From Rubrivivax sp. (GTDB lineage Bacteria; Pseudomonadota; Gammaproteobacteria; Burkholderiales; Burkholderiaceae_C): 46,637 bases of DNA. Of this stretch, positions 1 to 46,637 are shown piece after piece. Positions within the stretch are counted from its first letter, which is position 1; the number at the start of each line of letters is the position of its first letter. Where the stretch lies: the NCBI GenBank assembly GCA_021298085.1, contig JAJTDE010000014.1, positions 1 to 46,637 of the forward strand, read 5' to 3'. The notes under the pieces are model-generated. The model worked only from the letters and a program-made list of their open reading frames with translations, was not told the DNA's origin and ran no database searches. The translations under genes were made by a program, and so were the position numbers.

Positions 1-769
1 CGACCGTCACTGGGGCATGGTCGGAGAAGCGCTTGTCCAGGTAAATCGACGCGGCGTGGGCGTGGGCTGCCAGGCCCGGCGTGGCGATGTGGTAATCCAG
101 CCGCCAGCCCACGTTCTTGGCCCAGGCCTGACCCCGGTTGCTCCACCAGGTGTACTGCTCAGGCTCGACATTGAGCTGGCGAAAGACGTCCACCAGTCCC
201 GATGGGCCGAACAGTTCGTCCAGCCAGGCGCGTTCCTCGGGCAGAAAACCTGAATTCTTCTGGTTGCTCCTCCAGTTTTTCAGGTCGATGGCTCGGTGCG
301 CGATGTTGATGTCGCCGAGCATCACAAACTCGCGCTCGGCCTTCAGGCGCATCAGGTGGGGGTATAGGCTGGCCAGGAAGCGAAACTTCGCCTGCTGCCG
401 GTGTTCGCCGCTGGAGCCACTGGGAAAGTAGCAGCTGATGACGCTGAACTTGCGCGCAGGGGTGTCGAAGCGTGCCTCGACATAGCGGCCCTCGGCATCA
501 AACTCCTCGTCGCCAAAGCCGGTGATGACGGCGCTGGGCGCGTGGCGCGTGTACAGCCCCACGCCTGAATAGCCCTTCTTCTGGGCGCAGTGGAAGTGGC
601 CCTGCAGCGGCCCGATGGCGTCGAAGCGACCGGCAATCACGTCTTCGTGGGCCTTGACCTCCTGCACCCCCATACAATCGATTTGTGACTGTTCGGCCCA
701 CTCGACAAAGCCCTTGTCCGCCGCAGAGCGGATGCCGTTGAGGTTCAAGGTGACGAGTCGAAAACCCAA
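1..769 (-). CDS. xth: Exodeoxyribonuclease III, 3' end cut by window edge
   Basis: Base-excision-repair AP endonuclease and 3'-5' exonuclease of the exonuclease/endonuclease/phosphatase fold. The reverse strand reads continuously from a TTG codon at 769 to the window edge and covers about 256 residues, close to the full family length. Visible family motifs are the N-terminal metal site TLNLNGIRSA, VQEVKAHED (catalytic Glu), KGYSGVGLY, GDINIAH, and the C-terminal SDHAPV with the catalytic Asp-His pair. Only a few C-terminal residues are missing. No ATG is available near the conserved N-terminus. TTG at 769 is preceded at good spacing by GGAG (778-781), so it is the likely start. The start lies only 15 bases from that of pyrE on the other strand, so each promoter must lie inside the other gene. 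Confidence 0.93.
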   Translation of the reverse strand, partial: MGFRLVTLNLNGIRSAADKGFVEWAEQSQIDCMGVQEVKAHEDVIAGRFDAIGPLQGHFHCAQKKGYSGVGLYTRHAPSAVITGFGDEEFDAEGRYVEARFDTPARKFSVISCYFPSGSSGEHRQQAKFRFLASLYPHLMRLKAEREFVMLGDINIAHRAIDLKNWRSNQKNSGFLPEERAWLDELFGPSGLVDVFRQLNVEPEQYTWWSNRGQAWAKNVGWRLDYHIATPGLAAHAHAASIYLDKRFSDHAPVTV

Positions 770-784
770 GAGAAGTGCTCCACG

Positions 785-1459
785 ATGACTGGCCCCGTTG
801 CAGATGCCCTGGCCTTGGGGTTTGTGAAGTTCTCCGTCGACGCCGGCGTGCTGCGTTTTGGTGAATTCAAGACCAAGGCCGGCCGGCTGTCGCCGTATTT
901 CTTCAACGCAGGCTTGTTTGACGATGGCGCCAAGCTGCAGCGCCTCGCGGAATTCTATGCACGCCGCATCCTGGCCAGCGGCATCACCTTCGACATGCTC
1001 TTCGGCCCGGCCTACAAGGGCATCACCTTGGTGGCCGCGGTGTCCATCGAGCTGGCGCGCCTGGGCCGCAACGTGCCCTATGCCTACAACCGCAAGGAAG
1101 CCAAGGACCACGGCGAAGGCGGGCTGCTGGTGGGCGCGCCGGTCAAGGGCCGGGTGCTGATCGTCGACGACGTGATGTCGGCGGGCACCTCGGTGCGTGA
1201 ATCGATCGCGCTGATCAACGCGGCGCAGGGCCAGGCCTGCGGCGTGATCATTGCGTTGGACAGACAAGAAAAGGCCACCGAATCCGGGCAGGATGTGCCC
1301 TATTCGGCGGTTCAGTACGTACAAGAACAGTTGGGGCTGCAGGTGGCGGCCATTGCCACCTTGAACGATCTTCTGCAGTATCTGGCCATGGCCGATGATC
1401 CTGCGTTGGGTGGTTATGCATCCGCTGTTCGGCAATACCGGCAACGATACGGGGTGTGA
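785..1459 (+). CDS. pyrE: Orotate phosphoribosyltransferase
   Basis: Converts orotate and PRPP to OMP in de novo pyrimidine synthesis; cytoplasmic dimer in this family. The product is 224 residues, close to the usual 210-230. Residues 124-136 carry the PRPP-binding loop with the acidic pair (VLIVDDVMSAGTS). Residues 97-111 carry the flexible catalytic loop region with YNRKEAKDHGEGG, and FGPAYKG lies near residue 74. All key residues look intact. The ATG at 785 is the only start in agreement with the family N-terminus. It is divergent from xth with 15 bases between starts. The 3' end overlaps the probable start of the next gene by about 44 bases in another frame. Confidence 0.97.
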   Translation: MTGPVADALALGFVKFSVDAGVLRFGEFKTKAGRLSPYFFNAGLFDDGAKLQRLAEFYARRILASGITFDMLFGPAYKGITLVAAVSIELARLGRNVPYAYNRKEAKDHGEGGLLVGAPVKGRVLIVDDVMSAGTSVRESIALINAAQGQACGVIIALDRQEKATESGQDVPYSAVQYVQEQLGLQVAAIATLNDLLQYLAMADDPALGGYASAVRQYRQRYGV

Positions 1460-2165
1460 TCGGCCTGCTCCCGCTGCGCAGACCGCAGCCCTCGGGCTCG
1501 GGCTGGCTCGGCGCTGTGCGCTGGCGCTCCCGCTGGCCTTGATGGGCGCGGCCGCCATGGGGCAGACTGCGCCCGCGTCCAGCGGCGGCATCTACAGCTG
1601 CGTCGATGAACGCGGCCGCCGCCTCACCTCCGACCGCCCCATCCCGGAATGCCTGGGCCGCGAGCAACGCGTGCTCAACCGCGACGGGTCGCTCAAGACC
1701 GTGCGTCCACCCACGATCACGCCGGAAGAGCGGGCACAGGCCGAAGCCCGCGAACGGGAGGCCGCGCTGGCCCGTGCAACCCGAGAGGAAGCGCTGCGGC
1801 GCGACCGCCAGCTGCTGCAGCGCTACCGCCACGAGCAGCAGCACCAGCGGTCGCGCGCGATCGCGCTGGAGGCCGTGCAACAGGCGCAAGCCAGAACCCA
1901 GGCGCGCCTGGCCGAGCTCAGCCGCGAGCGCCGCCCGCTGGACGCGCAGGCTGAGTTCCACCAGGGCAAGCCACTGCCGCCCAAGCTCAAGGCGCAGATC
2001 GACGCCAATGATGCGGCGCAGGCGGCGCAGCGCGATGCCGCTGCCGGCCAGCGCGATGAGGCTGAGCGCATCAACCGCCGGTTTGATGCCGAACTGGAGC
2101 GTCTGCGGCGGCTGTGGTCAGGCGCGGCGCCAGGCTCCCTGGGGCCCTTGAGCCCCGATCCCTGA
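1416..2165 (+). CDS. DUF4124-domain exported protein
   Basis: A hydrophobic, Ala/Leu-rich stretch ending in AMGQTAPA looks like a secretion signal. It is followed by a DUF4124-type segment (GGIYSCVDERGRRLTSDRPIPEC, seen in pieces) with two cysteines that could pair. The remaining two thirds are Arg/Glu/Gln/Ala-rich and strongly predicted by eye to form a coiled coil. The molecular function of DUF4124 proteins is unknown; they are common envelope proteins in betaproteobacteria. The start is uncertain. ATG at 1416 or 1395 would overlap pyrE, and both leave a long N-region before the hydrophobic core, whereas an ATG at 1541 would lose part of the signal peptide. Reading pyrE and this gene as coupled is inference. 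Confidence 0.7.
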   Translation: MHPLFGNTGNDTGCDRPAPAAQTAALGLGLARRCALALPLALMGAAAMGQTAPASSGGIYSCVDERGRRLTSDRPIPECLGREQRVLNRDGSLKTVRPPTITPEERAQAEAREREAALARATREEALRRDRQLLQRYRHEQQHQRSRAIALEAVQQAQARTQARLAELSRERRPLDAQAEFHQGKPLPPKLKAQIDANDAAQAAQRDAAAGQRDEAERINRRFDAELERLRRLWSGAAPGSLGPLSPDP

Positions 2166-2183
2166 AAACCGGGCACAACCCGG
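2165..2183 (-). terminator. Possible terminator of gatCAB
   Basis: On the minus strand, about 50 bases past the gatB stop, a five-base-pair GC stem (CCGGG / CCCGG, loop TTGTG, 2169-2183) is followed by TTTT. The stem is short and the T tract brief, so this is a modest candidate. It overlaps the stop codon of the convergent DUF4124 gene. Confidence 0.4.
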
Positions 2184-2231
2184 CCGTTCCGATGTGGACG
2201 CGTGGTCCAGCCGGCTGCGGGTGCCGCGCGT

Positions 2232-3710
2232 TCAGCCCGCCAGCTTGCGCTTGAGCACCTCACCCACCTGGGCTGGGTTGGCCTTGCCCTGACTGGCCTT
2301 CATGACCTGGCCCACCAGGGCGTTGAAGGCCTTGTCCTTGCCGCTGCGGTATTCCTCGACAGACTTGGCGTTGGCCGCGAGAACGGCGGCGACCCAGGCC
2401 TCGAGAGCGCCGCTGTCGTTGCTCTGCTTCAGCCCCTTGGACTCGATCAGGGCGTCCACCTGGGCGAGCGCATCGCCACCCGACAGCCGATGGGCGTCAG
2501 TCCACAGGGCCTCGAATACCTGCCGAGCGCTGTTGTTGGAGACCGTGCCGTCGGTCACACGGCCGATGAGCGCGCCCAGCTGCTGAGGGTTGACGGGCGA
2601 TTGCGCGATGTCCAGCCCTTGGGCGTTCAGCCGCTTGCTGATGTCGCCCATCAGCCAGTTGGCCGCCAGCTTGGGCTGGCCGCAGGCGTCGCGGGTGGCT
2701 TCGTAGAAGCGCGCAAAGGCCAGGCTCTGCGTCATCATGGTGGCGTCATAGCCGGGAAGGCCATCGGTGTGCTGGAAGCGTTCGGCCATCGCCGCGGGCA
2801 GCTCAGGCATCTCGCCGCGCACACGCTCCACCCAGGAGGGCTCAATCACCAGCGGCGGTAGGTCAGGGTCGGGGAAGTAGCGGTAGTCGTGCGCGTCTTC
2901 CTTGCTGCGCATGGCACGGGTCTCGCCGGTATCGGGGTTGAACAGCACCGTGGCCTGTTCGATGGGCAGGCCGTCCTCGAGGCGGTCGATCTGCCACTGC
3001 ACTTCAAAGTCGATGGCCTGCTGCAGGAAGCGGAAGCTGTTGAGGTTCTTGATCTCGCGGCGCGTACCGTACGGCTGCCCCGGCCGGCGCACCGACACGT
3101 TGGCGTCGCAGCGGAAGCTGCCTTCCTGCATGTTGCCGTCGCAAATGCCCAGCCACATGACGAGCCGGTGCAGCGCCTTGGCGTATTCGGTGGCTTCAGC
3201 CGAGGAGCGCATGTCCGGCTCTGAGACGATCTCCAGCAGCGGCGTACCGGCGCGGTTGAGGTCGATCCCGGACAGCCCGGCGAAGTCCTCGTGCAGGCTT
3301 TTGCCAGCGTCTTCTTCCAGGTGCGCGCGCGTCAGCCGCACGCTGCGGGCCTGGCCATCGAGCAGAAAGTCGATGCGCCCGCCCTGCACCACCGGCACCT
3401 CGTACTGGCTGATCTGGTAGCCCTTGGGCAGGTCGGGGTAGAAGTAGTTCTTGCGCGCGAAGAGGGACAGCGGCGCCACGCTGGCGCCCACCGCCAGGCC
3501 GAAGCGGATGGCCCGTTCCACCGCGCCCCGGTTCATCACGGGCAGGGTGCCGGGCAGGGCGAGGTCCACCGCGCAGGCCTGGGTGTTGGGCGCCGCCCCA
3601 AAGGCCGTGGGCGCACCGCTGAAGATCTTGGACAGGGTGGACAGCTGGGTGTGGGTTTCCAGGCCGATGACAACTTCATGGCCGCGGATCAGGGGGGCAG
3701 GGCTGGGCAT
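2232..3710 (-). CDS. gatB: Asp-tRNA(Asn)/Glu-tRNA(Gln) amidotransferase subunit B
   Basis: The kinase/tRNA-binding subunit of GatCAB, which phosphorylates misacylated Glu-tRNA(Gln) or Asp-tRNA(Asn) before amidation. The product from ATG 3710 is 492 residues, near the usual length. The N-terminus shows the family hallmark [14 protein letters not shown], then [42 protein letters not shown], and a C-terminal YqeY-like tail ([17 protein letters not shown]). The open frame continues upstream of 3710 into gatA, but that extension is low-complexity antisense-like sequence. [10 protein letters not shown] at 3710 matches the family start. It is the last gene of gatC-gatA-gatB, 56 bases after gatA. Confidence 0.97.
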
Positions 3711-3766
3711 GGTGGTGCGGGTGGCGGGTGCGGCTGCGAGAGGCCTGGGCTGACGGGCGGCGGCGG

Positions 3767-5308
3767 TCAAGGGGCCGCCGGCGGGCGGCGCAGGTGGACG
3801 TCGGTGGTTTGCTGCAGCGCGTGCGCGGTGTGCAGCAGCCGGCCTTCGGCGAAATAGTTGCCGATCAGCTGCAGCCCCACCGGCATGCCGTGGGCGCCAA
3901 AGCCCGCCGGAACGCTCATGCCGGGCAGCCCGGCCAGGCTGCCCGGCAGCGTGAAAATGTCGGCCAGGTACGCGGCGTTCGGGTCGCCGGCCTGTTCGCC
4001 GAGCTTCCAAGCCACGGTCGGCGCCACCGGGCCAGCGATCACGTCGCACTCGCGGAAGCAGGCTTGAAAGTCGTCGGCAATCATGCGCCGCAGTTTCTGG
4101 GCCTGCACGTAGTAGGCGTCGTAGTAGCCGTGGCTGAGCACGTAGGTGCCGATCATGATCCGGCGCTTGACCTCCGCGCCAAAGCCTTCGGCGCGGCTCT
4201 TGCGGTAGAGCGAGTTCAGGTCAGTCGCCGCGGCCGTGCGGTGGCCGTAGCGCACCCCGTCGAAGCGGCTGAGGTTGGAGCTGGCCTCGGCGGGCGCAAT
4301 GATGTAGTAGACGGGGATCGACAACTCCGTGCGCGGCAGGCTGACGTCGACCAGGGTTGCCCCCAGCGTCTCCAGCGCCGACAAGGCCGCCCGCACAGCC
4401 TGGGCCACGTCGCTGGCCAGGCCCGCGGGGAAAAACTCGCGCGGCAGGCCGATGCGCAGCCCCTGCAGCGGCCGGCTGGTGCTGGCACCCGCGCGCGGCG
4501 CGCGCATCTCGGCCACGTAATCCTGCGCCGGCCGTTCCACGCTGGTGGCGTCGCGCGGGTCGAAACCGCCCATGGCCGACAGCAGCATCGCGCAGTCCTC
4601 GGCGCTGCGGGCCATCGGCCCGGCCTGGTCCAGGCTGGAGGCAAAGGCAACCATCCCCCAGCGCGAACACACGCCATAGGTGGGCTTGATGCCGGTGATG
4701 CCGCAGAAGCTGGCGGGCTGACGGATGGAGCCGCCGGTGTCGGTGCCGGTGGCCGCGGGCAGCAGGCCCGCCGCGACGGCCGCCGCCGAGCCGCCCGAGG
4801 ACCCGCCTGGAACCCGGCTGCGGTCCCAGGGGTTGAGCACCGGGCCAAAGGCCGAGTTTTCGTTCGAGGAGCCCATCGCAAACTCGTCGCAGTTGAGCTT
4901 GCCGATGGTGACCATGCCAGCGCCGGTGACGCCGCCGGGCTCACCGATGCCCAGCCGCGCCACCACCGTGGCGTCAAACGGGCTGCGGTAGCCGGCGAGC
5001 ATGGACGAGCCGGCCGTGCTGAGCAGGCCGCTGCGCGCATGGTCGGTGACAAAGATGTCCTTGTGCCCCAGCGGGATGCCGGTGAGCGGGCCGGCCTGGC
5101 CGCGCTGCCGGCGTTCATCGGCGGCGCGCGCTTCGGCCAGCGTGTGGGCCTCGTCGATGGCCAGGAAGGCACCCAGCGAGGAGGCCGCACGGGCGCGGGC
5201 CAGCGCGTCCTGGGCCAATTCCATCGCCGACACGCGGCCGGCCGCCAGATCGGCCGACAGCGCCGCCACGCCGGGCTGCCCTGAAAGGTCAGCGTGCAAG
5301 CCACTCAT
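3767..5308 (-). CDS. gatA: Asp-tRNA(Asn)/Glu-tRNA(Gln) amidotransferase subunit A
   Basis: Amidase-signature glutaminase of GatCAB that releases ammonia from glutamine for tRNA-dependent amidation. The product is 513 residues, slightly above the usual 480-490. The catalytic triad is visible: Lys83 in [10 protein letters not shown], the cis-Ser at about 170 in [11 protein letters not shown], and the nucleophile Ser194 in [13 protein letters not shown]. The start ATG at 5308 overlaps the gatC stop as ATGA, a sign of translational coupling. Compared with typical GatA the spacing between Lys and the first Ser is about a dozen residues longer, suggesting a small N-terminal insertion. Confidence 0.97.
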
Positions 5309-5604
5309 TCGATCACCTTCGGAACCAGGAACAGGCCGTTGTCGACGGCGGGCGCGCTGCGCTGGTTGGCCTCGCGGTTATCGCGTTCGGTGACCGCGTC
5401 GTCGCGCAGCCGCAGCCGCACCTCGCTGATGGCCGACAGTGGTGTGTACAGGGGCTCGACACCCTTGGTGTTGACGGCCTGCATCGACGCCACGTGGGCA
5501 AAGAAGCTGTTCAGCGGGCCGAGCATGGCGGCAGATTCCGCGGGAGAAAGCTCCAGGCGGGCCAGCGTGGCGATGCGCTGGACGTCATCGGGTGTCAGTG
5601 ACAT
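5305..5604 (-). CDS. gatC: Asp-tRNA(Asn)/Glu-tRNA(Gln) amidotransferase subunit C
   Basis: Small scaffold subunit that wraps GatA and GatB. The product from ATG 5604 is 99 residues. It carries the family pattern [20 protein letters not shown] at the N-terminus, [12 protein letters not shown] in the middle, and a C-terminal segment [18 protein letters not shown] that resembles the belt region contacting GatA. A longer reading from 5619 adds MPPVP. The internal ATG at 5604 fits the family better. It is the first gene of gatCAB, and its stop overlaps the gatA start by four bases. Confidence 0.93.
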
Positions 5605-6968
<1,364 letters not shown>

Positions 6969-6996
6969 GCCCCCTGCGGGGCGTGGAAGCCGTGAC

Positions 6997-7968
6997 ATGC
7001 CGCTGGGGACGCTGGACAGAACCCCACCGCCGTTCTTTCGCCAGGGCCCGTCGGCGATCACCCGGCTCGTCTTCTTTGCCGCACTGGCCATCTTCCTGAT
7101 GGCCAGCGACACGCGCTTCGGCTTTGTTGAGCCGCTGCGCGCCACGCTGGCCACCGCGCTGCTGCCTCTGCAGCGTGTCCTGCAGGCACCGGCCCAGATG
7201 GTGTCTGACGCGAACGACTACCTTGCCGGCCTTCGCGCGGCCTTGTACAGCGAACGTGTTGCGCAGGCGGAGCTGGTGCGCCAGACGCAACGCGCCACCC
7301 AACTCGACGAACTGGTCCGCGAAAACCAGCGCCTGCGTGGACTGCTGCAGTTGCGCGGGGCGCTGCAGGTCAAGACCACCGCCGCCGAAATACTGTTCGA
7401 GGCGGCCGACCCGTTTTCCCGCAAGGTGATCATCGACCGGGGCAGCGCCAACGGTATCCAACGCGGTTCTCCGGTGGTCAACGAACGTGGGCTGCTGGGC
7501 CAGGTGACACGTGTCTACCCGCTGAACGCCGAGGTGACGCTGCTGACCGACCGCGATGCCTCGGTGCCCGTGATCAACCTGCGCACGCAGCAGCGCAGCG
7601 CCACCAGCGGCGGTGCGGGTGGCGGTGCCAACCCCGGCCTGGAGCTGCGTTTCATGGCCGGCAACGCCGACGTCCAGGAAGGCGACGAACTGGTCACCAG
7701 CGGCCTGGACGGGCTGTACCCGCCCGGCCTGGCGGTGGCCAAGGTGCTGAAGGTGGAGCGCCGAGCCGACTCGGGCTTTGCCAGGATCGACCTCACGGTG
7801 GCAGCGCCCGCGGGCGGTGTGCGCCACGTGCTGGTGCTGGAGCCCATGAACCTTCAATTGCCGCCGCGACCCAATGACGCCGCCTCGGCCCCTTCGACGT
7901 CCAACGCCGCCGCCCCGGGTGCGCGGGCCACGCCGCCCGCACGGCTGCCGCGCGACGCCATCCGCTGA
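6997..7968 (+). CDS. mreC: Rod-shape-determining protein MreC
   Basis: Bitopic inner-membrane protein whose periplasmic beta domains bind PBP2 and switch the elongasome on. The product from ATG 6997 is 323 residues. One membrane segment (RLVFFAALAIFLMAS) follows a short cytoplasmic N-terminus, then a coiled coil (residues about 60-110, ERVAQAELVRQTQR) and the beta domain with IDRGSANGIQRGSPVVNERGLLGQV. Gly-rich GGAGGGANPG around residue 207 and a Pro/Ala-rich C-tail are extras often seen in betaproteobacteria. The open frame reaches back into mreB, but MPLGTLDRTPPPFF at 6997 fits the family. Confidence 0.95.
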   Translation: MPLGTLDRTPPPFFRQGPSAITRLVFFAALAIFLMASDTRFGFVEPLRATLATALLPLQRVLQAPAQMVSDANDYLAGLRAALYSERVAQAELVRQTQRATQLDELVRENQRLRGLLQLRGALQVKTTAAEILFEAADPFSRKVIIDRGSANGIQRGSPVVNERGLLGQVTRVYPLNAEVTLLTDRDASVPVINLRTQQRSATSGGAGGGANPGLELRFMAGNADVQEGDELVTSGLDGLYPPGLAVAKVLKVERRADSGFARIDLTVAAPAGGVRHVLVLEPMNLQLPPRPNDAASAPSTSNAAAPGARATPPARLPRDAIR

Positions 7969-7999
7969 ACGCGCTCACAGAGGCCCCTTCGCCGCCACC

Positions 8000-8521
8000 A
8001 TGCTGCTGCCCCGCGCCACCGATCAACTGCTGCTGCCGGTCAACCCGTTTTTTGTGGCCTTCACGCTGGCGCTGGCCTTTGTGGCCAACATGCTGCCGTC
8101 AGCCAGCGTGGCCGGCATGCCCGACTGGCTGGCGATCGTCCTGGTGTTCTGGAGCGTCCACCAGCCGCGCAAGGTCGGCCTGGGCGTGGCCTTTCTCTTC
8201 GGGCTGCTGACCGACGTCCACGAAGGCGCCCGCATGGGCCAGCACGCGCTGGCCTACACGCTGCTCAGCTTCGGCGCCATTGCCGTGCACCGTCGCCTGC
8301 TGTGGTTCGGCCCGCTGGCCCAGGCGGTGCAGATCCTGCCGCTGTTTGTGGTGGCCAAGCTGGTGTCGGTGCTGGCCCGGCTGTCGGTGGGCGGCATGTT
8401 TCCGGGCTGGGGCGTCATGCTGAGCCCGTTCTTCGAGGCCATGATGTGGCCACTGGCATCGTTGCTGCTGCTGGCGCCACAACGTCGTGCGCCCGACCGC
8501 GATGCCAACCGACCTCTGTAA
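8000..8521 (+). CDS. mreD: Rod-shape-determining protein MreD
   Basis: Polytopic inner-membrane partner of MreC in the elongasome. The product is 173 residues and consists of about five or six hydrophobic helices with few charged residues. It shows the family patterns MPDWLAIVLVFW, GVAFLFGLLTDVHEGARMGQHAL and a final MMWPLASLLLLAPQ. ATG 8000 gives the N-terminus MLLPRATDQLLLPVNPFF, which is typical for Burkholderiales MreD. It sits 31 bases after mreC and 33 before mrdA. Confidence 0.94.
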   Translation: MLLPRATDQLLLPVNPFFVAFTLALAFVANMLPSASVAGMPDWLAIVLVFWSVHQPRKVGLGVAFLFGLLTDVHEGARMGQHALAYTLLSFGAIAVHRRLLWFGPLAQAVQILPLFVVAKLVSVLARLSVGGMFPGWGVMLSPFFEAMMWPLASLLLLAPQRRAPDRDANRPL

Positions 8522-8554
8522 CGCCGTCAACTCGGCGACCATGAGCCCACAGCG

Positions 8555-10522
8555 ATGGAGTTGAAGAACCTCGAACGCGAGTTGGACCGCTTCCGGGCCC
8601 GTCTGCTGGCCGCGGCCGCCTTTGTACTGCTGGGCGTGGTGCTGCTGGCCTCGCGCATGGTCTACCTGCAGGTCATGCGCCACGATGCGTATGCGCTGCA
8701 GGCCGAAGCCAACCGCATCGCGGTGGTGCCCATCGTGCCCAACCGCGGCCTGATCGTCGACCGCAACGGTGTGGTGCTGGCCAACAACTATTCGGCCTAC
8801 ACGCTGGAGATTTCGCCCCGGCGCAGCGCAGCCGAACTCGATGCGCTGATTGAGGAACTCGCCGCGGTGGTGGAGATTTCGCCTCGCGACCGCCGCCGCT
8901 TCAAGCGCCTGCAAGAGGAGCTCAAGGGTGCGGAGACCGTGCCCATCCGCAGCCGGCTCAGCGACGAGGAAGTGGCGCGGTTCACCGCGCGCCGCTTCCA
9001 GTTCCCGGGTGTCGAGATCAAGGCCCGGTTGTTCCGCAGTTACCCGTTGGGCGAGACGGGCAGCCACCTGCTGGGCTACATCGGGCGCGTCAACCAGTAC
9101 GAGAAGTCAGCGATGGAGGACTGGCCGGAGGAACGCCAGGCCAACTACAAGGGCACGGAATACATCGGCAAGCTGGGTCTGGAGCAGGCCTACGAGACCG
9201 AGCTTCACGGCACCACCGGCTTTGAGGAGGTCGAGACCAGCGCCGCCGGCCGCGCCGTGCGCCGCCTGCGCAGCCAGCCGGCCACACCCGGCAACAGCCT
9301 GATGCTGTCCATCGACATCAGGCTGCAGGCGCTGGTCGAGCGTTTGTTTGGCCAGCGCCGCGGCGCCCTGGTGGCCATCGACCCGCGCAACGGCGAAGTG
9401 CTGGCCTTTGTCAGCATGCCCACCTTCGACCCCAACCTGTTTGTCGATGGCATCGACACCGAAAGCTGGCGCGAGCTCAACGAGAGCCTGGACAAGCCGC
9501 TGCTGAACCGCGCGCTGCGGGGAACCTACCCACCGGGGTCGACCTTCAAGCCCTTCATGGCCATGGCGGCCATGACCAGCGGCACCCGCGGCCCCCATAC
9601 GGTCGTCCAGGACAACGGCAGCTTCACCTTCGGCAACCACACCTTCCGCAGCCATGGTGACGGTGGCCTCGGCCCGGTGGACATGCATCGGTCCATCGTC
9701 AAGTCCAGCAACGTCTACTACTACACCCTGGCCAACGAGATGGGTGTCGACCTGATGCACCAGCACCTGCAGCCCTTCGGCTTTGGGGTCAGGACGGGCA
9801 TCGACCTGGAAAACGAAGTCACCGGTGTGCTGCCGTCGACCGAATGGAAGCGCCGCGCCTACCGCAAGCCCGAGCAGCAGAAGTGGTACGCCGGCGAGAC
9901 CATCTCGCTGGGAATCGGGCAGGGGTACAACCACTTCACCGCGCTGCAGCTGGCGCATGCGACGGCCACGCTCGTCTCGGGCGGCCAGCGGCACGCACCG
10001 CGTCTGGTGCGCGAGGTCGAGGATGTGGTCACGCGCCAGCGGACGCTGGCGCAGCGCCCTGCACTGGCGCCGCTGGGCCTGGTGCCCGAACAGGTGGAGC
10101 TGATCAAGAAGGCCTTGTACGCTGTCACGCAGGAAGGGACGTCCACGCGCGTATTTGCCGGCGCCACGTACACCAGTGGTGGCAAGACCGGCACGGCGCA
10201 GGCAGTGGGCATCGGCAAGAACGAGAAGTACAACGCGGCCAAGATGGAGGAGCACAAGCGCGACCACTCCTGGTACATCGCCATGGCGCCGGTGGACCAG
10301 CCTCGGGTGGCCCTGGCGGTGATCGTCGAGAACGCGGGCTTCGGTGCCGAGGCGGCTGCGCCCATCGCCCGACGCGTGTTTGATTACCTGCTGCTGGGCC
10401 GCTACCCGAGCGAAGAGGACATCGTGCTGACCCAGCAAGGCCGCTCGGCGGCGCCCATCGGCCAGGCCCGGCTGGCCTCGGAAGTGCCGCTGCCGACGCG
10501 CATGGGCGGGCCCCAGCCATGA
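8555..10522 (+). CDS. mrdA: Penicillin-binding protein 2 (elongation transpeptidase)
   Basis: Class B PBP that cross-links peptidoglycan during cell elongation, working with RodA. The product is 655 residues with one N-terminal membrane anchor (LLAAAAFVLLGVVLLAS). The non-penicillin-binding pedestal carries VPNRGLIVDRNGVVLANN. The transpeptidase motifs are intact: the active Ser329 in PPGSTFKP (SxxK), SSN at 384-386, and KTG at 544-546. It overlaps rodA by four bases (ATGA), indicating coupled translation of the transpeptidase and its glycosyltransferase partner. Confidence 0.98.
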   Translation: MELKNLERELDRFRARLLAAAAFVLLGVVLLASRMVYLQVMRHDAYALQAEANRIAVVPIVPNRGLIVDRNGVVLANNYSAYTLEISPRRSAAELDALIEELAAVVEISPRDRRRFKRLQEELKGAETVPIRSRLSDEEVARFTARRFQFPGVEIKARLFRSYPLGETGSHLLGYIGRVNQYEKSAMEDWPEERQANYKGTEYIGKLGLEQAYETELHGTTGFEEVETSAAGRAVRRLRSQPATPGNSLMLSIDIRLQALVERLFGQRRGALVAIDPRNGEVLAFVSMPTFDPNLFVDGIDTESWRELNESLDKPLLNRALRGTYPPGSTFKPFMAMAAMTSGTRGPHTVVQDNGSFTFGNHTFRSHGDGGLGPVDMHRSIVKSSNVYYYTLANEMGVDLMHQHLQPFGFGVRTGIDLENEVTGVLPSTEWKRRAYRKPEQQKWYAGETISLGIGQGYNHFTALQLAHATATLVSGGQRHAPRLVREVEDVVTRQRTLAQRPALAPLGLVPEQVELIKKALYAVTQEGTSTRVFAGATYTSGGKTGTAQAVGIGKNEKYNAAKMEEHKRDHSWYIAMAPVDQPRVALAVIVENAGFGAEAAAPIARRVFDYLLLGRYPSEEDIVLTQQGRSAAPIGQARLASEVPLPTRMGGPQP

Positions 10523-11676
10523 TGAGCAGCTTCGAGTCACCCCGCCTGTGGCACCGGGTGACGCCCTGGTTCAAGGGCTTTGACGCACCCCTGGCCCTGG
10601 CCATCGGGCTGCTGGCCCTGATGGGCCTGGTGGTGATGTATTCCGCCGGTTATGACCACGGCACGCGGTTTGTCACGCACGCGCGCAACATGCTGCTGGC
10701 GCTGGCGGTGTTGTTTGTGGTGTCGCAGGTGCCTCCGCAGAAGCTGATGAACCTGGCGGTGCCGCTGTACCTGCTCGGGGTGGTGCTCCTGCTGGCAACC
10801 GAGTTCTTTGGCATCACCAAGAAGGGCGCCACGCGCTGGCTCGACCTGGGCGGCCTGGTGATCCAGCCCAGCGAGATCCTGAAGATCGCGGCACCGCTCA
10901 TGCTGGCCTGGTTCTTCCAGAAGCGGGAGGCCGATGTCAGGCCCGCTGACTTTGCGCTGGCCGCGCTGATCCTGCTGGTGCCGGTGGCGCTGGTGATCAA
11001 GCAGCCCGATCTGGGCACCGGGCTGCTGATCCTGAGCGCCGGTCTGTACGTGATCTTCTTTGCCGGCCTGACGTGGTGGCTGATCCTGCCGGTGCTGCTG
11101 CTGGCGGGCGGCGGCATCGTCGCATTGGTGCTCAGCGAGCCGGTGCTGTGCCAGCCCGGTGTCGACTGGCAGGTGCTGCACGATTATCAGAAGCACCGGG
11201 TCTGCACCCTGCTGGACCCCACCAAGGACCCGCTGGGCAAGGGCTTTCACATCATCCAGGGGCTGATCGCCATCGGCTCCGGCGGGCTCACCGGCAAGGG
11301 CTTCATGGCCGGGACGCAGACCCACCTGGAGTTCATCCCCGAGCGCACCACCGACTTCATCTTTGCCGCGTTGAGCGAAGAGTTCGGCTTGATCGGCGTG
11401 ATTCTGCTGCTGCTGGCCTTCAGCTTCCTGATCCTGCGTTCGCTGCTGATTGCGGGCGATGCGCCGACGACGTTTTCGCGCCTTCTGGCGGGGTCCATTT
11501 CGCTGAGCCTGTTCACCTATGTCTTCGTGAACATCGGCATGGTCAGCGGCATCCTGCCGGTGGTGGGCGTGCCCCTGCCGTTCATCAGCTATGGCGGCAC
11601 GGCGATGGTCACGCTGGGCTTGAGCCTGGGCATCCTGATGTCGGTGGCCCGCAGTCGCCGCCTGATGCAGAGCTGA
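10519..11676 (+). CDS. rodA: Rod-shape peptidoglycan glycosyltransferase RodA
   Basis: SEDS-family polytopic glycan polymerase of the elongasome. The product is 385 residues with about ten hydrophobic helices. Typical segments are ATRWLDLGGLVIQPSEILK, IKQPDLGTGLLI, the catalytic-loop region with LDPTKDPLGKGFHIIQ, ERTTDFIFAALSEEFGLIG and PVVGVPLPFISYGG. The Cys-containing stretch around EPVLCQPGVDW before the Lys-His-Arg segment appears slightly longer than in E. coli. Either of two adjacent ATGs (10519 or 10522) could start it. It ends the mre-mrd operon, and the convergent sensor kinase gene stops 33 bases away. Confidence 0.97.
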   Translation: MMSSFESPRLWHRVTPWFKGFDAPLALAIGLLALMGLVVMYSAGYDHGTRFVTHARNMLLALAVLFVVSQVPPQKLMNLAVPLYLLGVVLLLATEFFGITKKGATRWLDLGGLVIQPSEILKIAAPLMLAWFFQKREADVRPADFALAALILLVPVALVIKQPDLGTGLLILSAGLYVIFFAGLTWWLILPVLLLAGGGIVALVLSEPVLCQPGVDWQVLHDYQKHRVCTLLDPTKDPLGKGFHIIQGLIAIGSGGLTGKGFMAGTQTHLEFIPERTTDFIFAALSEEFGLIGVILLLLAFSFLILRSLLIAGDAPTTFSRLLAGSISLSLFTYVFVNIGMVSGILPVVGVPLPFISYGGTAMVTLGLSLGILMSVARSRRLMQS

Positions 11677-11709
11677 GGGCCGCGGGGCCTTGGGGGCACC
11701 CGCTGCCGC

Positions 11710-13227
11710 TCAGAGTGTGGGCGGCCGCTTGGGCAGGCGCACGGTGAAGAGCGCGCCAGGGCCGCTGCCGGCATCGCGGGGGTGCAGGGTGTCGGTGCCA
11801 GGCCGCTCCGGAGCATCCTCGATGGTCACCGTGGCGCCATGGCGCTGGGCGATCTCCAGCACGATGGCCAGGCCCAGGCCGGTGCCATCGACGCCGGTGC
11901 CCAGGGTGCGGTAGAAGGGCTGGAAGACCCTCTCGCGCTCGGCCGGGGGAATGCCCGGCCCGGAGTCCTCGACCTGCAGCACAAACTCGCCGGCGGTGGG
12001 GTTGTCGGCCAGCCGCACCGTCACCAGGCCATCGTTCGGGGTGTACTTCAGCGCGTTGTCGATCAGGTTGCGCACCAGTTCCGACACCAGCACCGGTTGG
12101 CCGACCATCAGCGTCGCCGGGGAGGGTTCAGGCCCTTCGTAGCCGATGTCGATGCGCTTTTCCAGGGCGGTGGGCACAAAGTCGTGCAAGGCGTCGCGGA
12201 CACAGGTGGCCAGGTTGAAGCGCTGACGGATGGCGTTGATGTCGCTGTTCTCGGCACGCGCCATGGCCAGCAACTGGTTCACGGAGTGGGCCGCCCGTTC
12301 GCTGGACAGGGCGATGTTGTGCAGGGCCGCCTTCAGTGTGCGGGGGTCGTTGGTTCCCGCGTCGATTTCACGGGTGGCCAATTCGGCCTGCGTGCGCAGC
12401 CCCGCCAGCGGCGTCTTCAGTTGGTGGGCCGCATCGGCCAGAAAGTGCTTCTGCGCGGTGATGGATTGGTCGAGCCGGGCCAGCAGGTCGTTGATGGCGC
12501 GAACCAGCGGCGCAACTTCCTCGGGCGCGTCCAGCTCCTCGATGGGACTGAGGTCGGTGCTCTCGCGGCTGCGGATGCGCAGCTGCAGCCGGTTCAGCGG
12601 GTTCAGCCCGCGGGCCAGCGCCAGCCACACCAGCAACACGGCCAGGGGCAGCACGATGAACTGCGGCAGGATCACGCCCTTGACGATCTCGGTGGTCAGC
12701 TGCGAACGTTTGCGCAGGGTCTCGGCGATCTGCACCAGCACGCCGGGAAGTTGCGGGTGACCGTCGATCGGAACCCACAGGTAGGCCACCCGTACCGGCT
12801 CTTCGCGGATGCGCTCATCGCGCATCTGTACGCTCGCCTTCCTGAGTGCGTCTTCGGGTACCGGCAGTTCGCGGTCACCCTCGACGAGCTCGCCGCGAGC
12901 GCCCAGGATCTGGATGAAGACCTGATCGACCTCGTCCTGGCGCAGCAGGAGCCGCACCAGGGGTTTGTCGGCGATACGCACCGCGGGCAGCCCCAGGGGG
13001 TTGCGGGCGCTCGCCGCCTGGGTCTCGATGACCACCTGCCTCGCCAGCAGCATCGCGCGTTCGCCCAGTTCACGGTCATAGGGGCGATTGGCAATGTCGC
13101 TGGCCACCACGCCCGTGATCACCAGGCTCATGGGCCACAGCAGCAGCAGCGGTGCGAGCATCCAGTCGAGGATCTCGCCGAACAGCGAGCGCTGCGCGCG
13201 ACGCTCGGTCAGGGGCATGCGTGGCAC
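11710..13227 (-). CDS. Two-component sensor histidine kinase, TctE/QseC-like
   Basis: Inner-membrane sensor kinase of 505 residues. There is a first membrane helix near residues 18-45, a periplasmic domain of about 140 residues (including IRIADKPLVRLLLRQDEVDQVF in part), a second helix (ILPQFIVLPLAVLLVWLAL), HAMP-like linker, and the H-box HFLADAAHQLKTPLAG with the phospho-accepting His. The N-box is ELVRNLIDNALKYT and the G-boxes are DSGPGIP and GTGLGLAIV. The architecture resembles TctE/QseC-type kinases with a 2CSK_N-like sensor. The signal is unknown. It is co-transcribed after its response regulator with a 52-base gap. An internal ATG three codons in is an alternative start. Confidence 0.92.
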   Translation of the reverse strand: MPRMPLTERRAQRSLFGEILDWMLAPLLLLWPMSLVITGVVASDIANRPYDRELGERAMLLARQVVIETQAASARNPLGLPAVRIADKPLVRLLLRQDEVDQVFIQILGARGELVEGDRELPVPEDALRKASVQMRDERIREEPVRVAYLWVPIDGHPQLPGVLVQIAETLRKRSQLTTEIVKGVILPQFIVLPLAVLLVWLALARGLNPLNRLQLRIRSRESTDLSPIEELDAPEEVAPLVRAINDLLARLDQSITAQKHFLADAAHQLKTPLAGLRTQAELATREIDAGTNDPRTLKAALHNIALSSERAAHSVNQLLAMARAENSDINAIRQRFNLATCVRDALHDFVPTALEKRIDIGYEGPEPSPATLMVGQPVLVSELVRNLIDNALKYTPNDGLVTVRLADNPTAGEFVLQVEDSGPGIPPAERERVFQPFYRTLGTGVDGTGLGLAIVLEIAQRHGATVTIEDAPERPGTDTLHPRDAGSGPGALFTVRLPKRPPTL

Positions 13228-13279
13228 CGGTCAGGGCGTGCGCCAGCCACACGCCGTCGGTCAGCGGCCGGCAGGGCCC

Positions 13280-13951
13280 TCAAGCCTGGATCTTTTCCAG
13301 GCAGTAGCCGAGCCCGCGAACGGTGGCGATGCGCACCGGACCCTGCTCGATCTTCTTGCGCAGCCGGTGGATGTAGACCTCGATGGCGTTGGTGCTGACC
13401 TCTTCGCCCCACTCGCACAGGCGTTCAACGAGCTGGTCCTTGCTGACCAGGCGCCCGGCGCGCTGCAGCAGCACCTCCAGCAGGCTGAGCTCGCGCGCCG
13501 AGAGTTCGAGCATCTGTTCGCCGAAGTAGGCGACACGCCCCGTGGCGTCGAAGCTCAGCGGCCCGTGCTTGATGATCGATGACGCACTGCCCAGGCCACG
13601 GCGCGTGAGTGCACGCACCCGCGCTTCAAGTTCCTGCAGCGAGAAGGGCTTGGCCATGAAGTCGTCGGCGCCGAGGTCCAGACCCTTGACACGCTGCTCG
13701 ACACTGTCGGCCGCGGTGAGGATCAGCACCGGCAGCGACGAGCCACGGCCCCGCAGCTTGCGCAGCACTTCCAGGCCGTGCATCTTGGGCAGGCCGAGGT
13801 CGAGGATGAGCAGGTCAAATTCGTGGGAAGCCAATGCGGCGTCAGCCTCGCTGCCGCTGGCCACCTGGTCAACCGCATAACCCGCTGCCCGCAAGGAACG
13901 CAGCAAGCCATCAGCCAACACCTGATCGTCTTCAGCAATCAAGATCCTCAT
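13280..13951 (-). CDS. OmpR-family response regulator
   Basis: DNA-binding response regulator of 223 residues paired with the adjacent kinase. The receiver domain shows the acidic pair in ILIAEDDQ, the phospho-acceptor Asp51 in LLILDLGLP, the switch Thr in LILTAAD and the conserved Lys in FMAKPFS. The C-terminal winged helix includes LSARELSLLEVLL and EVYIHRLRKKI. ATG at 13951 is chosen over an upstream in-frame ATG at 14023 because the family begins MRILIAEDD. A Shine-Dalgarno CAGGAG lies just upstream. It belongs to the QseB/TctD-like group. Targets cannot be told from this window. Confidence 0.94.
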   Translation of the reverse strand: MRILIAEDDQVLADGLLRSLRAAGYAVDQVASGSEADAALASHEFDLLILDLGLPKMHGLEVLRKLRGRGSSLPVLILTAADSVEQRVKGLDLGADDFMAKPFSLQELEARVRALTRRGLGSASSIIKHGPLSFDATGRVAYFGEQMLELSARELSLLEVLLQRAGRLVSKDQLVERLCEWGEEVSTNAIEVYIHRLRKKIEQGPVRIATVRGLGYCLEKIQA

Positions 13952-14023
13952 GGGAATGTCTCCTGAGTGGATTCTGGGCTGCAGCGCCGCTGCCTTGGCC
14001 GCCTCAGCTTCTCGTGAACACAA

Positions 14024-14029
14024 ATTCTA
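14024..14029 (-). promoter_or_regulatory. Candidate -10 element for the response regulator operon
   Basis: The minus strand reads TAGAAT, five of six matches to the sigma-70 -10 consensus, 73 bases upstream of the response regulator start. No convincing -35 was found at standard spacing, so this is only a candidate. Confidence 0.3.
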
Positions 14030-14164
14030 GGCCTGAGTGGTCCCTTCAGGCCACCATGTCCCCCCTCGGCACGCCGTCAGTGCGTAGCACAATCGGTCGT
14101 GCAGGCGCTGGCCAGCGCTCGACCGGGCGGCGGTCGCCCGGTTGCCCAACCAGGGGTGGGACCG

Positions 14165-14503
14165 ATGTACCGTTTCAAATGCAAGGCCACGGGAGACCTT
14201 CTCATGCTCAAGCCGCATGCTGAGCGCGCCCTGAAGGTGCTGGGCCGGGAGCCCTCGGCGCAGGGCATCATCGAGGTGCAGGACATGCCTTCGGTGCTGG
14301 CGCGGCTTCAGGAGGCCGTGGACGACGACACTCGGCGTCGGGCGCAGGCTGCCGAAGGGGGGCCGCTGGCCCCGGGTGCCGTCGGGGCCGACGCACCGGC
14401 CTCGACGGCTGACGAGCTGCCGTTGCGGCAGCGCTGGTGGCCGCTGATGGAGATGATCCGGCAGGCCCATGCGGGCCGCGAACCCATCGTCTGGGGCGTT
14501 TGA
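14165..14503 (+). CDS. DUF1840-domain protein
   Basis: Small cytoplasmic protein of 112 residues. The N-terminal half (MYRFKCKATGDLLMLKPHAERALKVL in pieces, then GREPSAQGIIEVQDMPSVLARLQEAV) has the DUF1840 pattern. The middle is an Ala/Gly-rich linker and the end (LPLRQRWWPLMEMIRQAHAG) looks helical and amphipathic. The function of DUF1840 is unknown. These short proteins are typical of Burkholderiales and often lie near housekeeping genes. ATG 14165 matches the family start; the open frame continues upstream but without resemblance. Confidence 0.85.
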   Translation: MYRFKCKATGDLLMLKPHAERALKVLGREPSAQGIIEVQDMPSVLARLQEAVDDDTRRRAQAAEGGPLAPGAVGADAPASTADELPLRQRWWPLMEMIRQAHAGREPIVWGV

Positions 14504-14585
14504 GCGCCGCTCGGCGGCGCTGGCCGGTTGCACAATAGGGGATGGCGCCCATGGGCGATCTTGTGCTCTCGGGAGCAGACAAACG

Positions 14586-15215
14586 ATGAAACTGATGAGC
14601 CAGAGCTGGTCCAACGGTGAACGCATCCCCGCGCGTTATGCCGCTGGTACCTTGTCGGCCGACGGCAGCGTCGACTTTTCCGACAACCTCAATCCGCACC
14701 TTGCCTGGAGCGATCTGCCCGCGGGCACCCGCTCGCTGGCCCTGATCTGCCACGACTTTGATGTGCCCAGCCGGGGCGACGATGTCAACCAGCCCGACAG
14801 GGAAGTCCCGGCCGATCTTCCTCGCGTCGATTTTTTCCACTGGGTGCTGGTGGATCTTCCGCCGTCGCCCAGCGAGATCGCCGAGGGTGAGTTCAGCCGC
14901 GGCTTCAGCGCGCGCGGCAAGCCCGGCCCGCAGGCCCTGCGCGGTGCGCGCCAGGGCCTGAACGACTACACCGGCTGGTTTGCCAACAACCCCGACATGT
15001 CAGGCTCGTACTTTGGGTACGACGGCCCGTTTCCACCGTTCAACGATTCGCTCGTCCACCATTACGTCTTCACGCTCTACGCGCTGAACGTGCCGCGCCT
15101 GCCCGTGGAAGGCCACTTCACGGGTGCCCAGGTCCGCGAGGCCCTGGCGGGCTTGATGCTGGATGCGGCCACCTTGTCCGGTACCTACACCCTGAACCGG
15201 CGCCTGCGCCCCTGA
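14586..15215 (+). CDS. YbhB/YbcL-family PEBP-like protein
   Basis: Phosphatidylethanolamine-binding-protein (Raf kinase inhibitor-like) fold, 209 residues. Visible features are the N-terminal SQSWSNGERIPARYA and NLNPHLAWSDLPAGTRSLALICHDFDVPS with the conserved Asp-x-Asp ligand pocket. FFHWVLVDLP, YFGYDGPFPPFND, HHYVFTLYALNV and a C-terminal GTYTLNRRLRP follow. No signal peptide is seen, so it is probably cytoplasmic. Bacterial members have no firm biochemical role. It is seven bases upstream of the histidine phosphatase gene and likely co-transcribed with it. Confidence 0.92.
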   Translation: MKLMSQSWSNGERIPARYAAGTLSADGSVDFSDNLNPHLAWSDLPAGTRSLALICHDFDVPSRGDDVNQPDREVPADLPRVDFFHWVLVDLPPSPSEIAEGEFSRGFSARGKPGPQALRGARQGLNDYTGWFANNPDMSGSYFGYDGPFPPFNDSLVHHYVFTLYALNVPRLPVEGHFTGAQVREALAGLMLDAATLSGTYTLNRRLRP

Positions 15216-15222
15216 GGCCCCG

Positions 15223-15864
15223 ATGCCCACGCGCATCCTGGCCATCCGCCACGGTGAAACCGACTGGAACGTGGCCCAGCGCATGCAGGGCCACACCGAC
15301 ATCCCGCTCAACGACATCGGCCAGGCGCAGGCGCAACGCCTGGCCCAGGCGCTGGGCGATGAAGATCTGCAGGCCATCTACGCGTCAGACCTGCTGCGCG
15401 CGCGCATGACCGCTGCGCCGTTGGCTGCCGCACGCGGCTTGTCCGTTCATCTGGACAAGGGCCTTCGCGAGCGCTGCTTCGGCGATTTTGAAGGCCACAC
15501 CTACACCCAGATCGACACGCACTGGCCGCAGGCAGCCGCGGCCTGGCGCACCCGCGACCCGGCCTTCGAGCCACCCGGTGGCGGTGAGAGCCTGCCCGCC
15601 TTCTACGAGCGCTGTCTGGACGCCGTGCGCCGCATCGTGCAGCGCCACCGAGGCGAGTCGATTGCGCTGGTGGCCCACGGCGGCGTGCTGGACATGTTCT
15701 ACCGCAGTGCCAGCCGTGCCGGCCTTCAGGCGCCGCGCACCTGGCAGTTGGGCAATGCCAGCATCAACCGGCTGTTGTGGGCCGACGAGGGCCTGATGCT
15801 GGTGGGCTGGAACGATGCGCAGCACCTGGAGGGCCTGGCGCCCACCGGGCTGCCGGCGGCCTGA
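15223..15864 (+). CDS. Histidine phosphatase family protein (phosphoglycerate-mutase-like)
   Basis: Cytoplasmic phosphatase of the branch-1 histidine phosphatase superfamily, 213 residues. The nucleophilic His is in RHGETDWN near the N-terminus. Further motifs are GHTDIPLNDIGQAQA, SDLLRARMTA, RERCFGDFEGHTY (proton-donor Glu region) and the second catalytic His in VAHGGVLDMF. It could be a GpmB-like or CobC-like phosphatase. The substrate cannot be named from sequence, and the absence of cobalamin genes nearby argues against CobC. It is convergent with ruvB, with 30 bases between stops. Confidence 0.92.
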   Translation: MPTRILAIRHGETDWNVAQRMQGHTDIPLNDIGQAQAQRLAQALGDEDLQAIYASDLLRARMTAAPLAAARGLSVHLDKGLRERCFGDFEGHTYTQIDTHWPQAAAAWRTRDPAFEPPGGGESLPAFYERCLDAVRRIVQRHRGESIALVAHGGVLDMFYRSASRAGLQAPRTWQLGNASINRLLWADEGLMLVGWNDAQHLEGLAPTGLPAA

Positions 15865-15894
15865 GGCGCCACCCGCGCCGCCGGTTGCGGGGCT

Positions 15895-17004
15895 TCAGCC
15901 TTCGCTGAACAGCTCGCCGGCGCGCGAGGGCGGCGTCAGGCCGAGGTGGCGCCAGGTGGCCAGCGTGGCCACCCGCCCGCGCGGCGTGCGCTGCAGAAAG
16001 CCCTGCTGGATCAAGAAGGGCTCGATCACGTCCTCGATGGTGCCGGCCTCTTCACCAATGGCCGCGGCCAGGTTTTCCAGCCCCACCGGGCCGCCATCAA
16101 AGCGGTGGACCACGGCTTCGAGCAGCTTGCGGTCCATCAGGTCAAAGCCGCGGGCGTCGACGTCCAGCATGCGCAGCGCGCGGTCGGCCACGCCGACATC
16201 GACCCGGCCGTCGGACTTCACCTGCGCATAGTCGCGCACGCGGCGCAGCAGCCGGTTGGCGATGCGCGGCGTGCCCCGTGAGCGGCGGGCGATCTCCAGC
16301 GCGCCGTCGGTGTCGATGGGCACCTGCAGCAACCCGGCCGAGCGCGTGACGATCAGCGCCAGTTCGGCGTCGGTGTAGAACTCCAGCCGCGCGACGATGC
16401 CAAAGCGGTCGCGCAGCGGGTTGGTCAGCATGCCGGCGCGGGTGGTGGCGCCCACCAGCGTGAACGGTTGCAGGTCGAGCTTGATGGAGCGCGCGGCCGG
16501 GCCCTCGCCGATCATGATGTCGATCTGGTAGTCCTCCAGCGCCGGGTAGAGGATCTCTTCGACGACCGGGCTCAGGCGGTGGATCTCGTCGATGAACAGG
16601 ACGTCGTTCTTTTCCAGGTTGGTCAGCAGCGCGGCCAGGTCCTTGGGCTTTTCCAGCACCGGCCCGGAGGTCTGGCGCAGCTTCACGCCCAGCTCGTTGG
16701 CGATGATGTGGGACAGCGTGGTCTTGCCCAGGCCGGGTGGGCCAAACAGCAGGACGTGGTCGAGCGCCTCTGAACGCTGGCGTGCCGCACCGATGAAGAT
16801 TTCGAGCTGTTCACGGGCCTTGGCCTGGCCCACGTACTCGGCCAGGCCCTTGGGGCGCAATGCCCGCTCGATGGCTTCCTCGTTGGGGGAACTGCTTTCA
16901 GCGCCCACCACCCGCACGCCCGCCGTGCTGGCGTTGGCCGCCGGTGCAGAGCCGCTCGAGCGGGGCCCGGGGCGCGATGAGAAGCCGTCGGTCTGTATGG
17001 CCAT
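15895..17004 (-). CDS. ruvB: Holliday junction branch-migration helicase RuvB
   Basis: AAA+ motor that drives Holliday junction migration with RuvA and hands over to RuvC. The product is 369 residues. The first about 40 residues form a Ser/Ala-rich extension, then [11 protein letters not shown], Walker A GPPGLGKT (88-95), Walker [11 protein letters not shown], sensor 1 [10 protein letters not shown], the Arg-finger region [12 protein letters not shown] and the winged-helix C-terminus. ATG at 17004 is chosen. The open frame continues upstream but is Pro-rich without family character. A perfect LexA-type palindrome overlaps this start codon. ruvA and ruvC are not beside it in this window. Confidence 0.96.
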
Positions 17005-17008
17005 ACAG
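16993..17008. promoter_or_regulatory. LexA (SOS) box over the ruvB start
   Basis: The 16-base sequence CTGTATGGCCATACAG is a perfect palindrome and matches the Gram-negative LexA consensus CTGT-N8-ACAG exactly. It covers the ruvB start codon (17002-17004). LexA bound here would cover the likely transcription start and block expression until DNA damage. Control of ruvAB by LexA is known in E. coli; its operation here is inference from the site. Confidence 0.85.
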
Positions 17009-17010
17009 GC

Positions 17011-17016
17011 ATTATT
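17011..17016 (-). promoter_or_regulatory. Candidate -10 element of ruvB, implying a leaderless mRNA
   Basis: The minus strand reads AATAAT directly upstream of the LexA box. The expected transcription start, about seven bases downstream of the hexamer, falls on the A of the ruvB ATG at 17004. The message might therefore have no leader. No strong -35 is visible, and no Shine-Dalgarno precedes the ATG, which agrees with a leaderless start. Confidence 0.4.
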
Positions 17017-17134
17017 CCCGAAGCCCGCCTCGTCGGCGGGTTTGTTCGCCGGGGCGGGCTGCTCGCTAAACTGCGGGTACCCGCCAACGGGTGGGTGCGT
17101 CAGCGCGTGCGGCGTACCCGGTGGTGGTCGTTCC

Positions 17135-17150
17135 GGCGCCCGCGGGCGCC
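17135..17150. repeat. GC-only palindrome in the leader of the copper chaperone gene
   Basis: The sequence GGCGCCCGCGGGCGCC is a perfect 16-base palindrome ending just before the AAGGAG ribosome binding site of the PCu(A)C gene. It could fold as a compact hairpin near the ribosome site or be a protein-binding site. In such GC-rich DNA a chance origin is also possible. Confidence 0.35.
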
Positions 17151-17165
17151 TCAAGGAGTGTGGAG

Positions 17166-17711
17166 ATGGTTGAGTTGAACAGTGCGCGCAAACCGTGTGT
17201 CCAAGGTGGGCTGCGTCAGGCATTCAGGCACGCGGCCCAGCCGCTGTGGGGTGTCGCGGTGGCCGCCGCCCTCGGCCTGGGTAGTGTCGCCACGTGGGCA
17301 CAGACGGTGGTCAAGGACGCTTGGGTGCGGGGCACCGTGGCGCAGCAGAAGGGCACGGGGATGTTTGCGCAGATCACCTCGGCCCAGGGCGGCCGGCTGG
17401 TGTCGGCCAGTTCGTCGGTGGCGGGCGTGGTGGAGATCCACGAGATGGCCATGGAAGGCAACGTGATGCGCATGCGCGCGCTGAGCAATGGCCTGGAGCT
17501 GCCGGCCGGCAAGGCGGTGGACCTCAAGCCCGGCGGCTACCACGTGATGCTGCTGGACCTGAAGCAGCCACTGAAGCCCGGTGACACCGTGCCGGTCAGC
17601 ATGGTGATTGCCGGCAAGGACGGCAAGACCGAAACCCTGGAACTGAAGGTGCCCGTGCGCCCACTGGCCGGCAACCCCAAGGCCGACGAGCACAAGGGCC
17701 ACAAGCACTGA
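17166..17711 (+). CDS. PCu(A)C-type periplasmic copper chaperone
   Basis: Periplasmic Cu(I) chaperone of the DUF461/PCu(A)C family, which helps load copper into the CuA centre of cytochrome oxidase. The product is 181 residues. A signal peptide is visible ([20 protein letters not shown], likely cut after AQ). The copper ligands form the usual H-M...M...H-M pattern: [12 protein letters not shown] and, about 50 residues on, GGYHVML. The C-terminal DEHKGHKH tail adds three more His residues, often seen in these proteins. ATG 17166 has a good AAGGAG site. It stands alone between ruvB and recQ. Confidence 0.92.
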
Positions 17712-17716
17712 AGGGA

Positions 17717-17739
17717 CAGGGCCTGACCGAATGGCCCTG
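17717..17739. terminator. Hairpin between convergent copper-chaperone and recQ genes
   Basis: A perfect seven-base-pair stem CAGGGCC / GGCCCTG with a nine-base loop lies five bases after the copper chaperone stop. There is no T tract on either side, so intrinsic termination is doubtful. It may mark an mRNA 3' end. Low confidence. Confidence 0.3.
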
Positions 17740-17777
17740 GCGGTACGGCTGGCGCGGGTGGCGGTTTGCTCAGGCGC

Positions 17778-19712
17778 TCACGACGCCAGCACCCGCAGAA
17801 GCTCGCGCCCGTAGGCCTCGAGCTTCTTCGCGCCGACCCCGCTGATCCCGGCCAGCTCGTCCAGCGTGGCCGGGCATTGGCGGGCCATCTGCTTGAGCGT
17901 GGCGTCGTGGAACACCACGTAGGCCGGCAGGTTGTGTTCGCGTGCGAGTTCGGCGCGCCAGGCCTTCAGCCGAGCCAGGCGGTCCTGGGCGTCGTCGTCC
18001 AGCGGTTCGGCTGCCGCCTCGCGTGAGGCCGCGGCAGACGCTGAACGGCCATCACGCACGGTGCGCCCACTGCGGCTGGCCTTGGCCACCGGCAGGCTGG
18101 GCACCCGCAGCAGCAGCGGCACGTCGCCCCGCAGCACGGCGCGCGAGGTGGGGGTGAGCACCAAGGTGTTGTACTCACCTTCACTTCTCAGGTAACCCAG
18201 CGCGATCAGCTGGCGCAGCACGCCGCGCCACTGGGCTTCGCTGATGGTGCCGCCGACGCCAAAGGTGCTGAGGCTTTCATGCCCATGCTGGCGGGTCTTG
18301 TCGGTGCTCTTGCCGCGCAGCACATCGATCAGGTGGCCCGCACCGAAGCTCAGGCCGCTGTGCTGCTGGAAGCGGTAGATGCACGACAGCGCCATGCGGG
18401 CGGCCTCGGTGGCGTCCCAGGTCTCGGGCGGCTGCAGGCAGTTGTCGCAGTTGCCGCAGTGCACGGGCTGGTGGTAGGCCTCGCCGAAGTAGCCCAGCAG
18501 CCGCACACGCCGGCAATCGTGCGCTTCGGCCAGGGCCAGCAGCGCATCGAGCTTGGCGCGCTGCAGGCGCTTGAAGTCTTCCTCGGCCTCACCCTCGTCG
18601 ATCATGCGGCGCTGGTTGACCACATCGGCCAGGCCGTAGGCCATCCAGGCGTCGGCCGCCTCGCCGTCGCGGCCAGCGCGGCCCGTCTCCTGGTAGTAGC
18701 CCTCGATGTTCTTGGGGAGGTCCAGGTGGGCCACAAAGCGCACATCGGGCTTGTCGATGCCCATGCCAAAGGCGATGGTGGCCACCATCACCAGGCCGTC
18801 CTCGCGCAGGAAGCGGTCCTGGTGGCGACGGCGCAGGTCGGCATCCAGCCCTGCGTGGTAGGGCAGCGCGTGGATGCCCTGCTGCACCAGCCACTCGGCC
18901 GTCTCTTCCACCTTGCGCCGGCTCTGGCAGTAGACGATGCCGGCGTCACCGTCGTGTTCGTCGCGCAGGAAGCGCAGCAGCTGCTGGCGCGCGTTGTCCT
19001 TCTCGACGATGGTGTAGCGGATGTTGGGCCTGTCGAAGCTGGCCACAAACTGGCGCGCGTCCTGCAGCTTCAGGCGTTCGATGATGTCGGCCCGGGTGTG
19101 GGCGTCGGCGGTGGCCGTGAGCGCCAGGCGCGGCACGCTGGCATAACGTTCATGCAGCGATGACAGGGCCAGGTACTCTTCGCGGAAATCGTGCCCCCAC
19201 TGGCTCACGCAATGGGCTTCGTCGATGGCCAGCAGGCTGAACAGGCCGCGCTCGTGCAGTGAATCCAGCATGCCCAGGAAACGCGGCGTCAGGATGCGTT
19301 CTGGCGCGGCGTAGAGCAGCACCAGCCGCCCGCTGAGCAGTTCACGTTCCACGCGCCGGGTGTCGTCGCCGTCCAGTGTGCTGTTCAGGAAGGCAGCGTG
19401 CACCCCGGCCTCTTCCAGCGCGCCGACCTGGTCGTGCATCAGCGCGATCAAGGGGCTGACCACCAGTGTCACGCCCTGGCCGGCGCGGTGCCGGGCGATG
19501 GCCGGGACCTGGTAACAGAGGCTCTTGCCGCCCCCGGTGGGCATCAGCACCAGGGCGTCGCCGCCGCTGCTCACGTGCTGGACGATGTCGCCCTGCAGGC
19601 CGCGAAACTGCCCATAGCCAAACACCTGCTGCAGGATGCCCTGCAGGCTGCCGGGCGCGGCGGCGGAGGGGGTTGGCGAGGACTCGGTCAGCAGCATGGC
19701 CTGGGGGTGCAT
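17778..19712 (-). CDS. recQ: ATP-dependent DNA helicase RecQ
   Basis: Superfamily-2 3'-5' DNA helicase acting in recombination and replication-fork repair. From ATG 19712 the product is 644 residues. Walker A is [12 protein letters not shown] (about 57-67) and Walker B is DEAH at 164-167, followed by the aromatic-rich loop [10 protein letters not shown]. Motif VI region has [10 protein letters not shown]. The RQC domain carries the zinc cysteines ([14 protein letters not shown]...CGNCDNC) and the C-terminus is an HRDC domain ([16 protein letters not shown]). ATG 19697 (MLLTESS) is an alternative start. Upstream open frame to 19838 is Pro/Arg-rich and unlikely to be coding. It is divergent from ssb. 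Confidence 0.96.
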
Positions 19713-19887
19713 GGGGCGGCTCACATGGTATGCGAGCCCTTGCCCCCATCGGTCCTGGTTGGGGCCATTCCGTCGCCGCGGGGTGTGGCGGCGCGGGGGA
19801 TCTGAGGAGGGGGGTGCGGGGGGCCCCGACGGGGTCACTTTGTGGCGGGGTGCCCCCGGCGAGGGATCTGGCGTGCGGGCCTGTCGT

Positions 19888-19893
19888 TATCAT
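19888..19893 (+). promoter_or_regulatory. Candidate -10 element of ssb
   Basis: TATCAT, five of six matches to the sigma-70 consensus, lies 70 bases upstream of the ssb ATG in the recQ-ssb divergent region. No clear -35 was identified. The region shows no LexA box. Confidence 0.28.
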
Positions 19894-19963
19894 CAGTGCA
19901 CCCAATCACCTCACGGGCCGGCAGCGTCACCGCCGCGCCGACACCATCCCCCAGGAGCGCAGC

Positions 19964-20458
19964 ATGGCCTCAGTCAACAAAGTCATTCTCATCGGCAATT
20001 GCGGGCGCGACCCCGAGGTGCGTTATGCACCCAGCGGCTCCGCCATCTGCTCAGTCTCGATCGCCACCTCCAGCCGCCGCAAGGACAAGACCAGCGGTGA
20101 GATGGTGGAAGACACCCAGTGGCACCGCGTCACCTTCTACGACCGGCTCGCCGAGATTGCCGGCGAATACCTCAAGAAGGGTCGGCCGGTGTACATCGAA
20201 GGCCGCCTGAAGTACGGCAAGTACACCGACAAGGACGGCATCGAGCGCAACACCACGGACATCGTCGCCTCGGAAATGCAGCTGCTTGGCGGGCGTGAAG
20301 GCGGTGGCATGGGCGGCATGGGTGATGAAGGCGGCAGCAGCGCGCCACCGATGCGCAGCGCCCCTCAGAGCCGTCCTTCAGCCCCGGCCGCCCAGCGGCC
20401 TGTGCCGCAGAAGTCGTCGACCGGGTTCGACGACATGGACGACGACATTCCGTTCTGA
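19964..20458 (+). CDS. ssb: Single-stranded DNA-binding protein
   Basis: Tetrameric OB-fold protein that coats single-stranded DNA in replication, repair and recombination. The product is 164 residues. The OB fold begins MASVNKVILIGNCGRDPEVRY and continues with TQWHRVTFYDRLAEIAGEYLKKG and VYIEGRLKYGKYTDKDG. A Gly/Ser/Pro-rich linker (about residues 108-153) leads to the acidic tip DDMDDDIPF, which recruits partners such as RecQ. A GGAG site precedes ATG 19964. Its divergent neighbour recQ is a known interaction partner in other bacteria, though the layout may be coincidental. Confidence 0.97.
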   Translation: MASVNKVILIGNCGRDPEVRYAPSGSAICSVSIATSSRRKDKTSGEMVEDTQWHRVTFYDRLAEIAGEYLKKGRPVYIEGRLKYGKYTDKDGIERNTTDIVASEMQLLGGREGGGMGGMGDEGGSSAPPMRSAPQSRPSAPAAQRPVPQKSSTGFDDMDDDIPF

Positions 20459-20522
20459 GCGTCGCACGGCCTTCCCAGGGCCCCCGGGCGCGCCGGCCCT
20501 GAGAACCGCAGGCGCCTTCGGG

Positions 20523-21002
20523 TCAGGCCGGGTTCTGCAGCTTCTTCCAGGCCTGAAACCCGCCCGCAACACTCAGGGTCTTCGGGTAGCCCATGGAACG
20601 CAGCAACTGGGCCGCATACAGGCTGCGCCGGCCGCTGTTGCACACCAGCAGCACGATGTTGTCGCGCCCATGGTGCAGCCGGTTGACGGTGGTGAAGAAG
20701 CCCTGCACGTCCATCGGTGTGGGCTGGCCGGCATCCAGCGTTTCCTGCTCGTTTTCCGTCAAGGGGTGGCCCAGCAGCTGCTTGACCTCGAACAGCGGGA
20801 TGTGCAGGGTGTCTGGGATGCGCCCCTTCATGTCCAGCTCGAAGGCCTGGCGGATGTCCACCAGCTGGCCCAGGCCCAGCTGAGACAGCTCCAGCGCGCT
20901 GGACAGCGAGATCTCCAGCCCGGTCGGGTCGATGTGTTCGGTGCTGACACTCGGGATGTGCTGTGCTGACGGGCCCGGTGCGCGGGTCGGTTCGGTGCTC
21001 AT
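20523..21002 (-). CDS. Rhodanese-like domain protein
   Basis: Single-domain rhodanese of 159 residues with the active-site Cys in LLVCNSGRRSLYAA (loop CNSGRR), able in principle to carry a persulfide. Other family features are LVDIRQAFELDMKGRIPDTLHIPL and the C-terminal YPKTLSVAGGFQAWKK. No signal peptide is seen. Start ATG 21002 (MSTEPTR) is preferred to an upstream extension. It lies 34 bases downstream of gshA, so a role in sulfur or thiol metabolism is suggested by context only. It is convergent with ssb. Confidence 0.88.
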   Translation of the reverse strand: MSTEPTRAPGPSAQHIPSVSTEHIDPTGLEISLSSALELSQLGLGQLVDIRQAFELDMKGRIPDTLHIPLFEVKQLLGHPLTENEQETLDAGQPTPMDVQGFFTTVNRLHHGRDNIVLLVCNSGRRSLYAAQLLRSMGYPKTLSVAGGFQAWKKLQNPA

Positions 21003-21036
21003 GGTGTTTCGTTCGGGCGGTGGTGCGGCAGCCGGC

Positions 21037-22572
21037 TCACACCAGCAGGCGGCTGGGCGACAAGTACTGCACGCGGTAGTCTTCAAAGGGCACGGTGTCG
21101 GCTTCCTCGCGCGTGCGCTGCTCGCGCAAGGACACCTCGGCCGTCAGGGCCAGGCGGGTGTCGTTGGCGGGCTCCAGCGGCCGCGCCCGCCAATGCTGCT
21201 GCGCGATGTTGGACAGTGCCTGTACCAACGCATGGAACGAGCCGCCGAAGTCAGCCTGCATCGTCTCCAGCACGCGCGCCGAAGGGCTGGTCTGGGGTTG
21301 TTGCCAGCGCGTGCTGGCCGTCGCCACGGCGTCACGGTAACGGTTGCCGGTGTCGAGCACGGCGTCCAGCTCCTCGGCCAGCGGCACGCAGCCGTCGATC
21401 AGTTCCTGGCCCCATTGCTGCAGGCTCACCAGCGCCCCGTCGCGTTCCAGCTCCACGCCGGGTTCGCGCCCGTGGGCGGCCGCCAGGTTCTGGTTGCGGC
21501 TCATGGCCACGGCTTCCTGCGGCGTGTCGGGGGGGCTGGCCATCAGCAGGCACTGCAGCAGGAAGACGTCCAGGAAGCGCATGGTCTCAGCCGAGATGCC
21601 GGCGGGTTCAAACGGGTCCAGGTCCATGCAGCGCACCTCGACGTATTCCACGCCCCGTTCGCGCAGCGCATGCAGGGGCCGTTCGCCGCGGCGGATGGTG
21701 CGCTTGGGGCGGATGGTGCTGTAGAACTCGCTCTCGATCTGCAGCAGGCTGGTGGCCAGCTGGTGGTACTCGCCGCCCAGGTTGCGCAGGCCCATGGCCT
21801 CGTACGGTGGATGCGGGGTGGTCAAGGCGCCGTGCAGTGACGCGGCGTAGCCGGCCAACCCGTTGTAGCTGACGTTGAGCGCCGCCTGGGCATCGCTCTG
21901 GTAACCCAGCCGTCCCATGCGCAGCGACGTGGCGTGCGGCAGACCCAGGGTGTCGGGCCCGAGGGCCTGCAACACATGCTGGCGTCCTTCGACAAAGCAG
22001 CTGCAGACCGCCGGGGATGCCCCAAACAGCCGCAGCAACACAAAGCTGTGGCGCCGGAAGTTGCGGATCAGCGCAAAGTAGTCGTCGTTCCCCAGCCCAG
22101 GCAGCGACCAGTTGTAGTGGATGCCGGAGATGGTCTGCATGCGGCGGCCGTAACGCAGGCCCAGCCCCATGCGATAGATGCTCTTGGCACGCCCGATGTT
22201 GCTGCTGCCGTAGCGGCCGATGGGGATGGTCTCGTCGGGCGGCAGCCGGCAGGGCATGCTGGCCACCCACATGCGCTCGTCGCCCAGCACCGGCGCCACA
22301 TAGCGGTGGATCTGCGCGAGTTCGTCGGCGCAGGCCTCCACGCTCAGGTGGGCGCTGGTGATGAGCTCGAGCTGGGCTTCGCTGAAGTCGGTGGTGATGC
22401 AGGGGTGCGTCAGGGCCGACCCCAGCGCCTGCGGGTGGGGTGTCTGTGACAGCCGGCCATCGGCGTTGACGCGCAGGCTCTCTTTCTCGACGCCGCGGCG
22501 CATGCCGGCCAGGCGGTCCCCTCCAACCGCACGGAGGCGGTCAACAAGCTCGGATGCGGTGGTTGCACTCAT
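21037..22572 (-). CDS. gshA: Glutamate-cysteine ligase, type 1 (E. coli-like)
   Basis: First enzyme of glutathione synthesis, ligating Glu and Cys with ATP. The product from ATG 22572 is 511 residues, matching the gammaproteobacterial-type enzyme (about 518). Recognisable segments are MRRGVEKESLRVNADGRLS, HPCITTDFSEAQLELIT, GLGLRYGRRMQTISGIHYNWS, GASPAVCSCFVEG, NLGGEYHQLATSLLQIESEFYSTIRPKR (in pieces) and VEYVEVRCMDLDPFEPAGIS. It follows metW by 40 bases and precedes the rhodanese gene. All are on the minus strand, which links Met/Cys and glutathione metabolism in one probable transcript. Confidence 0.95.
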   Translation of the reverse strand: MSATTASELVDRLRAVGGDRLAGMRRGVEKESLRVNADGRLSQTPHPQALGSALTHPCITTDFSEAQLELITSAHLSVEACADELAQIHRYVAPVLGDERMWVASMPCRLPPDETIPIGRYGSSNIGRAKSIYRMGLGLRYGRRMQTISGIHYNWSLPGLGNDDYFALIRNFRRHSFVLLRLFGASPAVCSCFVEGRQHVLQALGPDTLGLPHATSLRMGRLGYQSDAQAALNVSYNGLAGYAASLHGALTTPHPPYEAMGLRNLGGEYHQLATSLLQIESEFYSTIRPKRTIRRGERPLHALRERGVEYVEVRCMDLDPFEPAGISAETMRFLDVFLLQCLLMASPPDTPQEAVAMSRNQNLAAAHGREPGVELERDGALVSLQQWGQELIDGCVPLAEELDAVLDTGNRYRDAVATASTRWQQPQTSPSARVLETMQADFGGSFHALVQALSNIAQQHWRARPLEPANDTRLALTAEVSLREQRTREEADTVPFEDYRVQYLSPSRLLV

Positions 22573-22612
22573 CCGCGGATGATAGGCGCCAGCCAGCAAG
22601 GCCTGCCCTGTG

Positions 22613-23242
22613 TCAGGGTCGTGGCAGGGCGCCGCCGCCCGGGTGGCTGCGCTGACTGGCCCCGCGCTCAAAGCGGAAGACGGCCACACTGGCCAGCAGG
22701 TTGGGCCAGCGCCGCACCACCTGGCCGTTGTGCAGCCCGAAGCTGTCGGTGATGCGCAGCCCGCTCTCACGCGCCAGGGCTTCGAAGTCGGCGTGGGTGC
22801 CAAAGCGCAGGTTGGGCGTGTCAAACCAGCGGTAGGGCAGCGCGCGTGAGATCGGCATGCGCCCCAGGGCCACACGCCAGCGGTTGGGGGCGTGCGCAAA
22901 GTTGGGAAAGCTGGCAATGCCGATGCGGCCCACACGGGCCGTCTCGCGCAGCAGCAGCTGGGTGTTGCGCACGCTCTGCAGCGTGTCCAGTTGTAGCACC
23001 ACGTCAAAGCTGGCGTCGGCAAACAGCGCCAGCCCCTGCTCCAGGTTCAGCTGGATCACGGGCACCCCGCGCTGCACACAGGCCAGCACGTTGGCGTCGG
23101 CGATCTCGATGCCGTAGCCGGTGCAGCCCTTCTGATCACGCAGGTAGGCCAGCAGCTCGCCGTCGCCGCAGCCGAGGTCGAGCACACGCGAGCCCTTGGG
23201 CACCAGCGAGGCGATGGCCTGGAGGTCTTGTCGCAGTGACAT
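22613..23242 (-). CDS. metW: Methionine biosynthesis protein MetW
   Basis: SAM-dependent methyltransferase-fold protein of 209 residues found with MetX. It is thought to assist or regulate homoserine acyltransfer, but its exact role is unsettled. Motif I is VLDLGCGDGELLAYL; VLQLDTLQSVRNTQLLLRE, GIASFPNFAHAPNRWRV and GRMPISRALPYRWFDTPN are the family signatures. ATG 23242 lies four bases after the metX stop, so translation is likely coupled. The Gly/Pro/Arg-rich final about 15 residues extend beyond the family core. Confidence 0.95.
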   Translation of the reverse strand: MSLRQDLQAIASLVPKGSRVLDLGCGDGELLAYLRDQKGCTGYGIEIADANVLACVQRGVPVIQLNLEQGLALFADASFDVVLQLDTLQSVRNTQLLLRETARVGRIGIASFPNFAHAPNRWRVALGRMPISRALPYRWFDTPNLRFGTHADFEALARESGLRITDSFGLHNGQVVRRWPNLLASVAVFRFERGASQRSHPGGGALPRP

Positions 23243-23246
23243 GGTC

Positions 23247-24401
23247 TCAGCCCTCGCTGTCCAGGGTGCGCGCCAGCCGGGCGAAGCGGGCCCGCAGCAG
23301 CGCGTGGTAGCGCGCGTCTTCCAGCAGGAAGGCGTCATGGCCGTGCGGCGCGTCGATCTCGGCGTAGTCCACGCGGATGTGGTTGTCCACCAGCGCCTTG
23401 ACGATCTCGCGCGAGCGTGCCGGCGAGAAGCGCCAGTCGGTGGTGAAGCTGATCACGGTGAAGGCCAGGTCGCGCGCCACGGCAAAGGCCCGGGAGAGGT
23501 CGCCGCCATGGTCGCGTGCCGGGTCGAAGTAGTCCAGCGCCCGGGTGATCAGCAGGTAGGTGTTGGCGTCGAAGTATTCGCTGAACTTGTCGCCCTGGTA
23601 GCGCAGGTAGCTCTCGATCTGGAAGTCCACCGACTGGGTGTCATAGGCCAGGGCCGTGGAACGCAGCTCCCGCCCGAACTTGGCCTCCATCGAGTCGTCC
23701 GACAGGTAGGTGATGTGGCCGATCATGCGCGCCACCCGCAGGCCCCTCCGGGGCACCGCGCCGTGGTCGTAGAAGTGGCCGCCGTGGAAGTCGGGGTCGG
23801 TCGTGATGGCGCGGCGGGCTACCTCGTTGAAGGCGATGTTCTGGGCCGAGAGGTTGGGTGCCGAGGCGACCGCGATGCAGTGGCGCAGCCGCTGCGGGTA
23901 GCGGATCGACCAGGCCAGGGCCTGCATGCCGCCCAGGCTGCCGCCGATGACGGCCGCCAGCTGGGTGATGCCCAGGCGTTCGACGAGCCTGGCCTGCGCA
24001 TCGACCCAGTCCTCCACGGTCACCACGGGGAAGTCGGCGCCCCACACACGCCCGGTGGCCGGGTTGATGTGCATCGGGCCGGTGGAGCCGAAGCACGAGC
24101 CGAGGTTGTTGATGCCGATCACGAAGAACCGGTTGGTGTCCAACGGCTTGCCAGGACCGACGAGGTTGTCCCACCAGCCTTCGCTGTGGGGCTTGCCCGC
24201 GTGCGTGCCGGCCACGTGGTGGCTGGCGTTGAGCGCGTGGCACACCAGCACCGCGTTGCTGCGCCGCGCATTGAGGCTGCCGTAGGTCTCGTAGACCAGC
24301 GTGTAGGCCGGCAGCTCAGCCCCGCTGCGCAGGCGCAGCGGCTGGTTGAAGTGCATCCTCTGCGGCGTCACGGCGCCGACGGAACCGGAAGTGTCTGTCA
24401 C
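23247..24401 (-). CDS. metX: Homoserine O-acyltransferase MetX
   Basis: Alpha/beta-hydrolase-fold enzyme that activates homoserine (with succinyl- or acetyl-CoA) for methionine synthesis. The acyl donor cannot be decided here. Proteobacterial MetX proteins paired with MetW are often succinyltransferases. The nucleophile is Ser in [14 protein letters not shown]. Other motifs are [35 protein letters not shown] and [11 protein letters not shown] with the catalytic His. The GTG at 24401 gives 384 residues and 15 residues before the conserved MHFNQPL. A GTG at 24428 falls inside the terminator stem and is rejected. Expression is probably under the SAM-II-like riboswitch immediately upstream. Confidence 0.93.
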
Positions 24402-24408
24402 CACACGC

Positions 24409-24444
24409 AAAAAACCCGATGCCGCCACAGGTGCGCATCGGGTT
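24409..24444 (-). terminator. Intrinsic terminator/attenuator in the metX leader
   Basis: On the minus strand a ten-base-pair stem (AACCCGATGC / GCATCGGGTT) with a 12-base loop is followed by an unbroken T run (24409-24414). It begins seven bases after the SAM-II-like aptamer and ends eight bases before the chosen metX start. It is the strongest intrinsic terminator seen in the window. Its place between aptamer and gene suggests transcriptional attenuation. Confidence 0.85.
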
Positions 24445-24451
24445 GCCGGGG

Positions 24452-24505
24452 CCCTGTTTAGCGGAATTTATTGAGCGCCCGCAAGCTGGTGCAAATCGGC
24501 GCTGA
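24452..24505 (-). ncRNA. SAM-II (SAM_alpha) type riboswitch
   Basis: On the minus strand the leader has the SAM-II pattern in order. A P1 stem AGCGCC (24498-24503) pairs perfectly with GGCGCT (24474-24479). The loop starts GATTTG and contains CTTGC. Then come AATAAA (24468-24473) and GCTAAA just before a G run. SAM-II aptamers form an H-type pseudoknot whose core includes these GATTT, ATAAA and GCTAAA elements. They repress methionine and SAM genes when SAM is high. The site sits directly upstream of metX-metW, the expected target. Assignment is by recalled consensus, not by covariance search. Confidence 0.85.
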
Positions 24506-24511
24506 CGGGGC

Positions 24512-24517
24512 AGTATA
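24512..24517 (-). promoter_or_regulatory. Candidate -10 element of the metX leader
   Basis: The minus strand reads TATACT (five of six consensus matches). A start about seven bases downstream would be near 24505, exactly where the riboswitch begins. No good -35 was found. Confidence 0.5.
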
Positions 24518-24618
24518 GCGAGGCTGGCGTCGTGCGGTGTCTGCACGACGTGGCCAGCGCGTGACGCCGTGTGCACAGGCCCTGGAGTCCAACGCCTCGC
24601 CTTCGACGGACACCGCCC

Positions 24619-25796
24619 ATGCTTGACCCGTTGGATCGCCACTTCCCCTTGCGCTGCTGTGACTGGGGCTGGTGCTGCTGGGCTGGCACGACACCCACCA
24701 GCAGCGCCACGCGGTGCTGCGCAACTACCCGGTGATGGGCCACCTGCGCTTCCTGCTGGAGTGCATCCGCCCGGAGCGCCGCCAGTACTTCATCGAGGGC
24801 GACCGCGACGCCACACCGTTCTCTCGCCAGCAGCGTTCGCTGGTCTACCAGCGCGCCAAGGGTGAATCCGACAAGCGGCCCTTTGCCACCCAGCTGGACG
24901 TGCAGGCCGAAGGTTATGCCTGGATCAACCACTCCATGGCGCCCACCGTGCTGCCGACCCACGATTGCCGGGTGCGCATCGGTTCGGCCGGCAGCGCCTG
25001 CACGCAGCCGTACAGCGCCAGTGTGTTCAACATCTCAGCGATGAGCTTTGGCTTGGTCAGCGCAGCTGCGGTGCTGGCCCTCAATGCCGGTGCCCGCCGC
25101 GGCGGTCTTGCCCACGACACCGGTGGCTTCAGCGCCGAACGGTTTGCCCAGCAGGCCCGCTACCCGCCGATCAAGATGATCGAGATCAAGCTGAGCCGGG
25201 GCGCCAAGCCAGGACACGGTGGCGTGCTGCCTGGGCCCAAGGTGACCGCCGAGATCGCGGCGGCCCGGGGTGTGCCCGCGGGGGTGGACGGTGTCAGCCC
25301 GGCTGCGCACAGCGCGTTTTCCACGTCGCTGGAACTGCTGCAGTTTGTCGAGCGGCTGCGCCAGCTCTTCGGCGGCAAGCCGGTGGGATTCAAGCTGTGC
25401 ATCGGCCACCCCAGGGAGTGCTTTGCCGTGGCCAAGGCGATGCTGGACAGCGGGCTGCTGCCGGACTTCATCGTCGTGGATGGGGCCGAGGGCGGCACCG
25501 GGGCGGCGCCGCTGGAGCTCACCGACCCTGTCGGTGTGCCCTTGCAGGAGGGCCTGCTGCTGGTACACAACACCCTGGTGGGCCTGAACCTGCGTGAGCG
25601 CATCCGCATCGGCTGTGCCGGCAAGGTCACCAGTGCCTTTGACATTGCGCAGCTGATGGCACCGGGCTCGCTGCTGGCGGCGGCCCAGGGCGCGGGCCCG
25701 TGGCCGCACAAGGTCTTCGAGCTGTTTTGGCCGGTGGCGCAGGCCAGCAGCTTCAGACCGGCGGCTTCGTTTCCAGAAAGCTCTGACGCGCGCTGA
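24619..25796 (+). pseudogene. Decayed FMN-binding glutamate-synthase-family gene
   Basis: The main frame (about 24672-25796) clearly belongs to the stand-alone glutamate-synthase-like FMN oxidoreductase family: RHAVLRNYPVMGHLRFLLE, ASVFNISAMSFG, KMIEIKLSRGAKPGHGG, PAAHSAFSTSLELL and DFIVVDGAEGGTGAAP. Family members are about 500 residues with an N-terminal membrane helix. Here ATG 24619 starts MLDPLDRHFPL in one frame, and the hydrophobic helix continues in another frame interrupted by TGA (24660-24662). About 35-40 residues usually present after AHNTG are missing, the text jumping from AHDTG to GFSAERF. The C-terminal FMN/Fe-S part with its Cys motif is absent; the last about 35 residues are unrelated and run into the GST gene. 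Almost surely inactive. Confidence 0.8.
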
Positions 25797-26367
25797 GCTT
25801 GTCGTAGAGCTGCGCCAGGTTGCGGTTCGGGGTGCGCCAGTCGATCTGCGGAAAGCGGAAATCGAGGTAACCCAGCGCGCAGCCGGCTGCGATGTCGGCC
25901 AGGGTGAAGTGGTTGCCGCAGCACCAGGGCTTGCTGCCCAGGCCACGGCTCATCGCCGCCACGGCGGCGTCGACCCGGCTGAGCTGGCGGTCGATCCAGG
26001 GCTGGCAGCGTTGGTCGTCGTGGCGGCCTTTCCAGGTGGCTTCCAGGCGCGCGAGGATGGCCGCGTCGCAGATGCCGTCGGCCATGGCTTCCCAGGTTCT
26101 GACCTCTACCCGTTCACGACCGGAGGCTGGGATCAGCTTGCCCACCGGTGACAGGGTGTCGAGGTACTCGACGATCACGCGGGAATCAAAGACGGCCTCG
26201 CCGCCTTCCATGATCAGGCAGGGCACCTTGCCCAACGGGTTGGACTTGAGGATCTCGTCGCCGGCCCAGACGTCCTCCAGGATGAGCTGGAAGTCCAGCT
26301 TCTTTTCGGCCATGACGATGCGCACTTTGCGCACGTAGGGGCTGGTGAGTGCTCCGATGAGTTTCAT
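25753..26367 (-). CDS. Glutathione S-transferase, YibF-like
   Basis: Cytosolic GST-fold protein of 204 residues. The N-terminal thioredoxin-like domain shows MKLIGALTSPYVRKVRIVMAEK, NPLGKVPCLIMEGGEAVFDSRVIVEYLD with the cis-Pro and the Asp-Ser glutathione-binding pair. The helical C-terminal domain has FTLADIAAGCALGYLDFRFP and the C-terminal SARQSFLETKPPV. It resembles E. coli YibF, whose substrate is unknown. ATG 26367 fits the family; the longer frame upstream does not. Its 3' end overlaps the end of the decayed glutamate-synthase-like gene on the other strand. Confidence 0.92.
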   Translation of the reverse strand: MKLIGALTSPYVRKVRIVMAEKKLDFQLILEDVWAGDEILKSNPLGKVPCLIMEGGEAVFDSRVIVEYLDTLSPVGKLIPASGRERVEVRTWEAMADGICDAAILARLEATWKGRHDDQRCQPWIDRQLSRVDAAVAAMSRGLGSKPWCCGNHFTLADIAAGCALGYLDFRFPQIDWRTPNRNLAQLYDKLSARQSFLETKPPV

Positions 26368-26443
26368 GTTCGAGGTGTGTTGTCTGCATGTCCCTGCAGG
26401 CGCCGCTGACCAGCCCGTGGCAGCGCCTGTCTTGAGTGCCCCG

Positions 26444-26449
26444 ATTCTA
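26444..26449 (-). promoter_or_regulatory. Candidate -10 element of the GST gene
   Basis: The minus strand reads TAGAAT (five of six) 77 bases upstream of the GST start. It is embedded in an imperfect hairpin GCCCC-GATTCTA-GGGGC. No clear -35 at normal spacing, so the call is weak. Confidence 0.28.
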
Positions 26450-26510
26450 GGGGCCGCGACAAAGACCTCCCGCCCGTGCATGCCGGAAAGCGCCCGGCGG
26501 CTGTCAGCGC

Positions 26511-27146
26511 TCACTTGGTGCCAAAGAGCCGGTCTCCGGCATCACCCAGCCCCGGCAGGATGTAGCCATGCTCATTGAGGCAGCGGTCCACGGCCGCGGT
26601 GTGGACGGGCACATCCGGGTGCTGGGCATGAAAGGCCTGCAGGCCTTCCGGGGCGGCGAGCAGGCAGACCAACCGGATCGATCGGGGCTTCTCGGCCTTC
26701 AGGCGGGTGACGGCGGCGGCGGCCGAGTTGCCCGTGGCCAGCATCGGGTCCAGCACGATGGCGTCGCGCTCATGCATGTCCTGCGGCATCTTGAAGTAGT
26801 ACTCCACGGCCTGCAGGGTGTCGGGGTCGCGGTAGAGGCCCACGTGTCCCACACGGGCGCCCGGGACCACCTCGAGCATGCCATCCAGAAGGCCGTTGCC
26901 CGCGCGCATGATCACCACGAACACCGTCTTCTTGCCGTCGATCACAGGCGACTGCATCGTCTCCAGCGGGGTCTCGATGGTGATCAGCTGCGTGGGCATG
27001 TCCCGCGTGACCTCATAGGCCATCAGCATGGCGATCTCGTGCAGCAGGCGGCGAAAACCCATCGTGCTGACGTCCTTGCGGCGCAGCAGGGTGAGCTTGT
27101 GCTGCAGCAGCGGGTGCTGCATCACGTGGACAGCGGCGGTGGTCAT
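26511..27146 (-). CDS. upp: Uracil phosphoribosyltransferase
   Basis: Converts uracil and PRPP to UMP (pyrimidine salvage), and is the first step of the URC uracil-catabolic route in organisms that have it. The product is 211 residues, the family norm. Motifs are [18 protein letters not shown] at the N-terminus, [21 protein letters not shown], the PRPP loop [13 protein letters not shown] and the uracil-binding C-terminus [18 protein letters not shown]. The start overlaps the stop of the nitronate-monooxygenase-like gene as ATGA, so the two are coupled. A much longer frame upstream is antisense-like and not coding. Confidence 0.97.
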
Positions 27147-28339
27147 GGCGGGCCTCCTGGTGGGCGTGACGGTGTGGCAGCGGCCGCGCTCGGGCCGCTG
27201 AGACCGCGTGCGAGCGCCTCGGTGATGTCGGCAGCAGGCGCGGCGCGGCAGGCGCTGGTGTGCTGGCCTGACCACAGTGGGGTGAAGTCGGGCAGACCCC
27301 TGGCCTCGGCCGCGGCACGCAGCGGTGCCAGCGCCGCGGCGGCCTGCGGAAACGGGGGCGCCACCGGGTTCAGCGGGCCCAAGGCCCGCATCAGCCGGTT
27401 GACGATGCCGCGCGCCGGGCGCCCGGTGAACAGCCGCGTCAGTGCGGTGTGGCGGGCAGCGTCGGACATCAGGGCCTGGCGGTGCAGCGGGCTGGTGGTG
27501 GCCTCGTCGCTCAGCAGGTAGGCGGTGCCGGCCTGCACACCCGCGGCACCCAGCCGCATCACCGCCGCCACGTCGTCGGCCGTGCCGATGCCGCCAGCGG
27601 CGATCACGGGCACCTGAACGGCCTGCAGCAGTGCCGGCAGCAGGCTGGACAGGCCTTGCTGACGGCTCAGGTCGTCGCTGAGGAAGTGGCCGCGGTGGCC
27701 ACCCGCCTCCAGCCCTTGGGCGATCACGGCGTCGACGCCGTGATCCTGCAGCCAGCGGCCTTCGTCGACCGTGGTGGCCGAGGCCAGCACCACCGCGCCC
27801 CAGGCCTTGGCCCGTTGCAGCAAGGGGGCGGCCGGCAGCCCGAAATGGAAGCTCAGTACCGGCGGCCTGAAGGGCTCGATCAGGTCGCACAGCGTGGCGC
27901 TGAAGGGCGCCCGCGCACCGCCCGCCGACGCCGCCGAGGGATCTACCCCGAACTCGTCGTAGAAGGGCGCCAGGGCCGCGCGCCACGCGGCTTCCTCGGC
28001 CGTGCAGTCGCCGGGTGGCGGGTGGCAGAAGAAGTTGAGGTTGTAGGGCCGGGGTGCAGGGCCCTGCCGCAGGCCCGTTTGCAGCTCGGCCAAGGCGGCC
28101 TGCAGGGCCTCAGGGCTCAACAGCGCCGCGGGCAGGGAGCCCAGCCCATCGGCGCGGGAGACGGCCAGTGCCAAGGCGGTGCCCTGCACACCGGCCATCG
28201 GAGCCTGGATCAGTGGCAGCGCGCAGCCGATCCGCCGCCACAGTTCGGCCCGTCGGGTGACGGAAGGGGCGTCAGTGCCTGCACCGTGTCGGGCGCCCGG
28301 CGAATCAGCGCCGAGGGTGCCGGATGCGGGCTGAACCAT
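27143..28339 (-). CDS. Nitronate-monooxygenase-like flavoprotein
   Basis: TIM-barrel FMN enzyme of the 2-nitropropane dioxygenase family, 398 residues. Visible features are the N-terminal [44 protein letters not shown], the conserved His in [13 protein letters not shown], and the phosphate-binding [32 protein letters not shown] (in pieces). Family members oxidise propionate-3-nitronate or related compounds. The true substrate here is unknown. It is sandwiched between the URC4-like gene (18-base gap) and upp (four-base overlap), so a role in uracil breakdown is suggested by context. The N-terminal about 30 residues are low-complexity and the start could be internal. Confidence 0.87.
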
Positions 28340-28357
28340 GGCGATGGCGATCCGCGC

Positions 28358-29845
28358 TCAGAAGCCCATGGGGCTGGCGCAGCGGGGTTGTGTGGTCGCC
28401 TGAAGCCCAGCGCCGCCGTGGGCCGATATCGTGGCCTCCACGCCCTGCTGCAGAACCTGCGCGAGCGTGAGCACCAGCCCGCGGGCGGCGCACTGGGCGC
28501 GTGCCTGTTCGGCCACCTGCGTCATGCAGTGCAGTGTCAACGCCCGCCACTCGATGATCCAGCTGTCGCCCACTTTCCATTCGCGTTGCAGGTCGGGCGT
28601 GGCCCGCGGCACGGCGATGCCGCTGTCCAGCAGCATCGCACCCGCGCGGCCCGCGGCCAGTGCCGTCAGGCCCTGGTCGTCGGCCAGTGCCAGGCCAGCC
28701 TGGGCCAGCGGCTCCAGCAGCGAGAACACCAGCCACTGGGCCGGCTGGTGCAGTGGCAGCCAGCCGCCCGTGCCGGGGTCAACCGCCCGCTCGCCCTCGG
28801 GGGTGCCTTGGCTGCCGTGGACGCCGGGTGACGCGGCGCCGGCCCACAGGTGCGGCCAGACATCGCCCGCGGGCAGGCCGAGCACACGCCCATCGGCGCG
28901 GAAGACCTCCGCCCAGCGGCTCACCACCCGCTCCAGCACCGCCGCAGGGTCCACCGGGACGGGCCCGTCGGGCCCGGCCGGGACCCGCCACGGGTCCAGC
29001 AGCGCGTTGGGGCGTGAACCCGGGCCCTGGCCCTGGGCCTCCAGGCAGCGTCCCCAGCGCTGCAGGGTCGCCGCGCGTGCGTCCAGCCCTGGCAGGGGGT
29101 TGTGCTGGCTGGCTTGAAACAGTGCCCGCAGCGCCGCCGCATCGATGCGGCTGAGCACCCGCGCGTCGACGCGCAAGGGGTCGTCGGCGTCGGCCGAGAA
29201 GCTGCCAGCCATGAAGCCCCGGAGCAGCGCCACCGTCAGGCCTTCGCTGCCGGTCAGGCGCTCGGTAGAAACGTTGGCAGGGATGTCGACGGGGCTGGCC
29301 GGCGCGGGTTCCGCTGGCGGCGCACTCGAGGCCGACGGTGTGTCGGCGCCGTTGCCGCTGGCCTGGTTGAGCATGGCCAGCAGATCGTCGCGCCCCTGGC
29401 GGTGCACGGGCAGGGCCAGGTGGTGGACCGCGTGTGCCCGGTTGTCGTCAAACGACCAGGCCGGCCCCGCCCCATGGCCCATCAGCGCCGCTATGCACGC
29501 GAAGTCCAGCCGTGCGCGCAGTGCATCCGAAGGGCTGCGGCTGGCCAGTGCCTGCTCAAGCTCCTGGCGGCGCTGTCCGAGCTGGCCGTCAAGCTGACGC
29601 CAGACACCCAGCCCGGGCATCTGGGCGCCCATGGGGTGGCTGCACAGCCGGTCGACCAGCTGCTGCACCAACGGTGCTTGGGCTTCCGGGTGCAGCGAGA
29701 ACCAGCCCGAGCGGCCGTCGGCCACCGCGCCGGCCACCGCGGCACTGCGGATGCGGACGGTGCTGGCCAGCCACAGGCTGGCCAGCGGATCGCGGCCTGA
29801 CGGGGCTGGCAGGGGGGTGTCGGCGCTGGAAGACGGTTCGGGCAT
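28358..29845 (-). CDS. URC4/urg3-family protein (DUF1688)
   Basis: Homologue of fungal URC4/urg3, required for uracil catabolism by the URC pathway; its reaction is unknown. From ATG 29845 the product is 495 residues, against about 420 typical. Family segments are FACIAALMGHGAGPAW, SEGLTVALLRGFMAGSFSADADDPLRVD, NPLPGLDARAATL, GDVWPHLWAG, LPLHQPAQWLVFSLLEPLAQAG, LLDSGIAVPR and WIIEWRALTLHCM. Residues about 136-198 are an Ala/Pro/Ser-rich insertion splitting GPAW from SEGLTV. It is the first gene of a minus-strand run with the flavoprotein and upp, supporting a uracil-degradation operon. A URC1-type (GTP-cyclohydrolase-II-like) gene is not in the window. Confidence 0.85.
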   Translation of the reverse strand: MPEPSSSADTPLPAPSGRDPLASLWLASTVRIRSAAVAGAVADGRSGWFSLHPEAQAPLVQQLVDRLCSHPMGAQMPGLGVWRQLDGQLGQRRQELEQALASRSPSDALRARLDFACIAALMGHGAGPAWSFDDNRAHAVHHLALPVHRQGRDDLLAMLNQASGNGADTPSASSAPPAEPAPASPVDIPANVSTERLTGSEGLTVALLRGFMAGSFSADADDPLRVDARVLSRIDAAALRALFQASQHNPLPGLDARAATLQRWGRCLEAQGQGPGSRPNALLDPWRVPAGPDGPVPVDPAAVLERVVSRWAEVFRADGRVLGLPAGDVWPHLWAGAASPGVHGSQGTPEGERAVDPGTGGWLPLHQPAQWLVFSLLEPLAQAGLALADDQGLTALAAGRAGAMLLDSGIAVPRATPDLQREWKVGDSWIIEWRALTLHCMTQVAEQARAQCAARGLVLTLAQVLQQGVEATISAHGGAGLQATTQPRCASPMGF

Positions 29846-30054
29846 GGTTTGTGCAAGGCTTTCGCCCGCGGGTGAGAGCCCTGGGGCAGAGGAGGGCGCC
29901 GGCGTGGCCGGACACCGGACAACCGATCGTAGCGGCCCGCGCCCAAACCTGTGCACGGCGAGCCCTTGCGGCCTTTGACCTGGCCCGCAGTGGCAACGAA
30001 ACCACAGTTGCCCGGCGCCGCGAGCCAATGCGAGCCTTTCCGGTGCGCGCGCGC

Positions 30055-30084
30055 AGGACAAACGCCGGGCACTCGGCCTAGCAT
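30055..30084 (+). promoter_or_regulatory. Candidate promoter of the TonB receptor-BMP operon
   Basis: AGGACA (30055-30060, four of six to -35) and TAGCAT (30079-30084, four of six to -10) are separated by 18 bases. The implied start is near 30091, about 54 bases before the receptor ATG. The match is modest; the position is sensible. Confidence 0.4.
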
Positions 30085-30093
30085 CCCATTCAC

Positions 30094-30109
30094 TTGCATT
30101 TTGTTGCAA
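30094..30109. promoter_or_regulatory. Inverted repeat, possible operator
   Basis: TTGCA-N6-TGCAA (30094-30109) is a perfect five-base inverted repeat in an AT-rich patch immediately after the candidate start site of the TonB receptor operon. A repressor bound here would block transcription. The regulator is unknown; a LacI-type binder is one guess. Confidence 0.4.
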
Positions 30110-30144
30110 ACCGATCAAAGCCATCTTCTTCAGGAGCGCACCGC

Positions 30145-32481
30145 ATGTACCGTTCGACCCCCGCCCAGCCGACGCGCCTGGCCCGTGCTGCGGCCCTGGC
30201 CTGCCTGTCGCTGGCCAGCCCGCTGCTGGCCCCGCTGGCGATGGCACAGACCTCGGGCAGTACTCCAGCCGCCGAGCCCGGCCAGCTGACGGTCATCACC
30301 GTGACGGCCGAGCGCCGCGCCGAGAACATCCAGGCCATCCCGAATTCGGTCAGCACCATCGGCAACGAGCTGCTGGACACCCTGAACACCAGCGGCCAGG
30401 ACATCCGCATGCTGTCGGGCCGCGTGCCCAGCCTGAACATCGAGTCCTCGTTCGGACGGGCCTTCCCGCGCTTCTACATCCGCGGCTACGGCAACACCGA
30501 TTTCCGGCTGAACGCCTCGCAGCCCGTCTCGTTGATCTACGACGACGTGGTGCAGGAGAACCCCATCCTGAAGGGCTTCCCGGCATTCGACCTGGACCGC
30601 ATCGAGGTGCTGCGTGGCCCGCAGGGCTCGCTGTTTGGCCGCAACACCCCGGCCGGCGTGGTGAAGTTTGAATCGGCCCGTCCGCGCCTGGGCAAAACCG
30701 AAGGTTATGCCAGCGCCTCGGTGGGCACCTTCAGCACCGTCAACCTGGAAGGCGCAGCCAACCTGCCCACCGGGCCGACGTCGGCGCTGCGCATCTCGCT
30801 GCTGAACCAGACGCGCAACGACTGGGTGAAGAACACCCAGGCTGGCGAGCCCACGCAAGACCTGGAAGGCTACCGCGACAGCGCCGTGCGCCTGCAGTGG
30901 CTGACCCAGCCCAGCAAGGACTTCAGCGCGCTGGCCAACGTGCACGCCCGTGACTACGACGGCTCTGCCCGCCTGTTCCGCGCCAACATCATCAGCACCG
31001 GCAGCAACAGCCTGGTGCCCGGTTTTGACCCGAAGAAGATCTCCATCGACGGCAAGAACGAGAGCAACCTGCAGAACGTGGGCGCCAACCTGCGCTTGCG
31101 CTGGGGCCTGGGCGGTGGGCTGTCGCTGCACTCGATCACCGGCTACGAAAACGTCAACACCTACAGCCGCGGCGACATCGACGGCGGCTTCGGGGCGTCC
31201 TTCCTGCCGGCATCCGGCCCGGGTTTGATCCCGTTTGCCAGCGAAACCGCCGACGGCATCCCCAAGCACCGCCAGCTGACGCAGGAACTGCGCCTGGAAA
31301 CCGACAACAAGGGGCCGCTGAACTGGCAGGCCGGCTTGTTCTTCTTCGATGAGGACTACCGCATCGAGAGCTTCAGCTACGACTCGCTGAGCCCCACCAA
31401 TGCGCAGGATGGCTACCAGCGCATCCGCCAGAAGAACCGCGCCGTGGCGGTGTTTGGCGCGCTGAACTGGCAGCTCAATCCACAGACGCAGCTGCGCGCC
31501 GGCCTGCGCTACACCAAGGACGACAAGGACCTGACGGTCGAGGCCTACAACACCACGGCCTTTGTGCCCTGCGTGCTGGCGGCCAAGTGCACGCTGGCCC
31601 AGCTGGGGGCCCAGGAGCCCGATGGCCGGTTGGGCGCCTCGCCCAGCGACAGCAAGCTCAGCTGGGACATTTCTGGCTCCTATGCGCTGAACAAGGACGT
31701 CAACCTGTACCTGCGCGCAGCCACGGGCTTCCGCGGCAGCAGCGTGCAGAGCGCCGGCCCCTTCAACGCCAAGTCGGTCGCCGGACCGGAGAACAACACC
31801 TCGGTGGAAGCCGGTGTGAAGGCCGACCTGCTCAACCGCCGCGCGCGGCTGAACGTGAGCGTGTTCGACTACACCGTCAAGGACCTGCAGCTCACCGCCG
31901 TGGGCGGCGCGGGCAATGCCAACATCCTGCTCAACGCGAAGAAGGCCAAGGGCCGCGGCTTCGAGGCCGACATGCAGGCGCTGATCGGCGACAACCTGAT
32001 GGCCAGCCTGGGCGTGGGCTACAACGACACCCGCATCCAGGACCCCAACCTCCTGGTGGCCTTCTGCGCACAGTGCACGGTGACCGACCCGACCGTCAAC
32101 GTCGGCATGCAGGCCAACCCCTCGCTGCGGGCCCGCATCGACGGCAACCCGCTGCCGCAGGCGCCCAAGACCACGGTCAGCTTCACGCTGCGCTGGTCCA
32201 AGCCCACCCCTGACGGCGAGCTCTATGTGCTGACGGACTGGGTCTACCGCAGCAAGGTCAACTTCTTCCTGTATGAAGCGCGGGAGTTTGTCGGGCCGGC
32301 GCTCACCGAAGGTGGCCTGCGCGTCGGTTATGTCTTTGGCAAGGGCAAGTATGAAGTGGCCGGCTTTGGCCGCAACATCACCAACCAGATCCGTGTGGTG
32401 GGTGGCATCGACTTCAACAACAACACCGGCTTCATCAACGAGCCGCGCACCTGGGGTGTGCAGTTCAAGGCCAACTTCTGA
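30145..32481 (+). CDS. TonB-dependent outer-membrane receptor
   Basis: Outer-membrane active transporter of 778 residues. A signal peptide (ALACLSLASPLLAPLAMAQ) is followed by a TonB-box-like stretch (LTVITVTAERR). The plug domain includes IPNSVSTIG, FYIRGYGNTDF, DLDRIEVLRGPQGSLFGRNTPAG. A 22-strand-type barrel with alternating hydrophobics ends in the C-terminal Phe (WGVQFKANF) that marks outer-membrane proteins. ATG 30145 has a CAGGAG site. The last base of its stop is the first of the next ATG (TGATG), coupling it to a BMP-family nucleoside-binding protein. Nucleosides are therefore the inferred cargo. The barrel itself resembles generic catechol/organic-compound receptors and does not prove this. 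Confidence 0.93.
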   Translation: MYRSTPAQPTRLARAAALACLSLASPLLAPLAMAQTSGSTPAAEPGQLTVITVTAERRAENIQAIPNSVSTIGNELLDTLNTSGQDIRMLSGRVPSLNIESSFGRAFPRFYIRGYGNTDFRLNASQPVSLIYDDVVQENPILKGFPAFDLDRIEVLRGPQGSLFGRNTPAGVVKFESARPRLGKTEGYASASVGTFSTVNLEGAANLPTGPTSALRISLLNQTRNDWVKNTQAGEPTQDLEGYRDSAVRLQWLTQPSKDFSALANVHARDYDGSARLFRANIISTGSNSLVPGFDPKKISIDGKNESNLQNVGANLRLRWGLGGGLSLHSITGYENVNTYSRGDIDGGFGASFLPASGPGLIPFASETADGIPKHRQLTQELRLETDNKGPLNWQAGLFFFDEDYRIESFSYDSLSPTNAQDGYQRIRQKNRAVAVFGALNWQLNPQTQLRAGLRYTKDDKDLTVEAYNTTAFVPCVLAAKCTLAQLGAQEPDGRLGASPSDSKLSWDISGSYALNKDVNLYLRAATGFRGSSVQSAGPFNAKSVAGPENNTSVEAGVKADLLNRRARLNVSVFDYTVKDLQLTAVGGAGNANILLNAKKAKGRGFEADMQALIGDNLMASLGVGYNDTRIQDPNLLVAFCAQCTVTDPTVNVGMQANPSLRARIDGNPLPQAPKTTVSFTLRWSKPTPDGELYVLTDWVYRSKVNFFLYEAREFVGPALTEGGLRVGYVFGKGKYEVAGFGRNITNQIRVVGGIDFNNNTGFINEPRTWGVQFKANF

Positions 32482-33461
32482 TGCAGGCGGCGGTACGCCT
32501 TGGGGCGCTGGTGCTGGCGCTATGCGCCGCGGCCGGGTGGGCGGCTGCCCAGCCGGCCGTCATCTACGAACTCGGTGGCAAGGCTGACCGTTCCTTCAAC
32601 CAGGCCGCCTTCCAGGGCGCCGAGGCCTGGAAACGGCAGACGGGCAAGCCTTACCTGGAGTTCGAGATTGGCAACGCCGCGCAGCGTGAGCAGGCGGCGC
32701 GGCGGTTTGCCGAGCGGGGTGCCAACCCCATCGTGGGCATCGGCTTTCCGCAGGCCAGCAGCATCCAGACCGTGGCGCGAGACCACCCTCGCGTGGGCTT
32801 TGCCATCGTCGACGCGGTGGTCGACGCGCCCAACGTCCAGAGTTTTGTCTACCGCGAGCACGAAGCGGCGTTCCTCGTGGGCATGCTCGCGGCCATGGCC
32901 AGCCGCACAGGAACCGTCGGTTTTGTGGGCGGCATGGACATCCCCTTGGTGCGCAAGTACCTCTGCGGCTATGAACAGGGTGTTCGCCACGCCGATGCGC
33001 GCGTGAAGCGGGTGTCCGCCATGGCCGGCAGCACCCCCGCCGCCTGGACAGACCCGGCGCGCGGCGCCGAACTGGCGCGTGCGCAATTGGCGCAGGGTGC
33101 CGATGTGGTGTTTGCCGCCGCGGGCACCACCGGCCTGGGTGCGATGCAGGCCGTGCGGGATGCCGGCAAGCTCAGCATCGGCGTGGACAGCAACCAGAAC
33201 CACTTGCACCCGGGCCATGTGCTGACATCACTCGTCAAGCGTGTGGACCTGGCGGTACAGAGTGCGTTCAACGGGATCAAACCCGGGGTCACGTCCCTGG
33301 GCCTGAAAGAAGGCGGCCTGGACCTGGCGATGGACGAGCACAACCGGGCCCTGGTCACCCCGGCCATGCGCGAGCGCGTGCAGGCTGCACGCGAGGCGAT
33401 TGTCAGCGGCCGGCTGAAGGTGGTGGACTACACGGTGGCCAACCGCTGCGACCTGCCCTGA
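32481..33461 (+). CDS. BMP-family periplasmic nucleoside-binding protein, paralogue 1
   Basis: Periplasmic substrate-binding protein of the BMP/PnrA family, which binds purine or other nucleosides for ABC import. The product is 326 residues with a signal peptide ending GWAAAQ. It lacks a lipobox Cys. Family marks are VIYELGGKADRSFNQAAFQGAE, ANPIVGIGFPQA, EHEAAFLVGMLAAMAS, GFVGGMDIPLVRKY, DVVFAAAGTTG and GVDSNQNHLHPG. By eye well over half its residues are identical to the paralogue starting at 39587. No permease or ATPase follows, so it may hand cargo to the importer encoded 7 kb away. The start overlaps the receptor stop by one base. Confidence 0.92.
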   Translation: MQAAVRLGALVLALCAAAGWAAAQPAVIYELGGKADRSFNQAAFQGAEAWKRQTGKPYLEFEIGNAAQREQAARRFAERGANPIVGIGFPQASSIQTVARDHPRVGFAIVDAVVDAPNVQSFVYREHEAAFLVGMLAAMASRTGTVGFVGGMDIPLVRKYLCGYEQGVRHADARVKRVSAMAGSTPAAWTDPARGAELARAQLAQGADVVFAAAGTTGLGAMQAVRDAGKLSIGVDSNQNHLHPGHVLTSLVKRVDLAVQSAFNGIKPGVTSLGLKEGGLDLAMDEHNRALVTPAMRERVQAAREAIVSGRLKVVDYTVANRCDLP

Positions 33462-33792
33462 GCGGCCTCAGGCTCAGCCTCGCTTGCTGCGCCGCAGCCG
33501 CCAGCGGGTTGACGGCAGCCCGCGGCGACAGCCCGCTGGACAGTGCCAGCGCCAGGTGTTGTTGCTGCCGCAGCCTTTCCAGGCCCATGGCCCACCAGGA
33601 CTCGACAAAGGCCCGCTGCTTTTCCGCCACCATGGCGCGGAATTCGCGCTGGTCGCTGGCCTTGGGGGCTGCCCCGGCCAGGGCAAAGCGGGTGAGGCGG
33701 TGTGACAGCACCTGCGGCACGGCCAGGCTCAGCTCGCTGAGCTGGCGCGCGGCCGTGGTGTGGGACTTGGCGGACTTGCTGACACTGGGCAT
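33403..33792 (-). CDS. Phasin-like polyhydroxyalkanoate granule protein
   Basis: A 129-residue protein with a helical, Ala/Gln/Leu-rich body. The stretch VPQVLSHRLTRFALAG, then SDQREFRAMVAEKQRAFVESWWAMGLERLR, resembles the short phasins that bind polyhydroxyalkanoate granules in Burkholderiales. Recognition is by pattern memory, so the function is tentative. The final about 19 residues (Arg/Pro/Ser-rich) are encoded opposite the 3' end of the BMP gene. They look like read-through after loss of an earlier stop. It lies 15 bases after the dioxygenase-like gene and could share its transcript. Confidence 0.6.
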   Translation of the reverse strand: MPSVSKSAKSHTTAARQLSELSLAVPQVLSHRLTRFALAGAAPKASDQREFRAMVAEKQRAFVESWWAMGLERLRQQQHLALALSSGLSPRAAVNPLAAAAQQARLSLRPLRAGRSGWPPCSPPPSAGR

Positions 33793-33807
33793 GGCCCTTG
33801 ACCTCCT

Positions 33808-34674
33808 TCAGGGCAGGAGGAAACCCCGTACCGGCAGTGTGCCATCGCGGCGTATCCAGTTGCTGACAGCGTAGCCGGCAGAGGCGTCGCTGGCGTGCAG
33901 CGTGTAGGCCAGGCGCGAGCGTGGGCTGCGGTTGGCCTGGCTGGCATGCGGCATCAGGCCATGGAACACCACCAGCGTGCCCGCGGTACAGGGCAGCGGT
34001 ACGGCCTCTTCCCAGGTGGGCCAGGGGGTGCTGTCCAGGGGCTGCAGCCAGGTGCGCTGGCCGTCGCGGAAGAAGCGTTCGCGCAGCGCGCCCTGCGGCG
34101 GGCGGTGGCCGCCGGGCAGCATCCACAGGCAGCCGTTGTCGGTGTCGGCGTCTTCCAGTGCAAACCAGAAGCCCATCACCGCACCCTGCTCGCAGTACAG
34201 GTAACTGGCGTCCTGGTGCCAGCGCACAGCCCCGCCAATGCCCGGCTGCTTGCAGATCACCATCGATTGCCACACCTGCGGCTGCGGCATGCCCAGATCA
34301 GCGGCCAGTTCAGCCAGATCCGGGCCGTGTGAAAAGGCTTCGAAGACCGGGTCGACGTCATGCAGCGCGTGGCCGATCTTGTTGATGGCCTGCGGCAGCG
34401 GACGGTTCAGGCGCCCGTCGGCGTCCAGCGCCTCTTCCTCGAAGAAGCAGCGCACCCGGGTGTCGGAGCCGAGGAACCAGTCGTCGCCGTTGCGGCCCTC
34501 GTCCAGCGCCGCGTCGCGCGCAGCAAAGACACCCTGCACATCCGACAGCGCCGTGGTCTCCAGCAGCTGCCGGGTGCGCTGCACCACGCTGGCCACCGAC
34601 GCGGCCGAGCGAAAGCCCGGCAGCGTCAGGTAACCCTGGGCCTCGAACAAGGCCCGCTGGGCGGTGCTCAGCAC
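33808..34674 (-). CDS. Phytanoyl-CoA dioxygenase family protein
   Basis: Fe(II)/2-oxoglutarate dioxygenase of the PhyH family, 288 residues from GTG 34674. The iron ligands are His153 and Asp155 in RWHQDASYL and His243 in MPHASQANRS. Arg254, which would bind the 2-oxoglutarate carboxylate, sits 11 residues later as in the human enzyme. GCLWMLPGGHRPPQG and GTLVVFHGL are also typical. The substrate is unknown; bacterial members hydroxylate diverse small molecules. GTG 34674 starts six bases after the stop of the large TonB receptor, and no ATG is available, so coupled translation from this GTG is likely. Confidence 0.87.
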   Translation of the reverse strand: MLSTAQRALFEAQGYLTLPGFRSAASVASVVQRTRQLLETTALSDVQGVFAARDAALDEGRNGDDWFLGSDTRVRCFFEEEALDADGRLNRPLPQAINKIGHALHDVDPVFEAFSHGPDLAELAADLGMPQPQVWQSMVICKQPGIGGAVRWHQDASYLYCEQGAVMGFWFALEDADTDNGCLWMLPGGHRPPQGALRERFFRDGQRTWLQPLDSTPWPTWEEAVPLPCTAGTLVVFHGLMPHASQANRSPRSRLAYTLHASDASAGYAVSNWIRRDGTLPVRGFLLP

Positions 34675-34681
34675 GGGGGTG

Positions 34682-37600
34682 TCAGAACGAGTAGCGCAGC
34701 GTGATCTGCACCGCCCATTGCGATTCGCCGGCCGTCTGGCGGGTGGTGAGGTCTTGCAGGCTGCCCACCCGGTAGTTGTAGCGGCCCTGGGCATCCACCC
34801 CGGCAAAGTTGACAAAGCTGCGGGTCGACGGGAAGGCGACCTCTTCGATGTGGCCCCAGCGGCTGTTGATCAGGTTGCCCACGTTGAGGATGTCAAAGCT
34901 GATCATCCCCTTGTGGCCGGCCTTGAAGCCCGGCAGTTCCTGGCTGAAGCGGACGTCGAAGGAGTTGACCCAGGGCGCCATCGCCGCGTTGCGACCCACC
35001 ACCCCGCCCTTGGCGGCCGCCAGGGCCGGGTTGGCGTCGACGATCTGCCAGAAGCGCGTCTCTTCGGCGGCGCCGCCAGCAAACACCACTTCGCCGGAGC
35101 CCGGGCCCTTCGGGATGTACATCAGGTCGTTGCCAACCACGCCGTCGCCGTTCATGTCGTTCAGGAAGGTCCAGCTGTAGGGCTTGCCCTTGCGGCCTTC
35201 GTAGAACAAGCCGAAGCTGGTGCGCAGGTTGCTGTCAAACAGGTTGCGTGCCCAGCTCATGCTGGCGCTGACACGGTCGCGGATCAGGTAGTTGGAATTC
35301 GACGCCACGTCCTCGTTCGGGTTGAACACCGCGCGGCTGACCCAGTTGGAGTTCGACACCGACGACGTCAGCGGGCTCACCTCGGTGGCGGATGTGCGGG
35401 TGTAGGCCGCGCTCCAGCTCAGGCCCATCGCGCGGGACTGGCTCAGCGAAAGCGTCAGGGCTTCGCCGCTGCCATTCTTGGTGGGGCTGGCGACCAGCAC
35501 GTTGTTGAAGTTCGGGTTGCTCAGGGCACGGGTGCGCGATTGGCCGGAGGGAATGGCGCAGGCCCCGGTGGTGATGGCGCCGCCGGTGGTGTTCCAGCAA
35601 TCGGTGGCCAGGCTGCGCGGCAGGAAGAACAGTTGCCGTCCATCCGGCCCGACCGAGGTCGGTGCGCCGAGGTTCAGGTGCTGGTGGAACACGCCGTCGT
35701 GCGTCCGTGTGTAGAGCCACTCGGCGCCGAAGGTCATGCGGCCGACCACGGGCAGCGCGGGCAGTTCGGTGTCAAACGCCAGATTGGCCTTCCAGACGGA
35801 CGGCTGCGCCAGGTCCTTGGCGAGGAAGTCGACGTTGGCCGCGGGCGGCTGGCCGGTCAGCGTGGGCTGGGTGTCGGGGTTGGCGTTGAAGCGGGCGTTG
35901 GCGGTGCCGCAGCTGGTGAAGTTGGCGCAGCTGTACGTGCCGACCGCCGCACCGGTGTTGCTGAAGGGGTTGGACAGCCAGACGTTGGCGGCTGCACCCT
36001 GGAACAGGCCGGCACCACCGCGCACCTGCATGCGGCGCTCGGGGTTGCCCAGGTTCCAGTTGAAGCCCAGACGGGGTTGCACCAACTGCTTGCCGTCCAG
36101 CGTCACGGTGTTGTCCAACCCGAAGCCGCCGCGGTTGCGCACGACGTTGGTCCCGCTCACGCCACCAGCCACCGTCGGCGCCGCTGCCGCCGCGCTGTAC
36201 AGCGGTTTCTCCGGCACGTCCTGCTGGTCCACCCGAACGCCGAACATCACGTTCAGGTTCTTGTTCAGCTTGAAGGTGTCCTGCAGAAACAGGCCGGTGT
36301 TGGTGTAGCTCCAGACGGCCACGGCGTCGTTGATGCTGCGCCCGGCCAGCGGCAGCTGGACCTGGTACAGCGACGGACGGCCCAGGCGGAAGTTTTCCAG
36401 CGCCGCGGCCGCCACCACGTCGGCTGACGCGGTGGTGCAGTTGACGGCGGTGGCCTGGAAGCTGTAGGTGCCGTTTTCGCACTGGAAGCGGTACTGGCCG
36501 TTGGTGTCCTGCAGGAAGGCGTTGTAGATGTCGTTCTGCGCAAAATCGGCGCCAAACTTGACCTCGTGGTCACCGCGCACCCAGGTGGCGCCCAGGTAGC
36601 CATCCACCGTCTTGGTGCGCAGCACGTTGAAGTGGCGGCTGCGCTCGGTCCCGAAGTTCAGGTCACGGCTGTTGGCGTTGGTGCCGGCGGGTGAACCCGC
36701 CGGCAGCGCACCGGCGTAACGCAGGGTGATCTGGGGCAGGCGCGTGCCGTTGACCGGGGTGGGCACGCTGTCGTAGTCGCGGCTGCTGAGCTTGAGTTCA
36801 GTGCTGAAGCTGGGTGACCAATCGGCAAACCACTGGCCCACCACACTCTCGACCGTCTTCACCTGGTTGTACCAGAACGAGCTCAGCGACAAGGTGTTGG
36901 CGCCAAACATGCTGTTGGCGGTGATGATGGGCTCGGTCTGGTCGGTCTTGGTGTAGCGCAGGCTGGCGCGGTGGTCGTCGCTGATGTTCCAGTCCAGCTT
37001 GAGCAGCGCGTCCTTCACCACCACCTGCACGTTGCCAGGAATCTCGGAACCGCCGATGTCCATGCCCCAGGTGCTGCGCGCCACGCTGATCACGTCAGTG
37101 ATCATCTGCGGCGTGATGCCCACGTTGGTGGCCGCACTGCCGATGGGCCCGAAATTGGGGCGTGTGCGGTTGCTCTTGTATTCCTCGTAGGCCGAGAAGA
37201 AGAAGAGCTTGTCCTTGATGATCGGGCCGCCGAGCGTGAAGCCCACGGTGGTGTCACGCGACTTGGGCGGATCAAAGAAGGTGTCGGTGGTGCGGTTGTA
37301 GCGTTGGCCGGCAAACTGGTCGTTGCGCCAGGCGTAGTACAGGCTGCCTTTCAGGTCATTCGTGCCGCTCTTGGTGACGGCATTGATGTTGGCGCCGGTG
37401 TAGCCCTTCTGCGTGACGTCGTAGTTGGAGATATTGACCTGCACCGAATCGATGGCGTCGATGGAGATCGGCTGCTTCAGCGTGGGCAGGTTGTTCGACT
37501 CCAGGCCGAAGGTGTCATTGGTGGTGACGCCGTCGATGGTGATGGAGTTGTAGCGGGTGTTCTGGCCCGCGGCGGAGATTTCACCGCGCTCCTTGTCGGT

Positions 37601-38125
37601 CTGGGCCAGGCGGGGGTCCGTCCGGGCGTAGTCCTGCAGGTTGCGCTGGATCGAGGCCAGGGCCGACAGCGTGCGGCCGCTGATGTTGGTGCCGGCGCCC
37701 ATGTTGGCGCTGTTGAAACGCTCCGAGGCACCGGCCTGGCCGGTGATGGTGATGGTCTGTGCCGCCGGTGCGCCCAGGGTGATATCCAGTGCGGTGGTTT
37801 CGGCCAGCGTCAGGAAGACGTTGTCGCGGCGTTCACGCTGCGTGCCCTGGCTGAACGTGATGGTGTAGGGCCCACCCACCCGCAGGCCGCGGGCGCTGTA
37901 GCGGCCGTCGCTGTCGGTGGTGGCGGTGACCGACGAGCGCGACTCGACGTGCAGGATGTTGACGCTGGCCTGTGCCACGGGTTTGCCGGCGGCGTCGACG
38001 ATGCGGCCCGACAGCGCAGCGGTGGTGTTCTGGGCCAGTGCGGGCGCGCAGATGACCACCATCGCGGCCGCGCTGACAGCGCTGCGCAGGAAGACGGGAA
38101 GGGGCAGGCGGGTAGAGCGGCTCAC
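34682..38125 (-). CDS. Oar-like TonB-dependent receptor with carboxypeptidase-regulatory-like domain
   Basis: Very large outer-membrane receptor, 1147 residues. A signal peptide (SAAAMVVICAPALAQ) precedes a beta-sandwich domain of the CarboxypepD_reg type (LSGRIVDAAGKPVAQASV, then TTDSDGRYSARGL). A plug with TRYNSITIDGVTTNDTFGL and GANINAVTKSGTNDLKGSLYY follows, and a long barrel ends ITLRYSF. This layout is that of Oar/OmpA-related receptors, some of which handle peptides, saccharides or signal export. The start is GTG 38125 with a good GAGGAG site. It is coupled to the PhyH-like gene. The cargo is unknown; whether it belongs to the nucleoside theme is unproven. Confidence 0.92.
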   Translation of the reverse strand: MSRSTRLPLPVFLRSAVSAAAMVVICAPALAQNTTAALSGRIVDAAGKPVAQASVNILHVESRSSVTATTDSDGRYSARGLRVGGPYTITFSQGTQRERRDNVFLTLAETTALDITLGAPAAQTITITGQAGASERFNSANMGAGTNISGRTLSALASIQRNLQDYARTDPRLAQTDKERGEISAAGQNTRYNSITIDGVTTNDTFGLESNNLPTLKQPISIDAIDSVQVNISNYDVTQKGYTGANINAVTKSGTNDLKGSLYYAWRNDQFAGQRYNRTTDTFFDPPKSRDTTVGFTLGGPIIKDKLFFFSAYEEYKSNRTRPNFGPIGSAATNVGITPQMITDVISVARSTWGMDIGGSEIPGNVQVVVKDALLKLDWNISDDHRASLRYTKTDQTEPIITANSMFGANTLSLSSFWYNQVKTVESVVGQWFADWSPSFSTELKLSSRDYDSVPTPVNGTRLPQITLRYAGALPAGSPAGTNANSRDLNFGTERSRHFNVLRTKTVDGYLGATWVRGDHEVKFGADFAQNDIYNAFLQDTNGQYRFQCENGTYSFQATAVNCTTASADVVAAAALENFRLGRPSLYQVQLPLAGRSINDAVAVWSYTNTGLFLQDTFKLNKNLNVMFGVRVDQQDVPEKPLYSAAAAAPTVAGGVSGTNVVRNRGGFGLDNTVTLDGKQLVQPRLGFNWNLGNPERRMQVRGGAGLFQGAAANVWLSNPFSNTGAAVGTYSCANFTSCGTANARFNANPDTQPTLTGQPPAANVDFLAKDLAQPSVWKANLAFDTELPALPVVGRMTFGAEWLYTRTHDGVFHQHLNLGAPTSVGPDGRQLFFLPRSLATDCWNTTGGAITTGACAIPSGQSRTRALSNPNFNNVLVASPTKNGSGEALTLSLSQSRAMGLSWSAAYTRTSATEVSPLTSSVSNSNWVSRAVFNPNEDVASNSNYLIRDRVSASMSWARNLFDSNLRTSFGLFYEGRKGKPYSWTFLNDMNGDGVVGNDLMYIPKGPGSGEVVFAGGAAEETRFWQIVDANPALAAAKGGVVGRNAAMAPWVNSFDVRFSQELPGFKAGHKGMISFDILNVGNLINSRWGHIEEVAFPSTRSFVNFAGVDAQGRYNYRVGSLQDLTTRQTAGESQWAVQITLRYSF

Positions 38126-38367
38126 GCGGGGACTCCTCGTTGTAGATTGTGCGGATCCGGTGCGACGCCATCAGGGCATACAAGCCGGGCCACGAGGGCC
38201 GGCACGAGCCGACGGGCGCACCGCCCAGAAAAGGGGCGGGAGCACGGGGCGTGCCAGCCGGTCGGCTGGGGGCCCGTGCCTCACGCAGATGATCGTAATG
38301 GCGCCCCATGACGTTTCAGTGACAGGCGCGCAACGCCGCGGGTTTTCCCGGGGCGGTTTGCCGACGC

Positions 38368-39450
38368 TCAAGGCGGCGGCAGATGCACCACGTCGGGGGG
38401 CAGAAAACTGGCCCGGGCAGCCTGTTGCGCCATGGTGAGCAAATCCTGTGCACTGAAACCGGCCTCGTGCATCAGCAGCGCCGCTTCCTGCGACATGCTG
38501 GTGCGCGACATCAGCCGGTTGTCGGTGTGGTACGACAGCGAGACCCCGGCATCCCACAGCGCGCGGATCGGGTGTTCGGCCACGGAGCGGGCGGCACCGG
38601 TGTGCACGTTGCTGGTCGGACACACCTCGAGGTGGGTGCCGCGCTCGCGCAGCTCGGCCAGGATGTCGGCCCAACCCGGCGTGCCGATGCGCTGCGCCAG
38701 CTGCACGCCGTGGCCCACCCGGCGTGCGCCCAGGCGCGCCGCCTCGAGCACACGGCGCGCGCCGTCGTCGGCGTCGGCCTCACCGGCGTGCAGGGTCAGC
38801 CCCAGGCCGCCGTCGAGCACCCGTTGCAGCAGGTCGCGGTGCGGGGTGGCTGGCCAGCCGTGTTCGGGCCCGGCCAGGTCAAAGGCCACGACGCCGCGCC
38901 CTTGCCAGCGCAAGGCCAATTCGGCGCTGCGGGTGATGGCCTCCACCCCGTGGTTGCGCATCGCGCAGACGATCAGCCCTGACGGCAGCGGGCTGTCGGC
39001 CAGGCCCTGCAGCAGGGCCTCGACACAGGCGTCGCCGCGGATGCCAAGCGGTTCAAACAGCAGGGGCGCAATGCGCAGTTCGGCCAGCTGCGCCCCGTCG
39101 GCACGCGCGTCCTCGGCGCTCTCGAAGGCCACCTGGCGCAGGGCCGCCGGGCCGGCCATGGCCTCGACCGTCAGCCCGAAGCCGCGCAGGTATTCCTCCA
39201 GCGAGCCGGCGTGTGCCCGGGCGTCGAACCAGCGGGCCAGCCCGGCTTCGTCGTCGGCTGGGCTGGCCATGCCGCGCGACCGCAGCAGCGCCAGCAAGGT
39301 GGCTTCGCGCAGGCTTCCGTCGAGGTGGTCGTGCAGCACCACCTTGGGCAGTGCCCGCGCGGCGTCCCAGACGGGCCGCGGCACCGAGCCGGGCTGCCGT
39401 GGCGTCGAGGGGCCGCTCAGCGGCACGGCGGGGGAAGCCTGGGCATTCAT
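38368..39450 (-). CDS. add: Adenosine deaminase
   Basis: Zinc enzyme converting adenosine to inosine (and deoxyadenosine to deoxyinosine). The product is 360 residues. Metal and catalytic motifs are His40 and His42 in VVLHDHLDGS, the HAGE motif (LTLHAGEAD), HGVQLAQR, CPTSNVHTG and the Asp in SYHTDNRLMS. It could also be an adenine-deaminase-like relative, but LHDHLDGS followed by HAGE and HTDN is the adenosine type. It is divergent from the nucleoside importer operon with about 136 bases between. It would supply inosine to the phosphorylase encoded there. Confidence 0.93.
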   Translation of the reverse strand: MNAQASPAVPLSGPSTPRQPGSVPRPVWDAARALPKVVLHDHLDGSLREATLLALLRSRGMASPADDEAGLARWFDARAHAGSLEEYLRGFGLTVEAMAGPAALRQVAFESAEDARADGAQLAELRIAPLLFEPLGIRGDACVEALLQGLADSPLPSGLIVCAMRNHGVEAITRSAELALRWQGRGVVAFDLAGPEHGWPATPHRDLLQRVLDGGLGLTLHAGEADADDGARRVLEAARLGARRVGHGVQLAQRIGTPGWADILAELRERGTHLEVCPTSNVHTGAARSVAEHPIRALWDAGVSLSYHTDNRLMSRTSMSQEAALLMHEAGFSAQDLLTMAQQAARASFLPPDVVHLPPP

Positions 39451-39586
39451 CGGGGCATGCTAGCAACTACGGGTGGCGGCTGCTGCCGGCCTTGTTATCC
39501 TGCCGGCCGGTCGCTGGATGGCGCCCGACCCCCGAGGCAGCCCGCGCGCCCGACCGCATTCAAGGCTTTTCCGCCAGGAGTACCCG

Positions 39587-40597
39587 ATGTCATTTCTGCT
39601 CAACCGCCCTGCCGCCCCGAACCTGCTGCGCCGTGCGCTGGTGACGCTGGCCGCGACTGCCGGTGTGGTGGCTGCCCATGCGCAGTCCCAGCCGGCCGTC
39701 ATCTACGACATGGGTGGCAAGTTCGACAAGTCATTCAACCAGGCCGCCTTCAACGGCGCTGAAGCCTGGAAAAAGGGTGCGGCCGGCCGCAACTACCTGG
39801 AGTTCGAGATCTCCAACGCCACCCAGCGTGAGCAGGCCCTGCGACGCATGGCCGAGCGCGGCGCCAACCCGATCGTGGCGATCGGCTTCTCTCAGGGCGC
39901 TGCCGTCGAGAAAGTGGCCAAGGAATTTCCGAAGATCAACTTCGCCATCATCGACTTTGTCGTCAACCTGCCCAATGTGCAGAGCATTGTCTTCAACGAA
40001 CACGAGGGCAGCTTCCTGGTGGGCATGATGGCCTCGATGGCCAGCAAGACCGGCAAGGTCGGCTTCATCGGCGGCATGGACATCCCGCTGATCCGCAAGT
40101 TCCAGTGCGGCTTCGAGCAGGGCGCCAAGTACGCCAACCCCAAGGCCGAGGTGTCGGCCAACATGACCGGCACCACCCCGGCCGCCTGGAATGACCCTGC
40201 CCGCGGCGCTGAACTGGCCAAGGCCCAGTTTGCCAAGGGCGTGGACGTGGTGTTTGCGGCGGCCGGCGGCACCGGCACCGGTGTGTACCAGGCCGCCAAG
40301 GACGCGGGCAAGCTGGCCATCGGCGTGGACAGCAACCAGAACCACCTGCACCCGGGCACCATGCTGACCTCCATGGTCAAGCGGGTGGACGTGGCCGTGA
40401 CCAACGCCTTCAGCGGCGTCAAGCCCGGGCTCACCACCATGGGCCTGAAGGAAAACGGGGTGGACGCCGCGATGGATGAGCACAACGCCAAGCTGGTGTC
40501 GGCCGACATGAAGAGCAAGATCGCCCAGGCCCGTGCCGACATCATCAGTGGCAAGGTCAAGGTGGTCGACTACATGGCCGCCAACAAGTGCAACTGA
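39587..40597 (+). CDS. BMP-family periplasmic nucleoside-binding protein, paralogue 2
   Basis: Substrate-binding protein of the nucleoside ABC importer, 336 residues, with a signal peptide ending VVAAHAQ and no lipobox. Diagnostic stretches are VIYDMGGKFDKSFNQAAFNGAE, GIGF-type ANPIVAIGFSQG, GFIGGMDIPLIRKFQ, DVVFAAAGGTGTGVYQ and GVDSNQNHLHPGTMLTSMVKRVD (in pieces). A CAGGAG site precedes ATG 39587. It is first in the operon with the ATPase, two permeases, cytidine deaminase and purine nucleoside phosphorylase, and is a close paralogue of the protein encoded at 32481. Confidence 0.95.
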   Translation: MSFLLNRPAAPNLLRRALVTLAATAGVVAAHAQSQPAVIYDMGGKFDKSFNQAAFNGAEAWKKGAAGRNYLEFEISNATQREQALRRMAERGANPIVAIGFSQGAAVEKVAKEFPKINFAIIDFVVNLPNVQSIVFNEHEGSFLVGMMASMASKTGKVGFIGGMDIPLIRKFQCGFEQGAKYANPKAEVSANMTGTTPAAWNDPARGAELAKAQFAKGVDVVFAAAGGTGTGVYQAAKDAGKLAIGVDSNQNHLHPGTMLTSMVKRVDVAVTNAFSGVKPGLTTMGLKENGVDAAMDEHNAKLVSADMKSKIAQARADIISGKVKVVDYMAANKCN

Positions 40598-40623
40598 GCT
40601 GACAGCCCCCGGCCGCCCCTGCC

Positions 40624-42162
40624 GTGACCGCCCCTGCCGTCGAGCTGCGCCAGATCGACAAGCGGTTTGGCGCTGTGCACGCCAACCGCGCGGTGGACCT
40701 CACGGTGGGTGCCGGCACTGTCCACGGCATCGTCGGTGAGAACGGTGCCGGCAAGAGCACGCTGATGTCCATCCTGTACGGTTTCTACCAAGCCGACAGC
40801 GGCAGCATCCGCATCCAGGGGCAGCCCGCCGAGATCCGCAACGCCCACGACGCCATTGCGCAGGGCATCGGGATGGTCCACCAGCACTTCATGCTGGTGG
40901 ACAGCCTGTCTGCGCTGGACAACGTGATGCTGGGCTCCGAGCCCGGCTGGCGGCTGCAGCCGGCACGCCAGCGCGTGCGCGAGCAGTTGCTGGCGCTGAT
41001 GCAGCAGACGGGCCTGCAGGTTCGCCTGGAAATGGCCGTGGAAGACCTGCCCGTGGGCGAGCGCCAGCGGCTGGAGATCCTCAAGGCGCTGTACCGCGGC
41101 GCCCGCATCCTGATCCTGGACGAGCCCACTGCCGTGCTCACGCCCCAGGAGACCGACCAGCTCTTTGTCACGCTCAAGGGCCTGAAGGCCCGCGGCACGA
41201 CCATCCTGCTGATCACCCACAAGCTGCGCGAGATCATGGCGCTGTGCGACCAGGTCACGGTGATGCGCGCGGGTGCGGTGGTGCTGGACGTGCCCATCGG
41301 CAACACCTCGGTGGACGACCTGGCGCAGGCCATGGTGGGCCGCAAGGTCAACCTGGGCCGTCGGCCCGGTGCGCAGGCCCGCCCCCCAGGCGGCCACGCC
41401 GTCCTGCTGAGCGCCGAGGGGCTGACCTGGCGCGACAGCCTGGGTGTTGCCCGTCTGTCCGAGGTGTCGCTGCAGCTGCGGGCGGGAGAGATCGTCGGCA
41501 TTGCCGGCGTGTCGGGCAACGGGCAGAGCGAGCTGCTGGACGTGCTGTCGGGTCTTCTCGCGCCCCAGCAAGGGCGGCTGATGTTGGGTGGCCAGCACTT
41601 CGAACCGTCGCGCTGGTTGACACCCTCCGTGGCACGCAACTTGCGCCTTGCGCATGTGCCTGAAGACCGTCACCACCGCGGCCTGGTGTTGCCCTTTCCG
41701 GCCTGGGAATCGGCGGCCCTGGGCTACCAGAACCAAGCCTGCTACCGCCGCGCCGCCTTCATGGACGGCCAGCGCCTCAAGGCCGACACCGCGCAGATGA
41801 TGGCGCGCTACGACGTGCGCCCGCGCGACGAGCGCCTGCGCACCTCGAAGTTCTCAGGCGGCAACCAGCAGAAGCTGGTGCTCGCGCGCGAAGCCGTGCA
41901 TGAGCCGAAGGTGTTGCTGGTGGGCCAGCCGACGCGTGGGGTGGACATCGGTGCCATCGAGTTCATCCATGAGCGGCTGCGTGCGATGCGCGACGCCGGC
42001 GGTGCGGTGCTGGTGGTGTCGTCAGAGCTCGACGAAGTCCTGGCCCTGGCCGACCGCTTACTGGTGATGAACGCCGGGCGGGTGGTGGGTGAGCTGCCCA
42101 TCGAGGCCTGCACCGAATCGGCACTGGGCCGCCTGATGGGCGGCGCCGATGCGGCGGCGTGA
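40624..42162 (+). CDS. Nucleoside ABC importer ATP-binding protein (NupA/YufO-like)
   Basis: Double-domain ATPase, 512 residues, starting at GTG 40624. The first Walker A is GENGAGKST (38-46), Walker B LILDEPTAVLTPQE. The second half has GVSGNGQSE (Walker A-like, without the invariant Lys) and the signature FSGGNQQKLVLARE. The first-half signature LPVGERQRLEIL is degenerate, as usual in this family of sugar/nucleoside importers. It powers transport for the adjacent two permeases. The BMP gene lies 26 bases upstream. Confidence 0.95.
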   Translation: MTAPAVELRQIDKRFGAVHANRAVDLTVGAGTVHGIVGENGAGKSTLMSILYGFYQADSGSIRIQGQPAEIRNAHDAIAQGIGMVHQHFMLVDSLSALDNVMLGSEPGWRLQPARQRVREQLLALMQQTGLQVRLEMAVEDLPVGERQRLEILKALYRGARILILDEPTAVLTPQETDQLFVTLKGLKARGTTILLITHKLREIMALCDQVTVMRAGAVVLDVPIGNTSVDDLAQAMVGRKVNLGRRPGAQARPPGGHAVLLSAEGLTWRDSLGVARLSEVSLQLRAGEIVGIAGVSGNGQSELLDVLSGLLAPQQGRLMLGGQHFEPSRWLTPSVARNLRLAHVPEDRHHRGLVLPFPAWESAALGYQNQACYRRAAFMDGQRLKADTAQMMARYDVRPRDERLRTSKFSGGNQQKLVLAREAVHEPKVLLVGQPTRGVDIGAIEFIHERLRAMRDAGGAVLVVSSELDEVLALADRLLVMNAGRVVGELPIEACTESALGRLMGGADAAA

Positions 42163-42228
42163 GCCCTTCGCCGCTTTCTTCAGCCGCCCGCCCGTCACCG
42201 CGCCACTGCACGCCACCCAACACCCACC

Positions 42229-43356
42229 ATGAGCCGCCCTGTTGAATTGCCGCGCTGGATGGAGCTGGCGCTGCTGCCTGCCTTCAACGTGGGCGTGGCC
42301 CTTGTGGTGGCCGGGCTGGTGGTCTGGAGCATCGGCCTGGACCCGTTGCAGGTGCTGTCGCTGCTGATCAAGGGCGCCTTTGGCAGCAAGAACGGCCTGG
42401 GCTACACGTTCTACTACGCCACCACCTTCATCTTCACGGGCCTGGCCGTGGCCGTGGCCTTCCATGCCGGCCTGTTCAACATCGGCGGTGAAGGCCAGGC
42501 GACCATGGGGGGCCTGGGTGTGGCACTGGTGGGCTTGTCGCTCGGGGGTCAGTGGCCGGCGCCCGTGGTGGTGCTGTTGATGGTGCTGGCGGCCATGGCC
42601 ATGGGCATGCTGTGGGCGTCGGTGCCAGGGGTGCTGCAGGCCTACCGGGGCAGCCACATCGTCATCACGACGATCATGTTCAACTTCATCGCCGCGGCAC
42701 TGCTGGTCTACCTGCTGGTCAACGTGATGAAGGCCCCCGGCAGCATGGCGCCTGAGACCCGCGCCTTCAGCGACAGCCCGCTGCTGCCGGGCATGCATAC
42801 CGTGTTGCAGGGCCTGGGCCTGGACTGGCCGCGAACCCCGCTGAACGCCACCGTGCTGCTGGCCTTGCTGGCCTGTGGGGCCGTGCAGGTGTTCCTCTGG
42901 CGTACCCGTGCAGGCTATGCCCTGCGGGCCACGGGCTTTGCGCCTGAGGCGGCCCGTTATGGCGGCATGCTGCCGCAACGCCAGGTGGTCTGGGCGATGG
43001 CACTGTCGGGGGCGCTGGCGGGTCTCGTGGGTGTCAACGAGATTGCGGGTGTGCACAACCGCCTGCTGCCCGAATTCACCGCGGGCGCGGGCTTTGCCGG
43101 CATTGCCGTCAGCCTGATCGGCCGCAACCACCCGGTGGGCATCGTGCTGGCGTCGCTGCTGTTTGGTGCGCTCTACCAGGGTGGCGCTGAGCTGGCCTTT
43201 GAGGTGCCCGGTTTCAGCCGCGAGATGGTCGTCACCTTGCAGGGCTTGATCGTGCTGTTTGCCGGGGCGATGGCAATGGTCGCCGCCCCGATGTTTGCCC
43301 GCCTGCATGCGGCCTGGCCGCGGCCCACGCGGCCGACGCCGGCCGCTGGTTCCTGA
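42229..43356 (+). CDS. Nucleoside ABC importer permease 1 (NupB/YufP-like)
   Basis: Inner-membrane permease of the BPD_transp_2 family, 375 residues with about nine hydrophobic helices. Family features include FIFTGLAVAVAFHAGLFNIGGEGQATMGG, YRGSHIVITTIMFNFIAAAL, RATGFAPEAARYGG and the coupling-region-like LAGLVGVNEIAGVHNRLLPEFTAG, then GFAGIAVSLIGRNHPVGI. It pairs with the next gene to form the channel. ATG 42229 is 66 bases after the ATPase. Confidence 0.94.
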   Translation: MSRPVELPRWMELALLPAFNVGVALVVAGLVVWSIGLDPLQVLSLLIKGAFGSKNGLGYTFYYATTFIFTGLAVAVAFHAGLFNIGGEGQATMGGLGVALVGLSLGGQWPAPVVVLLMVLAAMAMGMLWASVPGVLQAYRGSHIVITTIMFNFIAAALLVYLLVNVMKAPGSMAPETRAFSDSPLLPGMHTVLQGLGLDWPRTPLNATVLLALLACGAVQVFLWRTRAGYALRATGFAPEAARYGGMLPQRQVVWAMALSGALAGLVGVNEIAGVHNRLLPEFTAGAGFAGIAVSLIGRNHPVGIVLASLLFGALYQGGAELAFEVPGFSREMVVTLQGLIVLFAGAMAMVAAPMFARLHAAWPRPTRPTPAAGS

Positions 43357-43370
43357 AGGCCAGGGACGCC

Positions 43371-44348
43371 ATGGACGAGACCTTCATGGGCACCCTGATC
43401 GGCTCCACGCTGCGCGTGAGCACACCCCTGATCCTGTGCGCCCTGGCCGGCACCCTGAGCGAGCGCGCCGGCGTGATCGACCTGGGCCTGGAAGGCAAGA
43501 TGCTGATGACGGCCTTCGCTGCCGCGGCAGCCGGCGCCGTGACGGGTTCGCTGCCGCTGGCCTTGCTGGCGGCGCTGGCGGTGGGGCTGGCCTTGTCGAT
43601 GCTGCACGGTTACGGCTGCGTGAGCCACCGCGGCGACCAGGTCGTCATGGGCATGGCCATCACCATGACGGCCGCCGGGCTCACGGTGGTGCTGGGCATC
43701 GCCTGGTTTCAGCAGGGTGGCCAGACCCCTACCCTGCCCGACAGCGTACGCCTGGACGGGCAGCTGGAAGGCCTGGGCGAGGCCTTGTCGCAGTGGCCCG
43801 TGCTGGGCAAGGCGCTGGCGCTCGGCTTCACAGGGCACAACGTGATGGTCTATGCGGCGCTGCTGGCGGTGCCGGCGGTGTGGTGGCTGCTCTACCGCAC
43901 GCGCTTCGGGCTGCGCCTGCGTGCCACCGGCGAAAACCCCGCCATGGTGGATGCCGCGGGGGTGTCGGTGAAGGCACTGCGCTACCAGGCCCTGGCCCTC
44001 AACGGTGTGCTGGCCTCGCTGGCCGGCGCCTACCTGGTCATCGGCCTGAACCCGGCCTTCATTCCCAACATGACGGCCGGCCGCGGCTTCATGGCGCTGG
44101 CCGCGATGATCTTCGGCAAGTGGCACCCGGTCGGCGCGTTCTGGGCCTGCCTGTTGTTTGGCTTCCTGGACGCGCTGGCGATCCGGCTGCAGGGCGCCAG
44201 CCTGCCCGCGGTGCTGGGCGGTGGCGATGTCCCTGTCCAGGCCATGCAGGCGCTGCCCTATGTGCTGACGGTGGTGCTGCTGGCGGGTTTCATCGGCCAT
44301 GCCCGCGCGCCCCGGGCGCTGGGCCAGCCTTATCTGAAGGAGCGTTGA
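43371..44348 (+). CDS. Nucleoside ABC importer permease 2 (NupC/YufQ-like)
   Basis: Second permease, 325 residues, with about eight hydrophobic helices. It shows TLIGSTLRVSTPLILCALAGTLSERAGVIDLGLEGKMLM in parts, VSHRGDQVVMGMAITM, RATGENPAMVDAAGVSVKALR and AAMIFGKWHPVGAFWACLLFGFLDAL, all typical. It begins 14 bases after permease 1. Its stop overlaps the cytidine deaminase start (TGATG), tying import to catabolism. Confidence 0.94.
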   Translation: MDETFMGTLIGSTLRVSTPLILCALAGTLSERAGVIDLGLEGKMLMTAFAAAAAGAVTGSLPLALLAALAVGLALSMLHGYGCVSHRGDQVVMGMAITMTAAGLTVVLGIAWFQQGGQTPTLPDSVRLDGQLEGLGEALSQWPVLGKALALGFTGHNVMVYAALLAVPAVWWLLYRTRFGLRLRATGENPAMVDAAGVSVKALRYQALALNGVLASLAGAYLVIGLNPAFIPNMTAGRGFMALAAMIFGKWHPVGAFWACLLFGFLDALAIRLQGASLPAVLGGGDVPVQAMQALPYVLTVVLLAGFIGHARAPRALGQPYLKER

Positions 44349-44785
44349 TGAACGGTCTTCCCAGCGCGCCTGCCGAGCTCGATGCGGCCACCGCCGGGGC
44401 CCTGGTTCAGGCCGCGCGCGGGGTGCGCGAACGCGCGTATGCCCCCTATTCCGGCTTTGCCGTGGGCGCCGCGCTGCTGGACGAACACGGCCGAATCCAC
44501 ACGGGCGTCAACGTGGAAAATGCCGCGTATCCGCAAGGCCTGTGCGCTGAGGCGTCGGCCTTGGCCCAACTGGTGAGTTCAGGCTCAAGGCGCATCATGG
44601 CGGTGGCGGTGGTGGGGCAGGCCGATGAGCCCGTGACACCCTGCGGTGGCTGCCGCCAGAAGCTGCGCGAGTTTGCGTCGCCGCAGGTTCCCGTGCTGGT
44701 GGCCGACATGCAGTCGCTGCGGGCCCGCTTTACGATGGATCAGCTCCTGCCGGCGAGTTTCGGGCCGGCCCACCTTCTGCCATGA
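44348..44785 (+). CDS. cdd: Cytidine deaminase
   Basis: Zinc hydrolase converting cytidine and deoxycytidine to uridine and deoxyuridine. The product is 145 residues, the size of the short tetrameric type. The zinc and catalytic motif is CAE at 66-68 (LCAEASAL) with the second pair Cys99 and Cys102 in PCGGCRQ. YAPYSGFAVGAALL and the substrate-binding VNVENAAYP are intact. It overlaps the permease by one base upstream and the phosphorylase by four bases (ATGA) downstream. Confidence 0.96.
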   Translation: MNGLPSAPAELDAATAGALVQAARGVRERAYAPYSGFAVGAALLDEHGRIHTGVNVENAAYPQGLCAEASALAQLVSSGSRRIMAVAVVGQADEPVTPCGGCRQKLREFASPQVPVLVADMQSLRARFTMDQLLPASFGPAHLLP

Positions 44786-45651
44786 CCACACCCACCCCTG
44801 ACAACCTGGACGAGCGGGTCACCCGCAGCGCCGATCACATCCGCAGCCGCCTGGGCGCGCGCCAGCCGCGTGTGGCCGTGCTGCTCGGCTCCGGCTGGGG
44901 CGGGCTGGCCGACCAGGTCCGGGAGCCCATCGATTGGCCCTATGCCGAACTGCCGGCCTTTCCTGAACTGCAGATCACCGGCCATGCGGGGCTGCTGCGC
45001 TCCGGCTGGATTGGCCCGACGGAAGTGCTGGTGCTGGCCGGACGCAAGCATGTCTATGAGGCGGGTGACGCGTCGGCCATGAAGGGTGCTGTGCGCACAC
45101 TGGCACGGCTGGGCGTGCAGACCCTGGTGCAGACCAATGCCGCCGGCAGCCTGGACACCGCGCTGCTGCCCGGCCAGGTGATGCTGATCAGCGACCACCT
45201 CAACATGACCCAGATGTCGCCGTTGTTGGGTGAACGGGGTGATGCGCGGTTTGTCGGTTTGACCGACGCTTACGACCCCCGCTTGCGACAGCAGGCGCTG
45301 GCCGCCGCGCAGGCGCTGGGCCGGCCGTTGAGTGAAGGGGTCTACGCCTGGATGCTGGGGCCGCAGTTCGAGACGCCGGCGGAGATTCGGATGCTGCAGG
45401 TGCTGGGCGCGCGTGCGGTGGGCATGAGCACCGTTCCGGAAACCATCCTGGCCCGCCACGCCGGGCTGCGGGTGCTGGCCTTGTCCCTGGTGACCAACCT
45501 GGGGGCGGGGCTGAGCGCCGAGAGCCTCAGCCATGCGCACACCCTGCACACGGCTCAGCAAGCGGCGGCTGGTGCCTGCCAGTTGCTCGCAGCGGTGGTC
45601 AGCTGTCTGTCAGGGCCGCCCCTGGTGGTGGGTGTGTCAGGGGCTGCGTGA
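44782..45651 (+). CDS. Purine nucleoside phosphorylase (trimeric type)
   Basis: Phosphorolyses inosine/guanosine (and deoxy forms) to free base and (deoxy)ribose-1-phosphate. The product is 289 residues of the trimeric PNP class. Motifs are VLLGSGWGGLAD (phosphate-binding Ser), VLAGRKHVYEAGD, QTNAAGSLD, GPQFETPAEIRML with the purine-binding Glu, GMSTVPE, and SLVTNLGAG with the Asn that prefers 6-oxopurines. Together with Add it would convert adenosine to hypoxanthine. The last about 15 bases overlap the BLUF-like gene on the opposite strand. It is the last gene of the importer operon. Confidence 0.93.
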   Translation: MTTPTPDNLDERVTRSADHIRSRLGARQPRVAVLLGSGWGGLADQVREPIDWPYAELPAFPELQITGHAGLLRSGWIGPTEVLVLAGRKHVYEAGDASAMKGAVRTLARLGVQTLVQTNAAGSLDTALLPGQVMLISDHLNMTQMSPLLGERGDARFVGLTDAYDPRLRQQALAAAQALGRPLSEGVYAWMLGPQFETPAEIRMLQVLGARAVGMSTVPETILARHAGLRVLALSLVTNLGAGLSAESLSHAHTLHTAQQAAAGACQLLAAVVSCLSGPPLVVGVSGAA

Positions 45652-46131
45652 TGGCACGCAAGCCTGGCCCGGCAGGGCGGCGGCACACATGGCCCAGAAG
45701 CGCATCTGCCCCGGCGTGCTCGGAATGTGGGAGGCTTCCAGCCGCGCAGGCCCCTTCAGCACGCCGTTCAACACGGCCTGCGCGGCCGCGTCCACCGGGA
45801 TGGGGCTTCCGCCATCGCTGTAGGCCATCGCCTGGCCCGGCAGCAGCCGCTCCGGTGCTGGCTCCATGAAGAGGCAGCCGAGCACTTGATGCCGAGGATC
45901 TTTTTCAATGCGGGCTGCCAGCGCCCTCAAGACGCTTTCCGGGCCTTCCAGGTAGTGCAGGAAATTGTCGTCAAGGTGCAACAACAGCCCGGAAACGTCC
46001 TGGGTGACGTTGCGCATATGCGATTCACGCAGAAGCGCCGCCATGTCTGCTCTGGTCATGCGCGTCACCTGCCGGCTGCGGTAAGCGCAGCGCCACAGAT
46101 TTTCCAACGACGCCGTTTTCTGGTGTTCCAT
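45637..46131 (-). CDS. BLUF-domain protein lacking the photoactive glutamine
   Basis: Short, stand-alone BLUF (flavin blue-light sensor fold) protein of 164 residues. The first half matches: Tyr17 in CAYRSRQ, Asn41 in MRNVTQDVSGLLL, then NFLHYLEGPE. Spacing from Tyr17 to Asn41 (24) and to position 59 (42) equals that of Tyr21-Asn45-Gln63 in AppA. The residue at position 59 is His (codon CAC at 45955-45957) instead of the Gln needed for the photocycle. RIEKDPRHQVLGCLFMEP continues the domain. The C-terminal about 60 residues are a short helical cap. It may still bind flavin. No partner enzyme is adjacent apart from the nucleoside genes. Confidence 0.85.
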   Translation of the reverse strand: MEHQKTASLENLWRCAYRSRQVTRMTRADMAALLRESHMRNVTQDVSGLLLHLDDNFLHYLEGPESVLRALAARIEKDPRHQVLGCLFMEPAPERLLPGQAMAYSDGGSPIPVDAAAQAVLNGVLKGPARLEASHIPSTPGQMRFWAMCAAALPGQACVPSRSP

Positions 46132-46283
46132 GTGCTTGCCAAGATACCAGCCTTCGATTACATCAGCAACAACCCGTTACAGGGTGGTGCATGTGACACC
46201 AGTCGCCTTGGGGGGGTGAGTGTGTGCGGCGCCGCGCCACAGTCCTCCTGCAATGGCGTCACCGCCAAGACCTGATCAATCCC

Positions 46284-46637
46284 ATGACCTCTGACGCGCC
46301 ATCACCGACAGAAGCCCTGCGCCAGGCCCAGCTCGCCCGGTCCTGCCTCGACCTCACCAGCCTGGGCGACGCCGACAGGTGGCCACGGCGCGCGCCGCCC
46401 TGCCGGCCGCGGTGCGCGTGGCGGCGGTGGCCAACTTCCCTCATGGCGCGACGGATGTCGATGCGGCGGTGGCCGATGCCCGGCGGACGGCCGATGCCGG
46501 CGGGCAGGAGGTCGATCTGGTGCTGCCCTGGCGTGCGCTGCTGGCCGGTGATACCGCAGCCTGTGCGCGGCTGGTGAAGGCTGTCCGACAGGCCACACCC
46601 GGGCTGGCGCTCAAGCTCATCATCGAGAGCGGCGAAC
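46284..46637 (+). pseudogene. deoC: Deoxyribose-phosphate aldolase gene with deletion and frameshift, cut by window edge
   Basis: DeoC splits deoxyribose-5-phosphate into acetaldehyde and glyceraldehyde-3-phosphate, the logical last step after phosphorolysis of deoxynucleosides. ATG 46284 opens ALRQAQLARSCLDLTSLGDAD, a good DeoC N-terminus. At 46378-46380 the frame changes. The text resumes in another frame as VATARAALPAAVRVAAVANFPHG and VDLVLPWRALLAGD, up to LKLIIESGE at the edge. Compared with E. coli DeoC about 28 residues (from after NDDDT to the ICIYPRF strand) are missing at the junction. The catalytic lysines would lie beyond the window. A sequencing or assembly error is the main alternative. 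Confidence 0.75.

Follow-up and report, generated by a model that had tools for sequence, protein, structure and literature searches.

A TonB-dependent receptor gene joined to the gene of a predicted nucleoside-binding protein in Rubrivivax sp.

The stretch of DNA analysed here (46,637 nucleotides of Rubrivivax sp., referred to as the window) encodes a TonB-dependent receptor (TBDR) that is probably a TonB-energised importer which feeds, via two BMP-type binding proteins, one ABC importer for nucleosides or related nucleoside-containing compounds. We infer the ligand, the dependence on TonB and the hand-over to the importer from gene order, protein families, the conservation of the receptor-BMP pairing, the enrichment of nucleoside genes near relatives of the receptor and the pocket positions of the BMP proteins. 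The receptor is most likely of a nucleoside type, its ligands being plain nucleosides or larger nucleotide-like molecules.

The receptor and the binding protein joined to it

The receptor gene lies on the forward strand at 30145..32481 (ATG at 30145, TGA at 32479-32481) and encodes 778 amino acids. The Pfam domains Plug (PF07715, E 1.3e-14) and barrel (PF00593, E 1e-32) identify the product as a TonB-dependent receptor, in line with the preliminary description of this DNA. The Foldseek search agrees: the matches of the predicted model (mean pLDDT 69.5, with much of the plug region 94-145 below 50) are TBDRs, the top one being FyuA (4epa, TMq 0.68). The protein is the sole close copy in its own genome, the next match being 30% identical. 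We note that the feature as first delimited starts at 30055, i.e. before the receptor gene.

The downstream gene (32481..33461, forward strand) encodes a predicted periplasmic nucleoside-binding protein of the BMP/PnrA type, 326 amino acids long (PF02608, E 5.7e-52; 177 bits for the Bmp domain against a curated cut-off of 24.1), whose PDB relatives are BmpD, PnrA and BmpA. It is 63% identical to the BMP protein of the importer operon, which bears out the earlier claim that the two are close paralogues. The nucleoside-contact residues of the BMP family named in the passages considered of PMC13325309 were mapped by hand from alignments, and the corresponding positions in the receptor-linked protein are F39, N40, D111, Y160, W189, V235, D236 and K253. 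The aromatic pair and the Asp and Lys ribose contacts are thus present (F39, W189, D111, D236 and K253), and both BMP proteins of the window retain the stacking and ribose-contact positions of BmpA and BmpD. All 35 close copies have Trp in place of the second stacking Phe (W189 in the linked protein), and the base preference of the receptor-linked BMP may be shifted.

The two genes share a single base, i.e. the BMP start codon uses the last base of the TBDR stop codon (TGATG, 32479..32483, forward strand), as had been read before. The regulatory signals that the preliminary description placed upstream fared less well. A scan of 29800-33700 found no sigma-70-like promoter pair. The inverted repeat TTGCATTTTGTTGCAA does exist at 30094-30109, upstream of the receptor gene, and the window has one occurrence of its pattern against 0.04 expected, a figure for a pattern picked after it had been seen; it is absent upstream of the importer operon, and none of the 70 regions upstream of receptor relatives gave a comparable repeat (spacer 4-7). 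A shared operator for receptor and importer was accordingly rejected. The Rfam search gave one match, SAM_alpha, far upstream.

Recurrence of the pair and the neighbours of receptor relatives

Same-strand adjacency of receptor and BMP genes was found in 20 distinct loci including the window, and since it recurs to this extent it is more than chance; lack of conservation in relatives, named at the outset as grounds for abandoning the idea, is not what we see. The junction is a TGATG overlap in six loci (identical in L147, L149, L172, L185 and L190), a gap of 2-4 nt in seven, longer in six (0.9 kb in L153) and unclear in one (L011). L013 is not counted among the 20 because the adjacent BMP is the importer's own. 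The receptor-adjacent BMP proteins group in a single clade of 23 rows, 20 of them distinct (SH-aLRT 100). Within the family sample this BMP stands beside the receptor in only 6 of 55 receptor relatives; we therefore regard the pair as one variant of a wider theme. A BMP match at 1e-70 is present in 47 of 54 receptor genomes (two partial receptor matches, G104 and G281, included) against 26 of 245 others, and five of the seven receptor genomes that lack it have NUP and PNP genes adjoining the receptor.

The wider theme was investigated in the gene neighbourhoods. In the relatives sample, 60 of the 64 non-window matches were fetched (55 receptor relatives and 5 distant ones), and four partial or distant matches were left out. 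Genes were identified by tblastn and Pfam, because GC-frame gene calling gave wrong frames in GC-rich loci. Nucleoside or pyrimidine genes occur near 46 of 70 receptor-relative loci (44 of them within 4 kb) and near 0 of 60 other TBDR loci from the same genomes (Fisher 1.1e-17, shared ancestry ignored), a contrast that is inflated by the fact that the query families were taken from the case loci. The controls were chosen from among the best-scoring PF00593 matches listed, come from 24 genomes and are not a random draw, and two listed places (G269 and G195) were skipped because they lie inside the receptor's own neighbourhood. With a wider query set, 2 of the 60 control loci have a cytidine-deaminase-like match. 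The 29 pyrE neighbours all belong to one housekeeping arrangement, xth-TBDR-pyrE-gatB, that possibly reflects a single coincidental insertion event; counted as misses, they reduce the result to 17/70 against 0/60 (Fisher 1.0e-5, shared ancestry again ignored).

The contexts differ by receptor branch and include BMP, NUP with PNP_UDP_1, pyrE, an IMPDH/GMP-reductase-type gene and, in L083, BMP-type ABC genes with two nucleoside hydrolases. All five named loci of Oxalobacteraceae have at least one nucleoside-type gene, e.g. adenosine deaminase, nucleoside hydrolase, a PfkB kinase and Xan_ur_permease in L198, BMP-ABC genes in L220 and BMP with PNP and PfkB in L212. In L162 and L215 the gene that follows the receptor was at first taken to encode a xanthine/uracil permease, but this assignment was dropped, as Pfam (both loci) and PDB (L215) gave nothing.

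Most of the signal comes from a single bacterial family, in which 45 of 55 loci show it. Of the 15 loci that the order sample has from other families, only L083 has a nucleoside gene nearby and 14 have none; nor do any of the 22 gammaproteobacterial named loci (19 Lysobacterales, 2 Nevskiaceae, 1 unplaced) and, these included, 43 of the 80 named loci in total. Of these 80, 14 have receptor DNA in common with loci of the set of 70. Loci with no such neighbour would suit a standard receptor for siderophores or vitamins, placed beside nucleoside genes by chance or for regulation, as would the fact that the closest solved folds and the generic family matches are siderophore receptors. We nevertheless consider this explanation improbable, given that the scores for siderophore-receptor families are far under their cut-offs (e.g. 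TIGR01783, 101.7 against 223.5 bits) and that the nucleoside neighbours come in several arrangements, spread over at least two bacterial families, with none near the controls.

Some neighbours would rather suggest a nucleoside-like micronutrient than bulk nucleosides, for example vitamin B6 or one of the modified nucleosides (pseudouridine and queuosine are instances). An Indigoidine_A gene, which we take to be PsuG-type, occurs with the importer in L224, queG lies near the receptor in L026, the PfkB kinase of L212 could be read in the same way, and the nearest NCBIfam model of the BMP is a putative B6 binder, although the BMP scores 78.8 bits where the cut-off is 400. The adenosine and cytidine deaminases, PNP and uracil genes indicate common nucleosides instead, and we regard a micronutrient as an improbable ligand too.

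The importer operon and the nearby salvage genes

In the preferred reading, a nucleoside-type receptor would have its inner-membrane counterpart 7 kb downstream. The importer occupies 39587-44348 on the forward strand, just where it had been placed before, and consists of a predicted nucleoside-binding BMP (39587..40597, PF02608, E 2.9e-60), a double ABC ATPase (40624..42162, two PF00005 stretches) and two permeases (42229..43356 and 43371..44348, both PF02653). The gene of a cytidine deaminase (44348..44785, forward, PF00383, E 1.7e-17) overlaps both the stop of permease 2 and the start of a purine-nucleoside phosphorylase (PNP; 44782..45651, forward, TIGR01698, 313.5 bits, cut-off 302.6). 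An adenosine deaminase gene (38368..39450, reverse strand, PF00962, E 1.1e-69) is divergent from the operon.

On the other side, a DUF1688 (Urc4-type) gene (28358..29846, reverse, PF07958, E 7.3e-54, start chosen by eye) is divergent from the receptor, and a uracil phosphoribosyltransferase (UPRT) gene lies at 26511..27143 (reverse, TIGR01091, 260.4 bits, cut-off 208.35, start set by homology). Urc1, Urc4 and UPRT, presumably an Urc-type uracil catabolism set, are all near the receptor in L017. A search of the window genome, run without a positive control, gave no Urc1 match, and the DUF1688 protein shares only 36% identity with its counterpart in L009; uracil breakdown in this genome may be incomplete. 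A PhyH-type Fe(II)/2-oxoglutarate dioxygenase gene (33808..34674, reverse, PF05721, start set by homology) accompanies the receptor in relatives too, and the closest solved relative of its product is human PHYHD1 (2opw, E 1.5e-53).

Nucleoside entry through the outer membrane is usually credited to channels like Tsx, a small passive channel. Tsx was found in 4 of 299 family genomes, and the window genome gave no match. In one genome, G243, there is no receptor match at 1e-40 and the importer operon ends in Tsx; its importer is 71% (BMP), 68% (ATPase) and 63% and 68% (permeases) identical to that of the window.

Nucleosides are small enough for porins, so the need for a TBDR is not obvious, and TBDRs, whose usual association is with iron or vitamin uptake, classically carry ligands that are too large for porins. 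A larger ligand (nucleotides, oligonucleotides or nucleoside conjugates) could be trimmed by periplasmic enzymes to nucleosides that the BMP proteins bind; this would give the same gene contexts, and inspection by eye gives both nucleoside hydrolases of L083 a signal-like stretch at their start. The Tsx at the end of the G243 operon is a nucleoside channel, however, and among the neighbours as annotated, an extracellular nuclease or 5'-nucleotidase was not seen to recur, the exceptions being the divergent DNA-repair xth of the pyrE arrangement and one 5_nucleotid_C gene in L025. We therefore consider a larger ligand unlikely, if somewhat less so than a siderophore or a micronutrient.

Proposed route and comparison with known systems

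In the route that we favour, the receptor would bring nucleosides or closely related nucleoside-containing compounds across the outer membrane, energised by TonB. In the periplasm the ligand would pass to a pair of sister BMP proteins, the first made by co-translation with the receptor and the second encoded in the importer operon, and both would supply the same BMP-type ABC importer. Inside the cell, the products of the nearby genes for adenosine deaminase, cytidine deaminase, PNP and the uracil enzymes would break the nucleosides down. The core of this route, from receptor through BMP to importer, was already in the preliminary description; it has gained from the conserved pairing, the varied nucleoside contexts, the BMP pocket and the Tsx of G243, and has been stripped of the promoter pair and of a role for the repeat. 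We are almost evenly divided about a bolder version, in which a hitherto unassigned proteobacterial TBDR family dedicated to nucleosides, exchangeable with Tsx and accompanied by a duplicated BMP with a drifted base pocket, heads a purine/pyrimidine nucleoside salvage island whose PHYHD1-like dioxygenase acts on a nucleoside or nucleobase.

The titles and abstract openings found in the literature, the larger result sets covered in part, contain no nucleoside assignment to a proteobacterial TBDR, nor do the passages considered of PMC9870897, PMC8027193, PMC7093131 and PMC13325309 claim a nucleoside TBDR. If the route is true, bacteria in dilute water or soil could scavenge very scarce nucleosides by an energy-driven receptor, an orphan TBDR family would have a substrate, and nucleoside-analogue compounds would have a possible entry route. 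The linked dioxygenase gene is moreover a lead on human PHYHD1, for which, to our knowledge, the substrate is not known.

The receptor has its fold in common with FyuA, Fiu, FoxA and PqqU, but is only 13-16% identical to these TBDRs in the Foldseek alignments, and its identified neighbours are nucleoside genes. Bacteroides reportedly scavenges ribose and nucleosides by SusC/SusD-type systems, i.e. likewise by TonB-dependent outer-membrane uptake tied to nucleoside breakdown. Here, however, the partner gene encodes a BMP (PF02608) rather than a SusD-like lipoprotein, and the receptor scores 39.6 bits with the SusC/RagA model (cut-off 368). Tsx has the same predicted outer-membrane step, whereas the receptor is of the TonB-dependent type with a plug domain. 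The PnrA, BmpD and BmpA systems share with the window the BMP family, the pocket positions and an ABC operon that encodes two permeases besides a double ATPase; what distinguishes the window is a second BMP gene, without permeases of its own, that is joined to an outer-membrane receptor and has Trp for the second stacking Phe in its close copies.

The receptor-BMP pair and its surroundings

The window sequence and a domain search place a TonB-dependent receptor (TBDR) gene at 30145-32481 (778 aa), followed by a gene for a BMP/PnrA-type periplasmic binding protein at 32481-33461 (326 aa). By the features tested, the two proteins are members of the TBDR and BMP families, respectively. As the preliminary description had it, the receptor stop and the BMP start have a base in common, i.e. 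the TGA overlaps the ATG by one base. The promoter-like pair that it placed just upstream was not found in our scan; the inverted repeat is present at 30094-30109 but is not conserved in relatives. The closest other receptor-like match within the same genome has 30% identity. The receptor model is moderate (mean pLDDT 69.5, pTM 0.74, poor plug region) and matches TBDRs, FyuA best, a match that does not identify the ligand. Residues ~95-149 are very conserved among 16 diverse sequences, which fits a single ligand class.

The importer operon does lie downstream, from 39587, but it is longer than first described: after BMP, ATPase and two permeases come genes for cytidine deaminase (44348-44785), which overlaps the second permease gene, and for purine-nucleoside phosphorylase (44782-45651), which overlaps the deaminase gene. 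Its BMP is indeed a close paralogue of the linked one (63% identity). An adenosine deaminase gene stands ahead of the operon in divergent orientation. The receptor is flanked divergently by, in this order, a DUF1688 (Urc4-type) gene (28358-29846, minus strand) and the genes for nitronate monooxygenase and uracil phosphoribosyltransferase (UPRT). The Urc names, and the pathway they stand for, are labels that we assume for genes matching the DUF1688, GTP cyclohydrolase II and UPRT models. A search run without a positive control found no Urc1 homologue in the window's genome, although in relatives Urc1 stands with Urc4. The island is contiguous in two Piscinibacter loci (L145, L147), where it holds Urc4, Urc1 and a PhyH-type dioxygenase, then receptor, BMP, adenosine deaminase and importer.

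Between the pair and the importer lies a second large, Oar-like outer-membrane receptor gene (34682-38125, minus strand; CarboxypepD_reg and OMP_b-brl_4), a 72% relative of which also follows PhyH in a Rubrivivax MAG locus (L150). Elsewhere in the window, a SAM_alpha riboswitch match (24437-24512, minus strand; 36.4 bits vs gathering 36) is just upstream of a gene that encodes an alpha/beta hydrolase (23247-24428) and is perhaps a methionine gene.

Conservation of the pair and of neighbouring nucleoside genes

A receptor match at 1e-40 occurs in 56 of the 299 sampled Burkholderiaceae_C genomes. Besides the window, 55 loci of this family hold full receptor relatives (46-72% identity), with a BMP gene directly downstream in 6. 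With named public genomes added and the window counted, the adjacency is found in 20 distinct loci; the pairing, which the preliminary description had proposed to check, is thus conserved in relatives. The TGATG overlap recurs in six of the 20 (window, L147, L149, L172, L185, L190), seven have a gap of 2-4 nt (L012, L017, L021, L151, L152, L154, L157), six a longer one (L009, L010, L145, L150, L153, L184; 0.9 kb in L153), and the spacing is unclear in L011. The receptor-linked BMPs form one clade (SH-aLRT 100). Three further genomes of this genus were sampled, and two have the pair (G195, G269), their receptors falling in another part of the tree than the window's and their BMPs in the same clade; G094 of this genus matched neither receptor nor BMP.

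We queried 70 receptor-relative loci, of which 55 were family loci and 15 came from 13 further Burkholderiales genomes, for BMP, PNP, NUP, nucleoside phosphorylase, pyrE, Urc1, Urc4, UPRT and adenosine deaminase, and compared them with 60 control loci around other TBDRs from 24 of the same genomes. At least one such gene was found in 46 of the 70 (within 4 kb in 44) and in none of the 60 controls, a contrast for which the case loci themselves supplied the query families, controls were taken from the top matches listed, and loci share ancestry. Of the 46, 45 are among the 55 family loci; the 15 others contribute only L083. If the 29 pyrE loci are scored as misses, 17 of 70 remain (Fisher 1.0e-5 against controls, a value that ignores shared ancestry). 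A wider query set with a looser threshold gave 49/70 cases, 37/80 named loci (14 of the 80 repeat loci of the 70), 2/60 controls, both cytidine-deaminase-like, and 0/5 distant TBDRs.

The arrangements vary by branch of the receptor tree. In the xth-receptor-pyrE type, pyrE is on the receptor strand in 28 of 29 loci, at a median of 115.5 bases between matches (two at 1.3 and 6.4 kb). NUP and PNP_UDP_1 adjoin the receptor in 8 loci (L026 by Pfam, the others by tblastn), an IMPDH/GMP-reductase-domain gene is directly upstream in L015 and L018, and L083 has BMP-type ABC genes and two nucleoside hydrolases. All five named Oxalobacteraceae loci carry a nucleoside-type gene near the receptor, i.e. 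BMP genes (L195, L212, L220), a nucleoside-hydrolase-like gene (L203) or, in Duganella L198, the series adenosine deaminase, nucleoside hydrolase, receptor, PfkB kinase, Xan_ur_permease. None of 22 gammaproteobacterial receptor loci had such a neighbour.

In L054, a LacI-family gene (7329-8426, minus strand) between receptor and BMP importer encodes a candidate regulator of the system. Two Lysobacteraceae loci encode similar-looking ~540-aa proteins after the receptor and on its strand (L162:10456-12087, L215:10270-11883); neither has a Pfam match, and the one compared with the PDB had no match there.

Binding pocket and dioxygenase

For the pocket we used the BmpA residues named in PMC13325309; mapped by hand, they correspond to F39, D111, Y160, W189, V235, D236 and K253 of the linked BMP, and Asn28 of BmpD to N40. 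The 24 BMPs labelled receptor-adjacent (one of which, L013, in fact belongs to an importer) and 11 importer BMPs all share the same residue at the positions of Phe27, Asp98, Phe176 (where it is Trp), Val224, Asp225 and Lys242. At those of Asn28 and Phe151 the 11 importer BMPs do not vary, whereas the 24 have N (13) or G (11) at the first and F (15), V (8) or Y (1) at the second. We read this as ribose contacts being retained while base-side positions drift, which suggests that the linked BMP probably has a different base preference.

The PhyH-type dioxygenase gene follows the pair on the opposite strand (33808-34674, minus strand), and copies occur at 6/70 and 16/80 receptor loci (e.g. L017:7435-8289); that of L224 (2644-3516) adjoins the importer. 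Among solved structures, human PHYHD1 is the nearest (E 1.5e-53 with the window copy, 5e-62 with that of L017); HxD and the distal H and R, read by eye, are aligned. This placement by receptors and importers hints that the PHYHD1-like group acts on nucleosides or nucleobases.

Genome distribution and comparison with Tsx

Among the 299 family genomes, receptor and BMP occur together in 47, the receptor alone in 7, the BMP alone in 26 and neither in 219. Five of the 7 receptor-only genomes have NUP and PNP beside the receptor; of the other two, G160 is 93% complete and of the pyrE type, and G104 is 76% complete with a partial receptor. Tsx occurs in 4 of the 299, none of them among the 54 receptor genomes. 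In G243 a single strand carries Indigoidine_A (by our reading PsuG-type), PhyH, BMP, ATPase, two permeases and Tsx, i.e. in this single case a known nucleoside channel ends the importer operon of a receptor-less genome; in G039 Tsx and BMP are on separate contigs.

The best reading, which we consider fairly probable, is a TonB receptor of nucleoside type that acts together with BMP proteins, the ligand being predicted. Such a system would resemble the Tsx plus PnrA route in function, and would differ from it in that a TonB-energised receptor takes the place of the channel.
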